A stretch of DNA of 64,000 nt from NCBI RefSeq assembly GCF_003148905.1, contig NZ_QGHC01000002.1, positions 186,001 through 250,000 on the forward strand, written 5' to 3'. This document shows positions 1 to 64,000 of the stretch, piece after piece. Under the pieces are notes generated by a model, which worked only from the letters and a program-made list of their open reading frames with translations, was not told the DNA's origin and made no database searches. Every line of letters starts with the position of its first letter. The stretch's first letter is position 1. Both the position numbers and the translations under genes were made by a program. The stretch comes from Fulvimonas soli (GTDB taxonomy: Bacteria; Pseudomonadota; Gammaproteobacteria; Xanthomonadales; Rhodanobacteraceae).

Positions 1-833
1 TCGACGTGGCCGCGCACCAGCCAGTCGCGGCCGTAGCCCCAGCCGGCCTGCTCGGCGATCAGCCGCAGCCCCGGCCGGCGCGCCTTCAGCGCGCGGAACA
101 GCGGGGTCCAGAACCCGGCGAACAGGTCCCTGTCCACGCCCTTGCGGTCGAGGTCGTCCATCATGTGGTCGAGGCGGAAGCCGTCGACGCCGTCGCGGCC
201 GCTGCCGTCGCCGTGCGGGTCGGCCCAGTACAGCAGCAGCTCGCGGAAGTAGCGCTGCACCCCGGGGTCGTGCAGGTCGACCATGGCGATGCCGATGTCG
301 CGGCCGTCGTAGCCCTGCCAGCGCGCGCGGTCGAGGAAGGGCTCGGCGGTGCAGTGCTGCGCGTCGCGCCACAGCAGGTGGCCGGCGTAGGGCGCGCGCG
401 GCTGGCAGATCGCGTTGTCCCACCACGGATGGCCCTCGGCGACGTACTGGAACTCCTCGTCCAGGTACACCTTCAGCCCCCGCGCGTGCGCGGCGCGCAC
501 GAAGGCGAAGTAGTCGTCCAGGCTGCCGTAGGCCGGCTCGATCGCCTTGAACGCGGTGGCGAAGTAGTTGTGGTAGTACGGCGAGGGCTGCAGCGGGGTG
601 AGCAGGATCGAGGTGGCGCCGAGGTCCCTGATGTAGTCCAGCTTGCCGGTCAGCCCCCTGAGGTCGCCGATGCGGTCGCCGTCGGAGTCGCGGAAGCTGC
701 GCTCGAAGACCTGGTAGAACACCTCGTCGGCGGCCCGCGGCGGCGGCGCGTCGCCGGCCGGGGCGGAAGCCGCCGCCAGCGCCAGCAGCAGCGCGGCCGG
801 GGCGGCGGCGAACCATCGGCGGATCGTATGCAT
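1..833 (-). CDS. GH13 alpha-amylase family protein (partial, runs off left edge)
   Basis: This is the N-terminal 277 residues of a secreted alpha-amylase-type glycosidase; the C-terminus lies beyond position 1. Translation from the ATG at 833 gives a signal peptide (about residues 1-26, Arg-Arg followed by an Ala/Leu core) and then the start of a GH13 barrel (EVFYQVFERSF). The GH13 nucleophile region DGFRLDHM has Asp222, and LIAEQAG supplies the acid Glu261. Conserved region I is replaced by a divergent VYLDEEFQYV stretch near 122-131, so exact substrate cannot be told. It starts 14 nt after the esterase gene and is the last visible gene of the unit starting at 3601. The family hydrolyses or transfers alpha-glucans; a role in extracytoplasmic oligosaccharide cleavage is inferred from the signal peptide. 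Confidence 0.85.
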   Translation of the reverse strand, partial: MHTIRRWFAAAPAALLLALAAASAPAGDAPPPRAADEVFYQVFERSFRDSDGDRIGDLRGLTGKLDYIRDLGATSILLTPLQPSPYYHNYFATAFKAIEPAYGSLDDYFAFVRAAHARGLKVYLDEEFQYVAEGHPWWDNAICQPRAPYAGHLLWRDAQHCTAEPFLDRARWQGYDGRDIGIAMVDLHDPGVQRYFRELLLYWADPHGDGSGRDGVDGFRLDHMMDDLDRKGVDRDLFAGFWTPLFRALKARRPGLRLIAEQAGWGYGRDWLVRGHV

Positions 834-847
834 CGGCGTTCTCCGTG

Positions 848-1666
848 TCAGAGGCCGGCGCGCAGCGCGTCGCCGAAGAAGCGCAGCACGCCGGCCAGCG
901 CGGCCGACCAGTACGGCCAGTCGTGCCCGCCGGCGCCCTCGACGTAGCGATGCGCGATGCCGGCCCGTTGCAGCGCGCGGTGCAGCGCGCGGTTGGCTTC
1001 CAGGTAGGGATCGTCCCACCCGCAGCCCAGGTACAGCGGCGGCGGCGAGCCGGGCGCGCCGGCCAGCGCGGCCAGCACGCTGCGGTCCGCGTCCGCCGCG
1101 CTCCAGCCGGCGCGGGATTCCCCGATCAGCCCGTCGAACTGCGCCGCCTGGGTGACCGCCGACAGCGCCGCGGCCGCGGCGATGCGCTGCGGGTACTTGC
1201 CGGCCAGGCGCAGCGCGCCGAAGCCGCCCATGCTCAGGCCCGCCAGCAGCAGCGGCGAGCGCTCGCTGCAGCCCTCGACCAGCTCGCGCGCCAGCGCCGG
1301 CACGTCCTCGACGATCCAGCGCTCGGCGTCGTGGTCGGCGTGCCGCACGTAGCCCGAGCCGTCGCCCCACAGGCCGTCCGACGGCATCAGCAGCGCCAGC
1401 GGCGGCAGCGCGCCCTCGGCGAGCAGCCGCGCGGCGGTGCGGTGCGCGCCGCCCTTGAGCGCCCACGCCCAGTGCGAGCCGAACACGCCGTGCAGCAGCA
1501 CCGCGACCGGCAGGTCGGCCACGCCGCGCGCCGCGGGCGGCACGTACACGGTGACGTCGGCGCGCCGTCCCAGCGCCGGGCTCTTCACGGTGACGAACTC
1601 CAGGCCGTCCGCCGCGATGGCCGGATCGGAGCGCTCCACGGTGCGGAAGGACGACGGCGTGCTCAT
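848..1666 (-). CDS. Alpha/beta-hydrolase esterase (esterase D / CE1-like)
   Basis: A 272-residue alpha/beta hydrolase of the putative-esterase family (S-formylglutathione hydrolase, antigen 85 and CE1 carbohydrate esterases). The nucleophile elbow GLSMGG places Ser145; a Gly-Trp-Asp-Asp stretch and a late GGHDW supply the likely Asp and His. An HGVFGSHWAW segment near residue 59 resembles an oxyanion-hole loop. There is no signal peptide, so it is probably cytoplasmic. It sits 10 nt downstream of the alcohol dehydrogenase gene and 14 nt upstream of the amylase gene, so all are probably co-transcribed. A sugar-ester deacylase role is inferred from that context; the substrate is unknown. Confidence 0.8.
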   Translation of the reverse strand: MSTPSSFRTVERSDPAIAADGLEFVTVKSPALGRRADVTVYVPPAARGVADLPVAVLLHGVFGSHWAWALKGGAHRTAARLLAEGALPPLALLMPSDGLWGDGSGYVRHADHDAERWIVEDVPALARELVEGCSERSPLLLAGLSMGGFGALRLAGKYPQRIAAAAALSAVTQAAQFDGLIGESRAGWSAADADRSVLAALAGAPGSPPPLYLGCGWDDPYLEANRALHRALQRAGIAHRYVEGAGGHDWPYWSAALAGVLRFFGDALRAGL

Positions 1667-1676
1667 GCGCGGCGGC

Positions 1677-2795
1677 TCATGCGATCTGCAGCACGCCCTT
1701 GGCGCTGCGCCCGGCCAGCATGTCGTCGAAGGCGCGCGCCAGCGCGTCCAGCGGATAGCGGTGGCTGATCAGCGAGGCCACTTCCAGCTCGCCGCGCGCG
1801 GCCCAGTCGAACAGGCGCGGGAAGTCGCGCGCGGGCACGCAGCCGCCGTACAGCGGGGCGAGGTAGCGCTTGTTCCAGAACAGCCGCGGCAGCTCCAGCG
1901 TGGCCGGGCCGTGCGCGCCGCTCACCTGCAGGGCGTTGCCGCCGTTGCGCGCCAGCGCGAGCGGCAGGAAGGCCAGCGCGGGCGCGCCGGTGGCCTCGAA
2001 GGCGTGGTCGGCGCCGCGTCCGCCGGTGAGCGCGCGCACCTCGGCGAGCAGCCGCGCGTGGCCGGCGTCGTCCTCGTGCGCCATCAGCGCGTGCGTCGCG
2101 CCCAGCGCGCGGGCGCGCTGCAGCCGCGCCGGCACGCGGTCGATGGCGATGATGGTGGCGGCGCCGGCCAGCCGCGCGCCCTGCACCACGTTCAGCCCCA
2201 CGCCGCCGCAGCCGAGCACCGCCACGCTGTCGCCCGGCGCCACGGCGGCCACGTTCACCGCCGAGCCCACGCCGGTCATCACCGCGCAGCCGAGGATGCA
2301 GGCGACCTCCGGCGGCAGCCCCGCCGGCAGCGGCGTGACCGCCTCGGCGCGCACCACGGTGTAGCGCGCGAAGGTGCCGAGGTGGAAGGCGCGCTCCACC
2401 GGCCGGTCGCGCCAGCGGGTGGCGCCGGCGTGGGCACGGCTGGTGCCGAGCGCCGGCACGTCCAGCTCGTGGGTGCGCTCGCACAGCGCGTCGGCGCCGC
2501 GCGCGCACTGGAAGCAGTGGCCGCAGGGGATCGCCCAGTTGAGCAGCACCGGCTGGCCGGTCTCCAGTCCCCGCACGCCCGCGCCGACCGCCTCGACGTG
2601 GCCCGCGCCCTCGTGGCCCAGCACCAGCGGCCCCGGCCAGCGCAGCGAGGCGTGGTCGGTGTGGCACACGCCCGCCGCCGCGAGGACGACGCGCACCTCG
2701 CCGAGGCCGGGCGGATCGACCTCGACGGTGTCGAGCGCGAAGCCGCCCGCGCCGTCGGCGAGGATCGCGGGACCGCGGACGACGCCGGCGCTCAT
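1677..2795 (-). CDS. Zinc-dependent alcohol dehydrogenase (class III-like MDR)
   Basis: A 372-residue medium-chain zinc alcohol dehydrogenase, NAD(P)-dependent oxidation of an alcohol to an aldehyde. The catalytic zinc ligands Cys44 (CHTDH), His61-Glu62 (GHEGAGHV) and Cys170 are present, as is the structural zinc loop with Cys91, 94, 97 and 105. The Rossmann motif GCGGVG lies at 195-200. The open frame extends far upstream, but the ATG at 2795 overlaps the stop of the dioxygenase gene as ATGA and begins exactly at the conserved N-terminus. Translational coupling to that gene is therefore likely. The family includes glutathione-dependent formaldehyde dehydrogenases, but the substrate here cannot be told. 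Confidence 0.88.
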   Translation of the reverse strand: MSAGVVRGPAILADGAGGFALDTVEVDPPGLGEVRVVLAAAGVCHTDHASLRWPGPLVLGHEGAGHVEAVGAGVRGLETGQPVLLNWAIPCGHCFQCARGADALCERTHELDVPALGTSRAHAGATRWRDRPVERAFHLGTFARYTVVRAEAVTPLPAGLPPEVACILGCAVMTGVGSAVNVAAVAPGDSVAVLGCGGVGLNVVQGARLAGAATIIAIDRVPARLQRARALGATHALMAHEDDAGHARLLAEVRALTGGRGADHAFEATGAPALAFLPLALARNGGNALQVSGAHGPATLELPRLFWNKRYLAPLYGGCVPARDFPRLFDWAARGELEVASLISHRYPLDALARAFDDMLAGRSAKGVLQIA

Positions 2796-3601
2796 GCGCG
2801 CTCGAACAGCACCGGGTTCTTCGGCGTGTCGATCACCTCGCCGACGCGTGCGCCGGGGCACCAGCGCTCCCAGTCGGCCTGCTGCATGTGGTTGTCCGGC
2901 GCCTTCAGGCGCATGTCGCGGTCCATGTAGATCACCGTCATCACCGAGCGCGGCTTGGTGGAGCGGTTGGGGCCGGCGCGGTGGAAGGTCCAGCCCGAAT
3001 GGAAACTCACCTCGCCCAGCGCGAACGGCTCGTCCACCACGCGGAAGCCGTGCGCCTGCATGTTCGCGGTGATCGCGCGCTCGCTCTCGTCGGAGATCTC
3101 CAGGTCGCGGCCGAACTCCACGTGCTGGCTGCCGGCGAAGAAGGCCAGCGGGCCCATGTCCTGGGGCACCGCCTGCAGCGGCACCCAGGCGGTGATGGTG
3201 CGGTCGCTCGTCACCGGCCAGTAGTACTGGTCCGCATGCGCGGGAGTGATGCCGCCGCCCGGCTCCTTGTACAGCGACTGGTCGTGGTACAGCCGCACGC
3301 CGTCCACCTCCATCAGCGCGGCGGCGAGGCCGGCGAGGCGCCTGCCGAACACGAACTCGCGCACCGTGTCGCTCTCCTCCCACAGGTTCATCACCTGCAG
3401 GAAGGCGCGGTCGTAGGTGCTGCGTTCCTCCAGCGGCTTGGTCTGCGTGTTCAGCGCGATGGTGAGGCGGGTGATCTCCTCGCCGTAGTGCGCCAGCTCG
3501 TCGGCGTCGAACACCTGCTTGAGCTTGATGAAACCGTCGCGGCGGTAGTCCGTGATCTGCCGTGCGCCGAGCGGATAGGGTCGGTCGAGGTCGATGGTCA
3601 T
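2792..3601 (-). CDS. Phytanoyl-CoA dioxygenase (PhyH) family protein
   Basis: A 269-residue Fe(II)/2-oxoglutarate oxygenase of the PhyH family. The iron triad is visible as His122-x-Asp124 (TPAHADQYYW) and a distal His in FHSGWTFHRAG (His201 or His207, the latter more likely), with an Arg further on (PNRS) to bind 2-oxoglutarate. A longer frame exists upstream, but ATG 3601 has AGGA at a spacing of about 8 nt and begins with the normal family N-terminus. It heads a unit with a zinc dehydrogenase, an esterase and an amylase. PhyH enzymes hydroxylate diverse small molecules, so hydroxylation followed by dehydrogenation of one substrate is a reasonable inference, not shown. Confidence 0.85.
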   Translation of the reverse strand: MTIDLDRPYPLGARQITDYRRDGFIKLKQVFDADELAHYGEEITRLTIALNTQTKPLEERSTYDRAFLQVMNLWEESDTVREFVFGRRLAGLAAALMEVDGVRLYHDQSLYKEPGGGITPAHADQYYWPVTSDRTITAWVPLQAVPQDMGPLAFFAGSQHVEFGRDLEISDESERAITANMQAHGFRVVDEPFALGEVSFHSGWTFHRAGPNRSTKPRSVMTVIYMDRDMRLKAPDNHMQQADWERWCPGARVGEVIDTPKNPVLFERA

Positions 3602-3813
3602 CCCGGATTCCTGACGTGGCATGCAAGCCGCCTTTGCGCTATGCGGCTCGCCTGGCTTGCGCCATGGTAGGAATCGGGAGCGCCGCGGGCATCTGCGGCG
3701 CTTGTCCAATCGATGCCCGGAACTGTCGGATCCATGACTTGCAGAGGGCAAGGTGCCCGCGCGGAAAGTCGTTGGTCGTCTCGCGGCTCCGACATGCTCC
3801 CGGCAGCCGGCCT

Positions 3814-4056
3814 ATGGAACTGCCGTTCGCAGCACCCTCGTTGGCCGTTTCTGCGTGGCTCGTCGCGCGGGCGTTGCCGACTTATCCCTCACTCACCGGC
3901 GCAACCTACGGTCTCGCAGCCGGTCTGATGACCGACGCGGGGATGCGGCTTTATTGCTGGATCGATCAGCCCCTGCATGTTTTCAGCAGCCATGGAGGAA
4001 CCGTCTCGCTGGGCACGATCGGAGGAGCCGCGATGGCGGCGTTGATCGAGCGTTAG
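3814..4056 (+). pseudogene. Possible C-terminal remnant of a NrsF/DUF1109-type anti-sigma protein
   Basis: The 698-nt gap 3602-4300 holds an 80-residue frame from ATG 3814. It resembles the last two membrane segments of NrsF/DUF1109 proteins (negative regulators of ECF sigma factor F): a hydrophobic stretch, then GLAAGLMTDAGMRLYC, then a His-containing loop and a final hydrophobic helix. Family members usually have over 200 residues and about six helices, so this would be a decayed fragment. No sigma factor gene is adjacent and no upstream part is found in nearby frames. The assignment rests on remembered family pattern, so it is tentative. The remainder of the gap (4057-4300) shows nothing. 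Confidence 0.35.
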
Positions 4057-4300
4057 AAATATCGGCGCTTGAGAAAACAGGGCTCCGGGTCGGCGTTCGA
4101 GTAGATCGTCGGCGTCGGAGAGCGCGGGCGCCGGAAACCGGGCCAGAGCGCGCTTCCCGGCAGTTGTTCCTGGCCGAAACGGGCCTTCGCCGCCCGTCGG
4201 TCCCGTGACGCGGTGATCGCTTCCGGACGCGGAGCCATGACGCCGGGCCAATGGGCCGGTCGGGTTGCCGTGTGCGGCACCCGTAGCGGTCCGGCATCGG

Positions 4301-5776
4301 TCAGCCCATCGCCGGCGACTCTTCCAGCCGCACGCGCAGCGTGCACAGCCCCGCCGCGAACAGGCTGGCCCCGCCCAGCGCCAGCGCCCACACCGCCTGG
4401 CCGTGGAAGAACAGCCGCAGCAGCGCGCCCAGCACGCTGGCCGCCACCAGCTGCGGGATCACGATGAAGAAGTTGAAGATGCCCATGTACACGCCCATCT
4501 TCGCCGCCGGCAGGCTGTCCGACAGCATCGCGTAGGGCAGCGACAGGATCGATGCCCAGGCGAAGCCCACGCCGAGCATCGGCAGCAGCAGCCAGTGCGG
4601 GTCGCGGATCAGCAGGAACGACAGCAGCCCTGCGCCGCCCAGCCACAGGTTGGCCAGGTGGCTGGCCTGCAGGCCCCAGCGGCGCACCATCCACGGGATC
4701 GTGATCGCCGCCAGCGCGGCGAAGCCGTTGTAGGCGGCGAACAGCACGCCGACCCAGTTGGCGCCCTCGTTGTAGGCCGCCGAATGCGGGTCGGCGCTGC
4801 CGAAGTGCACCGCGGTCACCGCCGCGGTGGCGTAGATCCACAGCGCGAACAGCGCGAACCACGAGAACAGCTGCACCCAGGCCAGCCGGCGCATCGCCTC
4901 GGGCATCGCGTGCAGGTCGCCCAGCACCTGCGCCAGCAGGTTGCGCCGGCGCGTGCGCGCCAGCCACAGCAGCAGCGCGCCGTAGGCCAGCATGCCGACC
5001 GACAGCAGGTACAGCTCGCGCTGCAGGGCGAAGCGCCAGACCAGCGCCGTGCCCAGCGCGCCGGCCAGCGCCCAGGCGATGCCGTTGCGCGCCGCGCCCG
5101 CGGGCGACGGGCGGTCCCCGCCGGCGGGCGCCGGGTCGAACGCGAGCAGTTGCCCGGGCGGATACTCGCGCGTGCTCGCCACCGTCCACAGCACCGCGCC
5201 GAGCAGCGCCGCGCCGCCGGCGTAGAAGGCGTAGCGCACGGTGTCGGGGATGCCGCCGGGCGGCGCGGCGTTGGCCACGCCGCAGCGCGCCAGCAGCCAG
5301 GGCATGGCCGAGGCGACCACCGCGCCGAGCGCGATGAAGAAGCCCTGCACGGCGTAGCCCAGCGGCCGCTGCGCGGGCGGCAGCTGGTCGCCGACGAAGG
5401 CGCGGAACGGCTCCATCGAGACGTTGATCGAGGCGTCCATCAGCCACAGCAGCGCCGCCGCCGTCCACAGCGTCGCGGCGTTCGGCATCCACAGCAGCGA
5501 CAGCGCGGCGAGCAGCGCGCCGGCGAGGAAGTACGGGCGGCGGCGCCCGAGCCGCGTCCAGGTGCGGTCGGACAGGTGGCCGACGACCGGCTGCACCAGC
5601 AGCCCGGTGACCGGCGCGGCCACCCACAGCACCGGGATCTGCTCCAGCGAGGCGCCCAGCGTCTGGAAGATGCGGCTGACCTCGGCCGTCTGCAGCGCGA
5701 AGCCGAACTGGATGCCGAAGAAGCCGAAGCACATGTTCCAGATCTGCCGGAACGACAGCGCGGGCCGCGCCTTCAT
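4301..5776 (-). CDS. MFS sugar transporter (GPH/SLC45-like)
   Basis: A 491-residue inner-membrane carrier with about 12 hydrophobic segments. The N-terminus [28 protein letters not shown] and the loop [13 protein letters not shown] between helices 2 and 3 are typical of the sucrose/maltose transporter branch (GPH/SLC45), which move glucosides by cation symport. The gene stands alone, with 199 nt upstream. That leader carries an 8-bp palindrome, ATACGTAT at 5931-5938, which could be an operator. Uptake of oligosaccharides released by the adjacent amylase is inferred from position only. Confidence 0.85.
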
Positions 5777-5975
5777 GCCGCGCGCTCCGTGCCGGCGCGG
5801 AACGGTCGCCGGCGCGGCGTCACGCGGGGCATCCCAGGCAAGTGGCGGACGAAGTCATGCGATGCGCGGGGTTCGCGGCGAAGGGGCCCCAAGGGTAGGC
5901 AGCATCGCGGTGCAGCAACCAGCGGCCTGCATACGTATTCATCGCGGCCGCGCGACGGAGCGGAACGCGGGACGG

Positions 5976-7172
5976 CTAGTCGCCCGGGTCCTCGCCGGGA
6001 TCGCGCCGCGGCGCCGCGGCGCGGCCGAGGATGGCCGCGGCGTCCTGGTCCAGCAGCGGCGCGGCGAACGCGGCCGGCCCCGGCGTGCGGCCGAACTTGA
6101 TCGGGTGGGCGACGCCGCGGTAGCGGCCCACGGCGGGATGCTCGAAGCCCGCCACCATGCCCTCGGCGAGCACCTGCGGGTGGTCGAACATGTCCTCGAT
6201 GCGCCGCGCCGCGGCGCACGGCACCTCGTCGCCGAACAGCGCCTCCCACTCCAGCGCGCTGCGCGCGGCCAGCGCGGCGTGCAGCTGCGGCACGATCTCG
6301 GCGTAGCGCTCGGCGCGCTTGCGCACGGTGTCGTAGCGCGGGTCGTCGTGCAGACGCTGCAGGCCGGTCTTCTCGCACAGCGCCTTCCAGAAGCGCGGCG
6401 TGTTGGCCGACAGGTACAGGTAGCCCTCGCGCGTGGGATGGATGCCGGTGACGCCGCCCGAGCGCATGTCGCGGCCGATGTCCAGCGCCTCGCCCTCGGC
6501 CCAGATCATCCGCGCCGACTGCATGGTCAGCGCGCTGCGCAGCAGCGACACGCCGACGAACTGGCCCAGCCCGCTGCGCTCGCGCTCGTACAGCGCCGAG
6601 GCCACCCCGGCGGCGAGCAGCGCCGCCGCGTAGTAGTCCACCACCGAGCCGTAGATGATCTCCGGCGGCCCGCCGCGCTTGCCCTGCAGCGCGCACATGC
6701 CGGTCATGGTCTGCAGCACCTGGTCGTAGCCGGCCTTGTCCTTCATCGGGCCCCGCTCGCCGTAGCCGGTGACCGCGCAGTAGATCAGCCGCGGGTTGAG
6801 CCGCGCCAGGCGCGGATGGTCGATGCCCAGCCGCGGCGGCACGCTCGGCCGGAAGTTGTGCACCAGCACGTCGGCCTCGCGCACCAGCCGCAGCAGCGCG
6901 GCGTGGTCCTCGGCGCGCTTCAGGTCCAGCACGACGCCGCGCTTGCTGCGGTTGACGCCGAGGAAGGCGCGGCTCTCGCTGGGCAGGGTCGAGGGGTACT
7001 GGCGCAGGTTGTCGCCGCCGGGCGGCTCGATCTTGATCACGTCGGCGCCCTGGTCGGCCAGCAGGGTGCAGCCGTAGGGGCCGGCGATGTAGGCGCTCAG
7101 GTCCAGCACGCGGATGCCGGCGAGCGGGCCCCGGCCGCGGGCGGCGTTCGAATCAGGCGGTGTGGTGTCCAT
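5976..7172 (-). CDS. CaiB/BaiF family (class III) CoA-transferase
   Basis: A 398-residue family III CoA-transferase, moving CoA between carboxylic acids through a covalent aspartyl-CoA intermediate. The N-terminal [16 protein letters not shown] block, the [12 protein letters not shown] block and the expected catalytic Asp150 in [11 protein letters not shown] are all present. The frame extends 32 codons upstream, but ATG 7172 begins a normal N-terminus. It is separated by 123 nt from the GH127 gene and has its own leader with a CACAA-N4-TTGTG dyad. With the CitE-like lyase at 22475, it could activate and cleave an organic acid; this link is inference. The acid is unknown. Confidence 0.88.
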
Positions 7173-7263
7173 GCGCTGCGCGTTTCCGGTGAGACCTGCC
7201 CCCGGCCGCCACTGTGCCGCAGCCCCCGGCCGGGAAACAGGCGCGGTTGATATGTTCTGGCGC

Positions 7264-7277
7264 CACAAATTCTTGTG
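7264..7277. promoter_or_regulatory. Dyad CACAA-N4-TTGTG upstream of the CoA-transferase gene
   Basis: A perfect 5-bp inverted repeat with a 4-nt centre, 92 nt upstream of the CoA-transferase start. It lies in the only AT-richer patch between that gene and the GH127 stop. Operator role is a guess from symmetry and position. Confidence 0.3.
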
Positions 7278-7295
7278 TGAGGCTGCAGCGCCGCT

Positions 7296-9125
7296 TCACG
7301 GTGCCGGCGCCAGCGGCAGCCAGGTCAGCCGCCAGGCGCCGTCCGCGCGCCCGCCCGCGGCGAAGTAGGGCGCGAACAGCAGCGGCGCGCGGTAGCCCGG
7401 GTCGAGCGCGATGCGCGGCAGGCCGTCGGCCGCCGCCGGCCGCAGGGCCAGCCAGGCCTCCGGCGGCGCGTCGGGCAGGCGCAGCGTCTCCTCGGTCTTG
7501 AAGCCGTCGATCAGGCCGGTGGCGTAGACCAGCGGGCCGCAGGTCACCGCCGCGTACTCGAAACGCAGCACCTCCTGCCGCACCGGGCTGCCATCCGGCG
7601 CGCGCGACTCCTGCACGTTGCGGTTGACCGCGCGATGCAATCGCGGCCGCATCGGCAGGCGCAGCAGGATCGCCTCGCCGCCGCGCCACTCGCGCTCGAT
7701 CGCGGCGAAGCCGCCCGGCTGCACCGGCACGCCGGCCGCGCGGCCGTCGACCGCGAGCGTGGCGCCGTCGGCCCAGGAAGGGATGCGCAGCCGCAGCCGG
7801 AAGCGCGCGGGGCGCTCCACCGCGACGCGCAGGCGCACGTCGTCCGGGAAGGGGTAGGCGGTCTCCTGCAGCAGCCGCACCTCGCCCGCGTCGTCCCGCG
7901 CGAAGCGCGCCTCGCCCGGCCCGTACAGCTGCACCGCGACGCCGTCGGCGTCCTGCGCGTAGGCGAGCGCGGGCAGCTCCTCCAGCGCCATCGCGCCGCT
8001 GGACTTGCAGCAGCGCCAGTAGGTGGTGTGCACGCGCCGGCCGTTGGGGAACACGTAGTAGCACCAGTCCTCGCCGTCGGGCGCCTGCGCGCCGAGCAGG
8101 TCGTTGTAGGCCGCGCGCTCGATCTCCTCGGCGTAGCGCGCCGCGCCGGTGATCGCGAGCAGCTCGCGGTTGAGCTGGAGCCAGGCCAGCGTCGAGCAGG
8201 TCTCCACGTAGCCGTAGGGGCTGAACACGCCGGGCGGGTTGAACACCTCGCGCGAGCGCAGCGCCACGCCGCCCCACGGCCCGCCGCCGAGGGTGAGGTG
8301 GTGCTCGCGGATGCTGCGCCACAGCGACTCGACCGCGCGCAGCAGCTCGGGCTCGCCGGTGGCGCGGTGCAGCTTGGCCAGGCCGACCAGGTTCCAGGCC
8401 AGCTGGTAGGCCTTGCCGGTGGCGATCTCCGCCGCGTCCGCGCCGGCCAGCGCGCGACTCAGCAGGGCCAGCTGCGGGCAGCCGTCGGCCTGGCGCAGCA
8501 CGGTGCGCGCCAGCTCCAGGTAGCGCGGCTCGCCGGTGGCGAAGTACAGCTCCACCGCCGGGTCCAGCAGCACGCTGGCGGACAGCCCGAAGTGGTTGCC
8601 CAGCTCGGTGATGTCGATGCCGCCGGCGGTGAGCGTGCGCAGGCACAGGTCGCCGATGCGGCATGCGGCCTCCAGGTGCGCCGCGCCGCCGAAGTGGCGG
8701 TGCACCTCCAGCAGGCCGAGGATCAGGTAGGCGTGGGTCCACACGTCCCAGGTGCGCACGGCGGGCGCGCCGTCCCAGCTGACCGGCTTGGGCGGCTGCG
8801 GGCGCATGAAGCGGCGCTCCGGCGCGTAGGTGCCGAGGTAGCCGTCGGCCTCCTGCACCGAGACCAGGTAGCCGGCCACGCGCAGCACGCGCGCACGCAG
8901 CGCCGCGTCGCCGCTGCGCGCGGCGGCCCGGGCGGCGGCGACCAGCCACTTGCCGGCGTGCTCGCCGTACCAGTCGCCCTCGCGGTTCTCGCGCCGCCGC
9001 GCGGGCGCGAACAGCGCGATGGCGGGGCTGTGCTCGTCGACGATGAAGTGCGACAGGCGGCCGCGCCGGTTGGCTTCCAGCGCGTCGCCGAGCAGGCCGC
9101 GCAGGGTCGTGGTGGGCGGGGTCAT
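7296..9125 (-). CDS. GH127 beta-L-arabinofuranosidase-like protein (DUF1680)
   Basis: A 609-residue protein of the DUF1680/GH127 family, whose founding enzyme HypBA1 releases beta-L-arabinofuranose using a zinc-bound cysteine nucleophile. The metal and catalytic residues known for the family match here as Glu308 and Cys310 (YVETCSTLAW) and the pair Cys372-Cys373 (YWRCCKSSGA). The (alpha/alpha)6 barrel spans roughly 50-420, followed by beta-sandwich domains. No signal peptide is visible, so it is probably cytoplasmic. Its ATG overlaps the stop of the cytochrome fusion gene as ATGA. It is the last gene of the six-gene operon. Related families (GH146, DUF1680 members of other specificity) cannot be excluded. 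Confidence 0.88.
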   Translation of the reverse strand: MTPPTTTLRGLLGDALEANRRGRLSHFIVDEHSPAIALFAPARRRENREGDWYGEHAGKWLVAAARAAARSGDAALRARVLRVAGYLVSVQEADGYLGTYAPERRFMRPQPPKPVSWDGAPAVRTWDVWTHAYLILGLLEVHRHFGGAAHLEAACRIGDLCLRTLTAGGIDITELGNHFGLSASVLLDPAVELYFATGEPRYLELARTVLRQADGCPQLALLSRALAGADAAEIATGKAYQLAWNLVGLAKLHRATGEPELLRAVESLWRSIREHHLTLGGGPWGGVALRSREVFNPPGVFSPYGYVETCSTLAWLQLNRELLAITGAARYAEEIERAAYNDLLGAQAPDGEDWCYYVFPNGRRVHTTYWRCCKSSGAMALEELPALAYAQDADGVAVQLYGPGEARFARDDAGEVRLLQETAYPFPDDVRLRVAVERPARFRLRLRIPSWADGATLAVDGRAAGVPVQPGGFAAIEREWRGGEAILLRLPMRPRLHRAVNRNVQESRAPDGSPVRQEVLRFEYAAVTCGPLVYATGLIDGFKTEETLRLPDAPPEAWLALRPAAADGLPRIALDPGYRAPLLFAPYFAAGGRADGAWRLTWLPLAPAP

Positions 9126-11968
9126 TCGGTCTTCCCGGTGAGGTAGCGGGCGAGGGCGTCGATGTCCTGCGCGCCGAGGCCGGCGGCCTGCGCGCGCATC
9201 GCGCCTTGGGTCAGCGCCTGCACGATCTGTGCGTGCGTGCGCCGCGCGAGCAGCGCGCGCGGCGGCACGTTGCCCTGCGGCTGGTCGTGGCAGGCGGCGC
9301 AGCGCCGGGCGAACAGCGTGGCGCCGTCGAGGCCGCTGGACACGGCGGCCGGTGCGGGTGCCGCCGCCGGCGCGGCCGCCGGCACGTGCACGGCATGGAC
9401 CGCGCCCAGGCCGAAGGCCTGCAGGCGGTCGGTGCCCACCAGCACCAGGCCGCGCGCGACCACCGGCTCGGCGTACTTGCCGCCGGTGGACAGCTCGCCC
9501 GGCGCGCTGCGCCAGAGCAGGCGCAGGCTGTCCGCGTCGAAGGCGTACAGCACCGGCGCCGGCGCGCCGGCGCCGGCCAGCGGCGCCGAGCGCGGCGCGT
9601 TCTCGTCCAGCACCCAGACGACGGCGTCGCGCGCGCCGCGGCTGCTCACCACCGGCGAGCCGGGATTGCCGAACACCACCGACGGCTGCCGCCGGTCCAC
9701 CGCCAGCCAGGCGGGTCGGCCGGGCGCGGCCACCACGCGCAACCGCACCAGCGACGGCGGCACCGCGCGCGTGGAGCCCTTGCCCGCGCGGGTGTTGCCG
9801 GTCAGGTACACGTAGAGCGTGCCGTCGCCGCCGCGGAACGCGGCCGGCACCGAGCGGCCGCGGGCCGCGTCCAGCGCCGCGTCGTCGTCCGAGTACGGGC
9901 CGAACACGTTGAGCGGGCCGCGCCCGGCGAACTGGGGCTGGCGCTGCGGCGGCAGCAGCGAGCCGTCCGCGGCGGCATCGGCGCCGCACGGCGGGCGGCG
10001 GTCGAGCCGCCCGGGCAGGCGGTCGCGGTCGAGCAGGTAGGCGTTGCCCTGCTTGCCGCCCAGCGCCAGCAGGCGCGGCGTGGCGGTGGCGGCGGGATCG
10101 AGCACGGGCAGCAGCGCCACGCCGCCGGAGCCCAGGTCGATGTCCATCTTCGCCGTCGCGCAATAGTTGAAGGGCGTGTAGGTGCCGGCCAGGCGCAGCC
10201 CCTCGCCGGCGCGGTCGGACAGCTTCAGCACCGACTGCGTCCAGTCGTGCGGCTGCTCGCGGTAGCCGTCGAAGCCGCTGCCGGTGGCGACGTAGACGCT
10301 GCCGTCGGCGTCCACCGCCGGGCCGCCCGCGCCCCAGATGCCGCCGCTGCCCCGGTGCGGCATCGCCACCGCGGCGAAGGCGCTGTCGACCCGCGCGTGC
10401 ACGGTGTCCACCGCGGCCAGCCAGCCGGTCTCGGTCTCGCCGAAGGTGACGTACAGCCGCGTGCCGTCCGGGCTCAGGTTGAGCGCGCCGCGCTGCACGC
10501 GGAAGTCGAAGCGCCGCGTGGGCGGCACCGGGTGCGGGCCGGCGTTGCGGTTGACCGCGTTCAGCCGCGGCTCGTCCAGCCGCACCGGCCAGCCGGGCAG
10601 CACGGCGCCGCTGCCCAGGTCCAGCGCGTAGGCCTGCCAGCGGCTGCGCGGGTCGCAGTGGGTCACGTAGAGGCGGCCGCGCGCCACGTCGGCGACCGGC
10701 GTGCCCAGGATGCCGGTGGGCACGCCGTCCAGCGGCGCCGGCTGCAGGTGGCACGGCGCGGCCAGGCGCGTGCGCCAGAGGATGCGCCCGGGCGCCACGT
10801 CGCCGGCCCTGGCCGTGTTGATCGCGTAGACGTAGCCGTTGCTGCTGGCCACGATCGCCGCCGCGAAACGCTCGCCGCGGTGCTCGCCGGCGCTGACCGC
10901 CAGGCGCTCCAGGTACAGCGGCGAGGCGTACAGCCGCGGCGGCTGGCCATCGGCGGCGTCCAGGGGCGGCGATTCCCACAGCAGGCCGAACGCGGGGCCG
11001 GCCACGCGCGCCGGCGCGAGCGCGGTCTCCGCGGCGTTCCAGCCGCTGCGCTGCGCGTCGTGGTGGAACGTGGGCACGTCCAGGCGCGGGCCCTCCGGCG
11101 CGGCCGGTGCGGCGGCGGCCTCCTCGCGCACGGCGATGCGCGCGGCCGCGCCGGGCGCACCGGCGATCGCGGCGCCCGCGCGCGGCACCTCGATGCCGGC
11201 GCTCCACAGGATCGCGTTGAGCAGCAGCCGGCGCAGCATCGGCTGGTCCAGCGCCACCAGGTAGTGGCCGCCGCTGTAGCCGAAGGCGCGGCCGCCGCCG
11301 GGACGCTCGAAGGCCCAGGCGACCGGCACGTCCTCGGGCCGGTCCTCGACCACCGCGCGGCCGGCGCGGTACTGCGCGTGCAGCGTGGCTTCGAGCAGCG
11401 GCACCGCGCCCGGGGCGTAGCGGAAGGTGGGATAGAACTCGTCGCGGTAGGCGAACGCCCGCACGCCGCGCAGCACCGGATGCGCCGCCACGGGGCGCAG
11501 CGTCGCGGTCTCGGTGGTGCGGTCGTACAGGCCGTGGCGCGCCGCGCCCAGCCAGCGCGACAGGCCGATCGCGGCGTCGCCGGCGGGCACGGTGGAGGCC
11601 TGGTGCAGCGCCACCAGCCCCACGCCGCGGCGCATCAACGCCTCGAACGCGCGCCGCCGGGCGGGGTCCAGCAGCGGGTGCCGCGCGTCGCCGTCCAGAT
11701 ACAGCACCACCGTATCCGCGCCGTCGAAGGCGTGCGGATCGGACGGCCAGCCGTCCGGATGGCTTTCCACCCGCAGGCCGCGCGCCTGCGGCAGCGCGGC
11801 GAGGAAGCCGGCGAGCAGGCGCACGCCGTCGCCGTAGTCGTGGCGCGCCGGACCCTCGTGGCCGACGCCGCCGACCAGCACGATCTTCTTGGTCAGCGCG
11901 TGACCGACCCCGGCGACGGCCCAGGCCAGCGCCGCCAGCAGCAGGCAGGTCGGCCGCGCAAGCCTCAT
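9122..11968 (-). CDS. ThuA / PQQ-like beta-propeller / cytochrome c fusion protein
   Basis: A 948-residue exported protein built from three parts. A signal peptide (about 1-24) is followed by a ThuA-like domain (about 28-240, VLVGGVGHEGPARHDYG, then GLVALHQAST and GYSGGHYLV). Next is a long quinoprotein-like propeller (about 300-830, repeated GxLYV and GSVYVATGSGFDGY strands). A C-terminal class I cytochrome c domain has haem site CAACH at 890-894 and likely axial Met924. ThuA domains occur in sugar-utilisation genes, and PQQ-type propellers with cytochrome tails occur in periplasmic dehydrogenases. A periplasmic sugar-oxidising enzyme passing electrons to its own haem is inferred. Both ends overlap neighbouring genes by 4 nt. 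Confidence 0.82.
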   Translation of the reverse strand: MRLARPTCLLLAALAWAVAGVGHALTKKIVLVGGVGHEGPARHDYGDGVRLLAGFLAALPQARGLRVESHPDGWPSDPHAFDGADTVVLYLDGDARHPLLDPARRRAFEALMRRGVGLVALHQASTVPAGDAAIGLSRWLGAARHGLYDRTTETATLRPVAAHPVLRGVRAFAYRDEFYPTFRYAPGAVPLLEATLHAQYRAGRAVVEDRPEDVPVAWAFERPGGGRAFGYSGGHYLVALDQPMLRRLLLNAILWSAGIEVPRAGAAIAGAPGAAARIAVREEAAAAPAAPEGPRLDVPTFHHDAQRSGWNAAETALAPARVAGPAFGLLWESPPLDAADGQPPRLYASPLYLERLAVSAGEHRGERFAAAIVASSNGYVYAINTARAGDVAPGRILWRTRLAAPCHLQPAPLDGVPTGILGTPVADVARGRLYVTHCDPRSRWQAYALDLGSGAVLPGWPVRLDEPRLNAVNRNAGPHPVPPTRRFDFRVQRGALNLSPDGTRLYVTFGETETGWLAAVDTVHARVDSAFAAVAMPHRGSGGIWGAGGPAVDADGSVYVATGSGFDGYREQPHDWTQSVLKLSDRAGEGLRLAGTYTPFNYCATAKMDIDLGSGGVALLPVLDPAATATPRLLALGGKQGNAYLLDRDRLPGRLDRRPPCGADAAADGSLLPPQRQPQFAGRGPLNVFGPYSDDDAALDAARGRSVPAAFRGGDGTLYVYLTGNTRAGKGSTRAVPPSLVRLRVVAAPGRPAWLAVDRRQPSVVFGNPGSPVVSSRGARDAVVWVLDENAPRSAPLAGAGAPAPVLYAFDADSLRLLWRSAPGELSTGGKYAEPVVARGLVLVGTDRLQAFGLGAVHAVHVPAAAPAAAPAPAAVSSGLDGATLFARRCAACHDQPQGNVPPRALLARRTHAQIVQALTQGAMRAQAAGLGAQDIDALARYLTGKTE

Positions 11969-14151
11969 CCGGCATCCACGACGCAGCGGAAGCCGATGCA
12001 GCCGGAGCGGTCCTTGCACGGCGCCATCAGCAGGTACTTGCCGTGCTGGTCGAGCCGGTAGGCCTGCGGGAAGTACCAGTGCGAGGTGCGCGGGCGGTAG
12101 CGGCTGCCGCCGCGCAGGATCGCCGCGCGGGTGTGCGCGTCCTCGTACTCGTCGGTCCACTGCCACACGTTGCCGACCAGGTCGAGCACGCCGAACGGGC
12201 TGGCGCCGTCGGGATGCGCGTCCACGTCGTCCGGCGCGCGCAGCGTGCGGCCGCGGTGCGCGGCGGGCACGCGGGCGTCGTCCCAGGCGTCGCCCCACGG
12301 ATAGAGACGGCCGTCGCCGCCCTGCGCGGCGTACTGCCATTCCCATTCGTGCGGCAGGCGCTTGCCGGCCCAGGCGGCGTAGGCGCGCGCGTCCTCCAGC
12401 GCCACCCAGGTCACCGGCTTGCGCTCCCAGCCGGGCGGCGGCACGCCGTCGATCCAGTGGCGCAGGAAGTTGTGCGCGTCGCGCGGGCGCCAGCCGCTGT
12501 CGCGCAGGAAGGCGTGGAACGCCTCGTTGGTCACCGGCGTGCGGTCGATGTGGAAGGCGTCGATGCGCATGCGCCGGCGATGGTGGCGGCGCGGGACGTC
12601 TTCCCACGGGTACTGCACGTCGTTGCCGGCCCAGGTCTGCCCCTCGATTTCCACACCGCCCACCGCGAAGTCGAACTCGCCGGCGGGGATCGCCAGCATG
12701 CCCGGCGGCGGCGCGGCCGCGGGCGCGGTGCGCGCGATCGGCCGCAGCCGCTGCGGCAGCGCGCGCCACTGGTTCGCGTAGGCGTGCAGCGGCGTGGCCG
12801 CCCGCGCGCGCATGCGTTCGAGGAAGGCGTCCAGGCCGTCCGGCGCGGCGCCCGGCGCCAGCGCCAGCACCGCGCCGAAGCCGCGGCCCTCCAGCGGGAA
12901 GTCGAGCACCGCGCGGCCGCCGTCCAGCCGCGGCGCCAGCGCCGTGCCGTGCCAGACGTCGTAGTAGCGCGCGCCTTCGCGGTGCGGCACGGCGAGCTGC
13001 TCGCCCTCCACCGCGTACTCGTTGCGGTTGACCACCGTCCACAGCGTGTACGCCGGCAGCGGGAAGCGGCTGGCGAACACGCCGGCCTGCAGGGTGCGCT
13101 CGTATGGGCGCCAGTCCATGCTCACCAGCGCCGGCGCGAACTGCCGCTCGATCGCGGCGATCCGGCGCAGCGCCTCGGCGTCGCGCGGCACGAGCTGGTT
13201 CCACAGGCCCCAGACGTTCTCCCAGGCGTTGTAGCCGATGCCGTTGAAGAAGACGTACTGCAGGTCGTGGGTGCGGTCGCGGCCCCAGCGGTTCTCGTAG
13301 TTGATCATGTGGCGCGGTTCCAGCCACTTGAACTTGGCCACCGGCGGGACGACCTCGTTGGGCGCCTTCTTGCCCCAGCTCTGCACGTTCCAGATCAGCT
13401 GCTCCTCGGCGCTGATGGTGGACTCCGGCTGCAATACCACCGGATGGCCGAGCGCGTCGCAGGCGTCGAAGAAGGCGCGCGGCACGCCGTTGTAGGTGTC
13501 GCCGTTGATGCCGTCGGCGCCCACCGCGGCGACCAGCTCGGCGATCGCCTGCCAGTCGCGCTTGCCGGCCGGCCGCGTGCCGTTGTCCCACGGCATGGTG
13601 GGCAGGAACACGCGCACGCCGCGGCGGTGGAAGTCCTCGACCGCGCCGCGCAGGCCGTCGAGGCCGCCGGGCAGGTCGCGCGCCAGGTCGAACTGGTTGC
13701 GGTCGTCGATGCCGATGTTGGGGTAGACGTACCAGATCAGCACGCTGTCGATGCCGCCGTAGCGCGCCTCCAGGTCGTCCAGGTAGCGGTCCACCGTGTA
13801 GCGGCCGGCGACCGGGTCGTAGAAGTAGCGCTCCTCCGCCATCATCTGCGCGTGCACGAAGTTGCGCTGCGCCCACGCGAGCTCGGGGCGGCGGTAGTTG
13901 GCGTCGTCGTAGCCGATGCGGATCAGGTGCTCGCGCCGCCAGTCGGTCAGCTCGGCGATCCAGTCGTCGACGCTGCCGTCCACGTCGATCTTCCAGTGGC
14001 CGATCTCGGCGAACGGCCAGCCCGGCGCCTTGCCGGGCGTGGGCAGGTAGCGGCCGGTGGTGACGTGGGAGAACTTGTACTCGGTCTTCACCGCGGGCGG
14101 CGGCGCCTCGTCGGCAGGGTCCTCGCGCGGCGGTTCGGGGGCGATGGTCAT
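11965..14151 (-). CDS. Glycosidase-like domain fused to an FGE/SUMF1-like domain
   Basis: A 728-residue fusion. Residues about 35-440 look like a TIM-barrel glycoside hydrolase: YGGIDSVLIWYVYPNIGIDDRNQFD, then VGADGINGDT and VLQPEST would be successive barrel strands carrying acidic residues, but I cannot name the GH family. Residues about 485-725 are a formylglycine-generating-enzyme/SUMF1-like domain (IPAGEFDF, then GKRLPHEWEWQYAAQGG, GNVWQWTDEY, ILRGGS and IGFRCV). The cysteine pair that real formylglycine generators carry after GGS is absent; the segment reads SRYRPRTSHWY. Sulfatase-activating activity is therefore unlikely. No signal peptide is obvious. It overlaps the next gene by ATGA and follows the kinase gene by 13 nt. 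Confidence 0.75.
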   Translation of the reverse strand: MTIAPEPPREDPADEAPPPAVKTEYKFSHVTTGRYLPTPGKAPGWPFAEIGHWKIDVDGSVDDWIAELTDWRREHLIRIGYDDANYRRPELAWAQRNFVHAQMMAEERYFYDPVAGRYTVDRYLDDLEARYGGIDSVLIWYVYPNIGIDDRNQFDLARDLPGGLDGLRGAVEDFHRRGVRVFLPTMPWDNGTRPAGKRDWQAIAELVAAVGADGINGDTYNGVPRAFFDACDALGHPVVLQPESTISAEEQLIWNVQSWGKKAPNEVVPPVAKFKWLEPRHMINYENRWGRDRTHDLQYVFFNGIGYNAWENVWGLWNQLVPRDAEALRRIAAIERQFAPALVSMDWRPYERTLQAGVFASRFPLPAYTLWTVVNRNEYAVEGEQLAVPHREGARYYDVWHGTALAPRLDGGRAVLDFPLEGRGFGAVLALAPGAAPDGLDAFLERMRARAATPLHAYANQWRALPQRLRPIARTAPAAAPPPGMLAIPAGEFDFAVGGVEIEGQTWAGNDVQYPWEDVPRRHHRRRMRIDAFHIDRTPVTNEAFHAFLRDSGWRPRDAHNFLRHWIDGVPPPGWERKPVTWVALEDARAYAAWAGKRLPHEWEWQYAAQGGDGRLYPWGDAWDDARVPAAHRGRTLRAPDDVDAHPDGASPFGVLDLVGNVWQWTDEYEDAHTRAAILRGGSRYRPRTSHWYFPQAYRLDQHGKYLLMAPCKDRSGCIGFRCVVDAG

Positions 14152-14164
14152 GGCGTGCTTCGGG

Positions 14165-15112
14165 TCAGGGGAAGTCGAGGCCGCAGTAGGCGGCGAGCGC
14201 GGCGTGCGCGGCGGCGGCGGGCGCGGGCGCGGCGGCGAGCAGCCGCTCGACCTCCGCCTGCGCCGGCACGCCGGCCTGCGCGCCCAGCCGCGTGCAGGCT
14301 AGCGCAGATGCGGCGGCGGCGCGGCGCAGCCCCTGCGCGAACGGCAGGCCGCGGGCGAGCGCGGCCACCAGCGTGCCGCAGAAGGTGTCGCCCGCGCCGG
14401 TGGTGTCCACCGCGCGCACCGCGAAGGCCGGTTGCAGCAGCCACTCGCCGTCCACGCGCGCGCAGCAGCCGCGCGCGCCCAGCGTCACCACCAGCGCCGG
14501 CGCGTCCAGCATGGCCATGCCGGCGGCCACGCCCTCCACCCCGCTCAGCACGGCCAGCTCGCCCTGGTTGACCAGCAGCAGGTCGCAGTCGGCCAGCAGG
14601 CGCGGCGGCAGCGCCCGCGCGGGCGCGGCGTTGAGCGCCACCGCGACGCCGGCGGCGCGCGCCGCGCGCGCCCAGGCGGCCACGCTGTCCAGCGGCACCT
14701 CCAGCTGCATCAGCAGGTGGCTCGCGCCGTCCAGCGGCGGCAGGTGCTCCGGCCGCAGCAGCGCGTTGGCGCCGGGCGCCACGGTGATCGCGTTCTCGGC
14801 GTCGTCGGCGAGGCAGACGAAGGCCGCGCCGGTGGGTTGTTCGCGCACCCGTACCGCTTCCAGCGCCACGCCGGCCGCGCGCAGCGAGGCCTCGACCGGC
14901 GCGGCGTGGGCGTCCTCGCCCAGTGCCAGCAGCATGCGCGTGGCCGCGCCGCCCGCGCGCGCGCAGGCCACCGCCTGGTTGGCGCCCTTGCCGCCGGGAA
15001 AGGTGGCGAAGCCGTGGCCGAGCACGGTCTCGCCCAGCGCCGGCACGTGCGGCGCGCGCACCACGAAATCGAGGTTGGCCGAGCCGGCCACCAGCACGCC
15101 GCCCGCGCTCAT
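14165..15112 (-). CDS. PfkB family sugar kinase (ribokinase-like)
   Basis: A 315-residue ATP-dependent carbohydrate kinase of the ribokinase family. The N-terminal PfkB signature is at 40-50 (GGKGANQAVAC), and the C-terminal signature DTTGAGDTFCG has the catalytic base Asp242. It probably phosphorylates a sugar, most simply a pentose, in the cytoplasm. Its ATG overlaps the stop of the serine hydrolase gene as ATGA. Within the operon it would act after import and after pentose release by the GH127 enzyme. Ribokinase itself is the closest family type, but the substrate is not established, so no gene symbol is given. Confidence 0.85.
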   Translation of the reverse strand: MSAGGVLVAGSANLDFVVRAPHVPALGETVLGHGFATFPGGKGANQAVACARAGGAATRMLLALGEDAHAAPVEASLRAAGVALEAVRVREQPTGAAFVCLADDAENAITVAPGANALLRPEHLPPLDGASHLLMQLEVPLDSVAAWARAARAAGVAVALNAAPARALPPRLLADCDLLLVNQGELAVLSGVEGVAAGMAMLDAPALVVTLGARGCCARVDGEWLLQPAFAVRAVDTTGAGDTFCGTLVAALARGLPFAQGLRRAAAASALACTRLGAQAGVPAQAEVERLLAAAPAPAAAAHAALAAYCGLDFP

Positions 15113-16410
15113 GGCAGCGCCTGGTAGACCAGGTCGTAGAAGCGGTGCGCCAGCCGCGGCAGGTCCTTGCCGCCGTCCTCGCGCGGCAGGTGCTGCAGCA
15201 GCAGGATGGCGAGCAGCCGCTCCTTCGGGTCGATGCTGTAGTAGGTGGACGCCGCGCCGGACCAGCCGAACTGGCCGGGCGAGCCGAGCTGGCCGCGCAG
15301 CGCGGGGTCGAGCACCACGTAGCCGCCCAGGCCGAAGCCCTCGCCGGCGCTGAACTGGTCCACCGGCGGGTCGAGCATGCCCAGGTGGTTGCTCAGCATC
15401 GACTCCACCGTCTTGCGCCCCAGCAGGCGCCGGCCGTCGAGCGCGCCGCCGTCCAGCAGCATCTGCGCGAAGCGCGCGTAGTCGGGCGCGGTGGAATACA
15501 AGCCGCCCGCGCCGCTGGCGTAGGCGTTGAGCGGCGCGCCGGGATGCCGCGCGCTGGCGGTGTCGGCCAGGCGCAGCCGGCCGTCGGCGCCCATCGTGGT
15601 GAGATCGGCGACGCGGCCGCGCTGCGCGGCGGGCACGGCGAAGCCGGTGTCGCGCATGCGCAGCGGCGCGAAGATGCGCCGCTGGAGGAAATCGGCGAAG
15701 GATTGCCCCGAGGCCACCTCCACCACCCGCGCCAGCAGCTCCAGCGAGGCGCCGTCGTAGCCGAAGCGGGTGCCCGGGTCGGCGGCCAGCGGCACCCGGC
15801 TCATGCGCTCGGCGAAGCCGCGCAGGTCGGCCGCGCCGTGCGGGTCGATGCGCTCCATCACCTGCACCGCCGTTTCGTCGCCGGGCAGCCCGGCCGGGTA
15901 GCCGGCGGTGTGGGTGAGCAGCGCGTGCAGCGTGAGCGGCCGGCGCGCGGGGCGCAGCCGCGGCGCGTCCGCGCTGCCGCCGGCGAGCACCTGCGGCGCG
16001 TCGAAGCCGGGCAGGTAGCGCGACAGCGGATCGTCCAGCGCGAGCTTGCCCTCCTCCACCAGCATCATCACCGCGACCGTGGTCACCGTCTTGGTCATCG
16101 AGTAGATGCGGAAGATGTCGTCGCGGCGCATCGGCGTGCGGCGGGCGAGGTCGCGGTAGCCGTAGGCTTGCCAGTCGACGACGCGGCCGTCGCGCATCAG
16201 CAGCGACACGGCGCCGAGGTAGCCGTCCGCGGCGGTGGCGCGGCGCAGCCAGTCGTGCAGCCGCGCCAGCCGCGCGGGCGCGAAGCCCGGCATCGCCGCG
16301 GCGGGAGCCGGCGGCGCGCTGGACGCCGGCGCGCCCGGCGTGGCGGCGAGCAGCGCGGCCGCCAGCGCGGCCGCCCACGTCCTGCGCCTGCTTGTGCGTC
16401 GTGCGTCCAA
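15109..16410 (-). CDS. Serine hydrolase, class C beta-lactamase / EstB-like
   Basis: A 433-residue exported protein of the beta-lactamase-fold serine hydrolases. A signal peptide (about 1-31, Arg-rich then Ala/Leu) precedes the catalytic SMTK tetrad (Ser104, Lys107). Tyr218 in FGYDG takes the place of the usual YxN motif, which argues against true beta-lactamase activity and for an esterase or peptidase. It is 66 nt downstream of the TonB receptor gene and overlaps the kinase gene by 4 nt. In this operon it may remove ester groups from an imported sugar; that is inference. Confidence 0.8.
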   Translation of the reverse strand: MDARRTSRRRTWAAALAAALLAATPGAPASSAPPAPAAAMPGFAPARLARLHDWLRRATAADGYLGAVSLLMRDGRVVDWQAYGYRDLARRTPMRRDDIFRIYSMTKTVTTVAVMMLVEEGKLALDDPLSRYLPGFDAPQVLAGGSADAPRLRPARRPLTLHALLTHTAGYPAGLPGDETAVQVMERIDPHGAADLRGFAERMSRVPLAADPGTRFGYDGASLELLARVVEVASGQSFADFLQRRIFAPLRMRDTGFAVPAAQRGRVADLTTMGADGRLRLADTASARHPGAPLNAYASGAGGLYSTAPDYARFAQMLLDGGALDGRRLLGRKTVESMLSNHLGMLDPPVDQFSAGEGFGLGGYVVLDPALRGQLGSPGQFGWSGAASTYYSIDPKERLLAILLLQHLPREDGGKDLPRLAHRFYDLVYQALP

Positions 16411-16476
16411 CGTCGATGCGTCCCAAAAAAAAGTGGCGGCGCGACCCTCGCGGGCCGCGCCGGTGCCCTGCGGGGC

Positions 16477-18747
16477 TCAGAACGTGATGGTGTAGGTCAG
16501 CGAGGTCACCCGGCCGCGGCCGGCCCAGTAGTTCTGGTAGCCGGCCAGCTGCGACCAGCTCAGGATGTACTGCTTGTCGAACAGGTTCTCCACGCCCAGC
16601 GACAGCTTGCCGTCGCGGCCCAGGTCGTAGTTCACGCCCAGGTCGAACAGCGTGTAGCCGTGGGTCTTTTCCTCGTAGCTGAAGGTGGCGCCGTCGTAGG
16701 CGCGCGTGTCGTGGCCGGAGACGTGGCGGCCGGCCAGGGTGGTCGCGCCCAGGGTGGCGTCGGCGTTGGGCAGGAAGTTCCAGGTCACCGCCCAGGCGAA
16801 CTTGTCCGGGTTGATGTCCAGCACGCCCAGCGGCTTGTTGAGCCCGCCCGCGCCGTAGCGGCCGGCCGGGTCGGCGGACCAGAACGCGGTCTTGCCGGTG
16901 ATGTGCGAGTACAGCGCGGTGGCCTTCCACGCCTCGCTGATGCGCCACTCGCCGGTCAGCTCGGTGCCCTCGATGCGTACCGGCGCGCGCGACAGGATGA
17001 AGTCGCTGGTGTGCGGGTCCACCGCCAGCGAGGCGCCGAACGGCGACTTGGAGATGTAGTGGGTGGCGCCGAAGGCGGCGTTGTCGCCGTGCCAGTTGAA
17101 GCCGAACTCGTCGTTCTTGAAGATGATCGGCTCCAGGTCGCGGATGCGCGACACCGACTGCCCCGGCACGTTGATGTTGCGCAGCGGGATGCCGATGTTG
17201 GGCAGGGTGAAGCCCTCGCTGTAGGAGCCGTACACCGACCACTCGCTGCCGATGCGCCAGATCACGCCGGCGTTCTTCAGGTTCTCCTTGTACTTGAGCG
17301 AGCCGCCCTGCACGAACACGCGGTTGTTGTAGTAGGTGGTGGTGTAGCTGTTGACGGTGAGCTTGTCGTCCTCGCGGCGGTAGCCGGCGCTCAGCGTGAG
17401 CGGGCCGACGTCCCAGGACAGCTGGGCATACGGCGCGGTGCTCTTGTACTTCATCGGCGGCACCCACAGGCGGTCGGTCAGCGCCAGCCGCTGCTGCGCC
17501 TCGTCGCGGACGAAGTCCACGCCGGTGTGCAGCTCCAGCCCCTCGACGAACAGGTCCGGCCGCGTCCACGAGGTGCGCAGGCCCTTCTTGTGCGCGTCGA
17601 TCTCGGACTGGTCGTACAGCGTGCCGAGCGGGGCGATCAGCGGGTCCTGCTTGTCCTCGGTGTTCTCCGGCAGGTAGCGCATCGCCTGGTCGGCCTTGTA
17701 GGCGTTGAGGTCCAGCGAGCCGCCGAGGAAGCGGTCGTGGGTGTACTGCACGTTGTACTGCTTGAAGTCGTTGAAGGCGTCCTTGGAGCCGAAGATGTGG
17801 CCCTTCTCCGAGGTGTTGGTGCGCGGCACGGCGCACGGCGGGTCGTCGGTGGGGCCGCGGCAGCCGAGCACCTGGACGTAGTCGCCCTTGCCCTCGATCT
17901 TGAAGCGGCTGTAGCTGGCCTGCAGGCGCTGGTCGTTGTCCTGGCCGAAGTTGAAGCCGCCCTTGAGGAACAGGTTCTTCGAGGTGGAGTCGGCCAGCGA
18001 GCCGCTGGTGTTGAGGCCGATGCGGCGGCCGTTGCCGTCGTAGGTGATGCCGCGGTCGATGTACGAGCCGGCCACCAGCAGGTCGTAGTTCTCCTGCTTG
18101 CGCGCGAAGGTCATCCCCACCTTCCAGCCGCCGCTGTCGCGCGGCCCCTGGGTCTGGTAGCGCGTGGTCAGCGTGGTCTCGTTGCCCATCTTGGTGGGCA
18201 CCTTGGAGATGTAGTTGATGATGCCGCCGGCGGCGCCGATGCCCTCGGAGGCGGACGGGCCGTTGATCACCTCGACGCGGCCGACGATGCCCATGTCGGT
18301 GAAGGTGCCGTTGCGGGTGCCCTCGCGCAGCGGCGAGCCCTGCGGCACGCCGTCGAACAGGCGCAGCGGGATGCGCCCGCGCAGCGTCTCGCCGGTGTTG
18401 CTCATCGCCTGCGAGGACTCGGCGTAGCCGGGCACCGAGCGCGCCAGCACCGCGGTGGCGTCCTCGGTGACCAGCAGGGTGTGCTGGATCTCCTCCTTGG
18501 ACACCACGGTGATCGCGCCGGGGATCTCGTCGATCGCCTTGGGGCTGCGCGTGCCGGTGACGATCACCTGGCCGAGCTCCACCGGCGTCTTCTCCTTCTT
18601 CCTGGCGTCCTTCGCGTCCTGGGTGTCCTTCGTGCCGGCGTCCTGCGCGGCGCCGTCCTGCGGCCCGGTCGCGCCACCGCGCGCGTGCGCGCCGAAGGCG
18701 GAGGCCAACAGGATGCTGCCGATCGCTGCGGTGAGTGGCTTGATCAT
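16477..18747 (-). CDS. TonB-dependent outer-membrane receptor
   Basis: A 756-residue ligand-gated outer-membrane receptor. A signal peptide ends near residue 23 (AFGAHA), followed by a charged, Lys/Asp-rich linker. The TonB-box and plug region begins at VELGQVIVTGTRSPKAIDEIPGAI, and a 22-strand barrel ends in the aromatic TLTYTITF. The plug motif VEVINGPSASEGIGAAGGIINYIS is intact. ATG 18747 has AAGAGAA upstream and a proper signal peptide; the frame extends 20 codons further without support. It is the first gene of the operon down to the GH127 gene, suggesting uptake of an oligosaccharide. Siderophore uptake is the main alternative, since the plug also resembles FecA-type receptors. Confidence 0.88.
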   Translation of the reverse strand: MIKPLTAAIGSILLASAFGAHARGGATGPQDGAAQDAGTKDTQDAKDARKKEKTPVELGQVIVTGTRSPKAIDEIPGAITVVSKEEIQHTLLVTEDATAVLARSVPGYAESSQAMSNTGETLRGRIPLRLFDGVPQGSPLREGTRNGTFTDMGIVGRVEVINGPSASEGIGAAGGIINYISKVPTKMGNETTLTTRYQTQGPRDSGGWKVGMTFARKQENYDLLVAGSYIDRGITYDGNGRRIGLNTSGSLADSTSKNLFLKGGFNFGQDNDQRLQASYSRFKIEGKGDYVQVLGCRGPTDDPPCAVPRTNTSEKGHIFGSKDAFNDFKQYNVQYTHDRFLGGSLDLNAYKADQAMRYLPENTEDKQDPLIAPLGTLYDQSEIDAHKKGLRTSWTRPDLFVEGLELHTGVDFVRDEAQQRLALTDRLWVPPMKYKSTAPYAQLSWDVGPLTLSAGYRREDDKLTVNSYTTTYYNNRVFVQGGSLKYKENLKNAGVIWRIGSEWSVYGSYSEGFTLPNIGIPLRNINVPGQSVSRIRDLEPIIFKNDEFGFNWHGDNAAFGATHYISKSPFGASLAVDPHTSDFILSRAPVRIEGTELTGEWRISEAWKATALYSHITGKTAFWSADPAGRYGAGGLNKPLGVLDINPDKFAWAVTWNFLPNADATLGATTLAGRHVSGHDTRAYDGATFSYEEKTHGYTLFDLGVNYDLGRDGKLSLGVENLFDKQYILSWSQLAGYQNYWAGRGRVTSLTYTITF

Positions 18748-18953
18748 GGGCGGTTCTCTTGGTGTGCGGGTGGCGGCGGGCCGGCGCGCGAGGCGGGCCC
18801 GTGGCATGGCGTGCGGTGCGTCAGGAGCGGCGTGCTGCTTCGGCCTGGGCGACGCCCTCCCCCGGCGTCACTACTCGCGCTGTGCTCGAAAGTGCGAGCG
18901 AGCCTATGCGCTTCGCCGCCGGCATAGAACCGGCGCGGACTATGTTCAGAGGC

Positions 18954-18986
18954 TAGTTTTTGTTGCTTACGAGCGAAGCAAAACTA
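18954..18986. promoter_or_regulatory. Imperfect dyad upstream of the TonB receptor operon
   Basis: Left arm TAGTTTTTGTTGCTT (18954-18968) and right arm AAGCAAAACTA (18976-18986) are inverted repeats with a small bulge. The site is about 207 nt upstream of the receptor start, between it and the LysR gene. It shares the TAGTTTTT element with the dyad at 23401-23419 in front of the CitE-like gene, suggesting one regulator for both. The 289-nt gap 18748-19036 otherwise holds nothing I recognise. Confidence 0.4.
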
Positions 18987-19036
18987 TGTCGCGGCGCAGC
19001 ATCGGCCGCCGGCGCGCGCCGGCGCGCGCGGGCGCG

Positions 19037-19939
19037 TCAGGGCGCCGGCCGGCGCCGGTCCGCGCAACCGGACTGCACCGCGTTGCGGCTCTCCTGCAGC
19101 AGCGCCGTCACCAGCCGCACGCGCACGCTGGAACGCGACCACACGATGCCGATGCGCCGCGGCACCGTCGCGCCCGGCAGCGGGATGCGCGCCAGCCGCA
19201 GGCCCTCCGGCCAGGGCCGCGCCCAGTCCGGCACCAGCGACACGCCCAGCCCGCGGTCGACCATCACCGCGATCGCGTTGAGCGCGTTGAGCTCGAAGCG
19301 CTCGCGCGGCACGATGCCGTTGGCGCGCAGGTACTCGTCGGCCTGGCGGCCGCCCCACTGGTTGCGGTCGTAGCGGATCAGCGGCTGCGTCGCCAGCAGC
19401 TCGTGCGGGTCGCGCCCGGCCATGCCCGCGGGCGCCAGCACGATCAGCGGCTCCTCGCGCAGCAGCTGCCACTCGCAGGTCTTGGGCAGCGGGAACGGCG
19501 CCTGCAGCACCACCGCCGCGTCGAGCTCGCCGCCCTCCACCGCGCGGTACAGGTCGGCCGAGTAGCCCGGCTTGATGAACACGTTGATCTTCGGGAAGGC
19601 CTCCACCATCCGCGCCAGCACGTCCGGCAGCATGCCGGCCAGCGCGGTGGGGCAGGCGCCCAGGCGCAGCTCGCCGGAGACCGCGCTCTCGTTGGCCAGG
19701 CTGCGCAGGTCGGCCACCCCGCGCAGCAGCTCGCGGGTGCGCTCCAGGATGCGCGAACCCTCCTCGGTGACGCTCACCGTGCGGCCCACGCGGGCGATCA
19801 GCGGCGCGCCGATCTCGCGCTCCAGCGTGCGGATCTGCTGCGCCACCGCCGCCGGCGTGATGTTGAGCGCGCGCGCCGCCGCGGCCATCGAGCCCTGCTC
19901 GACGACGGTGACGAAGGTATGCAGGAACTGGGTTTCCAC
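19037..19939 (-). CDS. LysR family transcriptional regulator
   Basis: A 300-residue LysR-type regulator. The N-terminal winged helix (residues 1-60, FVTVVEQGSMAAAARALNITPAAVAQQIRTLE) is complete and the co-inducer-binding domain runs from about 90 to 290. It lies between the TonB receptor operon and the symporter/CitE-like pair, all on the same strand. LysR proteins usually control neighbouring genes, so either or both units are likely targets. The two TAGTTTTT-containing dyads (18954-18986 and 23401-23419) fit that. The effector is unknown. Confidence 0.9.
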   Translation of the reverse strand: METQFLHTFVTVVEQGSMAAAARALNITPAAVAQQIRTLEREIGAPLIARVGRTVSVTEEGSRILERTRELLRGVADLRSLANESAVSGELRLGACPTALAGMLPDVLARMVEAFPKINVFIKPGYSADLYRAVEGGELDAAVVLQAPFPLPKTCEWQLLREEPLIVLAPAGMAGRDPHELLATQPLIRYDRNQWGGRQADEYLRANGIVPRERFELNALNAIAVMVDRGLGVSLVPDWARPWPEGLRLARIPLPGATVPRRIGIVWSRSSVRVRLVTALLQESRNAVQSGCADRRRPAP

Positions 19940-20036
19940 GGCGTCTCGCTACGCGCGCGGCGGGCGCGCATCCGGCGTCCGACTATAGCCGCCGCGGCGC
20001 GCGCCGCGACGTGCCGTTGGACATCCGCGCGGCGGG

Positions 20037-22478
20037 TCAGTCGTCCGCGTCGGCATAGATGGTCAGGCCCTTCAGCGAGCGCCGCGGCGGCGGGAAGCAC
20101 AGGCTCGCCAGGTAGCCGACGGCGATGCACAGGAAGATCGAGATCGCCAGGTAGAAGTACGGGTGCACCAGCTTGAACCACCACGCCACCAGGGTGAGGC
20201 AGATGCTGGCGCCGATGCCGATCGCCACGCCCGGCGCGTTGGCGCGGCGGGTGAACATGCCCAGCGTGTAGGCGCCGGCGAAGCCGCCGCCGAGCAGGCC
20301 GGCCAGCTCGATCGAGACGTCGAACAGCGAGCGCACGTCGAAGCGCGACAGCAGCAGCGCCAGGCCGATCCCGACCAGGCCCACCGCCACCGTCATCAGC
20401 TCGGCGAAGAACACGCTCCGCTTCTGCGTGGGGTTCTTCACCAGCCGCTCGTAGAAGTCCACCGAGATTAGCGTGGCCACGCTGTTCATGATGCCCGACA
20501 GGGTGGCCATCGCCGCGGCGAAGATGCCCGCCACGATCAGCCCGGTCACGCCCATCGGCAGCTCGGCGGCGATGAACAGCGGGAAGGTGGCGTCGATCGG
20601 CAGCAGCGGGTTCATCCGCTCCGGGTGCGCCTTGTAGTAGACGAACAGCGCGGTGCCGATCAGGTAGAACACGAAGCCGCCCGGGATCATGATCGCGGCG
20701 AACGCCCAGATCGAGCGGCCCGCCTCCCTGTCGGACCGGGTCGACAGCGTGCGCTGCATCAGCACCTGGTCCTTGGGGAAGGTCAGCACCACGTCGAACA
20801 GCACCAGGATCACGAAGCCCCACACCGTGGCCTGGGTGAGGTCGAAGCTGAAGTCCAGGAGCTTCATCTTGTGCTCGGCCGTCGCGGTGGCCATGAACTC
20901 GCCCAGGCCGCCGTGCAGGTGCCAGACGATGAAGCCGATGGCGAAGATCGCGCCGCCCATCTTCACGATCACCTGCACCACGTCGGTCCAGATCACCGCC
21001 TTCATGCCGCCCATCGCGGTGTAGACGATGGTGAAGCCGCCCATCAGCACCACGCTCCAGGCGACGCTGATGCCGGTGATGGTGGCGATCGCCAGCGCCG
21101 GCAGGAACAGGATCACGCTCATCCGGCTGCCCAGCTGGGTGAGGATGCACAGCGCGCTGGCCAGCATGCGGATGGCCGGGTGGAAGCGCGTCTCCAGGTA
21201 GGAGAACACGCTCATCAGGTCCAGCCGGCGCAGCAGCGGCACGATCCACACCGCCACGAACATCAGCCCGAACACCGCGATCAGGTTGTTGGTGAGGTAC
21301 TGCCAGTTGCTCTCGAACGCCTTGGCCGGGATCGCGATGAAGCTGATCGAGCTGGTGTTGGCCGCGTACAGGCTGATGCCGGCGGCCCAGAACGGGATGC
21401 TGCGGCCGCCGACGAAGAAGCTGGAGGTCGAGCCGCGCTTCTCGCGCAGGTAGAAGTACAGGCCGATGCCGATCATCGCGGCGAGGTAGGCCACGATCAC
21501 GAGCCAGTCCAGCCAGCGCAGCAGCAGCTTGCCGGACTGCACCTGGGCCGAGGCGAAGGCGACGCGGCCGTCGCCGGCGGCGGTGGCGAGCAGCAGGCCG
21601 TCCCGCCAGGCGGCGGCCGCCGCCGCGTCGCCGGCGGTCGTGCCGGGCAGCGCCGCCCACGCGCCGGTGATGGTCTGGAAGGTGGTGGGCCGCACCGCGC
21701 CGTCCGCGCCGCGCAGCAGGTAGAGCAGGTTCGCCTGGCCGAGCGCGCGCGCCGCGCCGGCCGCCGGCGTGCCGGGCAGCGCGCCGCGCGGCGCCCAGCC
21801 CGCGGCGGGCGTCCAGCGCCACAGCCGCTCGCGGCCGCCGGCCGCGGCGGGCACGGTGGCGTACAGCGCCCCGCCCTGCGCCGCCAGCGTGGTCGCCGCC
21901 GTCGCGGTCGGCCAGCCGTCGGCCGCCGTCCACTGCGGACGCTCGGCTTCCGGCGCGAGGCGCAGCAGCCGCATCGCCGGCCCCGCCCGGCCCGCCAGGT
22001 AGACCAGGGTGTCGTCCAGCGCGCCGCGCGCCGCGGCCAGCGGCGCCGGCAACGGCGGCAGCGGCTGCAGCGACAGCGCGTCGCCGGCCAGGCGCAGCCG
22101 CGCCACGCCCTCGACCGCTTGCGGCGTACCGAGCAGCGCGTAGGCGCGCCGGCCGTCGCCGAACAGCCCGGCCAGGCGTGCCGGCACGGCGCCGCCGCGC
22201 CAGCGCAGCGGCCGCCAGGCGCCGCCCTGCGGGTCCAGCCCCCAGGGCGTGCCGCCGACGATCGCCACCGCCTGCCCGTCCACCGCAGCCAGGCCCTGCA
22301 GCGCGCCCGGCGCGGCGAGCGCGGGCAGCGGCGTGCGGCGCACCGGCGCGAGGCTGTCCGCCAGCGCCGGCTGGCACAGCAGCAGCAGGCCGCACAGCGC
22401 CAGCCACGCGGCGGCGCGGCGCAGCCGGCCCGGCCGCGGACGGGCGGCGCGACGGCAGCCCCGCGATGCCACGCTCAT
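20037..22478 (-). CDS. Kelch-like propeller fused to a sodium:solute symporter (SSS)
   Basis: An 813-residue membrane protein with an exported front half. Residues 1-41 form a signal sequence (Arg-rich, then AAWLALCGLLLLCQPALA). Residues about 45-340 form a beta-propeller of short repeats (AVAIVGGTPWGLD, AYALLGTPQ, LVYLAGRAG). From about 350 on there is an SSS carrier of roughly 13 helices with FFVGGRSIPFWAAGISLYAANTSS. SSS proteins couple substrate uptake to sodium, and kelch-propeller/SSS fusions are known near sialic-acid-type genes, where the propeller resembles the epimerase NanM. Here the propeller may bind or epimerise the substrate before import. Its ATG overlaps the stop of the CitE-like gene as ATGA. 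Confidence 0.82.
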   Translation of the reverse strand: MSVASRGCRRAARPRPGRLRRAAAWLALCGLLLLCQPALADSLAPVRRTPLPALAAPGALQGLAAVDGQAVAIVGGTPWGLDPQGGAWRPLRWRGGAVPARLAGLFGDGRRAYALLGTPQAVEGVARLRLAGDALSLQPLPPLPAPLAAARGALDDTLVYLAGRAGPAMRLLRLAPEAERPQWTAADGWPTATAATTLAAQGGALYATVPAAAGGRERLWRWTPAAGWAPRGALPGTPAAGAARALGQANLLYLLRGADGAVRPTTFQTITGAWAALPGTTAGDAAAAAAWRDGLLLATAAGDGRVAFASAQVQSGKLLLRWLDWLVIVAYLAAMIGIGLYFYLREKRGSTSSFFVGGRSIPFWAAGISLYAANTSSISFIAIPAKAFESNWQYLTNNLIAVFGLMFVAVWIVPLLRRLDLMSVFSYLETRFHPAIRMLASALCILTQLGSRMSVILFLPALAIATITGISVAWSVVLMGGFTIVYTAMGGMKAVIWTDVVQVIVKMGGAIFAIGFIVWHLHGGLGEFMATATAEHKMKLLDFSFDLTQATVWGFVILVLFDVVLTFPKDQVLMQRTLSTRSDREAGRSIWAFAAIMIPGGFVFYLIGTALFVYYKAHPERMNPLLPIDATFPLFIAAELPMGVTGLIVAGIFAAAMATLSGIMNSVATLISVDFYERLVKNPTQKRSVFFAELMTVAVGLVGIGLALLLSRFDVRSLFDVSIELAGLLGGGFAGAYTLGMFTRRANAPGVAIGIGASICLTLVAWWFKLVHPYFYLAISIFLCIAVGYLASLCFPPPRRSLKGLTIYADADD

Positions 22479-23323
22479 CCGGCCGCGGCCACGATCGCCT
22501 GCGCGCGCTTGAGGAAGGGCAGGTCGATCATGCGTCCGTCGACCACGAAGGCACCGCGGCCCGCGCGCTCGGCCTCGGCCGCCGCGGCGACGATGCGCCG
22601 CGCGGCCGCCAGTTCCGCCTCCGACGGCGCGAACGCCGCGTTGGCCAGCGCCACCTGGCGCGGATGGATGCAGCTCTTGCCCAGGTAGCCCAGCCGCCGC
22701 GCCATGCGCGCCTCCGCCGCGAAGCCGGCGTCGTCGGCCAGGTCGGCGAAGGCGCCGTCGAGGGCGAACACGTCCGCCTGCGCCGCCGCCATGCGCACCG
22801 CGAACATCGCCGCGTGCACGCTGGCGGCGTCGCGGCGGTCGATCCCCTGCGGCTCGAACAGGTCGCCCAGCCCCAGCTGCAGGCCGGCCACGCGCGGGTG
22901 CGCGCCGGCCAGCGCGGCGGCCCGCGCCAGCGCCAGCGGGGTTTCGATATTGACCAGCAGGCGGATCGGCGCGGCCACGCCGTTGGCCCGCTCGGCGCGC
23001 TCCACCGCGGCCGCGGCCGCGCGCAGCGCCGCGGCGGATTCCAGCTTGGGCAGGTTGAGCAGGGCCACGCCCGGGCACGCCACCGCGCGCAGGTCGTCCT
23101 CGAAGTACGGCGTGCCCGGCGCGTTGACGCGCACGATCACCACCTTGGCCGCGGCGCGGACCGCGGCCGAGCCGACGAAGGCGGCCACCTGCGCGCGCGC
23201 CTCGTCCTTGCGGCCCGCCGCGACCGCATCCTCCAGGTCGAAGGAGAGCGCGTCGGCCGGGCCGGCCAGCGCCTTGGCGAACAGCTCCGGCCGCGCCCCC
23301 GGCACGAACAGCTTGCTACGCAT
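22475..23323 (-). CDS. HpcH/HpaI aldolase / citrate lyase beta-like (CitE) protein
   Basis: A 282-residue enzyme of the CitE/malyl-CoA lyase-like family, which cleaves or forms C-C bonds in acyl-CoA or keto acids using a divalent metal. The N-terminal [18 protein letters not shown], the metal-binding segment [10 protein letters not shown], the [11 protein letters not shown] strand (metal-binding Glu) and [10 protein letters not shown] are all characteristic. It is the promoter-proximal gene of a pair with the symporter fusion. No CitF or CitD partner is present, so a citramalyl- or malyl-CoA type lyase is more likely than citrate lyase. A pathway link with the CaiB-type transferase at 5976 is inference. 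Confidence 0.85.
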
Positions 23324-23400
23324 GGGCCACGACCGTCCTCGTCATGGGCGGCAGTGTGCGGCAAGGCAACGCGCGGAACGCACAGCACGGGCATGTTCAT

Positions 23401-23419
23401 TCGATAGTTTTTCTATCGA
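23401..23419. promoter_or_regulatory. Perfect dyad TCGATAG-N5-CTATCGA, likely operator
   Basis: A 7-bp perfect inverted repeat around TTTTT, 78-96 nt upstream of the CitE-like gene in the 352-nt divergent gap 23324-23675 that it shares with lhr. Its position and its ATAG-N5-CTAT core suit a LysR-type site. No gene is seen in the rest of the gap. Confidence 0.5.
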
Positions 23420-23675
23420 CCGGGCGGGCCACTGTAGGGCGCGCGGCACGCGCCCGCCAGGTGGCGGCGCCCCCGCAGCCCGGTATGCCGCGCGCATGCG
23501 GCCGGCAGCGCGCCCGCCGAACGCGCGGCAAATGTCGGCACGACCGTTCCGCGGCTTCCACTTGGGATGGCCCGCGCCCGGCATCATCTTTGATCCCGTG
23601 GCCGCCTTCCGCAGGCGCAGCCGCCGAGACCGCCGCCGGCGATGCTGGCGTATCCTCCAGGCCACCGTCCGACCG

Positions 23676-28697
<5,022 letters not shown>

Positions 28698-28708
28698 CCT
28701 GCGCCGAT

Positions 28709-28768
28709 CGCGGCCGGAGGCCGCTCCCACGAAAACGCGGCGGCCCGTGGGAGCGGCCTCCGGCCGCG
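28709..28768. repeat. REP-like perfect inverted repeat after lhr
   Basis: Two perfectly complementary 23-nt arms (28709-28731 and 28746-28768) flank a 14-nt loop, starting 11 nt after the lhr stop and facing the convergent SnoaL-like gene. The arm contains GGGAGCGGCCTCCGGCCGCG, shared with 63390-63409 and, as its complement, with 31928-31949. It probably also acts as a bidirectional terminator or mRNA 3-prime barrier. Confidence 0.75.
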
Positions 28769-28801
28769 AAAGCAAGGCCCGAGAAGGCCCCGCTTGACAC
28801 A

Positions 28802-29173
28802 TCAGTCGCTGTAGTCGGCGATGTGGATCAGCAGCCCGTCGCGCACGCGGAACTCGCTGCGCCCGTCCAGGGCGAGCACCTGCCCCGCGCGCACGCCGTT
28901 GGGCAGGTCCAGCGCGAACACGCCCTCGAAGGCGATGCCCACCCGCGCCACGCCGTTGCTCTCGGCGTAGGAGGTGATGGTCTGCCGGCGCCGCGCGAAC
29001 AGCGGCCGCGTGCGCTCGGCCAGCCGGCGCAGCTCCGCGATGCCCTCGGTACGCACGGTGACGGCGCCGCCGGCGACGTTCTCGAACACCACCTGCGGAT
29101 GCACCGTGGCCAGCATGCCCTCCACGTCGAGGCGGTTGTAGGCGTCGAGGTAGCGGTCGATCAGCGCGCGCAT
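28802..29173 (-). CDS. SnoaL/NTF2-like small protein
   Basis: A 123-residue protein with the NTF2-like fold pattern of SnoaL domains: N-terminal helix LIDRYLDAYNRLDVEGMLATVHPQVVFENV, then a curved sheet ending in EFRVRDGLLIHIADYSD. Such proteins are isomerases, hydrolases or binding proteins; no catalytic residues can be assigned. ATG 29173 begins the family N-terminus; an upstream ATG at 29206 would add 11 unsupported residues. It follows the S10 peptidase gene on the same strand at 58 nt. Function unknown. Confidence 0.7.
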   Translation of the reverse strand: MRALIDRYLDAYNRLDVEGMLATVHPQVVFENVAGGAVTVRTEGIAELRRLAERTRPLFARRRQTITSYAESNGVARVGIAFEGVFALDLPNGVRAGQVLALDGRSEFRVRDGLLIHIADYSD

Positions 29174-29231
29174 GGCGGTCCGGCGGAAGGGAGGCGGCGC
29201 GAGCATAGCGCCCGCGCCGCCTCACCTGCAC

Positions 29232-30818
29232 TCACCGCTTCACGTTGTCGGTCTGCTCGATGAAGCGCGCCACGTTGTCGTGCAGCGCCTTCAGCGACGC
29301 CTCGTGCGCGTAGACCATGTGGCCGGACGGGTACCAGGCGTAGCTGATGTTCTTCTGCAGCGCGGCCGGGATCGGCAGGTGGCGCATCTCGTAGTCGGCG
29401 GCGAAGTAGGGCGTGGCCAGGTCGTAGTAGCCGCCGTTCAAGAACACCTTGAGGTCGGGGTTGGTCTTCATCGCCATCGCCAGGTCGCCCATCACGTTGA
29501 GCGCGCCGTCGCGGCCGTGGTGCTTCAGGCCCCAGTCGTCGATGTCGGCGAACAGGCGGTACTGGCGGCCCTCGCCGAACTTGAGCTGCCGGCGCACGTA
29601 GTCGTTGAAGGCGGCCACGTAGGCCGAGCTGATCGCCGAGGACTGCGGGTCGTATTCGGACTCCTTGCTCAGCGGGTCCAGCGAGGGGCCGGCGAAGCGG
29701 CTGTCCAGGCGGCCGGTGGTGAGGTCGCCGTCGGCCTGCAGCTCGTGCTCGAACATGCCGCCGCTGACGCGCAGGTCGGCCTTGAGCAGGTAGGCCACCG
29801 GCAGGCCGGTGTACTGGTGCAGCTTCTCGGCCACCGCCTGCTTGCGCGCCGGGTCGAGCGCGGCGCCGGCGATCAGCGCGCTGGCGTACTCGCCCTGCGC
29901 GAACTGCTCCACCTCGCGCAGGAACGGCTCCAGCGCGGCCGGCGGCTGCGGCAGCTTGTGGTGGTAGTACGCGGTGGCGGCGAAGGTGGGCAGCGCCAGC
30001 ACGTAGGGCAGGTCCATGCCCGGGTTGTGCTCCGGGCCGTCGATGCTGTTGTCGAAGCTCAGGATCTGCGAGAGCAGGATCACGCCGTTGAGGTCCACGC
30101 TGTCCTCGTTCTCCAGGTCGTTCGCCAGCACCGCCGAGCGGGTGGTGCCGTAGCTCTCGCCGAACAGGTACTTGGGCGAGTTCCAGCGGCCGTACCTGGA
30201 CAGGAACTGGGTGACGAACTGGGCGAAGGCGTGGCCGTCGCCGTCCACGCTGTAGATCTCCTTCTTGCGGTCCTTCATCTGCTCGTCGCGCTTGGACTTG
30301 TCCTCGTCGGCGGCGATCAGGCGGCTGAAGCCCGCGCCCGGCGCGTCGATGAACACCAGGTCGGAGGCGTCGAGCAGGCTGTAGTCGTTGTTGACCAGGC
30401 CGTAGGGCGCGGCGGGCGTGTGGCTGTCGTCGCTGGTCACCACGCGCCTGGGGCCGAACGCGCCCATGTGCAGCCACACCGTGGCCGAGCCGGGGCCGCC
30501 GTTGTAGATGAAGGTGACCGGCCGCTTCGCGGGGTCCGCGCCCTTCTTGAAGTAGGCGGCGTAGAACATGCTGACGGTGGGCTCGTCCTCCTTGTCGCCC
30601 TTGCCGTGCAGCACCAGCGTGCCGGCCACCGCCTTGTAGTCGATGCGCCTGCCCTCGACGCTGACGCTGCCCTCGCTCTCGGACGACTGCGGCTGCACCA
30701 GCGCGGCGTCGGGCTTCGCCTCCGGCTTGTCGGCCTTGTCCTTGTCCTTGTCGGCGGCGAAGGCGCTGCCGGCGAGCAGCAAGGCGGCCAGGGCCGCGGC
30801 GAGGGGGAGCTTGCGCAT
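29232..30818 (-). CDS. Secreted S10 family serine carboxypeptidase
   Basis: A 528-residue exported serine carboxypeptidase-like enzyme. A signal peptide (about 1-21, ending GSAFA) precedes a Lys/Asp-rich linker. The oxyanion motif NGGPGS is at 106-111 and the nucleophile GESYG has Ser222. The C-terminal [10 protein letters not shown] supplies Asp and YPSGHMVY the His. ATG 30818 is chosen because AGGA lies 8 nt upstream; ATG 30827 is too close to it. S10 enzymes remove C-terminal residues from peptides, and bacterial members of this length are periplasmic or secreted in Xanthomonadales. No operon partner is evident. Confidence 0.88.
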
Positions 30819-30901
30819 GGGGATCATCCTGCGGGGGTGGCGGAAATCGGGCCAGCTTGGCGCAGTGCGCGCCGGCTTTTCATACCCCAGAAGTCATGCC
30901 T

Positions 30902-31756
30902 TCAGAACGTGAGCAGGCCGATCGCCAGCAGCGCGAGCAGCAACCCCAGCGCGTTCACCCGGTTCAGCCGCTCGCGGAAGGCCAGCACGCCGACCAGCGC
31001 GCCCAGCGCCACCACGCCCAGGTTCATGCCGGCGAACACCAGCGCCGGATCGCGCGGCAGCGCCTGGTGCGCGCGCAGGTAGGCGTAGATGTTGGCGAAG
31101 TTGAGCGCGCCCAGCAGCAGGCCCGCCGCCAGGCTGCGCGCGGTGAACGGCGCGCCGCCGCGCACGCGCCCGAGCGCGGCCAGCGCGAAGGCCACCGGCA
31201 GCGCCAGCGCGAACATCGCCTGCAGCGAGGCGCCGATCGGCACGCCGGCCGCGGCCACGCGCTTGAGCAGCACGTCGATCGCGCCGAAGCCGGCGAACAC
31301 CGCCAGCGGCCAGACCCAGGCGCCGGCGCCCGCACCGCGCGCGCCGCGCTCCGGGCGCCAGACCATCGCCGCCAGCGCCAGCAGGCCGAGCAGCAGCCCG
31401 GCGCCCAGGCGCGGCGTCAGCGCCTGGCCGAACAGCGCGAACGCGGCCAGCAACGAGAGCAGCAGCGACAGCCGCTGCGCCACTTCCGAACGCACGATGC
31501 CGGCGTGCCGCACCGACGCGCCCAGCGCGAGGAAGATCGCCGGCAGCAGCACGCCCAGCGCGGCCAGCGCGAGCCACGGCGCGCCCGGCTGCCCGAGCGG
31601 CGCCAGCGGCGGACGCAGCACCAGCGCGGTCAGCCCGCCCGCCATCGCGTAGTTCCACGCCACCATCTGGCCGACGTCCGTGCGCCAGCGCCGCGCCAGC
31701 TTGAGCAGCACGGAGACCAGCACGCTGCAGGTGATCGCGCAGAGCAGATCGATCAT
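30902..31756 (-). CDS. EamA/DMT family membrane transporter
   Basis: A 284-residue inner-membrane protein of ten predicted helices in two repeated halves, as in drug/metabolite transporters. The second half opens with [21 protein letters not shown] and ends with [37 protein letters not shown], the usual EamA closing pattern. Members export amino acids, sugars or nucleotide bases; the substrate is not predictable here. It lies 83 nt upstream of the peptidase gene on the same strand. The 483-nt region beyond its start holds repeats only. Confidence 0.82.
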
Positions 31757-31927
31757 GGGAGGGCATCGCCGGCGAAGGCGCGCAGCTTAATCCATGGGCC
31801 GGGTCGCGGCCCATGTCGGGGACGATGGCATGGTGCGGGCGGGCAATGCCTTCGAGGGATTCCGCGTCGCCGGGCCATGGCGACTGATGCGGCATGGCGT
31901 GGGCTTCGTTCCGGCGACCCGCTCTTC

Positions 31928-31949
31928 GCGGCCGGAGGCCGCTCCCGCA
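31928..31949. repeat. Half copy of the REP-like arm
   Basis: CGCGGCCGGAGGCCGCTCCC matches the left arms at 28709 and 63349, but no complementary right arm follows. It sits about 50 nt before core copy D. Confidence 0.6.
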
Positions 31950-31996
31950 AAGGAGCAGGAAACGCGGCATCCGCGCCCGCTGCTCCCTCTCCCTTG

Positions 31997-32067
31997 CGGG
32001 GTACGCGGGGAGGCGCCATGGATGGCGCCGGCTTTGAGGAGCGGGGAGAGGGCCGGGGTGAGGGGCC
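31997..32067 (+). repeat. 71-bp palindromic core, copy D (intergenic, first half only)
   Basis: Identical to core B inside lhr. Outer arms CCCTCTCCC (31986-31994) and GGGGAGAGGG enclose the inner palindrome GGCGCCATGGATGGCGCC. The linker and second half found in copies A-C are absent. It therefore shows the minimal unit of the repeat. Confidence 0.85.
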
Positions 32068-32239
32068 GCACTGGCGACAAGGCCTCGATGACGGCCGTGG
32101 CACCGCCGCCCGGCGCTTGCGCCAAGTCATTCCTGGCCCCGGTTCTCTCCACAAGGCCGCGAAGAATCAGCGCACCCGGCGAATCGCCACCGCGCGCACG
32201 CGAACGCGCGCATGCCCGGCCCCGCCGGCCGGCCCACCG

Positions 32240-32893
32240 CTAGACCGACCGCTTCAGCACCGCCGCCTCGCGCGCCAGCAGCTCGATGCCGGCCCAGTCG
32301 CCGGCCGCCAGCCTGTCCGCCGGGGTGAGCCAGGAGCCGCCCACGCACAGCACGTTGGGCAGGGCGAGGAAATCCGGCGCGCTGGCCAAGCCGATGCCGC
32401 CGGTGGGACAGAAGCGCAGCTGCGGCAGCGGGCTGGCCCAGGCGCCGAGCAGCCTGACGCCGCCCGCGGGCACGGCGGGAAAGAACTTCAAGTGCCGGTA
32501 GCCGCGCTCCAGCAGGGCCATCGCCTCGCTCGCCGTGGCCGCGCCGGGCAGCAGCGGCAGCGCGCTGTCGTCGGCCGCGTCGAGCAGGCCGGGCGAGACG
32601 CCCGGCGAGACGGCGAAGCGCGCGCCGGCGCGCTCGGCCGCCGCGAGGTCGCCGGCCGCGAGCACCGTGCCCACGCCCACCACCGCGTCCTCCACCTCGG
32701 CGGCGATGGCGCGGATCGCGTCCAGCGCCGCCTGCGTGCGCAGCGTCACCTCGATCGCGCGGATGCCGCCGGCCACCAGCGCGCGCGCCATCGGCACCGC
32801 GTGGCGCGCGTCGTCGATGATCACCACCGGGATCACCGGGGCGAGCCTCATCACGCTCTCGACCCGGGCCTGCTTGTCGCTCATCGTGGTCAT
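32240..32893 (-). CDS. eda: 2-dehydro-3-deoxy-phosphogluconate aldolase (KDPG aldolase)
   Basis: A 217-residue class I aldolase that splits KDPG into pyruvate and glyceraldehyde 3-phosphate, the last step of the Entner-Doudoroff pathway. The catalytic Glu is in AIEVTLRT and the Schiff-base Lys in HLKFFPA; the phosphate-binding GGIGL is present. The start ATG at 32893 shares its last-transcribed neighbour base with the edd stop (TGATG), so translation is coupled. A second in-frame ATG at 32884 (MSDK) is possible. Length is normal. Confidence 0.95.
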
Positions 32894-34704
32894 CACAGCA
32901 CTCCCGCGCCGAGGTCGGCGGTGGTGGCGTGGGCGCGGAACAGGCCGAACAGCTCGCGGCCCATGCCGGTCCGGTGCGCGGAAAGGTCGGCGGCGGCCGG
33001 CGCGCGCGCGGCGAACTCGGCGGCGTCGACCAGGACGTCCAGACGTCCGTTCGCGGCGTCGAGGCGGATCGGGTCGCCGTCGCGGATCTTCGCAATGGCG
33101 CCGCCCGCCTCCGCCTCCGGCGTCACGTGGATCGCCGCCGGCACGCGGCCGGAGGCGCCGGACATGCGCCCGTCGGTGAGCAGCGCGATGCGGTGGCCGC
33201 GGTCCTGCAGCACGGCCAGCGTGGGCGTGAGCTTGTGCAGCTCCGGCATGCCGTTCGCGCGCGGCCCCTGGAAGCGCACCACGGCGACGAAGTCGCGGTT
33301 GAGCTCGCCGCGGTCGAAGGCGCGCTTCACCTCGTCCTGGTCGTGGAACACCACCGCCGGCGCCTCGATCAGCATGCGGTCCTCCGGCACCGAGGACACC
33401 TTGATCACCGCGCGGCCGAGGTTGCCGTCGAGCAGGCGCAGGCCGCCGTCCGGGCGGAACGGCTCGCTGGCCGCGCGCAGCACGCCGCGGTTGCCGCTCT
33501 CCTTCGGCACCGGCGTCCACGCCAGCGCGCCGGCCGCGTCGAGCGAGGGCACCTGCGCGTAGCGCGCCAGGCCCGGGCCCGCCACGGTCTGCACGTCGGC
33601 GTGCAGCAGGCCGGCGCCGAGCAGCTGGTCGATCAGGAAGGCCATGCCGCCGGCCTGGTGGAACTGGTTCACGTCGGCGTAGCCGTTGGGATACACGCGC
33701 GCCAGCAGCGGCACCGCGGAGGACAGCGCGTCGAAGTCCTCCCAGCGCAGCTCGATGCCCGCCGCGCGCGCCATCGCCACCAGGTGCAGCAAGTGGTTGG
33801 TGGAGCCGCCGGTGGCGTGCAGGCCGATCACGCCGTTGACGACGCTGCGCTCGTCCAGCAGCCGCCCGAGCGGCAGGCGCTCGTGCGCCATCGCGGCGGC
33901 GCGCTCCACGGCGTGCACGGTGAGCGCGTCGCGCAGCGGCGTGTCCGGCGGCACGAAGGCGCTGCCCGGCAGTTGCAGGCCCATGATCTCCATCAGCATC
34001 TGGTTGGAGTTGGCGGTGCCGTAGAAGGTGCAGGTGCCGGGCGCGTGGTAGGACGCCGCCTCCGCCTCCAGCAGCTCGGCGCGCGTGGCCTTGCCCTCGG
34101 CGTAGGCCTGGCGCACCTTGGTCTTCTGCTCGTTGGGGATGCCGCTGGGCATCGGCCCCGAGGGCACGAACACGCCGGGCAGGTGGCCGAAGCCGAGCGC
34201 GCCGATCAGCAGGCCCGGCACGATCTTGTCGCAGATGCCCAGGTACAGCGCGCCGTCGAACATGTCGTGCGACAGCGCCACCGCGGTGGCCATTGCGATC
34301 AGGTCGCGCGAGAACAGCGACAGCTCCATGCCGGCGCGCCCCTGGGTGATGCCGTCGCACATCGCCGGCACGCCGCCGGCCACCTGCGCGGTGGCGCCGG
34401 CCGCGCGCGCGGCTTCCCGGATCAGCGCAGGGTAGCGCTCGTACGGCTGGTGCGCCGAGAGCATGTCGTTGTAGGCGGTGACGATGCCGAGGTTGGGGCC
34501 GCGGCCCTCGCGCAGCGCGGCCTTGTCCTGCGGGTTGCAGGCGGCGAAGCCGTGCGCGAGGTTGCCGCAGGACAGGTGCTGGCGATGGGTGCCGTCGACG
34601 CGGCCGGCCGCGTCGACGCGCGCCAGGTAGGCCGCGCGACTGGCGCGGCTGCGCTCGGCCAGGCGGGCGGTGACTTCGGCGACGGTGGGATGCAGCGTGG
34701 TCAT
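32893..34704 (-). CDS. edd: 6-phosphogluconate dehydratase
   Basis: A 603-residue iron-sulfur dehydratase converting 6-phosphogluconate to KDPG. The IlvD/Edd signatures [11 protein letters not shown] and [15 protein letters not shown] are both intact, and cluster cysteines occur in [16 protein letters not shown] and elsewhere. Length matches the family (about 600). It follows pgl by 82 nt on the same strand; in many Xanthomonadales a glucokinase gene lies in that place, but here the gap is too short. It overlaps eda by one base. Confidence 0.95.
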
Positions 34705-34786
34705 GGATCGGTCCGGGGTGGCGTTGGCTGGAAGCGGCGCCGCGGCGGCGGGCCGGCGCGCTCCTGGCGGAAGGGCGGTGCGGCGC

Positions 34787-35497
34787 TCACGGGCACCAGT
34801 ACACCTCGAGCGGCACGCGCCGCTGGGTCAGCACGGCGCGCACCGGGTACTGCGCGGCCTCGCCGCGTCCCTCCAGGGCCGCGGCGAGCAGGGCGCGCTT
34901 GGGCGCGCCCTCGATGTGCAGGATCAGCGCGCGGGTGTCGAGCAGCGCGGGCAGGGCGAGGGTGATGCGCGGCTCGCCCGCGCCGGCGGCGCGCATCGGC
35001 AGCACCGGCACGCGACCGTCCGGGTCCAGCGCCTCGACCAGGCGGTCGCCGCCGGGGAAGAACGAGGCGGTGTGCCCGTCGGCGCCCATGCCCAGCACCA
35101 CCGCGTCGAACGGCCGCGGCAGCGCGCGGATGCGCTGGCGCGCCTCGGCGCAGCCGGCCTCGGGCGTGTCGGCGCCGGTGTAGAGCGGCACGAACCGCGC
35201 CGCGGCCGCCGCGCCCTGCAACAGCTGCGCCTTCACCAGGCGCGCATTGGAGCGCTCGCTGTCCTCGTCCACCCAGCGCTCGTCGACCAGGGTGACCCGC
35301 ACCTTGTCCCACGCCAGCGCCTGCCGCGCCAGGCGCTCGAAGAAGCGCACCGGCGTGCTGCCGCCGGACACCGCCAGCACCGCCGCGCCGCGCGCGGCGA
35401 TGCCCTCGCGCAGCAGGCCGGCCACGCGCCCGGCCAGCGCGGCCGCCAGCGCCGGGCCGTCGTCGAAGCTGTACATGGCGATGCGGGGATCAGGCAT
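34787..35497 (-). CDS. pgl: 6-phosphogluconolactonase
   Basis: A 236-residue enzyme hydrolysing 6-phosphogluconolactone. The characteristic [31 protein letters not shown] and [14 protein letters not shown] blocks are present. A GTG at 35503 is possible, but ATG 35497 has AGGAG at a suitable 9-nt spacing. The gene lies 77 nt downstream of zwf in the same operon. Length is normal for the NagB-like (DevB) type. Confidence 0.93.
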
Positions 35498-35574
35498 GTC
35501 CACGTTCTCCTGCGGACGCTACGCCGGGCGCCGGCAATGGCCGGTGAAGCGCCGGCGCGATCGTCCGCCGCGCC

Positions 35575-37029
<1,455 letters not shown>

Positions 37030-37085
37030 GGGCGAACACCTCGGAGCGTCGGGGAAGGCGGCGAGCCACCGGAGAGAGGAACGGA

Positions 37086-37104
37086 TGGTACCAGTTACAT
37101 ACCA
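37086..37104. promoter_or_regulatory. Dyad TGGTA-N9-TACCA upstream of zwf
   Basis: Inverted half-sites at 37086-37090 and 37100-37104, 57-75 nt upstream of the zwf GTG. HutC-subfamily GntR regulators commonly bind symmetric TGGTAT-like sites (general knowledge), and such a regulator is encoded divergently. Another GGTAC/GGTAT pair follows at 37111-37120. Confidence 0.5.
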
Positions 37105-37385
37105 CGGGCGGTACAGGTATCGCGGTGCATACGAATGCAGCCGCGGCCGGGATGCCGATCCGGCATTGCCTTCGCTTGCCGGGCGGGTTTTGGCATGCGC
37201 CGGAGACAAACGTCCGCTCCACGCATCGATCGGGGCGGTTGTCCGCACCTTTTCTCCGATCTGCCGGCTTCTTCGCCGAGATGCCCCGACGGCCGGATTT
37301 CACCCTTGGACGTGGACGCCCCGCAACCGCCGAGTCCCGCTGGTCTACCCCGGAAACCCATCCAGAATCGGCAGCTTGCCGAAAC

Positions 37386-37401
37386 TGGTGTGTCATTGGT
37401 A
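37386..37401. promoter_or_regulatory. TGGTG/TGGTA direct half-sites before the GntR gene
   Basis: TGGTG (37386-37390) and TGGTA (37397-37401) are spaced 11 nt, one helical turn, and end 8 nt before the regulator start. They resemble the zwf dyad half-site, so autoregulation is plausible. Confidence 0.35.
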
Positions 37402-37408
37402 TCTTGTC

Positions 37409-38164
37409 ATGATGGAATCCGTACTCACCAGCGAATACCGCCGCCTCAGCCGCGACCCGGCCACCCAGCAGCCGCTGGCCTACCTGCGGCTGCGCCAGGC
37501 CATCCGCAACGTGATCGACCAGCGCGGCATCGAGCCGGGGCAGGCGCTGCCCAGCGAGCGCGACCTGTCGCAGGCACTGGGGCTGTCGCGCGTCACCGTG
37601 CGCAAGGCGATCGGCGGGCTGGTGGAGGAAGGCCTGCTGACCCAGCGCCACGGCGCCGGCACCTTCGTCGCCGAGCGCATCGTCAAGCCGATGTCGCGGC
37701 TCACCAGCTTCACCGAGGACCTGCGCGCGCGCGGCCTCAACCCGCGCTCGGAATTCTTCGAGCGCGGCATCGGCGAGGTGACGCCCGAGGAGGCGATGGC
37801 GATGAACCTGTCGCCCGGCGCGCCGGTGGTGCGCCTGCATCGCGTGCGCTACGCCGGCGACGAGCCGCTGGCGATCGAGCGCAGCGTGGTGCCCGCCAGC
37901 GCGCTGCCCGACCCCGCGCTGGTGCACGACTCGCTCTACGAAGCCCTCGAACAGCGCGGCTGCCGTCCCCGCCGCGCCCTGCAGCGCCTGCGCGCCGTGC
38001 TGCTCACCGCCCAGCACGCCCGCCTGCTGCACGTCGCCGTCGGCAGCGCCGGCCTGGCCATCGAGCGCCGCAGCTTCCTCGACGACGGCCGCATCGTCGA
38101 GTTCACCAGCTCGTGGTACCGCGGCGACATCTACGACTTCGTGGCGGAGTTGCAGACCGATTGA
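37409..38164 (+). CDS. GntR family (HutC subfamily) transcriptional regulator
   Basis: A 251-residue repressor-type regulator. The N-terminal GntR winged helix (about 20-85) has PLAYLRLRQAIRNVI and LPSERDLSQALGLSRVTVRKAIGGLVEEGLL. A UTRA effector domain (about 100-245, MSRLTSFTEDLRARGLNPRS, ending EFTSSWYRGDIYDFVAEL) places it in the HutC/NagR branch. Two consecutive ATGs (37409, 37412) are possible, and no strong ribosome site is visible. It is divergent from zwf, so control of the Entner-Doudoroff operon is likely. UTRA domains bind small sugars or amino sugars; the effector is unknown. Confidence 0.9.
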   Translation: MMESVLTSEYRRLSRDPATQQPLAYLRLRQAIRNVIDQRGIEPGQALPSERDLSQALGLSRVTVRKAIGGLVEEGLLTQRHGAGTFVAERIVKPMSRLTSFTEDLRARGLNPRSEFFERGIGEVTPEEAMAMNLSPGAPVVRLHRVRYAGDEPLAIERSVVPASALPDPALVHDSLYEALEQRGCRPRRALQRLRAVLLTAQHARLLHVAVGSAGLAIERRSFLDDGRIVEFTSSWYRGDIYDFVAELQTD

Positions 38165-38206
38165 GTTTCGACTCTCGATGGTGACGCCGCGCGCTATGAT
38201 CCGCCA

Positions 38207-39799
38207 ATGAATCCAGCAGCCCTCTCAGCCTCGCCGGCCGCCTTGCAACAGCGCATACGCCAGAGCCTCGAGGCCGGCAAGCTGGAGGAAGCGCAAGCGG
38301 CGCTGGAATCTCTTATCGCGCTAGAGCCGGCCAATACCGACGCACTCATCGAATTGGCCGACATCATGTTCAAGCGCGGTCGGTTCCGCGCCTCCAGCCG
38401 ACCGCTGCTCCAGGCGGCACGTCGACTGCCCAGGAACGCGCCGCTGATCCTGGAACTCGTGCAGCATCTGATCGCGCGCGGAGAGATCGTCGTCGCCCGC
38501 GCCTGCCTGACGCTGCTCGCGCAAGCTCCCGATCCGCCGTCCGAACTGCTTGTTGCCCAGGCACGGATGCGCTTTTCGCTCGGCGAGCTGGATGAAGCGC
38601 TGGCGCTGATGAGGCAGGCGATTCGTGCCGGGGCAGATGCGCCGGGCGAGCTTCACTTGTATGCAATGCTGCTCCAGTTCGGCGGCGCCCTCGGCGAGGC
38701 CGGGGCCGTACTGGAACGCTGCCTCGAACGCTGGCCGCATTTCGGCGACGCGGCCATGGTGCTGGTCAACCTGCGCAAGCAGAAACCGGAGTCCAACCGT
38801 CTGGCTTGGCTGGATGAACAGCTGGGTCGGCTGCCCGATGCATCCGCCGGGCCAGACCATGCGTTCAATCGGGCCGAGTTCGAATATGCGCGCTTCAAGA
38901 CACTGGACGATCTGGGCCGTCACAACGAGGCGTGGGATTCGCTTGCGCGTTGCAACGCACTCATGCATGCATTGAACCCCTACGATGCCGATGCCGAGGA
39001 AGCCGTTACCTCGGCATTGATCGCAATGCCCGCCGTATCCGCACCTGTTACCGCCTTCGAGGGCCCCACACCCATCTTCATCGTCGGCATGCCGCGTTCC
39101 GGCACGACCCTGCTGGACCGCATGCTGTCCAGCCATTCCCGGATCACCTCTGCTGGAGAGATCATCGAATTCTGGCGGCAGCTTCACTGGGTGGCCGATG
39201 TGAAACCGGCCAGAGCCGAGGGGCTACTCAGATTGATCGAACGCAGTGCGGATATCGACTACCGCGAGGTCGGTGCGCGCTACCTTCAGCAAACTCAATG
39301 GCGGGCGCAAGGCCGCGCCTACTACATCGACAAGCTGCCGGCCAACATCCAGATGGTCGCGTTCATCCGGCGAGCATTGCCCCACGCGCCTATCCTGCAC
39401 ATGGTGCGTGATCCGATGGATACCTGCTTTTCGAACTTCAAGGCGATGTTCGGCAACGTCTCGCCGTATAGCTACGAACTTGGCGCGCTGGCGCACTATT
39501 ACCGGCAATACTCGCGCCTGGTGCAGCATTGGCGCGCGACCTTGCCGGGCGCCATGCTTGAGATCCCATATGCAATGCTGGTGCAGGATCCGCAGACCAC
39601 GTTGAGCCGTGTGCTCGCCCGTTGCGGGCTGGACGTGGAACAAGCCTGCCTGCGTCCCGAACGCAACACTACGCCGGTCGCCACGCCGAGCAGTCCGCAG
39701 GTGCGGGAATCGATCCATACCCGTGGCATCGGCCAGTGGCGAAGCTACGCACGGCAATTGGAGCCTCTGCGACAGGCATTGGCCATTTCGATCGAGTGA
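38207..39799 (+). CDS. TPR-containing sulfotransferase family protein
   Basis: A 530-residue protein with N-terminal tetratricopeptide-like helices (about 10-260) and a C-terminal sulfotransferase domain. The PAPS 5-prime phosphosulfate loop PIFIVGMPRSGTTLLDRML is at about 289-307, and the 3-prime phosphate segment HMVRDPMDTCFSNF lies near 400. It would transfer sulfate from PAPS to a carbohydrate or protein tyrosine; no signal peptide is seen. Base composition is visibly less GC-rich than the flanking operons, with codons such as TTA, CTA and GAA used freely. It converges on an Oar-like TonB receptor of similar composition. Confidence 0.88.
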   Translation: MNPAALSASPAALQQRIRQSLEAGKLEEAQAALESLIALEPANTDALIELADIMFKRGRFRASSRPLLQAARRLPRNAPLILELVQHLIARGEIVVARACLTLLAQAPDPPSELLVAQARMRFSLGELDEALALMRQAIRAGADAPGELHLYAMLLQFGGALGEAGAVLERCLERWPHFGDAAMVLVNLRKQKPESNRLAWLDEQLGRLPDASAGPDHAFNRAEFEYARFKTLDDLGRHNEAWDSLARCNALMHALNPYDADAEEAVTSALIAMPAVSAPVTAFEGPTPIFIVGMPRSGTTLLDRMLSSHSRITSAGEIIEFWRQLHWVADVKPARAEGLLRLIERSADIDYREVGARYLQQTQWRAQGRAYYIDKLPANIQMVAFIRRALPHAPILHMVRDPMDTCFSNFKAMFGNVSPYSYELGALAHYYRQYSRLVQHWRATLPGAMLEIPYAMLVQDPQTTLSRVLARCGLDVEQACLRPERNTTPVATPSSPQVRESIHTRGIGQWRSYARQLEPLRQALAISIE

Positions 39800-39909
39800 C
39801 GGCGCAGCCGCTGCAGCACGCTGCGGAAAGTCTGCCGCAGTGGGCGCCCTCTGCGGCAATTCGAACGCAAGTCGAAAGGCCGTCGCGCCGTCCTTCCGCA
39901 AAGCCGACG

Positions 39910-39940
39910 AAAAAAAGCCACCGGTCTCGCGACCGGTGGC
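39910..39940 (-). terminator. Rho-independent terminator of the Oar-like receptor gene
   Basis: A perfect 10-bp stem (GCCACCGGTC and GACCGGTGGC, 39917-39940) with loop TCGC is followed on the minus strand by a run of at least six T. It begins 26 nt after the receptor stop. Confidence 0.9.
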
Positions 39941-39965
39941 TTCGTCATGCAAGTCGCTCGCCTCG

Positions 39966-42900
39966 TCAGTAGTCGTACGTAACCGACAGGCGCACGGTGC
40001 GGGGCGTCTGCCAGAAGATCCCCTCGCCGTAGGCATTGTTGATGGAGATCAGGTCCGGGGCCGGAGTGGCGCCATCCGGACCCAGGCCACCGTTGTAAGC
40101 GGCCTCGCCGGTGGGATTGGTCTGCAACGCCCTCTGCTGGTTCAGCGCGTTGAAGATATCCAGGTGGAAGCCGAGCTTGTGGTCCGCGAATGCCGGCATG
40201 TAGTGCAAGCCGAGATCGAGCTCTTCGGTCCACGGCGTGTGGCCCACGGAACCCGGCGTGACGCGCACGCCATGGCACCAATGGTAGTTGCCGCCGCCGC
40301 CGTTGTTGTAGCCGGTCGGATCGCCGACGCCATTGGGGCCGTAGTAGCCCAGGCACTCCTTCGGAATGCCCGACTGCGCCAGCAGCGTGCCGGACACCAG
40401 CCATTCCGGGCTGATCTGATAGGACCCGCGCGCACGGATCTGGTGCTTGCGGGTATTGATCAGCTCGCCGTACTGGCCGTCCATGAGCTCCGCGCTGTCC
40501 CAGTCCTCGGTCTTGGAGACATCGCCCTGGCCGAAGTCGGAACGCACCTGGCCCTCGGTGTTGCCGAAACCATGCGTGAAGGTGTAGTCGACGCGCGCTT
40601 CCCACTTGCCATCGAACGGATGCTCGAGGTAGAGGTTCACCGAGCCGATCTTGCGAACCGCACCCTTCGTGTAGCCCCAGTCCTGCTTGGTCATCGGCAC
40701 GATGACGCGATTGGAACCGTCGTTCGAGACCAACAGCATGTCATTGGTCTTGCCCGGATTGATCAGGCGGCAATAGGAAGCACCGTAGATGGAGTCGGAG
40801 TAGTCATCCACGTTCAGCCCCATCTGGGCTGCCTTCGCGCCAAGCCGGTAGGCCGAGCACTCGTCGTCGATCGCAGCCTTCAGGTCGCGCCACATCGCCT
40901 TGGCGCCGTAGACCCAGTTGTCGCCCAGCTTCTTGTCGAAGCCGACGATGAACTCGTCCACGTACTCCGGCTTCAGGTTGCGCGCGGTCACCTGCTGCGG
41001 ATCCTTGGGCAGGCCGAACTCGCCGTCGGGCGAGGTGGGCGCGCCTATCTGCGTCAGGCCCGTGGGTATACCCGTCACCGGGTCCACACCGGTGTAGCTG
41101 TAGGTCGTGACGATGTAGGTGGAACGGTTGGCCGCACGCTCCGCCGCATTGTCCGGCAGCGCAAGGTAGTAGCGGCCGGCATTGCCGTAGACCTTGAACG
41201 AGGAATCGCCGAACACGTCCCAGCTGACGCCCAGACGCGGCTCCCACTGGTTCTTCTCATCGACGAACGGCTTGCCGACGTCGTTGTAGTTGGTGAAGTG
41301 GTCGTTGCGGATACCGAGGTCCAGCAGCAGGTTGGGCGAGACCTGCCACGTATCCTGCAGGTAGTAGGCCTTCTGGCTGGTCGACATGCTGGTGGCCCAG
41401 CCGACCTCGCGCTTGCGCACGATGTTGCCGGGATAGTAGCGCCAGTAGTAGTTGATATCCGGATTGAACGGGTTCTGCTGGCTCGGACCCTGGTCATGGG
41501 CCCTGTAGTACATGTTGTCGATACCGACCGCCAGGTCGTGGTCGCCAAGCTTGTAGTCGAAGTCGACGCGCAGGCCGTGCGTATCGTTGGTCGCGTCAGG
41601 CGAGGTCCAGGTAGTGTTCGTCTGGGAGTTGATCGGAATACCCGGCAACTGGGACGGATTGGAGATGAACGGCAGCGGGCTGGTATTGCCGTACACCACC
41701 GGATCCTGGAACTTGGCCTTACCGTACAGGATGCTCAGGGTGGCCGAATCGGTGAGGTAGCTGGTGAAGTGGCCCACGTAGAACTGGGCGTTGTCCTTGG
41801 CGACGTCGTTCTTCGTCACATAGGACCCGGACTTCAGCGTGTCGTAGTCGAAATTGTAGGTCGAGCCCGCACCGGTGGACTGGTTGTTCTTCAGCGCCGT
41901 CAGCTCGAGGACGTTGTTATCGGTGATGTTCCAATCCAACTTGCCGTAGAACTTGGTGTTCTTGTCCTCGTTGTACTGGACGAGCGGAGTGCTGGCGGCC
42001 TCCACGTTGGTGGAATCCGTCTTGGTGGTTTCGGCTGCCAGGAACATGAACAGCTTGTCCTTGATCAGCGGGCCACCCAGATAGGCCGAGTAGATCGTCT
42101 CCCACTGCTTGTTGTCGTTGCGGTACTGGTGCAGGGTGCCGGGCAGGTCGGGGTTGGCCAGCTGGTAGTGCGTCAGGCCGTCGATGCTGTCGGCGTTCGG
42201 AATCGACGCGGGTACGACCGGATTGCCGTAACGGTCGTTGACCGGGCTTGCTTCGAGGAAGCGCGGGGCCCAGGCCACCTGGCCACCGAAATGCCATTCG
42301 TTGGTACCGCGCTTGCCGACCTGGTTGATCACGCCGCCGTCGGAGCGACCGTACTTGGCGCTGTAGCCGCCGGTCAGGGTCTCCTGCTGCTCGATCGCAC
42401 CATATGGCAACTGGAAGCCACCCAGGTTCTTGTACGGCTCGCCGACGTTGTAGCCATTCACGTAGTAGGCGTTCTCGGAAACGCTGGAGCCGCCGAACGA
42501 CACGAGCGAGTGCCCGCCGGGCCCCGTGAAGAAACTGCTACCTGCCGCGGTGTTCGGAGCGAGCAGCGCGATCGCCTCGGCGCTGTGCGTCAGAGGCAGC
42601 TTGCGCAGGTCGGCCGCGGTGATGATGGTGCTGGAGTTGACGCTGGTGACGTCGATGGCCGGCAGGGCGTTGGCCGACACGGTCACGGCGGCCAGCTGGG
42701 TGCTCTCCGTCGAGCTGCTGGTAAAATTGACGCCCGCGGCGCCGCCGGTGGACACCTGGACGCCCTCGTGCGTGCTGACCACCGCACCATCCTTCTTCAG
42801 CGTCACCGTGTAGGTGCCCACTGGGATGTTGTCCAGGCGGTAGCGGCCGGTGCTGTCCACTGCCACTTCTCGCGAGAAACCGGTGGCGCCTGAGGAAATC

Positions 42901-43055
42901 ACCACGGTCTCGCCGGTAGCCGCAGGGGCCTGACCGAAAATGCCACCGGTGGTGCTCTGCGCCACCGCCGTGCCACCGAAGCTCATGCTCAAGGCAAGCG
43001 CCAGCGCGGTGTGTCGCCAGTGCGACGCGCGAAGGATTGGATTGCGGTTGTTCAT
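39966..43055 (-). CDS. Oar-like TonB-dependent receptor
   Basis: A 1029-residue outer-membrane receptor with an N-terminal carboxypeptidase-regulatory-like domain. A signal peptide (about 1-33, ending AVAQS) precedes the small beta-sandwich (about 35-112, TGRYRLDNIPVGTYTVTLKKDG). The plug follows (SANALPAIDVTSVNSSTIITAADL, then QQETLTGGYSAKYGRSDGGVINQVGKRGTNEW). The barrel ends in the aromatic TVRLSVTYDY. This architecture is the OmpA-related/Oar type common in Xanthomonadales, thought to import peptides or glycans. It is divergent from the RND pump genes with 444 nt between, and is moderately less GC-rich than them. A strong terminator follows. Confidence 0.92.
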   Translation of the reverse strand: MNNRNPILRASHWRHTALALALSMSFGGTAVAQSTTGGIFGQAPAATGETVVISSGATGFSREVAVDSTGRYRLDNIPVGTYTVTLKKDGAVVSTHEGVQVSTGGAAGVNFTSSSTESTQLAAVTVSANALPAIDVTSVNSSTIITAADLRKLPLTHSAEAIALLAPNTAAGSSFFTGPGGHSLVSFGGSSVSENAYYVNGYNVGEPYKNLGGFQLPYGAIEQQETLTGGYSAKYGRSDGGVINQVGKRGTNEWHFGGQVAWAPRFLEASPVNDRYGNPVVPASIPNADSIDGLTHYQLANPDLPGTLHQYRNDNKQWETIYSAYLGGPLIKDKLFMFLAAETTKTDSTNVEAASTPLVQYNEDKNTKFYGKLDWNITDNNVLELTALKNNQSTGAGSTYNFDYDTLKSGSYVTKNDVAKDNAQFYVGHFTSYLTDSATLSILYGKAKFQDPVVYGNTSPLPFISNPSQLPGIPINSQTNTTWTSPDATNDTHGLRVDFDYKLGDHDLAVGIDNMYYRAHDQGPSQQNPFNPDINYYWRYYPGNIVRKREVGWATSMSTSQKAYYLQDTWQVSPNLLLDLGIRNDHFTNYNDVGKPFVDEKNQWEPRLGVSWDVFGDSSFKVYGNAGRYYLALPDNAAERAANRSTYIVTTYSYTGVDPVTGIPTGLTQIGAPTSPDGEFGLPKDPQQVTARNLKPEYVDEFIVGFDKKLGDNWVYGAKAMWRDLKAAIDDECSAYRLGAKAAQMGLNVDDYSDSIYGASYCRLINPGKTNDMLLVSNDGSNRVIVPMTKQDWGYTKGAVRKIGSVNLYLEHPFDGKWEARVDYTFTHGFGNTEGQVRSDFGQGDVSKTEDWDSAELMDGQYGELINTRKHQIRARGSYQISPEWLVSGTLLAQSGIPKECLGYYGPNGVGDPTGYNNGGGGNYHWCHGVRVTPGSVGHTPWTEELDLGLHYMPAFADHKLGFHLDIFNALNQQRALQTNPTGEAAYNGGLGPDGATPAPDLISINNAYGEGIFWQTPRTVRLSVTYDY

Positions 43056-43499
43056 TACAAGGACTCTCCCCAGAATGGCCTAGAAGGCCGAATGACGCGT
43101 AAAGCTGCGCCGAACAGCAGGCTGGCAACTTCTCTTGGCGCAATGGATGCCGGTCATTCAATACCTGGCACCATCCCCAGTGCCGTTCCCCGCCTGCTCA
43201 AAACAGCGGATTTGCCAGCGCGACCATAAAAGTGGCCACAGCTCACGTCAACAAAAATTTTATGTATCCAGAAGTCGTTGCTTACATAGCCTCCGCGGGA
43301 GTTTAATTTTATGGAACAATAAATGTTTTGTAGCGTACATTGTTTCTTTTTTAGAACAATACCAGCCCTTTGACGCCGACTTCATGCACATCCGCCGGGT
43401 ACGTCTCTGGCTTAGAGTGCCGCGCCAGGGATGGTCACCTGGACAACCCTCCTTCTTCACACCAGCAGCCGCCCGGCGCATAGGCGCTAGGGGACTTCC
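43056..43499. promoter_or_regulatory. AT-rich divergent control region, Oar-like receptor / RND pump
   Basis: A 444-nt interval without a gene. Its centre (about 43240-43365) is the most AT-rich stretch of the window. GAACAAT occurs at 43314-43320 and 43354-43360, with the inverted ATTGTTT at 43339-43345 between them. Promoters for both genes probably lie here, but I cannot fix them. The RND gene has AGGGG 6 nt before its ATG. Confidence 0.5.
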
Positions 43500-46400
43500 A
43501 TGAACCTCTTCGCCCCCCTCATCCGCCGCCCCGTCGGCACTTCGCTGCTCGCCGCGGGCCTGGCGCTGGCCGGGCTGTGCGCCTACCTGCTGCTCGGCGT
43601 GGCGGCGTTGCCGTCGCTGGATTTCCCGGGCGTCTACGTGGCGGCCAGCATGCCCGGGGCGAGCGCGCAGACCATGGCCAACACCGTGCTGGCGCCGCTG
43701 GAGCGGCACCTGGGGCGCATCCCCGGCGTGGACGAGATGTACGGCAACGCCAACGAGGGCTCCGCGGCGGTGATGGTGCGCTTCACCTTCGACCGCAAGG
43801 TGGACAGCGCCGCGCGCGACGTGCAGGCGGCGATCAACGCCGCCGCCGCGGACCTGCCCAGCGGCATGCCCAGCCCGCCGCAGTACTTCAAGTTCGACAC
43901 CGCGCAGATCCCGATCCTGTTCATCACGCTGACCTCGGACGGGCTGCCGCAGGACCGGCTGTTCGACCTCACCGACACCCTGCTCAAGCCGGCGGTGGCG
44001 CAGATCCCCGGCGTGGCGCAGGTGCAGGTGTTCGGCGGCACGCCGCACGCGGTGCGCATCGAGCTGGACAGCGACGCGCTGGCCGCCAAGGGGCTCACCG
44101 CCAACGACGTGGCCAACGCGCTGCGCGCGGCCAACGTCACCTCGCCGCAGGGCACGCTGAGCGACGGCATCACCCAGATGACCGTCACCGCCAGCGACGG
44201 CCTGCACGAACCCGAGGAGTTCGCCAGCCTGCTGATCGCCATGCGCAACGGCGTGCCGGTGCGGCTGTCGGACGTGGCCAAGGTGTACGGCGGCCAGCAG
44301 GACCAGTACCAGGCGGCGTGGTTCAACGACGCGCGCACGGTCGGCATGCAGATCACCAAGCGGCCGGACGCCAACGCGGTGGCCACGGTGGAGGCGATCC
44401 GCGCCAAGCTGCCGCAGCTGGCCGCGGTGCTGCCGGCCAGCGTGCGGATGACGCCGGTGTTCGACCTCACCCAGACCACCAAGTCGGCGCTGCACGAGGT
44501 GCAGGTGGCGCTGCTGATCTCGATCGCGATGGTGGTGCTGGTGATGCTGGTGTTCCTGCGCCGGCTGCGGCCCACGCTGATCGCCACGCTGAGCGTGCCG
44601 CTGTCGCTGGCCGGCGCCTTCGTGGCGATGTGGGCGCTGGGCTACACGCTCAACACGCTGTCGCTGATGGCGCTGGTGCTGTGCATCGGCTTCGTGGTGG
44701 ACGACGCCATCGTGGTGATCGAGAACATCGTGCGCCACATGGAGCACGGCGAGCCGCCGCTGCAGGCCGCGCTGACCGGCGTGCGCGAGATCGGCTTCAC
44801 CGTCATCTCGATCACGCTGTCGCTGGTGGCGGTGTTCGCGCCGCTGCTGTTCGGCAACAACATGCTGATCATGCTGCTGCGCGAGTTCTCGGTGACGCTG
44901 GCGGCCGCGGTGGTGATCTCGGCGGTGGTGTCGCTGACCCTGACGCCGGCGCTGTGCGGCCGCCTGCTGCAGCACGAGCAGGCGCGCACGCGGCCGCCGG
45001 GCCGGCTGGAGCGCGCGGTGGAGCGCTTCGACCGCGCCCTGCTGCGCCGCTACGAGCGCGCGCTGGACTGGGCGATGCACCACCGCCGCCTGATGCGCTG
45101 GCAGCCGCTGATCCTGCTGCTGCTGACCGTGCTGCTCGGCATCGCGGTGGGCAAGACCGCCGGCGGCACCTTCATGCCCGACGAGGACACCGGCCAGCTG
45201 CAGGTGGACGTCCGCGCCGACGCGAACGTCTCGCCGGCCGCGCTCACCGCGCGCATCGGCCAGGTGCGGCGGATCATGCTGGAGGACCCCGCCGTGCAGG
45301 ACCAGCTCACCATGCTCGGCGGCGGCGACGGCCCCAGCAACGGCGGCGTGGGCAACCGCGCGCAGATGTTCGTGGACCTCAAGCCGCGCGGCCGCGGCCC
45401 GGGCGAGCGGCGCGAGAACATCAAGGCGGTGATCGAGCGGCTGTCCGAGCAGTACAAGCGGTTGCCGGACGTGGACGTGTCGGTGAGCCCGGTGCAGTTC
45501 CTCGGCGGCGGCGGCAGCGGCGACCGGGGCGGCCAGTACGAGTTCCAGCTCACCAGCAGCAACGGCGCCGACCTGCAGCCGTGGACGCTGAAGATGGTGC
45601 AGAAGCTGCGCGGCATGAAGGAGTTCCGCGACGTCGGCAGCGACTTCGACCTGGTCGGCAAGCAGCAGCGGCTGAGCGTCGACCGCGCCGCCGCCGCGCG
45701 GCTGCACGTGGGCATGGGCACCATCGACTCGGCGCTGTACAACGCCTTCGGCCAGCGCCAGGTGTCGCAGATCTATTCGGACATCAACCAGTACTGGGTG
45801 GTGCTGACCACCGCCGGCGCGCAGACGCTGAGCCCCACGGCGCTGCTCAACCTGCACGTGCGCAACGACGACGGCCGGATGATCCCGCTGTCCGCGGTGG
45901 CGAAGCTCGAGCCGGGCATCAGCCCGCTGCGCGTGCGCCACCACAACCAGATGCAGGCGGCCACGATCACCTACAACCTGGTCAAGGACGTGAGCCAGGA
46001 CCGCGGCATCCAGCTGGTGCAGCAGGCCGCCTACGCCGCCGGCCTGCCGGCCGGCGTCAACGTGGAGTTCACCGGGCAGAACCAGCGCCTGCAGCAGGCC
46101 CGCTCCAACGGCATGGTGCTGCTGTTCGCCTCGATCGTGGCGATGTACATCGTGCTCGGCATCCTGTACGAGAGCCTGGGCCACCCGCTGACCATCCTCT
46201 CCACGCTGCCGGCCGCCGGCATGGGCGCCTTCCTCGCCATGCTGGTGACGCAGACGCCGATCTCGCTGATGGCGATCATCTCGATCCTGATGCTGATCGG
46301 CATCGTGAAGAAGAACGCGATCCTGATGGTGGACTTCGCGCTGGTGGCCGAGCGCGAGCGCGGTCTGCCCTCGCCGGAGGCGATCCGCGAGGCGGCGCTG

Positions 46401-46667
46401 GTGCGCTTCCGCCCGATCACCATGACCACGCTGGTGGCGATGGGCGCGGCGCTGCCCTTGGCGATCGGCTTCGGCATCGGCTCGGAGATGCGCCAGCCGC
46501 TGGGCATCGCCATCGTCGGCGGCCTGCTGGTGTCGCAGCTGCTGACCCTGCTCAGCACGCCGGCGATCTACCTGTGGAACCACGACCGCAAGATCCGCAA
46601 GGCGGCGCGCCAGGCGCGCCGCGCGGAGAAGCGGCGGCTGCGCGCGCTGGCCGCCGCGGTACACTGA
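43500..46667 (+). CDS. RND multidrug efflux permease (MdtB/MdtC-like), first copy
   Basis: A 1055-residue inner-membrane proton antiporter of the HAE1 RND family, the trimeric pump of tripartite drug exporters. The N-terminus NLFAPLIRRPVGTSLLAAGLALAGLCAYLLLGV, the helix 4 proton-relay pair in FVVDDAIVVIENIVRHME (near 400) and the late GIVKKNAILMVDFALVAERERG are typical. Twelve helices and two large periplasmic loops are present, and the length is normal. AGGGG precedes ATG 43500. The closest known types are MdtB and MdtC, which work as a mixed trimer; the next gene is a close paralogue, so the same may hold. No adaptor gene is adjacent. Confidence 0.92.
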   Translation: MNLFAPLIRRPVGTSLLAAGLALAGLCAYLLLGVAALPSLDFPGVYVAASMPGASAQTMANTVLAPLERHLGRIPGVDEMYGNANEGSAAVMVRFTFDRKVDSAARDVQAAINAAAADLPSGMPSPPQYFKFDTAQIPILFITLTSDGLPQDRLFDLTDTLLKPAVAQIPGVAQVQVFGGTPHAVRIELDSDALAAKGLTANDVANALRAANVTSPQGTLSDGITQMTVTASDGLHEPEEFASLLIAMRNGVPVRLSDVAKVYGGQQDQYQAAWFNDARTVGMQITKRPDANAVATVEAIRAKLPQLAAVLPASVRMTPVFDLTQTTKSALHEVQVALLISIAMVVLVMLVFLRRLRPTLIATLSVPLSLAGAFVAMWALGYTLNTLSLMALVLCIGFVVDDAIVVIENIVRHMEHGEPPLQAALTGVREIGFTVISITLSLVAVFAPLLFGNNMLIMLLREFSVTLAAAVVISAVVSLTLTPALCGRLLQHEQARTRPPGRLERAVERFDRALLRRYERALDWAMHHRRLMRWQPLILLLLTVLLGIAVGKTAGGTFMPDEDTGQLQVDVRADANVSPAALTARIGQVRRIMLEDPAVQDQLTMLGGGDGPSNGGVGNRAQMFVDLKPRGRGPGERRENIKAVIERLSEQYKRLPDVDVSVSPVQFLGGGGSGDRGGQYEFQLTSSNGADLQPWTLKMVQKLRGMKEFRDVGSDFDLVGKQQRLSVDRAAAARLHVGMGTIDSALYNAFGQRQVSQIYSDINQYWVVLTTAGAQTLSPTALLNLHVRNDDGRMIPLSAVAKLEPGISPLRVRHHNQMQAATITYNLVKDVSQDRGIQLVQQAAYAAGLPAGVNVEFTGQNQRLQQARSNGMVLLFASIVAMYIVLGILYESLGHPLTILSTLPAAGMGAFLAMLVTQTPISLMAIISILMLIGIVKKNAILMVDFALVAERERGLPSPEAIREAALVRFRPITMTTLVAMGAALPLAIGFGIGSEMRQPLGIAIVGGLLVSQLLTLLSTPAIYLWNHDRKIRKAARQARRAEKRRLRALAAAVH

Positions 46668-46761
46668 GCGCACCGGCCGCGGCGCGGCCCGCCATGCCCT
46701 TCGGCACGGGCGGACTTAAGGCACATCCGCGCGGCGGCCGCGGGCGGGCATAAAGCACGGC

Positions 46762-49700
46762 ATGAATCTCTTCGCCCCGCTGATCCGCCGGCCGATCGGC
46801 ACTTCGCTGCTGGCCGTCGGGCTGCTGCTGGCCGGCCTGTGGTCCTACCTGCTGCTGGGCGTGGCGGCGTTCCCGTCGATGGAGTTCCCGGGCGTGGTGG
46901 TGGTCGCCTCGCTGCCGGGCGCCAACGCGCAGACCATGGCCAACACGGTGATGGCGCCGCTGGAGCGGCACCTGGGCCGCATCCCCGGCGTGCGCAGCAT
47001 GTCCGGCTCGGCCAACGACGGCGGCGTGCAGGTCCAGCTGCTGTTCGAGTTCGGCCGCAGCACCGACGTGCTGGCGCGCGACGTGCAGGCGGCGATCAAC
47101 GCGGCGGCGCCGGACCTGCCCACCTCGCTGCCGGCGCCGCCGCAGTACTTCAAGTTCTCCACCAGCCAGTTCCCGATCCTGCTGGTCACGCTCACCTCCA
47201 CCAGCATGCCGCCGGACCGGCTGTTCGACCTCACCGACACCCTGCTCAAGCCGGCGATGGCGCAGGTGCCCGGGGTGGCGCAGGTGCAGGTGTTCGGCAG
47301 CACGCCGCACGCGGTGCGGGTGGCGCTCGACCCGGCCGCGCTGGCGGCGAAGGGGATCAGCGCCAACGACGTGGCCAACGCGCTGCGCGCGGCCAACGTC
47401 ACCTCGCCGCAGGGCACGCTGAGCGACGGCATCACCCAGCTGACCGTCACCGCCAACGACGCGCTGCACACCACCGCCGACTTCGCCTCGCTGCTGATCG
47501 CCATGCGCAACGGCGTGCCGGTGCGGCTGGCCGACGTGGCCACGGTCGGCAGCGGGCAGGAGGACAAGTACGCCGCCGCCTGGTTCAACGGCGCGCCGGC
47601 GGTGGGCATGCAGATCTCCAAGAAGCCGGAGGCCAACGCGGTGGCCACCGTGCAGGCGATCCGCGCCGCGCTGCCGCGCCTGCGCGGCCTGCTGCCGGCC
47701 GACGTGGAGATCACGCCGATCTTCGACCTCACCCAGTCCACCGCCTCGTCGCTGCACGAGGTGGAGACCACGCTGCTGATCTCGATCGCGATGGTGGCGC
47801 TGGTGATGCTGCTGTTCCTGCGCCGGCCGGGGCCCACGCTGATCGCCATGGCCAGCGTGCCGCTGTCGCTGGCCGGCGCCTTCCTGGCGATGTGGATGCT
47901 CGGCTTCACGCTGAACATCCTCTCGCTGGTGGCGCTGATCCTGTGCGTGGGCTTCGTGGTGGACGACGCCATCGTGGTGATCGAGAACATCGTGCGCCAC
48001 ATCGAGCAGGGCCGGCCGCCGCTGCAGGCGGCGCTGACCGGCGTGCGCGAGATCGGCTTCACCGTCGTCTCGATCACGCTGTCGCTGGTGGCGGTGTTCG
48101 CGCCGATGGTGTTCGGCAACAATGCGTTCACCCTGATCGTGCGCGAGTTCGCGGTGACGCTGGTGGCCACCATCGTGATCTCCGCGCTGGTCTCGCTGAC
48201 CCTGACGCCGGCGCTGTGCGGCCGCCTGCTGCGGCACGAGCCGGCCGGCCGGCGCGTCCCCGGCCGGCTGGAGCGCGCCGCGGCCCGCCTCGACGAGGGC
48301 ATGCTGCGGCTGTACCGGCGCGCGCTGGAGTGGGCGATGCGGCACCGCCGGCTGATGCGCTGGCAGCCGGCGATCCTGCTGCTGCTCACCGGCGCGCTCG
48401 CGGTGGCGGTGGTGAAGACCGCCGGCGGCGCCGCCATGCCGGACGAGGACAGCGGCATGATGATCACGCAGATCAGCGCCGACGCCGACGTCTCGCCGGC
48501 CGAGCTGGCGCGGCGCACGCGGCGCGTGGCCGACATCATGCAGGCCGACCCGGCGGTGCTCGACGTCACCACCCTGCTCGGCGGCAACAACAACAGCGGC
48601 GCGGTGGGCAACCAGTCCACCCTGTTCGTCGACCTGAAGCCGCGCGGCGACGGCCCCGGCCAGCGCCGCGAGCCGATGAACGCGGTGATCGACCGCCTCG
48701 ACCGGCAGTACAAGGCGCTGCCCGGGCTCAGCATCGCGGTGAACGGCCTGCACCTGTTCGGCGGCGGCGGGGGCGGCGGCGGCCAGGGCTCGGCCTACGG
48801 CTTCCAGCTCAACAGCATCAGCGGCGAGCCGCTGCAGGAGCCGGTCGCTCGGCTCGCGCGGGTGATGCGCGGGATGAAGGAGTTCCGCGACGTCACCACC
48901 AGCTTCGACACCGCGGGCAAGCAGCAGATGCTGCAGGTGGACCGTTCCGCCGCCGCGCGGCTGGGCGTCTCGATCGGCGCCGTCGACGAGGCGCTGTACA
49001 ACGCCTTCGGCCAGAACCCGGTCTCGACGATCTATTCGGACATCACCCAGTACCGCGTGATCCTGACCGCCGACAACGCCGAGCGGCTGCACCCCGACGC
49101 CCTGCTCAACACCTACGTGCGCAACAGCCACGGGCGGATGGTCCCGCTGTCGGCGCTGGCGCGGATCGCCGCGCGGCCGATGCCGAGCACGGTGGAGCAC
49201 TACAACCAGCTCGAATCGGCCTCGATCGGCTACAACCTCGCCACCGGCGTGTCGCAGGCCGACGGCATGCGCCGCGTGGACGACGCGATGGCCGCCGCCG
49301 GCCTGTCGGGCGGCGTGCAGCGGCAGTACACCGGCAGCAACCAGAACCTCGCCGAGGTGCTGGTGAACGCGCTGCTGATGCTGCTGGCGGTGATCGTGGC
49401 GATGTACGTGGTGCTGGGCGTGCTCTACGAGAGCCTGATCCACCCGCTCACCATCCTCTCCACGCTGCCGGCCGCCGGCATGGGCGCCTTCCTCGCCATG
49501 CTGGTCACCCGGACCCAGCTCACCATGATGTCGGTGATCGCGGTGCTGATGCTGATCGGCATCGTGAAGAAGAACGCGATCCTGATGGTGGACTTCGCGC
49601 TGGTGGCCGAGCGCGAGCAGGGCCTGAGCCCGTCGGAGGCGATCCGCGAGGCGGCGCTGGTGCGCTTCCGCCCGATCACCATGACCACGCTGGTGGCGAT

Positions 49701-49923
49701 GGGCGCGGCGCTGCCGCTGGCGATCGGCTTCGGCATCGGCTCGGAGATGCGCCAGCCGCTGGGCATCGCCATCCTCGGCGGGCTGTTCGTCTCGCAGCTG
49801 CTGACCCTGCTCAGCACGCCGGCGATCTACCTGTGGGGCCACGACCGCCGGGCGCGCAAGGCGGCGCGGCGCGCGCGGCGGGCGGAACGGCAGCGGCTGA
49901 AGGCGGCCGGGCAGGCGGCCTAG
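46762..49923 (+). CDS. RND multidrug efflux permease (MdtB/MdtC-like), second copy
   Basis: A 1053-residue paralogue of the preceding pump, 94 nt downstream. The same landmarks are found: NLFAPLIRRPIGTSLLAVGL, FVVDDAIVVIENIVRHIE and GIVKKNAILMVDFALVAEREQG. DNA identity to the first copy is high in places; for example 49635-49773 and 46376-46514 differ at two of 139 bases. The TAG stop overlaps the stop of the convergent MATE gene (CTAG). Neither an MdtA-like adaptor nor an outer-membrane channel lies next to the pair, so these must come from elsewhere. Confidence 0.92.
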   Translation: MNLFAPLIRRPIGTSLLAVGLLLAGLWSYLLLGVAAFPSMEFPGVVVVASLPGANAQTMANTVMAPLERHLGRIPGVRSMSGSANDGGVQVQLLFEFGRSTDVLARDVQAAINAAAPDLPTSLPAPPQYFKFSTSQFPILLVTLTSTSMPPDRLFDLTDTLLKPAMAQVPGVAQVQVFGSTPHAVRVALDPAALAAKGISANDVANALRAANVTSPQGTLSDGITQLTVTANDALHTTADFASLLIAMRNGVPVRLADVATVGSGQEDKYAAAWFNGAPAVGMQISKKPEANAVATVQAIRAALPRLRGLLPADVEITPIFDLTQSTASSLHEVETTLLISIAMVALVMLLFLRRPGPTLIAMASVPLSLAGAFLAMWMLGFTLNILSLVALILCVGFVVDDAIVVIENIVRHIEQGRPPLQAALTGVREIGFTVVSITLSLVAVFAPMVFGNNAFTLIVREFAVTLVATIVISALVSLTLTPALCGRLLRHEPAGRRVPGRLERAAARLDEGMLRLYRRALEWAMRHRRLMRWQPAILLLLTGALAVAVVKTAGGAAMPDEDSGMMITQISADADVSPAELARRTRRVADIMQADPAVLDVTTLLGGNNNSGAVGNQSTLFVDLKPRGDGPGQRREPMNAVIDRLDRQYKALPGLSIAVNGLHLFGGGGGGGGQGSAYGFQLNSISGEPLQEPVARLARVMRGMKEFRDVTTSFDTAGKQQMLQVDRSAAARLGVSIGAVDEALYNAFGQNPVSTIYSDITQYRVILTADNAERLHPDALLNTYVRNSHGRMVPLSALARIAARPMPSTVEHYNQLESASIGYNLATGVSQADGMRRVDDAMAAAGLSGGVQRQYTGSNQNLAEVLVNALLMLLAVIVAMYVVLGVLYESLIHPLTILSTLPAAGMGAFLAMLVTRTQLTMMSVIAVLMLIGIVKKNAILMVDFALVAEREQGLSPSEAIREAALVRFRPITMTTLVAMGAALPLAIGFGIGSEMRQPLGIAILGGLFVSQLLTLLSTPAIYLWGHDRRARKAARRARRAERQRLKAAGQAA

Positions 49924-51365
49924 TCGGCCGCCTCCACCACGGTGCCTGCCGGCACGCCCTGGCCGGTGCTCGGCGCCTGCTGCACCGGCGCGGGCTCCAG
50001 CATGTGCGCCTGCCGCCAGCGGCCGAAGCGGTAGTAGCCCAGCGCGAGCAGCATCGAGGCCAGCGACCCCAGCGGGAAGCTCCACCAGATCGCGTCCGCG
50101 CCCATCCTCGGCTGCAGCAGCAGCGCGAACGGCGGACGGATGAACCACAGCGTCACCAGCAGCACGAACAGCGGCGGCCACACCGCGCCGGTGGAACGCA
50201 CCACGCCGAACAGCACGAAGGTGACGCCGAAGAACAGGAACGACCACACCGCGATGGCGTTGAGGTGCTCGGCCAGGCCCAGCGCCGCGGCGTCGCCGGG
50301 CAGGAACAGCCCGAGCGCGGCGCGGTTGCACAGGTAGACCAGCCCGATCAGCGCGCCGCCGAGCAGGAAGTTGTAGGCCACGCCCGCGCCGGCGATGCGC
50401 GCCACGCGGTCCCAGCGCCTCGCGCCGACGTTCTGCGCCGCCATCGAGGACACCGCCGCGCCGATCGCCATCGCCGGCATCTGCACGTAGGTCCACAGCT
50501 GGGTGGCGGCGCCGTAGGCGGCCACCGTCTGCGAGCCGTGCGCGTTCACCAGCTTCATCATCACGATCGCCGAGGCGGAGATCACGATCATCTGCAGGCC
50601 CATCGGCAGGCCCTTGAAGACCAGCGCGCGCAGGATCGTCCAGTCCGGCTTGAGCAGCGCCAGCTCGCGGCGGCCGATCCACAGGAAGTGCCGGCGCAGG
50701 CGCAGCGTGGCGAGCAGGGCCAGCAGCGCCGTGCTCTGCGCGATCAGCGTGGCGGTGGCCGAGCCGGCGATGCCGAGCCTGGGGAACGGCCCCACGCCGA
50801 AGATGAACAGCGGGTTGAGCCCGATGTCCAGCAGCACCGACAGGCCCATGAACAGGAACGGCGTCCTGGAGTCGCCCGCGCCGCGCAGCGTCATCATCAG
50901 GAAGTTGTAGAAGTACATCGACGGCAGCGCGACGAAGATGATGCGCAGGTAGGCGCTGGCGTAGGGCTGCGCGTCCGCCGGCGTGCCCAGCAGGCGCAGC
51001 AGCGCCGGCGTGGCGAGGTAGCCGGCCACGGCCACCGCCACCGAGATGGCCACGAAGAAGCCCACGCCGGTGCCGACCACCCGCTTGGCCTCGGCCAGGT
51101 CGCGCGCGCCCAGGCTCTGCCCGACCAGGATGGTCGAGGCCATGCTCACGCCGAACACCGCCGACAGCAGCAGGAACAGGATCAGCGTGGCGTTGCTGGT
51201 GGCGGTGAGCGCGGCCTCGCCGAGGAAGTGCCCGATCCACATCGCGTTGACCGAGGCGTTGAGCGACTGCAGCACGGTGCCGCCCAGGATCGGCAGGGCG
51301 AACCACAGCAGGGTGCGGGCGATCGGCCCTTCGGTGAGCAGGGCCTGGCGGCCGGGCTGGGTCAT
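49920..51365 (-). CDS. MATE family multidrug exporter
   Basis: A 481-residue inner-membrane antiporter with twelve predicted helices in two related halves. The first helix region is ARTLLWFALPILGGTVLQSLNASVNAMWIGHFLG, and the later RALVFKGLPMGLQMIVISASAIVMMKLVNAHG matches the second half. MATE proteins expel cationic drugs in exchange for sodium or protons. It converges on the second RND gene with overlapping stops and lies 54 nt downstream of the DUF2239 gene on the same strand. Length is normal. Confidence 0.9.
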   Translation of the reverse strand: MTQPGRQALLTEGPIARTLLWFALPILGGTVLQSLNASVNAMWIGHFLGEAALTATSNATLILFLLLSAVFGVSMASTILVGQSLGARDLAEAKRVVGTGVGFFVAISVAVAVAGYLATPALLRLLGTPADAQPYASAYLRIIFVALPSMYFYNFLMMTLRGAGDSRTPFLFMGLSVLLDIGLNPLFIFGVGPFPRLGIAGSATATLIAQSTALLALLATLRLRRHFLWIGRRELALLKPDWTILRALVFKGLPMGLQMIVISASAIVMMKLVNAHGSQTVAAYGAATQLWTYVQMPAMAIGAAVSSMAAQNVGARRWDRVARIAGAGVAYNFLLGGALIGLVYLCNRAALGLFLPGDAAALGLAEHLNAIAVWSFLFFGVTFVLFGVVRSTGAVWPPLFVLLVTLWFIRPPFALLLQPRMGADAIWWSFPLGSLASMLLALGYYRFGRWRQAHMLEPAPVQQAPSTGQGVPAGTVVEAAD

Positions 51366-51419
51366 GGTCGGTCCGTGCGAAGGAGGGAAGGAGTGGGGAG
51401 ACCGGAACGGGACGCGGGC

Positions 51420-51983
51420 CTAGCGGCCCGCCTCGTCCCAGGCGATGGCGGCCAGCCGGCGCAGATGATCGCGCACATCGACCGGCCAGGGGTCGGTGAG
51501 CCGGGCGAAATCGGCGCGCTGGCCGCGCCAGAACGCGCGGCTGGCCTCCTCGTAGCCGGGCAGGTCGCCGGCCATCGCCAGCATGAAGCGGTCCACCGCC
51601 TCGCCGGCCTCGCGGGCGCGCTGCGCGCCGCCGTCGCGCATCGCCCGCTCCACCAGCCGGCGCAGCACCGCCGAGGCGCCGCCCGGCTGGGCCGCCAGCC
51701 AGTCCCAGTGCCGCGGCAGCAGGGTCACCTCGCGCGCGCTCACGCCCAGCCGCGGCCGCCCGCGGCCGCGCGGCGGCGGCGCCTGCGCCCGCAGCTCGGC
51801 CTCGCTGCCGCGCAGGTCGAACTCCACCGGATGGCCGCTGCGGTCGTCGAAGACCAGCAGCGGCCCCGCCGCGCCGGCGGCGGCCGCGCGCCTGAGGGCC
51901 GCCGCCACCTCGTCCGGCGCGCCGGAGGCAAGCAGGCGCGTGCCGTCGAAGGCGGTGCAGCTGCGGCTTTCGGAAGGAAGCAT
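51420..51983 (-). CDS. DUF2239 family protein
   Basis: A 187-residue soluble protein of the uncharacterised DUF2239 family. Family hallmarks are the N-terminal CTAFDGTRLLASG, a central GRPRLGVSAREVTLLPRHWDWLAAQPGGAS and a helical C-terminus rich in Arg and Ala. No catalytic residues are known to me. The leader carries a repeated TCCGGATAAAAAC element directly before the ATG. The gene lies upstream of the MATE exporter gene on the same strand and may be co-transcribed with it. Function unknown. Confidence 0.82.
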   Translation of the reverse strand: MLPSESRSCTAFDGTRLLASGAPDEVAAALRRAAAAGAAGPLLVFDDRSGHPVEFDLRGSEAELRAQAPPPRGRGRPRLGVSAREVTLLPRHWDWLAAQPGGASAVLRRLVERAMRDGGAQRAREAGEAVDRFMLAMAGDLPGYEEASRAFWRGQRADFARLTDPWPVDVRDHLRRLAAIAWDEAGR

Positions 51984-51985
51984 GG

Positions 51986-52022
51986 TTTTTACCCGGATCG
52001 AATCCGGACGTTTTTATCCGGA
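51986..52022 (-). promoter_or_regulatory. Direct repeat TCCGG(A/G)TAAAAAC before the DUF2239 gene
   Basis: Two copies of TCCGGRTAAAAAC, 25 nt apart, with an extra TCCGG between them, end 2 nt before the ATG on the minus strand. A possible promoter, TTGATG-N17-TAAAAA, overlaps the distal copy. A binding site for an unidentified regulator is inferred. Confidence 0.4.
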
Positions 52023-52131
52023 ACAAAATAAACCATCAAGCCACCCGGCCGCGACGCCCGCGCGACTTCCGGACCACGCCCGCGCCCGCCCCGGCTTGCT
52101 ATGGTGGAGCTTTCCAGAGGAGGGAATGCCC

Positions 52132-53523
52132 ATGTCCAGACGTCTCCGGTCGGCCGCCCGGCTGGCCGCGCTCACCCTGCTGGCCGGCGCGGCGGGCGCC
52201 GCGGCGCCGGCGGCGGAGCTCGCGGTGCCGCCGATCGCCTACCACCAGCGCAGCCTGCCCAACGGCCTGGAGGTGCTCAGCATCGAGGACCATGCCAGCC
52301 CCACCGTCACCGTGCAGGTCTGGTACCACGTGGGCTCGAAGGACGATCCCGCCGGCCGCTCCGGTTTCGCCCACCTGTTCGAGCACCTGATGTTCAAGAG
52401 CACGGCGCACATGCACGCCGAGCAGATGGACCGGCTCACCGAGGACGTCGGCGGCGCCAACAACGCCTCCACCGGCGACGATGTCACCAACTACTTCGAG
52501 GTGATCCCGTCGAACTACCTGGAGACGCTGCTCTGGGCCGAGGCCGAGCGCATGTCCAACCTCAACGTGGACGAGGCCAACTTCAAGTCCGAGCGCGCGG
52601 TGGTGGAGGAGGAATACCGCCAGAGCGTGCTGGCCCAGCCCTACGGCAAGCTGTTCAACGCGATCGACCCGCATTCCTTCGCGGTGCACCCGTACAAGCG
52701 GCCGACCATCGGCAGCATCGAGGACCTGGAGGCGGCCTCGCTGGACGACGTGATCGCCTTCCACAAGACCTTCTACCGGCCGGACAACGCCACCCTGATC
52801 GTCGCCGGCGACTTCGACCCGAAGCAGCTGGACGCCTGGGTGGACCGCTACTTCGGCTGGATCCCCAGGCCCGCCGCGCCGATCCCGCAGGTCGCCGCGA
52901 CGGAGCCCGCGCGCACCGCCGACAGGCGCTACACCGAGACCAGCGAGACCGCGCCGCTGCCCGCGGTGGCGCTCACCTGGCTGATCCCGCCGGCGAAGGA
53001 CGCCGACGTGGTGCCGCTGCAGGTGGCCGCGGCGCTGCTCTCGCAGGGCGAGTCCTCGCGGCTGTACCAGGCGCTGGTCTACCGCTCGCGGGTGGCGCAG
53101 GACGTCGGCGCGGAGGTCGACGCGCGGACGGGGCCGGGCCTGTTCGTCGCCTACGCCATCCTCGCCAGCGGCCATCGGCCGGCCGAGGCGGAACAGCAGC
53201 TGCGCGCGGAGATCGCCCGGCTCGCCGACGGCCCGGTCGACGCCGCCGAGCTGGACAAGGTCAAGACCCAGCTGCTCACGCAGGAGCTCAAGCAGCGCCA
53301 GACCGCGCAGGGCAAGGCCTTCGCGCTCGGCCAGGCCGCGCTGATCGAGGGCGACCCGGCGCGCGTGAACGGCGACCTGGCCGCGCTGCAGCGGGTCGGC
53401 GCCGCCGACGTGCAGCGCGTGCTCCGGCGCTACGTGACCGGCGCGCACAGCGTCGCCATCGACTACCTGCCGCAGGCCAAGCCGCCCGCCGGCAAGGCCA
53501 CGAGCAAGGGAGGTGCCCAATGA
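52132..53523 (+). CDS. M16 family zinc metallopeptidase, catalytic partner
   Basis: A 463-residue exported peptidase of the M16B (pitrilysin-like) type. A signal peptide (about 1-29) precedes the inverted zinc motif HLFEH at 81-85, with further acidic ligands in ERAVVEEEYRQS. Two homologous domains follow. ATG 52132 is chosen because AGGAGG lies 8 nt upstream; ATG 52126 is too close. Its TGA overlaps the ATG of the next gene (ATGA), so the two subunits are made together, as expected for heterodimeric M16B enzymes. Degradation of short periplasmic peptides is the usual role. Confidence 0.92.
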   Translation: MSRRLRSAARLAALTLLAGAAGAAAPAAELAVPPIAYHQRSLPNGLEVLSIEDHASPTVTVQVWYHVGSKDDPAGRSGFAHLFEHLMFKSTAHMHAEQMDRLTEDVGGANNASTGDDVTNYFEVIPSNYLETLLWAEAERMSNLNVDEANFKSERAVVEEEYRQSVLAQPYGKLFNAIDPHSFAVHPYKRPTIGSIEDLEAASLDDVIAFHKTFYRPDNATLIVAGDFDPKQLDAWVDRYFGWIPRPAAPIPQVAATEPARTADRRYTETSETAPLPAVALTWLIPPAKDADVVPLQVAAALLSQGESSRLYQALVYRSRVAQDVGAEVDARTGPGLFVAYAILASGHRPAEAEQQLRAEIARLADGPVDAAELDKVKTQLLTQELKQRQTAQGKAFALGQAALIEGDPARVNGDLAALQRVGAADVQRVLRRYVTGAHSVAIDYLPQAKPPAGKATSKGGAQ

Positions 53524-55001
53524 AGCGCATGCCGTATCGCCGTCTGGCCGTCTTTACGGCCGCCGCCCTGGCCGCCGGCTCGGCGTTCGCCGCGGGCGCC
53601 GACTTCCCCGCCGCGCCGCCGCCGCCCGGGCCCGCGCCCCGGCTGAGCGTGCCCACGCCCGCCGCGCAGACCCTGGCCAACGGCCTCACCGTGGTCAGCG
53701 TGCGCCGCACCGGCCTGCCGCTGGTCACCGCCCGGCTGCTGCTGCGCCGCGGCGCCGAGCTGGACCCGCCGGGCAAGGCCGGCCTGGCCGCGCTCACCGC
53801 CACCCTGCTCACCCGCGGCGCCGGCGGCCTCGCCGCGCCGCAGATCGCCGCGCAGGCCGAGGCGCTGGGCGGCTCGCTCGACGCCAACGCGGCCTGGGAC
53901 CAGAGCGAGATCGGCATCACCGTGACCACGCCCCGGCTGCCGCAGGCGCTGGCGCTGCTCGCCACCGTGGCGCGCAAGCCGGACTTCCGCGCCGAGGAGC
54001 TCGAGCGCGCCCGCGCGCAGGCGCTGGACGAGCTGCACCTCGCGCTCAGCCAGCCCACCACGCTGGCCTCGCTGACCGCCGCCCGCGCGGTGTTCGGCGA
54101 CGGCGCCTACGGCCATTCGCGCAGCGGCACGCCGGCCTCGCTGGCGGCGATCGGGCGCGCCGACGTCGAGCGCATGCACGCGGCGGTCTACCGGCCGGAC
54201 AACGCGGTGCTGATCCTCACCGGCGACGTCACGCCGGAGCAGGCCCGCGCGCTGGCGCAGCAGAGCTTCGGCGACTGGGCCAGGCCGGCCGCGCCGCTGC
54301 CGGCCGCGCCCGCCGGCCAGGGCCGCGGCGCGCTGCCCGCGCTGCTGGTGATCGACCAGCACGGCGCCGGCCAGGCCGGCGTGGTGGCCGCGCACGCCGC
54401 GCCGCCGCGCGGCGACGCCGGCTACTACGTGGGCGAGGTGGCCAACGCGGTGCTCGGCGGCTCCTACTCGGCGCGGCTCAACGAGGAGATCCGCATCAAG
54501 CGCGGCCTCTCCTACGGCGCCAGCAGCCGGCTCGACGGCCGCCGCGACGGCGGGCTGTGGCTGGGCCTGGCGCAGACCAAGAACCCGTCGGCGGCGCAGG
54601 TGGTGGACCTGATGCTGGGCGAGTTCGCCCGGCTGGGCTCCGCGCCGGTGCCGGAGGCGGAGCTGGCGGCGCGCAAGGCCACCCTGGTCGGCGCCTACGG
54701 CCGCAGCCTGGAGACCACCGCGGGCCTGGCCGCGCAGGTGGGCGAGCTGGCCGCCTACGGCGTGGACCTGGCCGAGATCGGCCGCTACATCGAGCGCGTG
54801 CAGGCGGTGACGCCGGCGCAGGTCATGGCCTACGCCACGGCCCTCCTCGACGCCGGTGGCAGCCGCGTGGTGGTGGTGGGCGACGCCGCGCAATTCGGCG
54901 ATGCGCTGCGCAAGGCGCACCCGCAGGCGCAGACCCTGCCGCAGCAGGCGCTCGACCTGGACCGTCCGGACCTGCGCGCGCCAGGCGCCGCCGGGCGCTG
55001 A
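53520..55001 (+). CDS. M16 family peptidase-like protein, non-catalytic partner
   Basis: A 493-residue exported partner of the preceding peptidase. A signal peptide (about 1-25, ending GSAFA) and a Pro-rich linker precede two M16 domains. At the place of HxxEH the sequence reads LTATLLTRG, so zinc cannot bind. The C-terminal substrate-grip residues are present as RIKRGLSYGASS (Arg and Tyr). In known M16B heterodimers one chain supplies the zinc site and the other this Arg-Tyr pair, which is what is seen here. The gene overlaps its partner by 4 nt. Confidence 0.9.
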   Translation: MKRMPYRRLAVFTAAALAAGSAFAAGADFPAAPPPPGPAPRLSVPTPAAQTLANGLTVVSVRRTGLPLVTARLLLRRGAELDPPGKAGLAALTATLLTRGAGGLAAPQIAAQAEALGGSLDANAAWDQSEIGITVTTPRLPQALALLATVARKPDFRAEELERARAQALDELHLALSQPTTLASLTAARAVFGDGAYGHSRSGTPASLAAIGRADVERMHAAVYRPDNAVLILTGDVTPEQARALAQQSFGDWARPAAPLPAAPAGQGRGALPALLVIDQHGAGQAGVVAAHAAPPRGDAGYYVGEVANAVLGGSYSARLNEEIRIKRGLSYGASSRLDGRRDGGLWLGLAQTKNPSAAQVVDLMLGEFARLGSAPVPEAELAARKATLVGAYGRSLETTAGLAAQVGELAAYGVDLAEIGRYIERVQAVTPAQVMAYATALLDAGGSRVVVVGDAAQFGDALRKAHPQAQTLPQQALDLDRPDLRAPGAAGR

Positions 55002-55009
55002 GCCCGCCT

Positions 55010-55041
55010 CCCGCGCCGCGGCCCGGCCGCCGCGGCGCGGG
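55010..55041 (+). terminator. GC-rich hairpin after the M16 pair
   Basis: A perfect 12-bp stem (CCCGCGCCGCGG and its complement) with an 8-nt loop starts 9 nt after the stop. Only a short CTTT follows, so it may be a pause or mRNA-end structure rather than a strict terminator. Confidence 0.5.
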
Positions 55042-55219
55042 AACGCCCCGCTTTCTCCCGACCGGTGCCGCCTCGGCACCGGACGGATCGCGCGCGTTCC
55101 GTCCGCGACGACACACCGTTGCCCATTCGTGGACGAGATTTTGAGGGACTTGTTTTTTAAACTATGGAGTACATAAAGAAGCCGCCAATCCCCCCACAAG
55201 ACAAGAAAGGCAAGCTCCC

Positions 55220-55750
55220 ATGTCCCATTCCTCCCTGACGCGCAGCGCGCTGGCGCTCGCCCTGCTCTCCGCCGTCTCGCTGCCGGCCGCCGCCGCCACC
55301 CGCGTGGAAGTGCAGGCCGGCCGCAGCTACATGGACTCCCACGGCGCCAACGCCGCCTTCGTCGAGGCCGTGTTCGACCCGCACCCGATCGGCGCCAGCC
55401 GCTTCACCTGGTCGCCGGACGTGTCGCTGGGCTGGATCGACGGCCGCGACGTCGCCCGCTACGACCGCATGGAGTACACCACCCGCCCGCCGGTGACCCT
55501 GCTCGCCGGCGGCGCGCGCCTGCGCACCAGCGACGAGTCGGCCTGGTACCACCCGTTCTTCTTCAGCTTCCAGCTGGCCGCCACCAACCACACCACGCAG
55601 GCACTCTCCAGCCATTACCAGTTCGTCAGCACGCTGGGCTGGCAGGCGCGCCACTTCACCGTGGCGCTGCGGCACATCTCCAACGGCAGCATCCAGGAGC
55701 CCAACCGCGGCGAGACGATGGCGCTGGTCGGCGTGGCCTTCGACCTCTAG
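55220..55750 (+). CDS. pagL: PagL-like lipid A 3-O-deacylase
   Basis: A 176-residue outer-membrane beta-barrel enzyme removing the 3-O acyl chain of lipid A. A signal peptide (1-26, ending PAAAA) precedes the barrel. The conserved C-terminal block LRHISNGSIQEPNRGE supplies His152, Ser154 and Glu165, matching the His-Ser-Glu active site known for PagL. Length matches the mature enzyme of about 150 residues. It has its own leader, AT-rich at 55135-55165, and a strong hairpin after the stop. Lipid A remodelling is the expected role. Confidence 0.85.
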   Translation: MSHSSLTRSALALALLSAVSLPAAAATRVEVQAGRSYMDSHGANAAFVEAVFDPHPIGASRFTWSPDVSLGWIDGRDVARYDRMEYTTRPPVTLLAGGARLRTSDESAWYHPFFFSFQLAATNHTTQALSSHYQFVSTLGWQARHFTVALRHISNGSIQEPNRGETMALVGVAFDL

Positions 55751-55771
55751 GGAAGCCGCGCCGCCGCAAGA

Positions 55772-55803
55772 ACGGCAACGGCCCCGCGCGGGGCCGTTGC
55801 CGT
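55772..55803. terminator. Perfect 14-bp hairpin between pagL and emrB-like genes
   Basis: Arms ACGGCAACGGCCCC (55772-55785) and GGGGCCGTTGCCGT (55790-55803) with a GCGC loop, 22 nt after the pagL stop and 24 nt from the convergent emrB-type stop. T-run is short (TTT in the plus direction). It probably serves both genes. Confidence 0.75.
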
Positions 55804-55826
55804 TTGCAGGAATGGAAACGCGCGGC

Positions 55827-57350
55827 TCAGTGCCCGCCGCCCGCCGCCGGGCCGGCCTTGGGCGCGAACGGCGGCCTCGCCATCCAGATCACCAGGATCA
55901 GCCCGAGGAAGATCCAGCCCAGCATGTGGAAGATCTCATTGAAGGAGATCTGGTAGCCCTGCTGGGTGATCATCTGGTTGAGCATGACGCTGGCGTGCTC
56001 GCCGCCGCCGAGCTGCTGCACCGCCGACTGGGTGGTCGCGTCGTACGGCGTGACGTGCTCGGTCAGCTGCGCGTGGTGCACCACCGCGCGGCGCTCCCAG
56101 ATGTAGGTGGTGAGCGAGGCGGAGAAGCTCGCGCCCAGCGTGCGCAGGAAGGTGGCCAGGCCGCCGCCGGCGGCGATCTCGTTGTTCTGCAGGTCCGACA
56201 GCAGGATGGTGGTCACCGGCATGAAGAACAGCGCCACGCCCAGGCCCTGCAGCAGCTGCACCAGCGCCACGTGGGCGAAGTCGATGTCCAGGTAGAAGTC
56301 CGAGCGCAGGAAGCAGGTCACGCCCATCACCATGAACGCGGCGGAGGCGAGCAGGCGCAGGTCGGTGCGCGTGGCGTACTTGCCCACCACCACGGTGAGC
56401 AGCACCGGCAGGATGCCGATCGGCGCGGTGGCGAAGCCGGCCCAGGTGGAGGTGTAGCCGAGGTTGCGCTGCAGCCATTGCGGCACCAGCAGGCCGATCG
56501 AGAAGAACGAGGCGTAGGCCAGCACCAGCGCCAGCGTGCCGAAGCGGAAGTTGTGGTGGCGGAACAGCTTGAGGTCCACGATCGGGTGCTCGTCGGTGAG
56601 CTCCCAGATCAGGAAGACCGCCAGCGCGATCGCCGAGACGATGCTGGCGACCACGATGAACTGCGAGTTGAACCAGTCCTCGTCGTTGCCCTTGTCCAGC
56701 ACGATCTGCAGCGCGCCCACGCCGATCACCAGGGTGATCAGGCCCACGTAGTCCATCCGCGGGCGCATCGTCGCGTCGACGCGGCCGCGCATCTGGTTGG
56801 TCACCACCATGCTGGCGAAGATGCCGATCGGCACGTTGATGAAGAAGATCCACGGCCAGGAATAGTTGTCGGTGATCCAGCCGCCCAGGATCGGGCCGGC
56901 GATCGGCGCCACCACCGTCACCATCGCCAGCAGCGCCAGCGCCATACCGCGCTTGGCCGGCGGGTAGATCGAGATCAGCAGCGACTGCGTGACCGGGTAC
57001 ATCGGCCCGGCCACCGCGCCCTGGATGGCGCGGAACAGGATCAGCATGCCCATGCTCTGCGCGATGCCGCACAGGAACGAGGCCAGCGAGAACAGCAGCG
57101 TGGACCACACGAACAGCTTCACCTCGCCGAAGCGGCGGGTGAGGAAGCCGGTCAGCGGCAGCGCGATGGCGTTGCTCACCGCGAAGGAGGTGATCACCCA
57201 GGTGCTCTGGTTCACGCTCACGCCGAGGTTGCCGGCGATGGTCGGCAGCGACACGTTGGCGATGGTGGTGTCCAGCACCTGCATGAAGGTCGCCAGCGAC
57301 AGGCCGATGGTGGTCAGCGCCAGGTTGGGTGGACGGAAGCTCGTGGTCAT
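55827..57350 (-). CDS. emrB: DHA2 family MFS drug exporter (EmrB-like)
   Basis: A 507-residue inner-membrane proton antiporter with 14 predicted helices. Motifs are FMQVLDTTIANVSLPTIAG in helix 1, GFLTRRFGEVKLF after helix 2 and the antiporter motif AIAPIAGPILGGWI-like segment VVAPIAGPILGGWIT in helix 5. EmrB-type pumps export hydrophobic drugs through an EmrA adaptor and an outer-membrane channel, both encoded just upstream. It follows the adaptor gene by 110 nt. Substrate cannot be told from sequence. Confidence 0.92.
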   Translation of the reverse strand: MTTSFRPPNLALTTIGLSLATFMQVLDTTIANVSLPTIAGNLGVSVNQSTWVITSFAVSNAIALPLTGFLTRRFGEVKLFVWSTLLFSLASFLCGIAQSMGMLILFRAIQGAVAGPMYPVTQSLLISIYPPAKRGMALALLAMVTVVAPIAGPILGGWITDNYSWPWIFFINVPIGIFASMVVTNQMRGRVDATMRPRMDYVGLITLVIGVGALQIVLDKGNDEDWFNSQFIVVASIVSAIALAVFLIWELTDEHPIVDLKLFRHHNFRFGTLALVLAYASFFSIGLLVPQWLQRNLGYTSTWAGFATAPIGILPVLLTVVVGKYATRTDLRLLASAAFMVMGVTCFLRSDFYLDIDFAHVALVQLLQGLGVALFFMPVTTILLSDLQNNEIAAGGGLATFLRTLGASFSASLTTYIWERRAVVHHAQLTEHVTPYDATTQSAVQQLGGGEHASVMLNQMITQQGYQISFNEIFHMLGWIFLGLILVIWMARPPFAPKAGPAAGGGH

Positions 57351-57460
57351 GGGGCGCCGTGGGGGTCGGGGCGTGGGTTCGGGTGGAGCGGGGGCGAGGG
57401 ACGGGGGCGAGGGACGGCCGACGGTCCGCCGCGCCGCTCACCGCCCGCCCTCGCGCTTCG

Positions 57461-58657
57461 TCACTTGGCCGCGCCGCCGGCCAGGTTGGCGTGGATGATC
57501 TGCGCGATCACGCCGTCGGCCTGCGCCAGCTCCTTGGCGTACACGTCGGTGCTGAAGGGCGGCTGCGCCGGCGGCCGCCGCGCCAGCATCGGGCCGTTCT
57601 GGTCGTGCAGGCTCACCTCCACCCTGGTCGACAGGCCGATGCGCAGCGGGTGCTCGTCCAGCTGCTTCGGATCGGTGAACACCACGCGCACCGGCACGCG
57701 CTGCACGATCTTGATCCAGTTGCCCGTCGCGTTCTGCGCCGGCAGCAGCGAGAACGCGCTGCCGGTGCCCACGCCCAGGCTCTGCACCTTGCCGGCGTAC
57801 TTCACCGAGCCGCCGTACAGGTCGGCGCGGATCTCCACCGGCTGGCCGATGCGCATGTGGGTGAGCTGGGTCTCCTTGAAGTTGGCGTCGATCCACACCT
57901 GGTGCAGCGGCACCACCGCCATCAGCGGCGCGCCCGGCGCGATGCGCTGGCCCAGCTGCACCGAGCGCTTGGCCACGTAGCCGTCCACCGGCGCCACGAT
58001 GGTGGTGCGCAGGTTGTCCAGGTAGGCGGCGCGCAGCCTGGCGGCGGCGGCCTGCACGTCCGGGTGCGAGGCGACCACGGTGTCGTCGACCAGCACCTTG
58101 CTGGTCTGGTACTGCTGCTGGGCGGCGGTGAGCGCGCTCTCGGCGGCGGTCAGCTCGTCCTGCGCGTGCGACAGCTCCTCGGCGGAGATCGCGCCGGTCC
58201 TGGCCAGGTCGCGGCGGCGCGCGAAGTCGGCGCGCGCCTTGTCCACCGCTACCTGCCGCGCGGCCACGTCGGCCTGCGCGCCGGACACGGTGCTGTACAG
58301 GCCGCGCACGCGGCGCACGGTGCCGGCCAAGTTGGCCTTGGCCTCGGCCAGCGCCACCTCGGTGTTGCTGGAGTCGAGTTTCACCAGCACGTCGCCGGCG
58401 TGCACCAGGTCGCCGTCGTCGGCGCCGATGGTGACCACCGTGCCGGGGATCTGCGGGGTGACCTGCACCACGTTGCCGCCGACGTAGGCGTCGTCGGTCT
58501 CCTCGTACCAGCGGCCGTCGAAGAAGTACCACAGGCCCCAGCCGACGAAGGCCAGGAGCACGACCACGCCGAGCAGGCGCAGCAGGAAGCCGCGACGGTT
58601 CTTCTCCGGCGGCGGGGCGACCGGGGCGGTGGTCGCGGTGGGAGCTTGGCTGGACAT
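57461..58657 (-). CDS. emrA: EmrA/HlyD-type periplasmic adaptor
   Basis: A 398-residue membrane fusion protein linking the EmrB-type pump to the outer-membrane channel. One N-terminal membrane helix (about 24-47) is followed by the lipoyl half-motif YEETDDAYVGGNVVQVTPQIPGTV. A coiled-coil hairpin runs over about 100-215 and the second lipoyl half is TTIVAPVDGYVAKRSVQLGQRI. The closing beta-barrel has VWIDANFKETQLTHMRIGQPVEI. It starts 9 nt after the channel gene. Length is standard. Confidence 0.92.
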   Translation of the reverse strand: MSSQAPTATTAPVAPPPEKNRRGFLLRLLGVVVLLAFVGWGLWYFFDGRWYEETDDAYVGGNVVQVTPQIPGTVVTIGADDGDLVHAGDVLVKLDSSNTEVALAEAKANLAGTVRRVRGLYSTVSGAQADVAARQVAVDKARADFARRRDLARTGAISAEELSHAQDELTAAESALTAAQQQYQTSKVLVDDTVVASHPDVQAAAARLRAAYLDNLRTTIVAPVDGYVAKRSVQLGQRIAPGAPLMAVVPLHQVWIDANFKETQLTHMRIGQPVEIRADLYGGSVKYAGKVQSLGVGTGSAFSLLPAQNATGNWIKIVQRVPVRVVFTDPKQLDEHPLRIGLSTRVEVSLHDQNGPMLARRPPAQPPFSTDVYAKELAQADGVIAQIIHANLAGGAAK

Positions 58658-58666
58658 GGAGATGCC

Positions 58667-60142
58667 TCAGGGATGCGAAGTGGAGGAAACGGAATCGGAA
58701 GCGGCGTCCGCCGGCGGCGCGTCGCCCGCCTGCGGGCGGAAGCCGCCGCCGAGCGCCTGGATCAGCTGCACGGACTGGTCGACCTGCTGCGCCTTCAGCG
58801 CGGCCATGCGCTGCTCGGCGGCGAGCAGCTGCTGGCGCACCACCAGCGCCTCCAGGTAGCTGCCCACGCCGGCCTTGTAGCGCTGCTCGGCGAGCTGCCA
58901 GGCCTGGCTGGCGGCATCCAGCGCGCGCTGCTGCGCGGCCAGCTGTTCCTGCTGCGCCTTCAGCGCGGAGAGGTCGTCGGCGACCTGGTTGAGCGCGCCG
59001 ACCAGCGCCTGGTCGTACTGCGCCACCGCCAGGTCGTACTGCGCGTCCTTCTCCGCGAGGTTGGCGCGGCGGCGGCCGCCGTCGAAGATCGGCAGGCTGA
59101 GCGAGGGGCCGGCGTCGTAGAAGCGCGCCGGCATCTGGAACAGGTTGGTGCCGCCCATCGCCACCAGGCCGGCCAGGGCGCTGATGCTGACGTTGGGCAG
59201 GAACTCGGTCCTGGCGGTCTTGATCTGCTTCGCCGCCGCCTCCACGCGCCAGCGCGCGGCGACCAGGTCGGGACGGTGGCCCAGGAGCTCCGCCGGCAGC
59301 TGCGCCGGCACCGCCAGCGCGGCCGGCTGCAGCGGCTGCGGCCGCGCGATGTCCAGGCCGCGGTCCGGGCCCTTGCCGAGCAGCACCGCCAGCGCCGAGC
59401 GTGCCGCGTCGATCGCGCGGTCGGCCACCGCCCGCTGCTGCTCGGCGCTGGCCACCTCGGCGTCGGCCTGCTTGAGCTGCAGCTGGCTGTCCAGGCCGGC
59501 GGCGACGCGCTGGCCGGTCAGCTCGCGCGCCTGCCGGGCGCGCGCCAGCTCGGCCTGCGCCACGTCCTGCTGGGCGAAGGCGTAGCCCAGCTGCACGTAG
59601 GCGCGGGCCACGTTGGAGGACAGCTCCAGCCGCGCGGCGCGCGCCTCGATCTCGGCGGCGCGCGCCTCGCCCAGCGCGGCCTCCCACGCGGCGCGCTTGC
59701 CGCCCCACAGGTCCAGGCCCCAGCTGAAGCTGGCGTAGCCGTACTTGGCCCAGGCGAAGTGGCCGCCGCCGGCGTCGGCCGGCAGCACCGTGGTGGGGAT
59801 GCGCGCGCCGGCGACGCTGGCGCCGGCGTTGACGGTCGGGCCGCGCTCGGCGTCGGCCGCGCCGGCCTGCGCCTGCGCCTGGCGCGCGCGCGCGTCGGCC
59901 GCGGCGAGGCTGGGGTTGTCGGCCAGCGCCTCGGCGATCAGCCTGTCCAGCTGCGGATCGCCCAGGCCGGTCCACCAGTCCTCGGCGGGCCAGGCCGCCG
60001 GCGACAGGCCGGCCAGGCTGCGCCCGGCCTTCAGCCCCGCCGGATCGAGCGGCTTGCCGTCCGGGTGCAGGCCGCCGCTGCTGGCGCAGGCCGCCAGCGC
60101 GAGGCTCAATGCGGTTGCCACCGCGATGTGATGCAGACGCAT
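58667..60142 (-). CDS. Outer-membrane efflux channel, NodT/OprM-type lipoprotein
   Basis: A 491-residue TolC-like outer-membrane factor. The lipobox LALAAC places the lipidated Cys at residue 19. The early WWTGLGDPQLDRLIAEALADNPSLAAADARARQAQA and the later repeat half RPDLVAARWRVEAAAKQIKTARTEFLPNVSI are typical of the family's duplicated helix-strand units. It forms the exit duct for the EmrAB-type pump. It is 28 nt downstream of marR and 9 nt upstream of the adaptor gene. It might also serve the adaptor-less RND pair, but that is speculation. Confidence 0.92.
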   Translation of the reverse strand: MRLHHIAVATALSLALAACASSGGLHPDGKPLDPAGLKAGRSLAGLSPAAWPAEDWWTGLGDPQLDRLIAEALADNPSLAAADARARQAQAQAGAADAERGPTVNAGASVAGARIPTTVLPADAGGGHFAWAKYGYASFSWGLDLWGGKRAAWEAALGEARAAEIEARAARLELSSNVARAYVQLGYAFAQQDVAQAELARARQARELTGQRVAAGLDSQLQLKQADAEVASAEQQRAVADRAIDAARSALAVLLGKGPDRGLDIARPQPLQPAALAVPAQLPAELLGHRPDLVAARWRVEAAAKQIKTARTEFLPNVSISALAGLVAMGGTNLFQMPARFYDAGPSLSLPIFDGGRRRANLAEKDAQYDLAVAQYDQALVGALNQVADDLSALKAQQEQLAAQQRALDAASQAWQLAEQRYKAGVGSYLEALVVRQQLLAAEQRMAALKAQQVDQSVQLIQALGGGFRPQAGDAPPADAASDSVSSTSHP

Positions 60143-60170
60143 GACTGTGTCTTCCGGGGAATGGGGGAAA

Positions 60171-60629
60171 TCAGTGCTTGTCGCGGAGCGCGTGCAGCAC
60201 GCGCTCCAGGTAGTCGTGCAGGCGCCGGCGCTCGGTCTCGCCGAGCGAGCGCTGCGCCGCGGCCAGCACGCGCTCGTTGCAGCCGGTCAGCTCGCGCCAC
60301 AGCGCCTCGCCGGCCGCGGTCAGCTCGATGCGCAGCGCGCGGCGGTCCTGCGCGTGCGGGCAGCGCCGGAGGTAGCCCTTGCCCTCGAGGTGGTCGAGCT
60401 GGCGGGTCATCGCGCCGCCGTCCAGCTCCACCGCGCGGGCCAGCTCCGAGGCGGTCATCGGCCCCAGCATGCCGAGCCGCTTGAGGATCAGGAACTGGGT
60501 GAAGCGCAGGTCCAGGCCCTTGGAGGCCAGCTCGGCCTCCATCGCGCGCACCAGCTCCGAGCGCACCAGGCCGAGCAGCACGCCCAGGCTTTCCTGGGGA
60601 TCCGGCGGATGGGGAATGTCGGCTTTCAT
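60171..60629 (-). CDS. MarR family transcriptional regulator
   Basis: A 152-residue winged-helix repressor. The DNA-binding region (about 50-110) contains MTASELARAVELDGGAMTRQLDHLEGKGYLRR and the wing DRRALRIELTAAG. It heads the drug-efflux operon and likely represses it until a phenolic or hydrophobic compound binds. A strong sigma-70 promoter, TTGACA-N16-TAGAAT, and an overlapping dyad lie directly upstream. Since the promoter's -10 box ends only about 10 nt before the ATG, the message may have almost no leader. Confidence 0.92.
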   Translation of the reverse strand: MKADIPHPPDPQESLGVLLGLVRSELVRAMEAELASKGLDLRFTQFLILKRLGMLGPMTASELARAVELDGGAMTRQLDHLEGKGYLRRCPHAQDRRALRIELTAAGEALWRELTGCNERVLAAAQRSLGETERRRLHDYLERVLHALRDKH

Positions 60630-60638
60630 GGGCCGCGC

Positions 60639-60666
60639 ATTCTATTGCCGGAAGAATATTTGTCAA
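60639..60666 (-). promoter_or_regulatory. Sigma-70 promoter of the marR-efflux operon
   Basis: On the minus strand TTGACA (60666-60661) and TAGAAT (60644-60639) are spaced 16 nt. The predicted start site falls within a few bases of the marR ATG at 60629, implying a very short or absent leader. Confidence 0.75.
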
Positions 60667-60675
60667 GTCAAATAT
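60656..60675. promoter_or_regulatory. MarR-type operator ATATTTG-N6-CAAATAT
   Basis: A perfect 7-bp inverted repeat with a 6-nt centre, in an AT-rich island. It covers the -35 box of the marR promoter. Size and position suit autorepression by the MarR protein. Confidence 0.7.
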
Positions 60676-60704
60676 ATTCTTGTTGTATTTTGTTTCGGCA
60701 AAAT

Positions 60705-60953
60705 TTAGCCCAGGCGGCGCTGGCGCGCCTCCAGCTCGTCGCGCACCAGCGCGCGCAGCGCCGGGTCGCGGATCTCGAACAGCTCGAACACGCCCAGCGC
60801 CTGCAGCGTCGGCAGCAGGGCGAGCAGGCGCGGCTCGGCCTGCCGGCGCACCGGCTCGGGCGTGGCCGGGTCCAGCATCAGCTGCGCGTGGACCACGAAG
60901 TCCGTGAGCGCGTCGCTGGCCGGCGTGGTGTCGGATGAAATGAGTAACGACAT
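60705..60953 (-). CDS. Small protein of unknown function, paralogue of 62086-62352
   Basis: An 82-residue, predicted helical, soluble protein of no family I recognise. ATG 60953 has AGGAG 6 nt upstream; the frame extends 7 codons further. Its core FVVHAQLMLDPATPEPVRR, then EPRLLALLPTLQALGVFELFEIRD, recurs almost unchanged in the protein at 62086-62352. The two genes flank an MmyB-like regulator gene, and this one is divergent from it. No cysteines, signal peptide or membrane helix are present. A regulatory or binding role with that regulator is only a guess. Confidence 0.72.
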   Translation of the reverse strand: MSLLISSDTTPASDALTDFVVHAQLMLDPATPEPVRRQAEPRLLALLPTLQALGVFELFEIRDPALRALVRDELEARQRRLG

Positions 60954-61179
60954 GTCGATCTCCTGTCCGTACATGCGGGGACGTCCGGGCGGGGCGCGGC
61001 GTGACAGCCTGGCGCGGGCCGGCGGGAACCGGCGGAAGAGCGCGCCTCGCCCGTGAGGCAGCCCGCACGTTGCGCGCGGGCCGGTGGTCGGGGACGGCCA
61101 ACCGTACGCCAGCTGCCGCTACCATGGGGAGGCAGCCGCCGCTGCTGGTAGTCCCGCCACCACCCTTCGCGAGTCCCCC

Positions 61180-62046
61180 ATGCCGCTGTCCCGGCAACGC
61201 ACCGAGCTGAAGGCCTTCCTGCGCGCCCGCCGCGCCGCGCTCACGCCCGAGGCGGCCGGCCTGCCGCGCGGCGCGCGCCGGCTCACCCCGGGCCTGCGCC
61301 GCGAGGAGGTGGCCAGCCTCGCCGGGGTCGGCATCACCTGGTACACGTGGCTGGAGCAGGGGCGCGCGATCAACGTCTCCGCCGCGGCGCTGTCGCGCAT
61401 CGCGCGGGCGCTGCGGTTGAGCCCGGTCGACGAGGCCTACCTGTTCGCGCTGGCCGGCGTGCCGCACGCCGAGCCGCAGGCGCGGCGCCAGCTGGTGCTG
61501 CCGCCGGCGCTGCCGGGCCTGCTGGAGCTGTACCAGGCGCCCGCCTTCGTGCTCGACCCGGTGTTCGACGTGCTCGCCTACAACCGCGCGGCCGACCGCC
61601 TGTACGACTTCGGCGCCGCGCAGGGGCCGCTGGCGCGCAACCACCTGTGGAACGCCTTCATGAACCCCGCGCGGCGGCGGCTGTACGCGCCGTGCTTCGA
61701 GCCGGGCGTGCTCAACCTGCTGGGCATCTTCCGGCTGAACCATGCGGCGCACCCGGACGATCCCCGCTTCGAGGCGCTGATCGACGCGCTCGCCGCCGCC
61801 AGCCCGGAGTTCGTGGCCCTGTGGGAGCGGCAGGAGGTGGCGCCGCTGCGCTCCTGGACCGCGCACTTCGCGCACCCGGACTTCGGCGAGCTGCGCATGC
61901 ACTCGATGCGCCTGCCGATCCGCGACGGCAAGGCCGACGGCGCCACCGCGTTCTTCTTCGTGCCGCAGGACGAGGCCACCGCGGCCAGCTTCGCGCGCAT
62001 GGCCGCGCGCCGGGAAGCCGCGGCCGGCGAACCCGAGCCGGCGTGA
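61180..62046 (+). CDS. XRE/MmyB-like helix-turn-helix regulator
   Basis: A 288-residue regulator with an N-terminal XRE-type helix-turn-helix (about 8-85, LTPGLRREEVASLAGVGITWYTWLEQGR) and a C-terminal MmyB-like PAS-type ligand domain (about 110-275). The HTH stretch is the standard signature of this family, which in Streptomyces and others binds fatty-acid-like ligands and usually controls a neighbouring divergent oxidoreductase gene. Here the divergent neighbour is instead a small unknown protein gene (60705-60953), and a second paralogue follows. ATG 61180 begins the family N-terminus; the frame is open 32 codons upstream. Confidence 0.88.
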   Translation: MPLSRQRTELKAFLRARRAALTPEAAGLPRGARRLTPGLRREEVASLAGVGITWYTWLEQGRAINVSAAALSRIARALRLSPVDEAYLFALAGVPHAEPQARRQLVLPPALPGLLELYQAPAFVLDPVFDVLAYNRAADRLYDFGAAQGPLARNHLWNAFMNPARRRLYAPCFEPGVLNLLGIFRLNHAAHPDDPRFEALIDALAAASPEFVALWERQEVAPLRSWTAHFAHPDFGELRMHSMRLPIRDGKADGATAFFFVPQDEATAASFARMAARREAAAGEPEPA

Positions 62047-62085
62047 GCCGCCGGCCGGGCGCCGCGCGCCGGGCGCCGCGCCCAT

Positions 62086-62352
62086 TCAGCCGGCCCGCGC
62101 CAGGCCGCGCGCGTGGCGCTGCTCCAGCGCCGCCAGCTCGTCGCGCAGCATGACGGCCAGGGCGCGGTCGCGCACGGCGAACAGCTCGAACAGCCCCAGC
62201 GCGCGCACCACCGGCAGCAGCGCCAGCAGGCGCGGCTCCAGCCGGCGCCGCACCGCCTCGGGCGTGGACGGGTCGAGCATCCGTCGCGCATGGCCCACGA
62301 AGCGGGACAGCGCGCGGCCGGCATCCGCCGGCGGGACGGGATTGGGTGGCAT
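62086..62352 (-). CDS. Small protein of unknown function, paralogue of 60705-60953
   Basis: An 88-residue soluble, helix-rich protein. AGGAG lies 8 nt upstream of ATG 62352, supporting the start. The segment FVGHARRMLDPSTPEAVRR, then EPRLLALLPVVRALGLFELFAVRD, aligns without gaps to the protein at 60705-60953, at roughly 60-65 percent identity by eye over 60 residues. The ends differ. It converges on the MmyB-like regulator gene and is divergent from an araC gene. No known domain is recognised. Confidence 0.72.
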   Translation of the reverse strand: MPPNPVPPADAGRALSRFVGHARRMLDPSTPEAVRRRLEPRLLALLPVVRALGLFELFAVRDRALAVMLRDELAALEQRHARGLARAG

Positions 62353-62515
62353 CTTCCGGTCTCCTGGGTTCGGCTCCGGGCGGCCGCCGGCGAGGCGGCG
62401 CGCTCCGCGGGCGGCGGCGGGCGGAGGGGGAAAACCCGGAGGGCGGAGGAAAGCCTAGTTTCGGCCGGCCTTGGCCTGATATCGTCATCCGGACAAATGA
62501 TGTCGAGAATCCGCC

Positions 62516-63319
62516 ATGCCGGAGACCGCCGAACGGATCCACCACCGCATCGAGAGCGCCGACGGCCCGCCGCTGATCGCCTACGTGATGGACGGCACCG
62601 CCGCCGTGCCGCCGATGGAGGAAACCGCGTGGCACAGCCACCTGCGCGGCCAGTTCTTCTACGTGGAGAGCGGCCTGGTCAGCGTGCGCACGCGCGCCGG
62701 CGCCTGGGCGCTGCCGCCGCAGCGGGTCGGCTGGCTGCCGCCGGGCGAACTGCACACCGTGAGCATCTCCGGCGGGCTGCGCGGCTGGGGCGTGTTCGTG
62801 GCGCCACAGGCGGCCGCGTGCCTGCCCGCGTACACCTGCGCGCTGGGCGCCAACCCGCTGATGCGCGAACTGGTGCACCGCGCCGCCGGCTGGATGATGC
62901 AGGACGCGCTGGACGAGGCGCAGCAGCGCATCCTGGCGGTGCTGATGGACGAGCTGCGCCGCGCGCCGCAGCAGCCGCTGCACGTGAACCTGCCGCGCGA
63001 CCGCCGCCTGCAGCGGGTGGCCCTGGCCGTGCTGGAGCAGCCGCACGACGAGCGCAGCCTGGACGAGTGGGCCGGCTGGGCCGGCCTGTCCCCGCGCAGC
63101 CTGAGCCGGCTGTTCCGCCGCGAGACCGGCGCCAGCTTCGCGCAGTGGCGCCAGCAGGCGCGGCTGGGCCGCGCGCTGGAGCTGCTGGCCGACGGCGCCG
63201 CGGTCGGCCAGGTCGCCGATGCGCTGGGCTATGCCAGCGTCAGCGCCTTCGTGGCGATGTTCCGGCGCGCGTTCGGGCAGTCGCCGGGGCGCTACTTCGC
63301 GCGCGCGGCGGGCGGGTGA
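62516..63319 (+). CDS. AraC family transcriptional regulator
   Basis: A 267-residue regulator with an N-terminal cupin-like sensing domain (about 15-125, AWHSHLRGQFFYVESG, then GWLPPGELHTVSISG) and a C-terminal double helix-turn-helix (about 165-262). The closing motif DALGYASVSAFVAMFRRAFGQSPGRYF is the AraC signature. It belongs to the small-cupin type often controlling a divergent exporter or oxidoreductase; the divergent gene here is the small unknown protein at 62086. A REP-like inverted repeat follows its stop. Confidence 0.9.
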   Translation: MPETAERIHHRIESADGPPLIAYVMDGTAAVPPMEETAWHSHLRGQFFYVESGLVSVRTRAGAWALPPQRVGWLPPGELHTVSISGGLRGWGVFVAPQAAACLPAYTCALGANPLMRELVHRAAGWMMQDALDEAQQRILAVLMDELRRAPQQPLHVNLPRDRRLQRVALAVLEQPHDERSLDEWAGWAGLSPRSLSRLFRRETGASFAQWRQQARLGRALELLADGAAVGQVADALGYASVSAFVAMFRRAFGQSPGRYFARAAGG

Positions 63320-63348
63320 GCATGCCCTGGCCGTATCGGCGGGAGGAT

Positions 63349-63409
63349 CGCGGCCGGAGGCCGCTCCCGCCGGGTCGCCGCAAGTCTGGGGGAGCGGCCT
63401 CCGGCCGCG
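63349..63409. repeat. REP-like inverted repeat after the araC gene
   Basis: Perfect 20-nt arms (63349-63368 and 63390-63409) with a 21-nt loop, the same arm sequence as at 28709-28768. Like that copy it lies between convergent gene ends. Likely mRNA-end or terminator function. Confidence 0.75.
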
Positions 63410-63449
63410 ATGGCCCGCACGCCGCGACGGGAGCGACCCGCCCCGCCGC

Positions 63450-64000
63450 TCAGGGCGCCGCCCCCGGCTCCCGCTTCACCCATGCGCGGAACAGCTCGTC
63501 GATGCGCCGGTACTCGTCGTACCACGCATCCGGGTGCACGAAGCCGTGCCGCTCCAGCGGGTACAGCGAGATCCAGAAGTTCCTCTTGTGCAGCTCGACG
63601 AGGCGCTGGTAGAGGCGGATCGAATCCTCCGCCAGCACGTTGTCGTCGATCAGGCCGTGCTCGATCAGCAGCGGGTCGGCCAGCTGGTCGGCGTACTCGA
63701 TCGGCGAGCTGGCCGCGTAGGCCTGCGGGTCCAGCTGCGGGTCGTTGAGGATGTTGGCGGTGTACTCGTGGTTGTACAGCCGCCAGTCGCTGACCGGGCG
63801 CAGCGCGGCGCCGGCGGCGAACGCGCCCGGCGCGCGCAACAGCGCCATCTCGGTCATGAAGCCGCCGTAGCTGCCGCCGTAGATGCCCACCCGCTGCGGG
63901 TCGACGTGGTGCTCCTTCACCAGCCAGGCCTTGCCGTCCAGCAGGTCCTCCAGCTCCGGGTGGCCCATCTGCCGGTAGATCGCGGTGCGCCAGGCGCGGC
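63450..64000 (-). CDS. Prolyl oligopeptidase family (S9) peptidase, C-terminal part
   Basis: The last 183 residues of an S9 serine peptidase; the gene continues beyond the right edge. The catalytic domain shows [23 protein letters not shown] with the nucleophile Ser, LIEHGLIDDNVLAEDS with the Asp and PLERHGFVHPD with the His. Reading on into the edge, RTAIYRQMGHPELEDLLDG is the usual approach to the active site. The pattern is that of dipeptidyl aminopeptidase/acylaminoacyl peptidases (S9B/C), often with a signal peptide in this bacterial group. N-terminal propeller not seen. Confidence 0.9.
   Translation of the reverse strand, partial: RAWRTAIYRQMGHPELEDLLDGKAWLVKEHHVDPQRVGIYGGSYGGFMTEMALLRAPGAFAAGAALRPVSDWRLYNHEYTANILNDPQLDPQAYAASSPIEYADQLADPLLIEHGLIDDNVLAEDSIRLYQRLVELHKRNFWISLYPLERHGFVHPDAWYDEYRRIDELFRAWVKREPGAAP

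Follow-up and report, generated by a model that had tools for sequence, protein, structure and literature searches.

Quinohaemoprotein alcohol dehydrogenases of type II, represented by the solved structures 1kb0 and 1yiq, come close to the protein described here; in 1kb0 the propeller is followed by a cytochrome c domain, the same order as in our protein. In quinoproteins, a pocket aspartate acts as the catalytic base and a lysine or arginine contacts PQQ. The propeller fold itself is also adopted by BamB, YxaL and tetrathionate hydrolase, which are not known to bind a cofactor or to possess a ThuA or haem part. ThuA, for its part, is to our knowledge a widespread family of unclear chemistry. 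A further counterpart is locus L073 (same class), in which ThuA, a GSDH-type propeller and cytochrome c follow one another in a single 816-residue frame. Finally, a comparable logic built from other protein families is found in Caulobacter, where the periplasmic 3-dehydrogenase LacABC is reported to oxidize lactose and hydrolysis of the resulting keto-sugar, involving DUF1080, is proposed in the periplasm (PMC9007349), a likeness of analogy and not of homology.

We analyzed a window of 64,000 nucleotides from Fulvimonas soli (NZ_QGHC01000002.1, positions 186,001 to 250,000), in which a gene on the minus strand occupies 9122-11968, with an ATG at 11968, a stop at 9122 and 948 residues without internal stops. 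ATGA overlaps couple both of its ends to the neighboring genes, its own start overlapping the upstream stop and its own stop the downstream ATG. The earlier note had described a single exported chain holding ThuA, a propeller and a haem domain, with the haem motif CAACH at residues 890-894. This description is borne out by the intact frame, by Pfam and by a structure model (AlphaFold2, 22-row alignment, mean pLDDT 81.9), with the signal peptide assigned by eye. In Pfam, ThuA (PF06283) is found at residues 84-255 (2.5e-17; 64.3 bits against a cut-off of 33.4) and Cytochrome_CBB3 (PF13442) at residues 881-943 (1.3e-7; 32.3 bits against 27), while the PQQ_2 match stays below its cut-off (0.0075; 16.4 bits against 27.6). 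The parts of the protein are as follows:

11897..11968 (-): signal peptide, residues 1-24, cleavage after GHA, by eye
11183..11893 (-): ThuA domain, residues 26-262, PF06283 over 84-255
11078..11182 (-): variable Ala/Pro-rich linker, residues 263-297, weakly conserved in the alignment, pLDDT <50 at 287-291
9410..11077 (-): beta-propeller, probably eight-bladed, residues 298-853, from Foldseek, VIA-align, hhalign and hmmsearch
9125..9340 (-): cytochrome c domain, residues 877-948, PF13442 at 1.3e-7
9287..9301 (-): haem-binding CAACH, residues 890-894, from sequence

In several relatives, a lipobox-like LLSAC or LAGC takes the place of the GHA-type signal peptide. Within the cytochrome c domain, Met924 is invariant across 11 aligned rows and is likely the second haem ligand. 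CcmE is present in all 12 carrier genomes of the window's order (see below), making covalent attachment of the haem possible.

A scan of GTDB species genomes returned 15 loci matching the fusion protein. Nine of these (L002-L010) are near full length, with 61-67% identity in their best segments and the whole protein in one frame. Two loci from Massilia arenosa (L011 and L015) both run to contig ends and together resemble a single copy that has been split; contig ends also truncate L014 and L016, and L013, from a cyanobacterial MAG, contains just the propeller and neither ThuA nor haem. In L012, the same operon encodes ThuA (266 residues) and the propeller-haem part in two adjacent frames. Of the 299 genomes sampled from the window's order, 15 have propeller matches at E <= 0.001. 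Three of these are weak and distant; the other 12, which include the window's own genome, are near full length (E <= 7.6e-275), and in each of the 12 a single frame holds RDEFYP, a ThuA motif, together with the propeller and CXXCH. A phylum-wide sample yielded matches in 4 of 299 genomes, full only in the window's genome and G032, and a plasmid collection yielded 11 among 72,556 records, none covering over 80% of the query. Five of the 12 order carriers coincide with loci of the GTDB scan, leaving in all 18 distinct carriers of the three parts, namely the 12 order genomes together with L003, L006, L009, L010, L011/L015 and L012.

The retention of a single frame in every full carrier among the 299 order genomes identifies the fusion as genuine. 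A sequencing error or chance join is rejected on the basis of the one frame in nine relatives and in 12 of 12 order carriers, together with the coupled ATGA overlaps. The earlier note had raised the concern that homologues might have the parts as separate genes and the join be a sequencing error; separate genes do occur in one relative, L012, but their adjacency in the same operon supports a joint function of the parts and does not imply a sequencing error.

The reading that we tentatively prefer, with slightly less than even confidence, is that of a periplasmic multidomain redox enzyme, in which the propeller would oxidize a sugar, haem c would take up the electrons and ThuA would act on the product, the whole serving as an accessory of an operon. 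Its central element, the propeller, is remotely related to the PQQ alcohol dehydrogenases. Foldseek against the PDB places PQQ dehydrogenases at all of ranks 1-10, with 1kb0 as the best match (2.2e-14, 788 alignment columns), although the TM-score by target is only 0.47. VIA-align matches solved propellers over residues ~291-856 of the model; among the matches listed, these include the designed Scone (Z 28.6), YxaL (28.0), the eight-bladed design Tako8 (27.8), BamB (27.6), tetrathionate hydrolase (26.2, 360 aligned) and L-sorbose dehydrogenase 4mh1 (26.0, rmsd 3.5), the last having, at 418 residues, the longest alignment among those listed. With Z-scores of 26-28, BamB, YxaL and tetrathionate hydrolase share the fold of the window protein, and those of BamB and YxaL at least equal those of the quinoproteins, so that the fold, though clear, is present also in cofactor-free propellers and does not by itself tell whether a cofactor is bound.

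At the level of sequence, the relationship emerges once the family is enlarged. A 10-row family alignment compared with 19 PQQ alcohol dehydrogenases gave no significant match in hhalign (best probability 10.3%), while 19 family rows plus five distant propellers matched 21 PQQ alcohol dehydrogenases at 96.6%, 6.4e-10 and 467 columns; these references come from 25 quinoprotein loci, a motif filter having dropped six in the first comparison and four in the second. Similarly, a 12-row alignment that included the five distant propellers (and omitted L031, L034, L035, L036 and L038) found 1yiq at 3e-5 in hmmsearch, and both this match and that from hhalign depend on the addition of those five propellers. 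Searches of PDB sequences with the 10-row propeller family or the whole protein gave nothing usable. No quinoprotein family profile exceeds its cut-off in the window protein, with PF01011 giving no match and the NCBIfam search yielding no quinoprotein model. PQQ_2 is matched at E 0.1 or better in seven of 10 relatives (best 1.3e-5).

The main rival to the redox reading, which we consider somewhat less likely, is a propeller that binds no cofactor and acts as a binding or scaffold module in the manner of BamB and YxaL, handing a glycan to ThuA, with haem c partnering another periplasmic dehydrogenase. The higher Z-scores of YxaL and BamB relative to that of sorbose dehydrogenase point in this direction, as does the cyanobacterial relative with its lone propeller. 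Against this stand the lead of quinoproteins in Foldseek and the directly fused haem, which would be hard to account for without a local electron source. The residues of the putative pocket bear on both readings. Counted over 24 rows (19 of the family and the five distant propellers), three positions in the propeller deserve attention:

10334..10336 (-): Trp545, invariant in 24/24, possible pocket floor
10136..10144 (-): Asp609-Ile-Asp611, both Asp in 24/24, Asp611 the candidate catalytic Asp
10052..10054 (-): Lys639, 24/24, at the Lys/Arg position of quinoproteins

The invariance of Trp545, Asp609, Asp611 and Lys639 speaks against a cofactor-free propeller. In three alignments, Asp611 is paired with the WD-motif Asp of the PQQ dehydrogenases, and Lys639 lies opposite the Lys of 1yiq in one alignment and the Arg of DRNG in another, so by alignment the propeller appears to retain the catalytic Asp and the Lys/Arg contact of quinoproteins. 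Trp545 is opposite the GGGTAW Trp of 1yiq in one alignment, but two others pair it with an earlier Trp, so that the floor Trp faces a gap. Despite the aligned pocket Asp and Lys, the window protein differs from 1kb0 and 1yiq in its additional N-terminal ThuA and in two losses that favor the cofactor-free propeller. Of the 19 family rows, one has the calcium-site Asn of GTGN and the other 18 have Ser (15) or Thr (three) in its place, while all five distant propellers keep it; GTGN is found in 21/21 reference rows, the references having been picked by that motif. Furthermore, the vicinal Cys-Cys, present as CCD in 21/21 references, has no counterpart in the family, where no Cys pair occurs at the aligned place.

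The capacity for PQQ synthesis weighs in the same direction. PqqC, searched for in 13 genomes (the 12 carriers and G279), was found only in G053 and is missing from the window's genome, rated 100% complete. PqqE exceeds its cut-off in one of the 12 carriers, again G053, and in both of two positive-control genomes; matches below the cut-off occur in all 14 genomes and equally in 14 control genomes. The window's genome holds a single weak match to the PQQ alcohol dehydrogenase model (7.8e-8, below cut-off). The lack of detected synthesis genes in 11 of 12 carriers implies that PQQ is scavenged, that another cofactor occupies the pocket, or that there is none. Of the quinoprotein-type propeller proposed earlier, and of the PQQ ligands to be looked for in it, the remote kinship and the invariant Asp and Lys (aligned at Asp611 and Lys639) have stood, while PQQ itself is called into question by the missing PqqC and PqqE, the replaced calcium Asn and the absent Cys pair. 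More generally, BamB- or PQQ_2-like propellers should not be named 'PQQ enzymes' in bacteria lacking PQQ-synthesis genes.

A second alternative is that the protein is an ordinary ThuA-dehydrogenase-cytochrome polypeptide in which one dehydrogenase propeller was swapped for another, with no special bearing on ThuA chemistry. L073 lends it substance, as it shares the three-part order in one frame; its cytochrome c was confirmed by Pfam. Its propeller, however, belongs to GSDH (PF07995, 5.3e-35) and its ThuA is typical (PF06283, 6.9e-68), whereas the window protein does not match PF07995 at E 1. Among six long-frame ThuA regions examined, L073 alone combined ThuA and CXXCH in one frame (L072 being covered in part, over 832 residues of a 2039-residue frame), and a motif filter applied to G586 and G501, whose frames measure 586 and 715, gave nothing. 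The search for the three-domain order elsewhere, suggested in the earlier note, has thus turned up 18 carriers and, with a GSDH propeller, L073. We regard a simple swap as unlikely, since its derived ThuA subfamily and its tie to a single type of operon make the protein more specific than a generic module would be.

Judged by its aligned residues, this ThuA belongs to a derived subfamily that has a conserved site of its own. Nineteen family rows were compared with 28 sequences (27 of 30 loci that gave an open stretch, plus L073), with the strand picked by motif, so that a few rows may be misread. His122, Glu177, Tyr179, Trp218, Arg227 and His235 are each present in 19/19 family rows and in 28, 26, 25, 24, 22 and 28 of the 28 comparison rows, respectively. 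Position 126, by contrast, is Thr in 19/19 family rows but Asp in 24/28 typical ThuA sequences, and the His-Pro at 147-148, whose two residues occur in 24 and 23 of the 28 comparison rows, is found in 0/19 family rows. His43, Gln123, Arg144, Arg150, Arg175 and Asp176 are further invariants of the family. The idea that the fusion could reveal the reaction of ThuA therefore calls for caution, as this derived ThuA subfamily lacks two typical features and the same domain order exists with another propeller.

The gene lies within an operon that offers further clues. All of its neighbors listed here are on the minus strand:

4301..5776 (-): MFS transporter, sugar-type, PF07690 6.2e-19 and PF13347 3.4e-8
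5976..7172 (-): CoA-transferase family III, PF02515 3.4e-116
7296..9125 (-): GH127-type hydrolase, downstream coupled, PF07944 6.4e-44
11965..14151 (-): FGE-domain protein, operon marker, upstream coupled, PF03781 1.4e-34; ~480 N-terminal residues without family; no signal peptide by eye
14165..15106 (-): PfkB-family sugar kinase, PF00294 5.5e-48
15109..16410 (-): beta-lactamase-fold serine hydrolase, PF00144 4.2e-69
16477..18807 (-): TonB-dependent receptor, start codon uncertain, PF00593 8.2e-29 and PF07715 2.4e-10
19037..19939 (-): regulator conserved beside the operon, which by eye we take to be LysR-like
20037..22475 (-): sodium/solute symporter with a long N-terminal extension, TIGR00813 1.3e-63 over 353-756
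22475..23323 (-): CitE/HpcH-type C-C lyase, PF03328 1.9e-38; citE and RipC models below cut-off

The conserved gene order begins with the CitE/HpcH-like lyase and the sodium symporter, continues with the regulator, the TonB receptor, the serine hydrolase, the PfkB kinase and the FGE protein, and ends, after the ThuA-propeller-haem protein, with GH127 and CoA-transferase III. As a lead, the GH127 hydrolase, CoA-transferase, CitE-like lyase and kinase hint at a sugar linked to an organic acid as the substrate. A propeller acting as a hydrolase or lyase of the tetrathionate-hydrolase type, with ThuA and haem serving another step, is quite improbable, for although tetrathionate hydrolase is among the close folds and PQQ-synthesis genes were not detected in 11 of 12 carriers, Pfam identified no sulfatase or sulfur-oxidation enzyme among the nine window proteins submitted to it, the upstream FGE-type domain is the sole loose link to sulfur, and the fused haem domain suggests electron transfer.

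The fusion protein is an accessory of this one conserved glycan operon, as followed through a marker, the N-terminal part of the FGE protein that lies outside known families. A profile search of the PDB with this part gave a best E of only 0.13. Its structure model (pLDDT 53.5) is too poor for use. The marker occurs in 30 of the 299 order genomes, including all 12 carriers (1.0e-13 if genomes were independent), and adjoins the fusion gene in seven carriers, lying elsewhere in five (G125, G258, G032, G211 and G272). In seven further genomes, it was present in all six with ThuA and propeller and not found in the cyanobacterium with the lone propeller; at L003, L009 and L011/L015, the flanks examined do not contain it. 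In total, the marker is present in 18/18 carriers tested, in eight of them not near the fusion gene.

Conversely, 18 of the 30 marker genomes lack the fusion protein, and in 15 of these 18, which were examined, GH127 comes immediately after the FGE gene, with a gap within ~120 bases by match ends. On a marker tree of 26 sequences, comprising 13 carriers (10 of the 12 sampled, plus L006, L010 and L012) and 13 of the 15 non-carriers (two lost to the motif filter), carrier status requires nine changes, of which well supported branches force at least five; 306 of 500 shuffles give a count equally low. This scatter implies that the dependence on the operon is not simple shared ancestry; the ThuA-propeller-haem module seems to have been gained and lost repeatedly, yet was observed with the marker operon alone. 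Comparing the 12 sampled genomes that carry the protein with the 18 that have the marker alone could tell the role of the module.

The preferred reading, a periplasmic redox enzyme, can be laid out as a sequence of steps. A sugar would enter through the TonB receptor and be oxidized in the periplasm by the propeller, whose bound redox cofactor might be scavenged PQQ or something else; the fused haem c would take electrons from the propeller and deliver them to the respiratory chain. The oxidized sugar could then become the substrate of ThuA, which might, for instance, cleave or rearrange a keto-glycoside or else open a lactone, after which the product would be taken up by the operon's transporters and its breakdown finished by the cytoplasmic hydrolase, kinase and CoA enzymes. 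By analogy, the logic of LacABC and DUF1080 may serve as a precedent for such an oxidize-then-cleave scheme (PMC9007349). This redox reading is supported by the quinoproteins in Foldseek, the invariant Asp and Lys, CcmE in all 12 carriers, the link to the operon marker, the scatter of carriers on the marker tree, the adjacent genes of L012 and the glycan locus around a related ThuA of Spirosoma (described below), and is weakened by the missing PqqC and PqqE, the loss of the calcium Asn and Cys pair, the shifting place of Trp545 between alignments, the Z-scores of BamB and YxaL, which are at least as high as those of quinoproteins, and the 18 of 30 operon genomes without the protein.

A more specific form, about as unlikely as the simple swap considered above, is that a quinoprotein-derived propeller has lost its PQQ site but retains the invariant frame of Asp and Lys (and Trp), working by another or a haem-only redox mechanism, with the derived ThuA acting on the oxidized sugar. 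If true, this would make the protein a new class of periplasmic oxidize-then-cleave enzyme, with carrier and non-carrier operons as natural controls.

What is new here is the combination of a quinohaemoprotein-like propeller, a derived ThuA and a strict operon association, the domain order itself already existing in L073. It presents a ThuA subfamily that shares a chain with an electron-transfer domain and has a genetic link to a single type of operon. Among the matches listed in searches of the open-access literature, no paper on a ThuA-propeller-cytochrome protein was recognized. The closest ThuA in the plasmid collection is that of Spirosoma oryzicola (WP_232563236.1; 35.9% identity over residues 26-261). 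It differs from the window protein in having no propeller or haem within the protein and a Gfo/Idh/MocA oxidoreductase in its locus, but shares several of the subfamily residues and a glycan locus, in which it comes last, its annotated companions being GH5, a TonB receptor, RagB/SusD, two xylose-isomerase-like TIM barrels, the Gfo/Idh/MocA oxidoreductase, PhyH and GH140.

The glycan operon comes with a CoA-transferase of family III and with a lyase of CitE/RipC-like type, which suggests activation and cleavage of an organic acid that is either bound to the sugar or derived from it. The sole NCBIfam match of the GH127-type protein at 1e-5 or better was aceric acid hydrolase, far below that model's cut-off, which offers a possible lead to a branched acidic sugar.

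Operon genes considered here (window positions):
5976-7172, minus strand: family III CoA-transferase, in the glycan operon
7296-9125, minus strand: GH127-type hydrolase
11965-14151, minus strand: operon marker protein, a stretch of about 480 residues followed by an FGE domain
22475-23323, minus strand: CitE/RipC-like lyase, in the glycan operon

The stretch of about 480 residues ahead of the FGE domain had no Pfam match at 0.1, and a PDB profile search returned nothing better than 0.13. Since its relatives share 65-80% identity there, this part of the marker protein may represent an enzyme family as yet without assignment.

The next two loci hold relatives of single domains of the main protein.

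L013, 4723-6501: lone propeller with its own signal-like start, cyanobacterial metagenome-assembled genome
L124, 1797-14335: Spirosoma oryzicola plasmid locus, annotated with a related stand-alone ThuA at its end

The cyanobacterial propeller protein carries neither ThuA nor a haem part, and a search of its genome found the operon marker absent. The Spirosoma locus is annotated, besides ThuA, with GH140, GH5, TonB/SusD-type genes and a Gfo/Idh/MocA oxidoreductase. Five distant propellers of related bacteria (L029, L030, L032, L033 and L037; 24-31% identity) all share the invariant Trp, Asp and Lys residues and retain the Asn of the calcium-site GTGN; judged by these sequences, they are part of a wider family without an assigned function.

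Two further frames were read by eye.

L010 (locus of a near-full-length relative, in a metagenome-assembled genome), 2-2185: arylsulfatase-like frame adjoining the operon
Window 22704-28697, plus strand: long helicase-like frame

Within the helicase-like frame, a 23-residue stretch is present twice, alongside a similar copy that is seemingly reversed, perhaps reflecting a repeat element inserted in frame.
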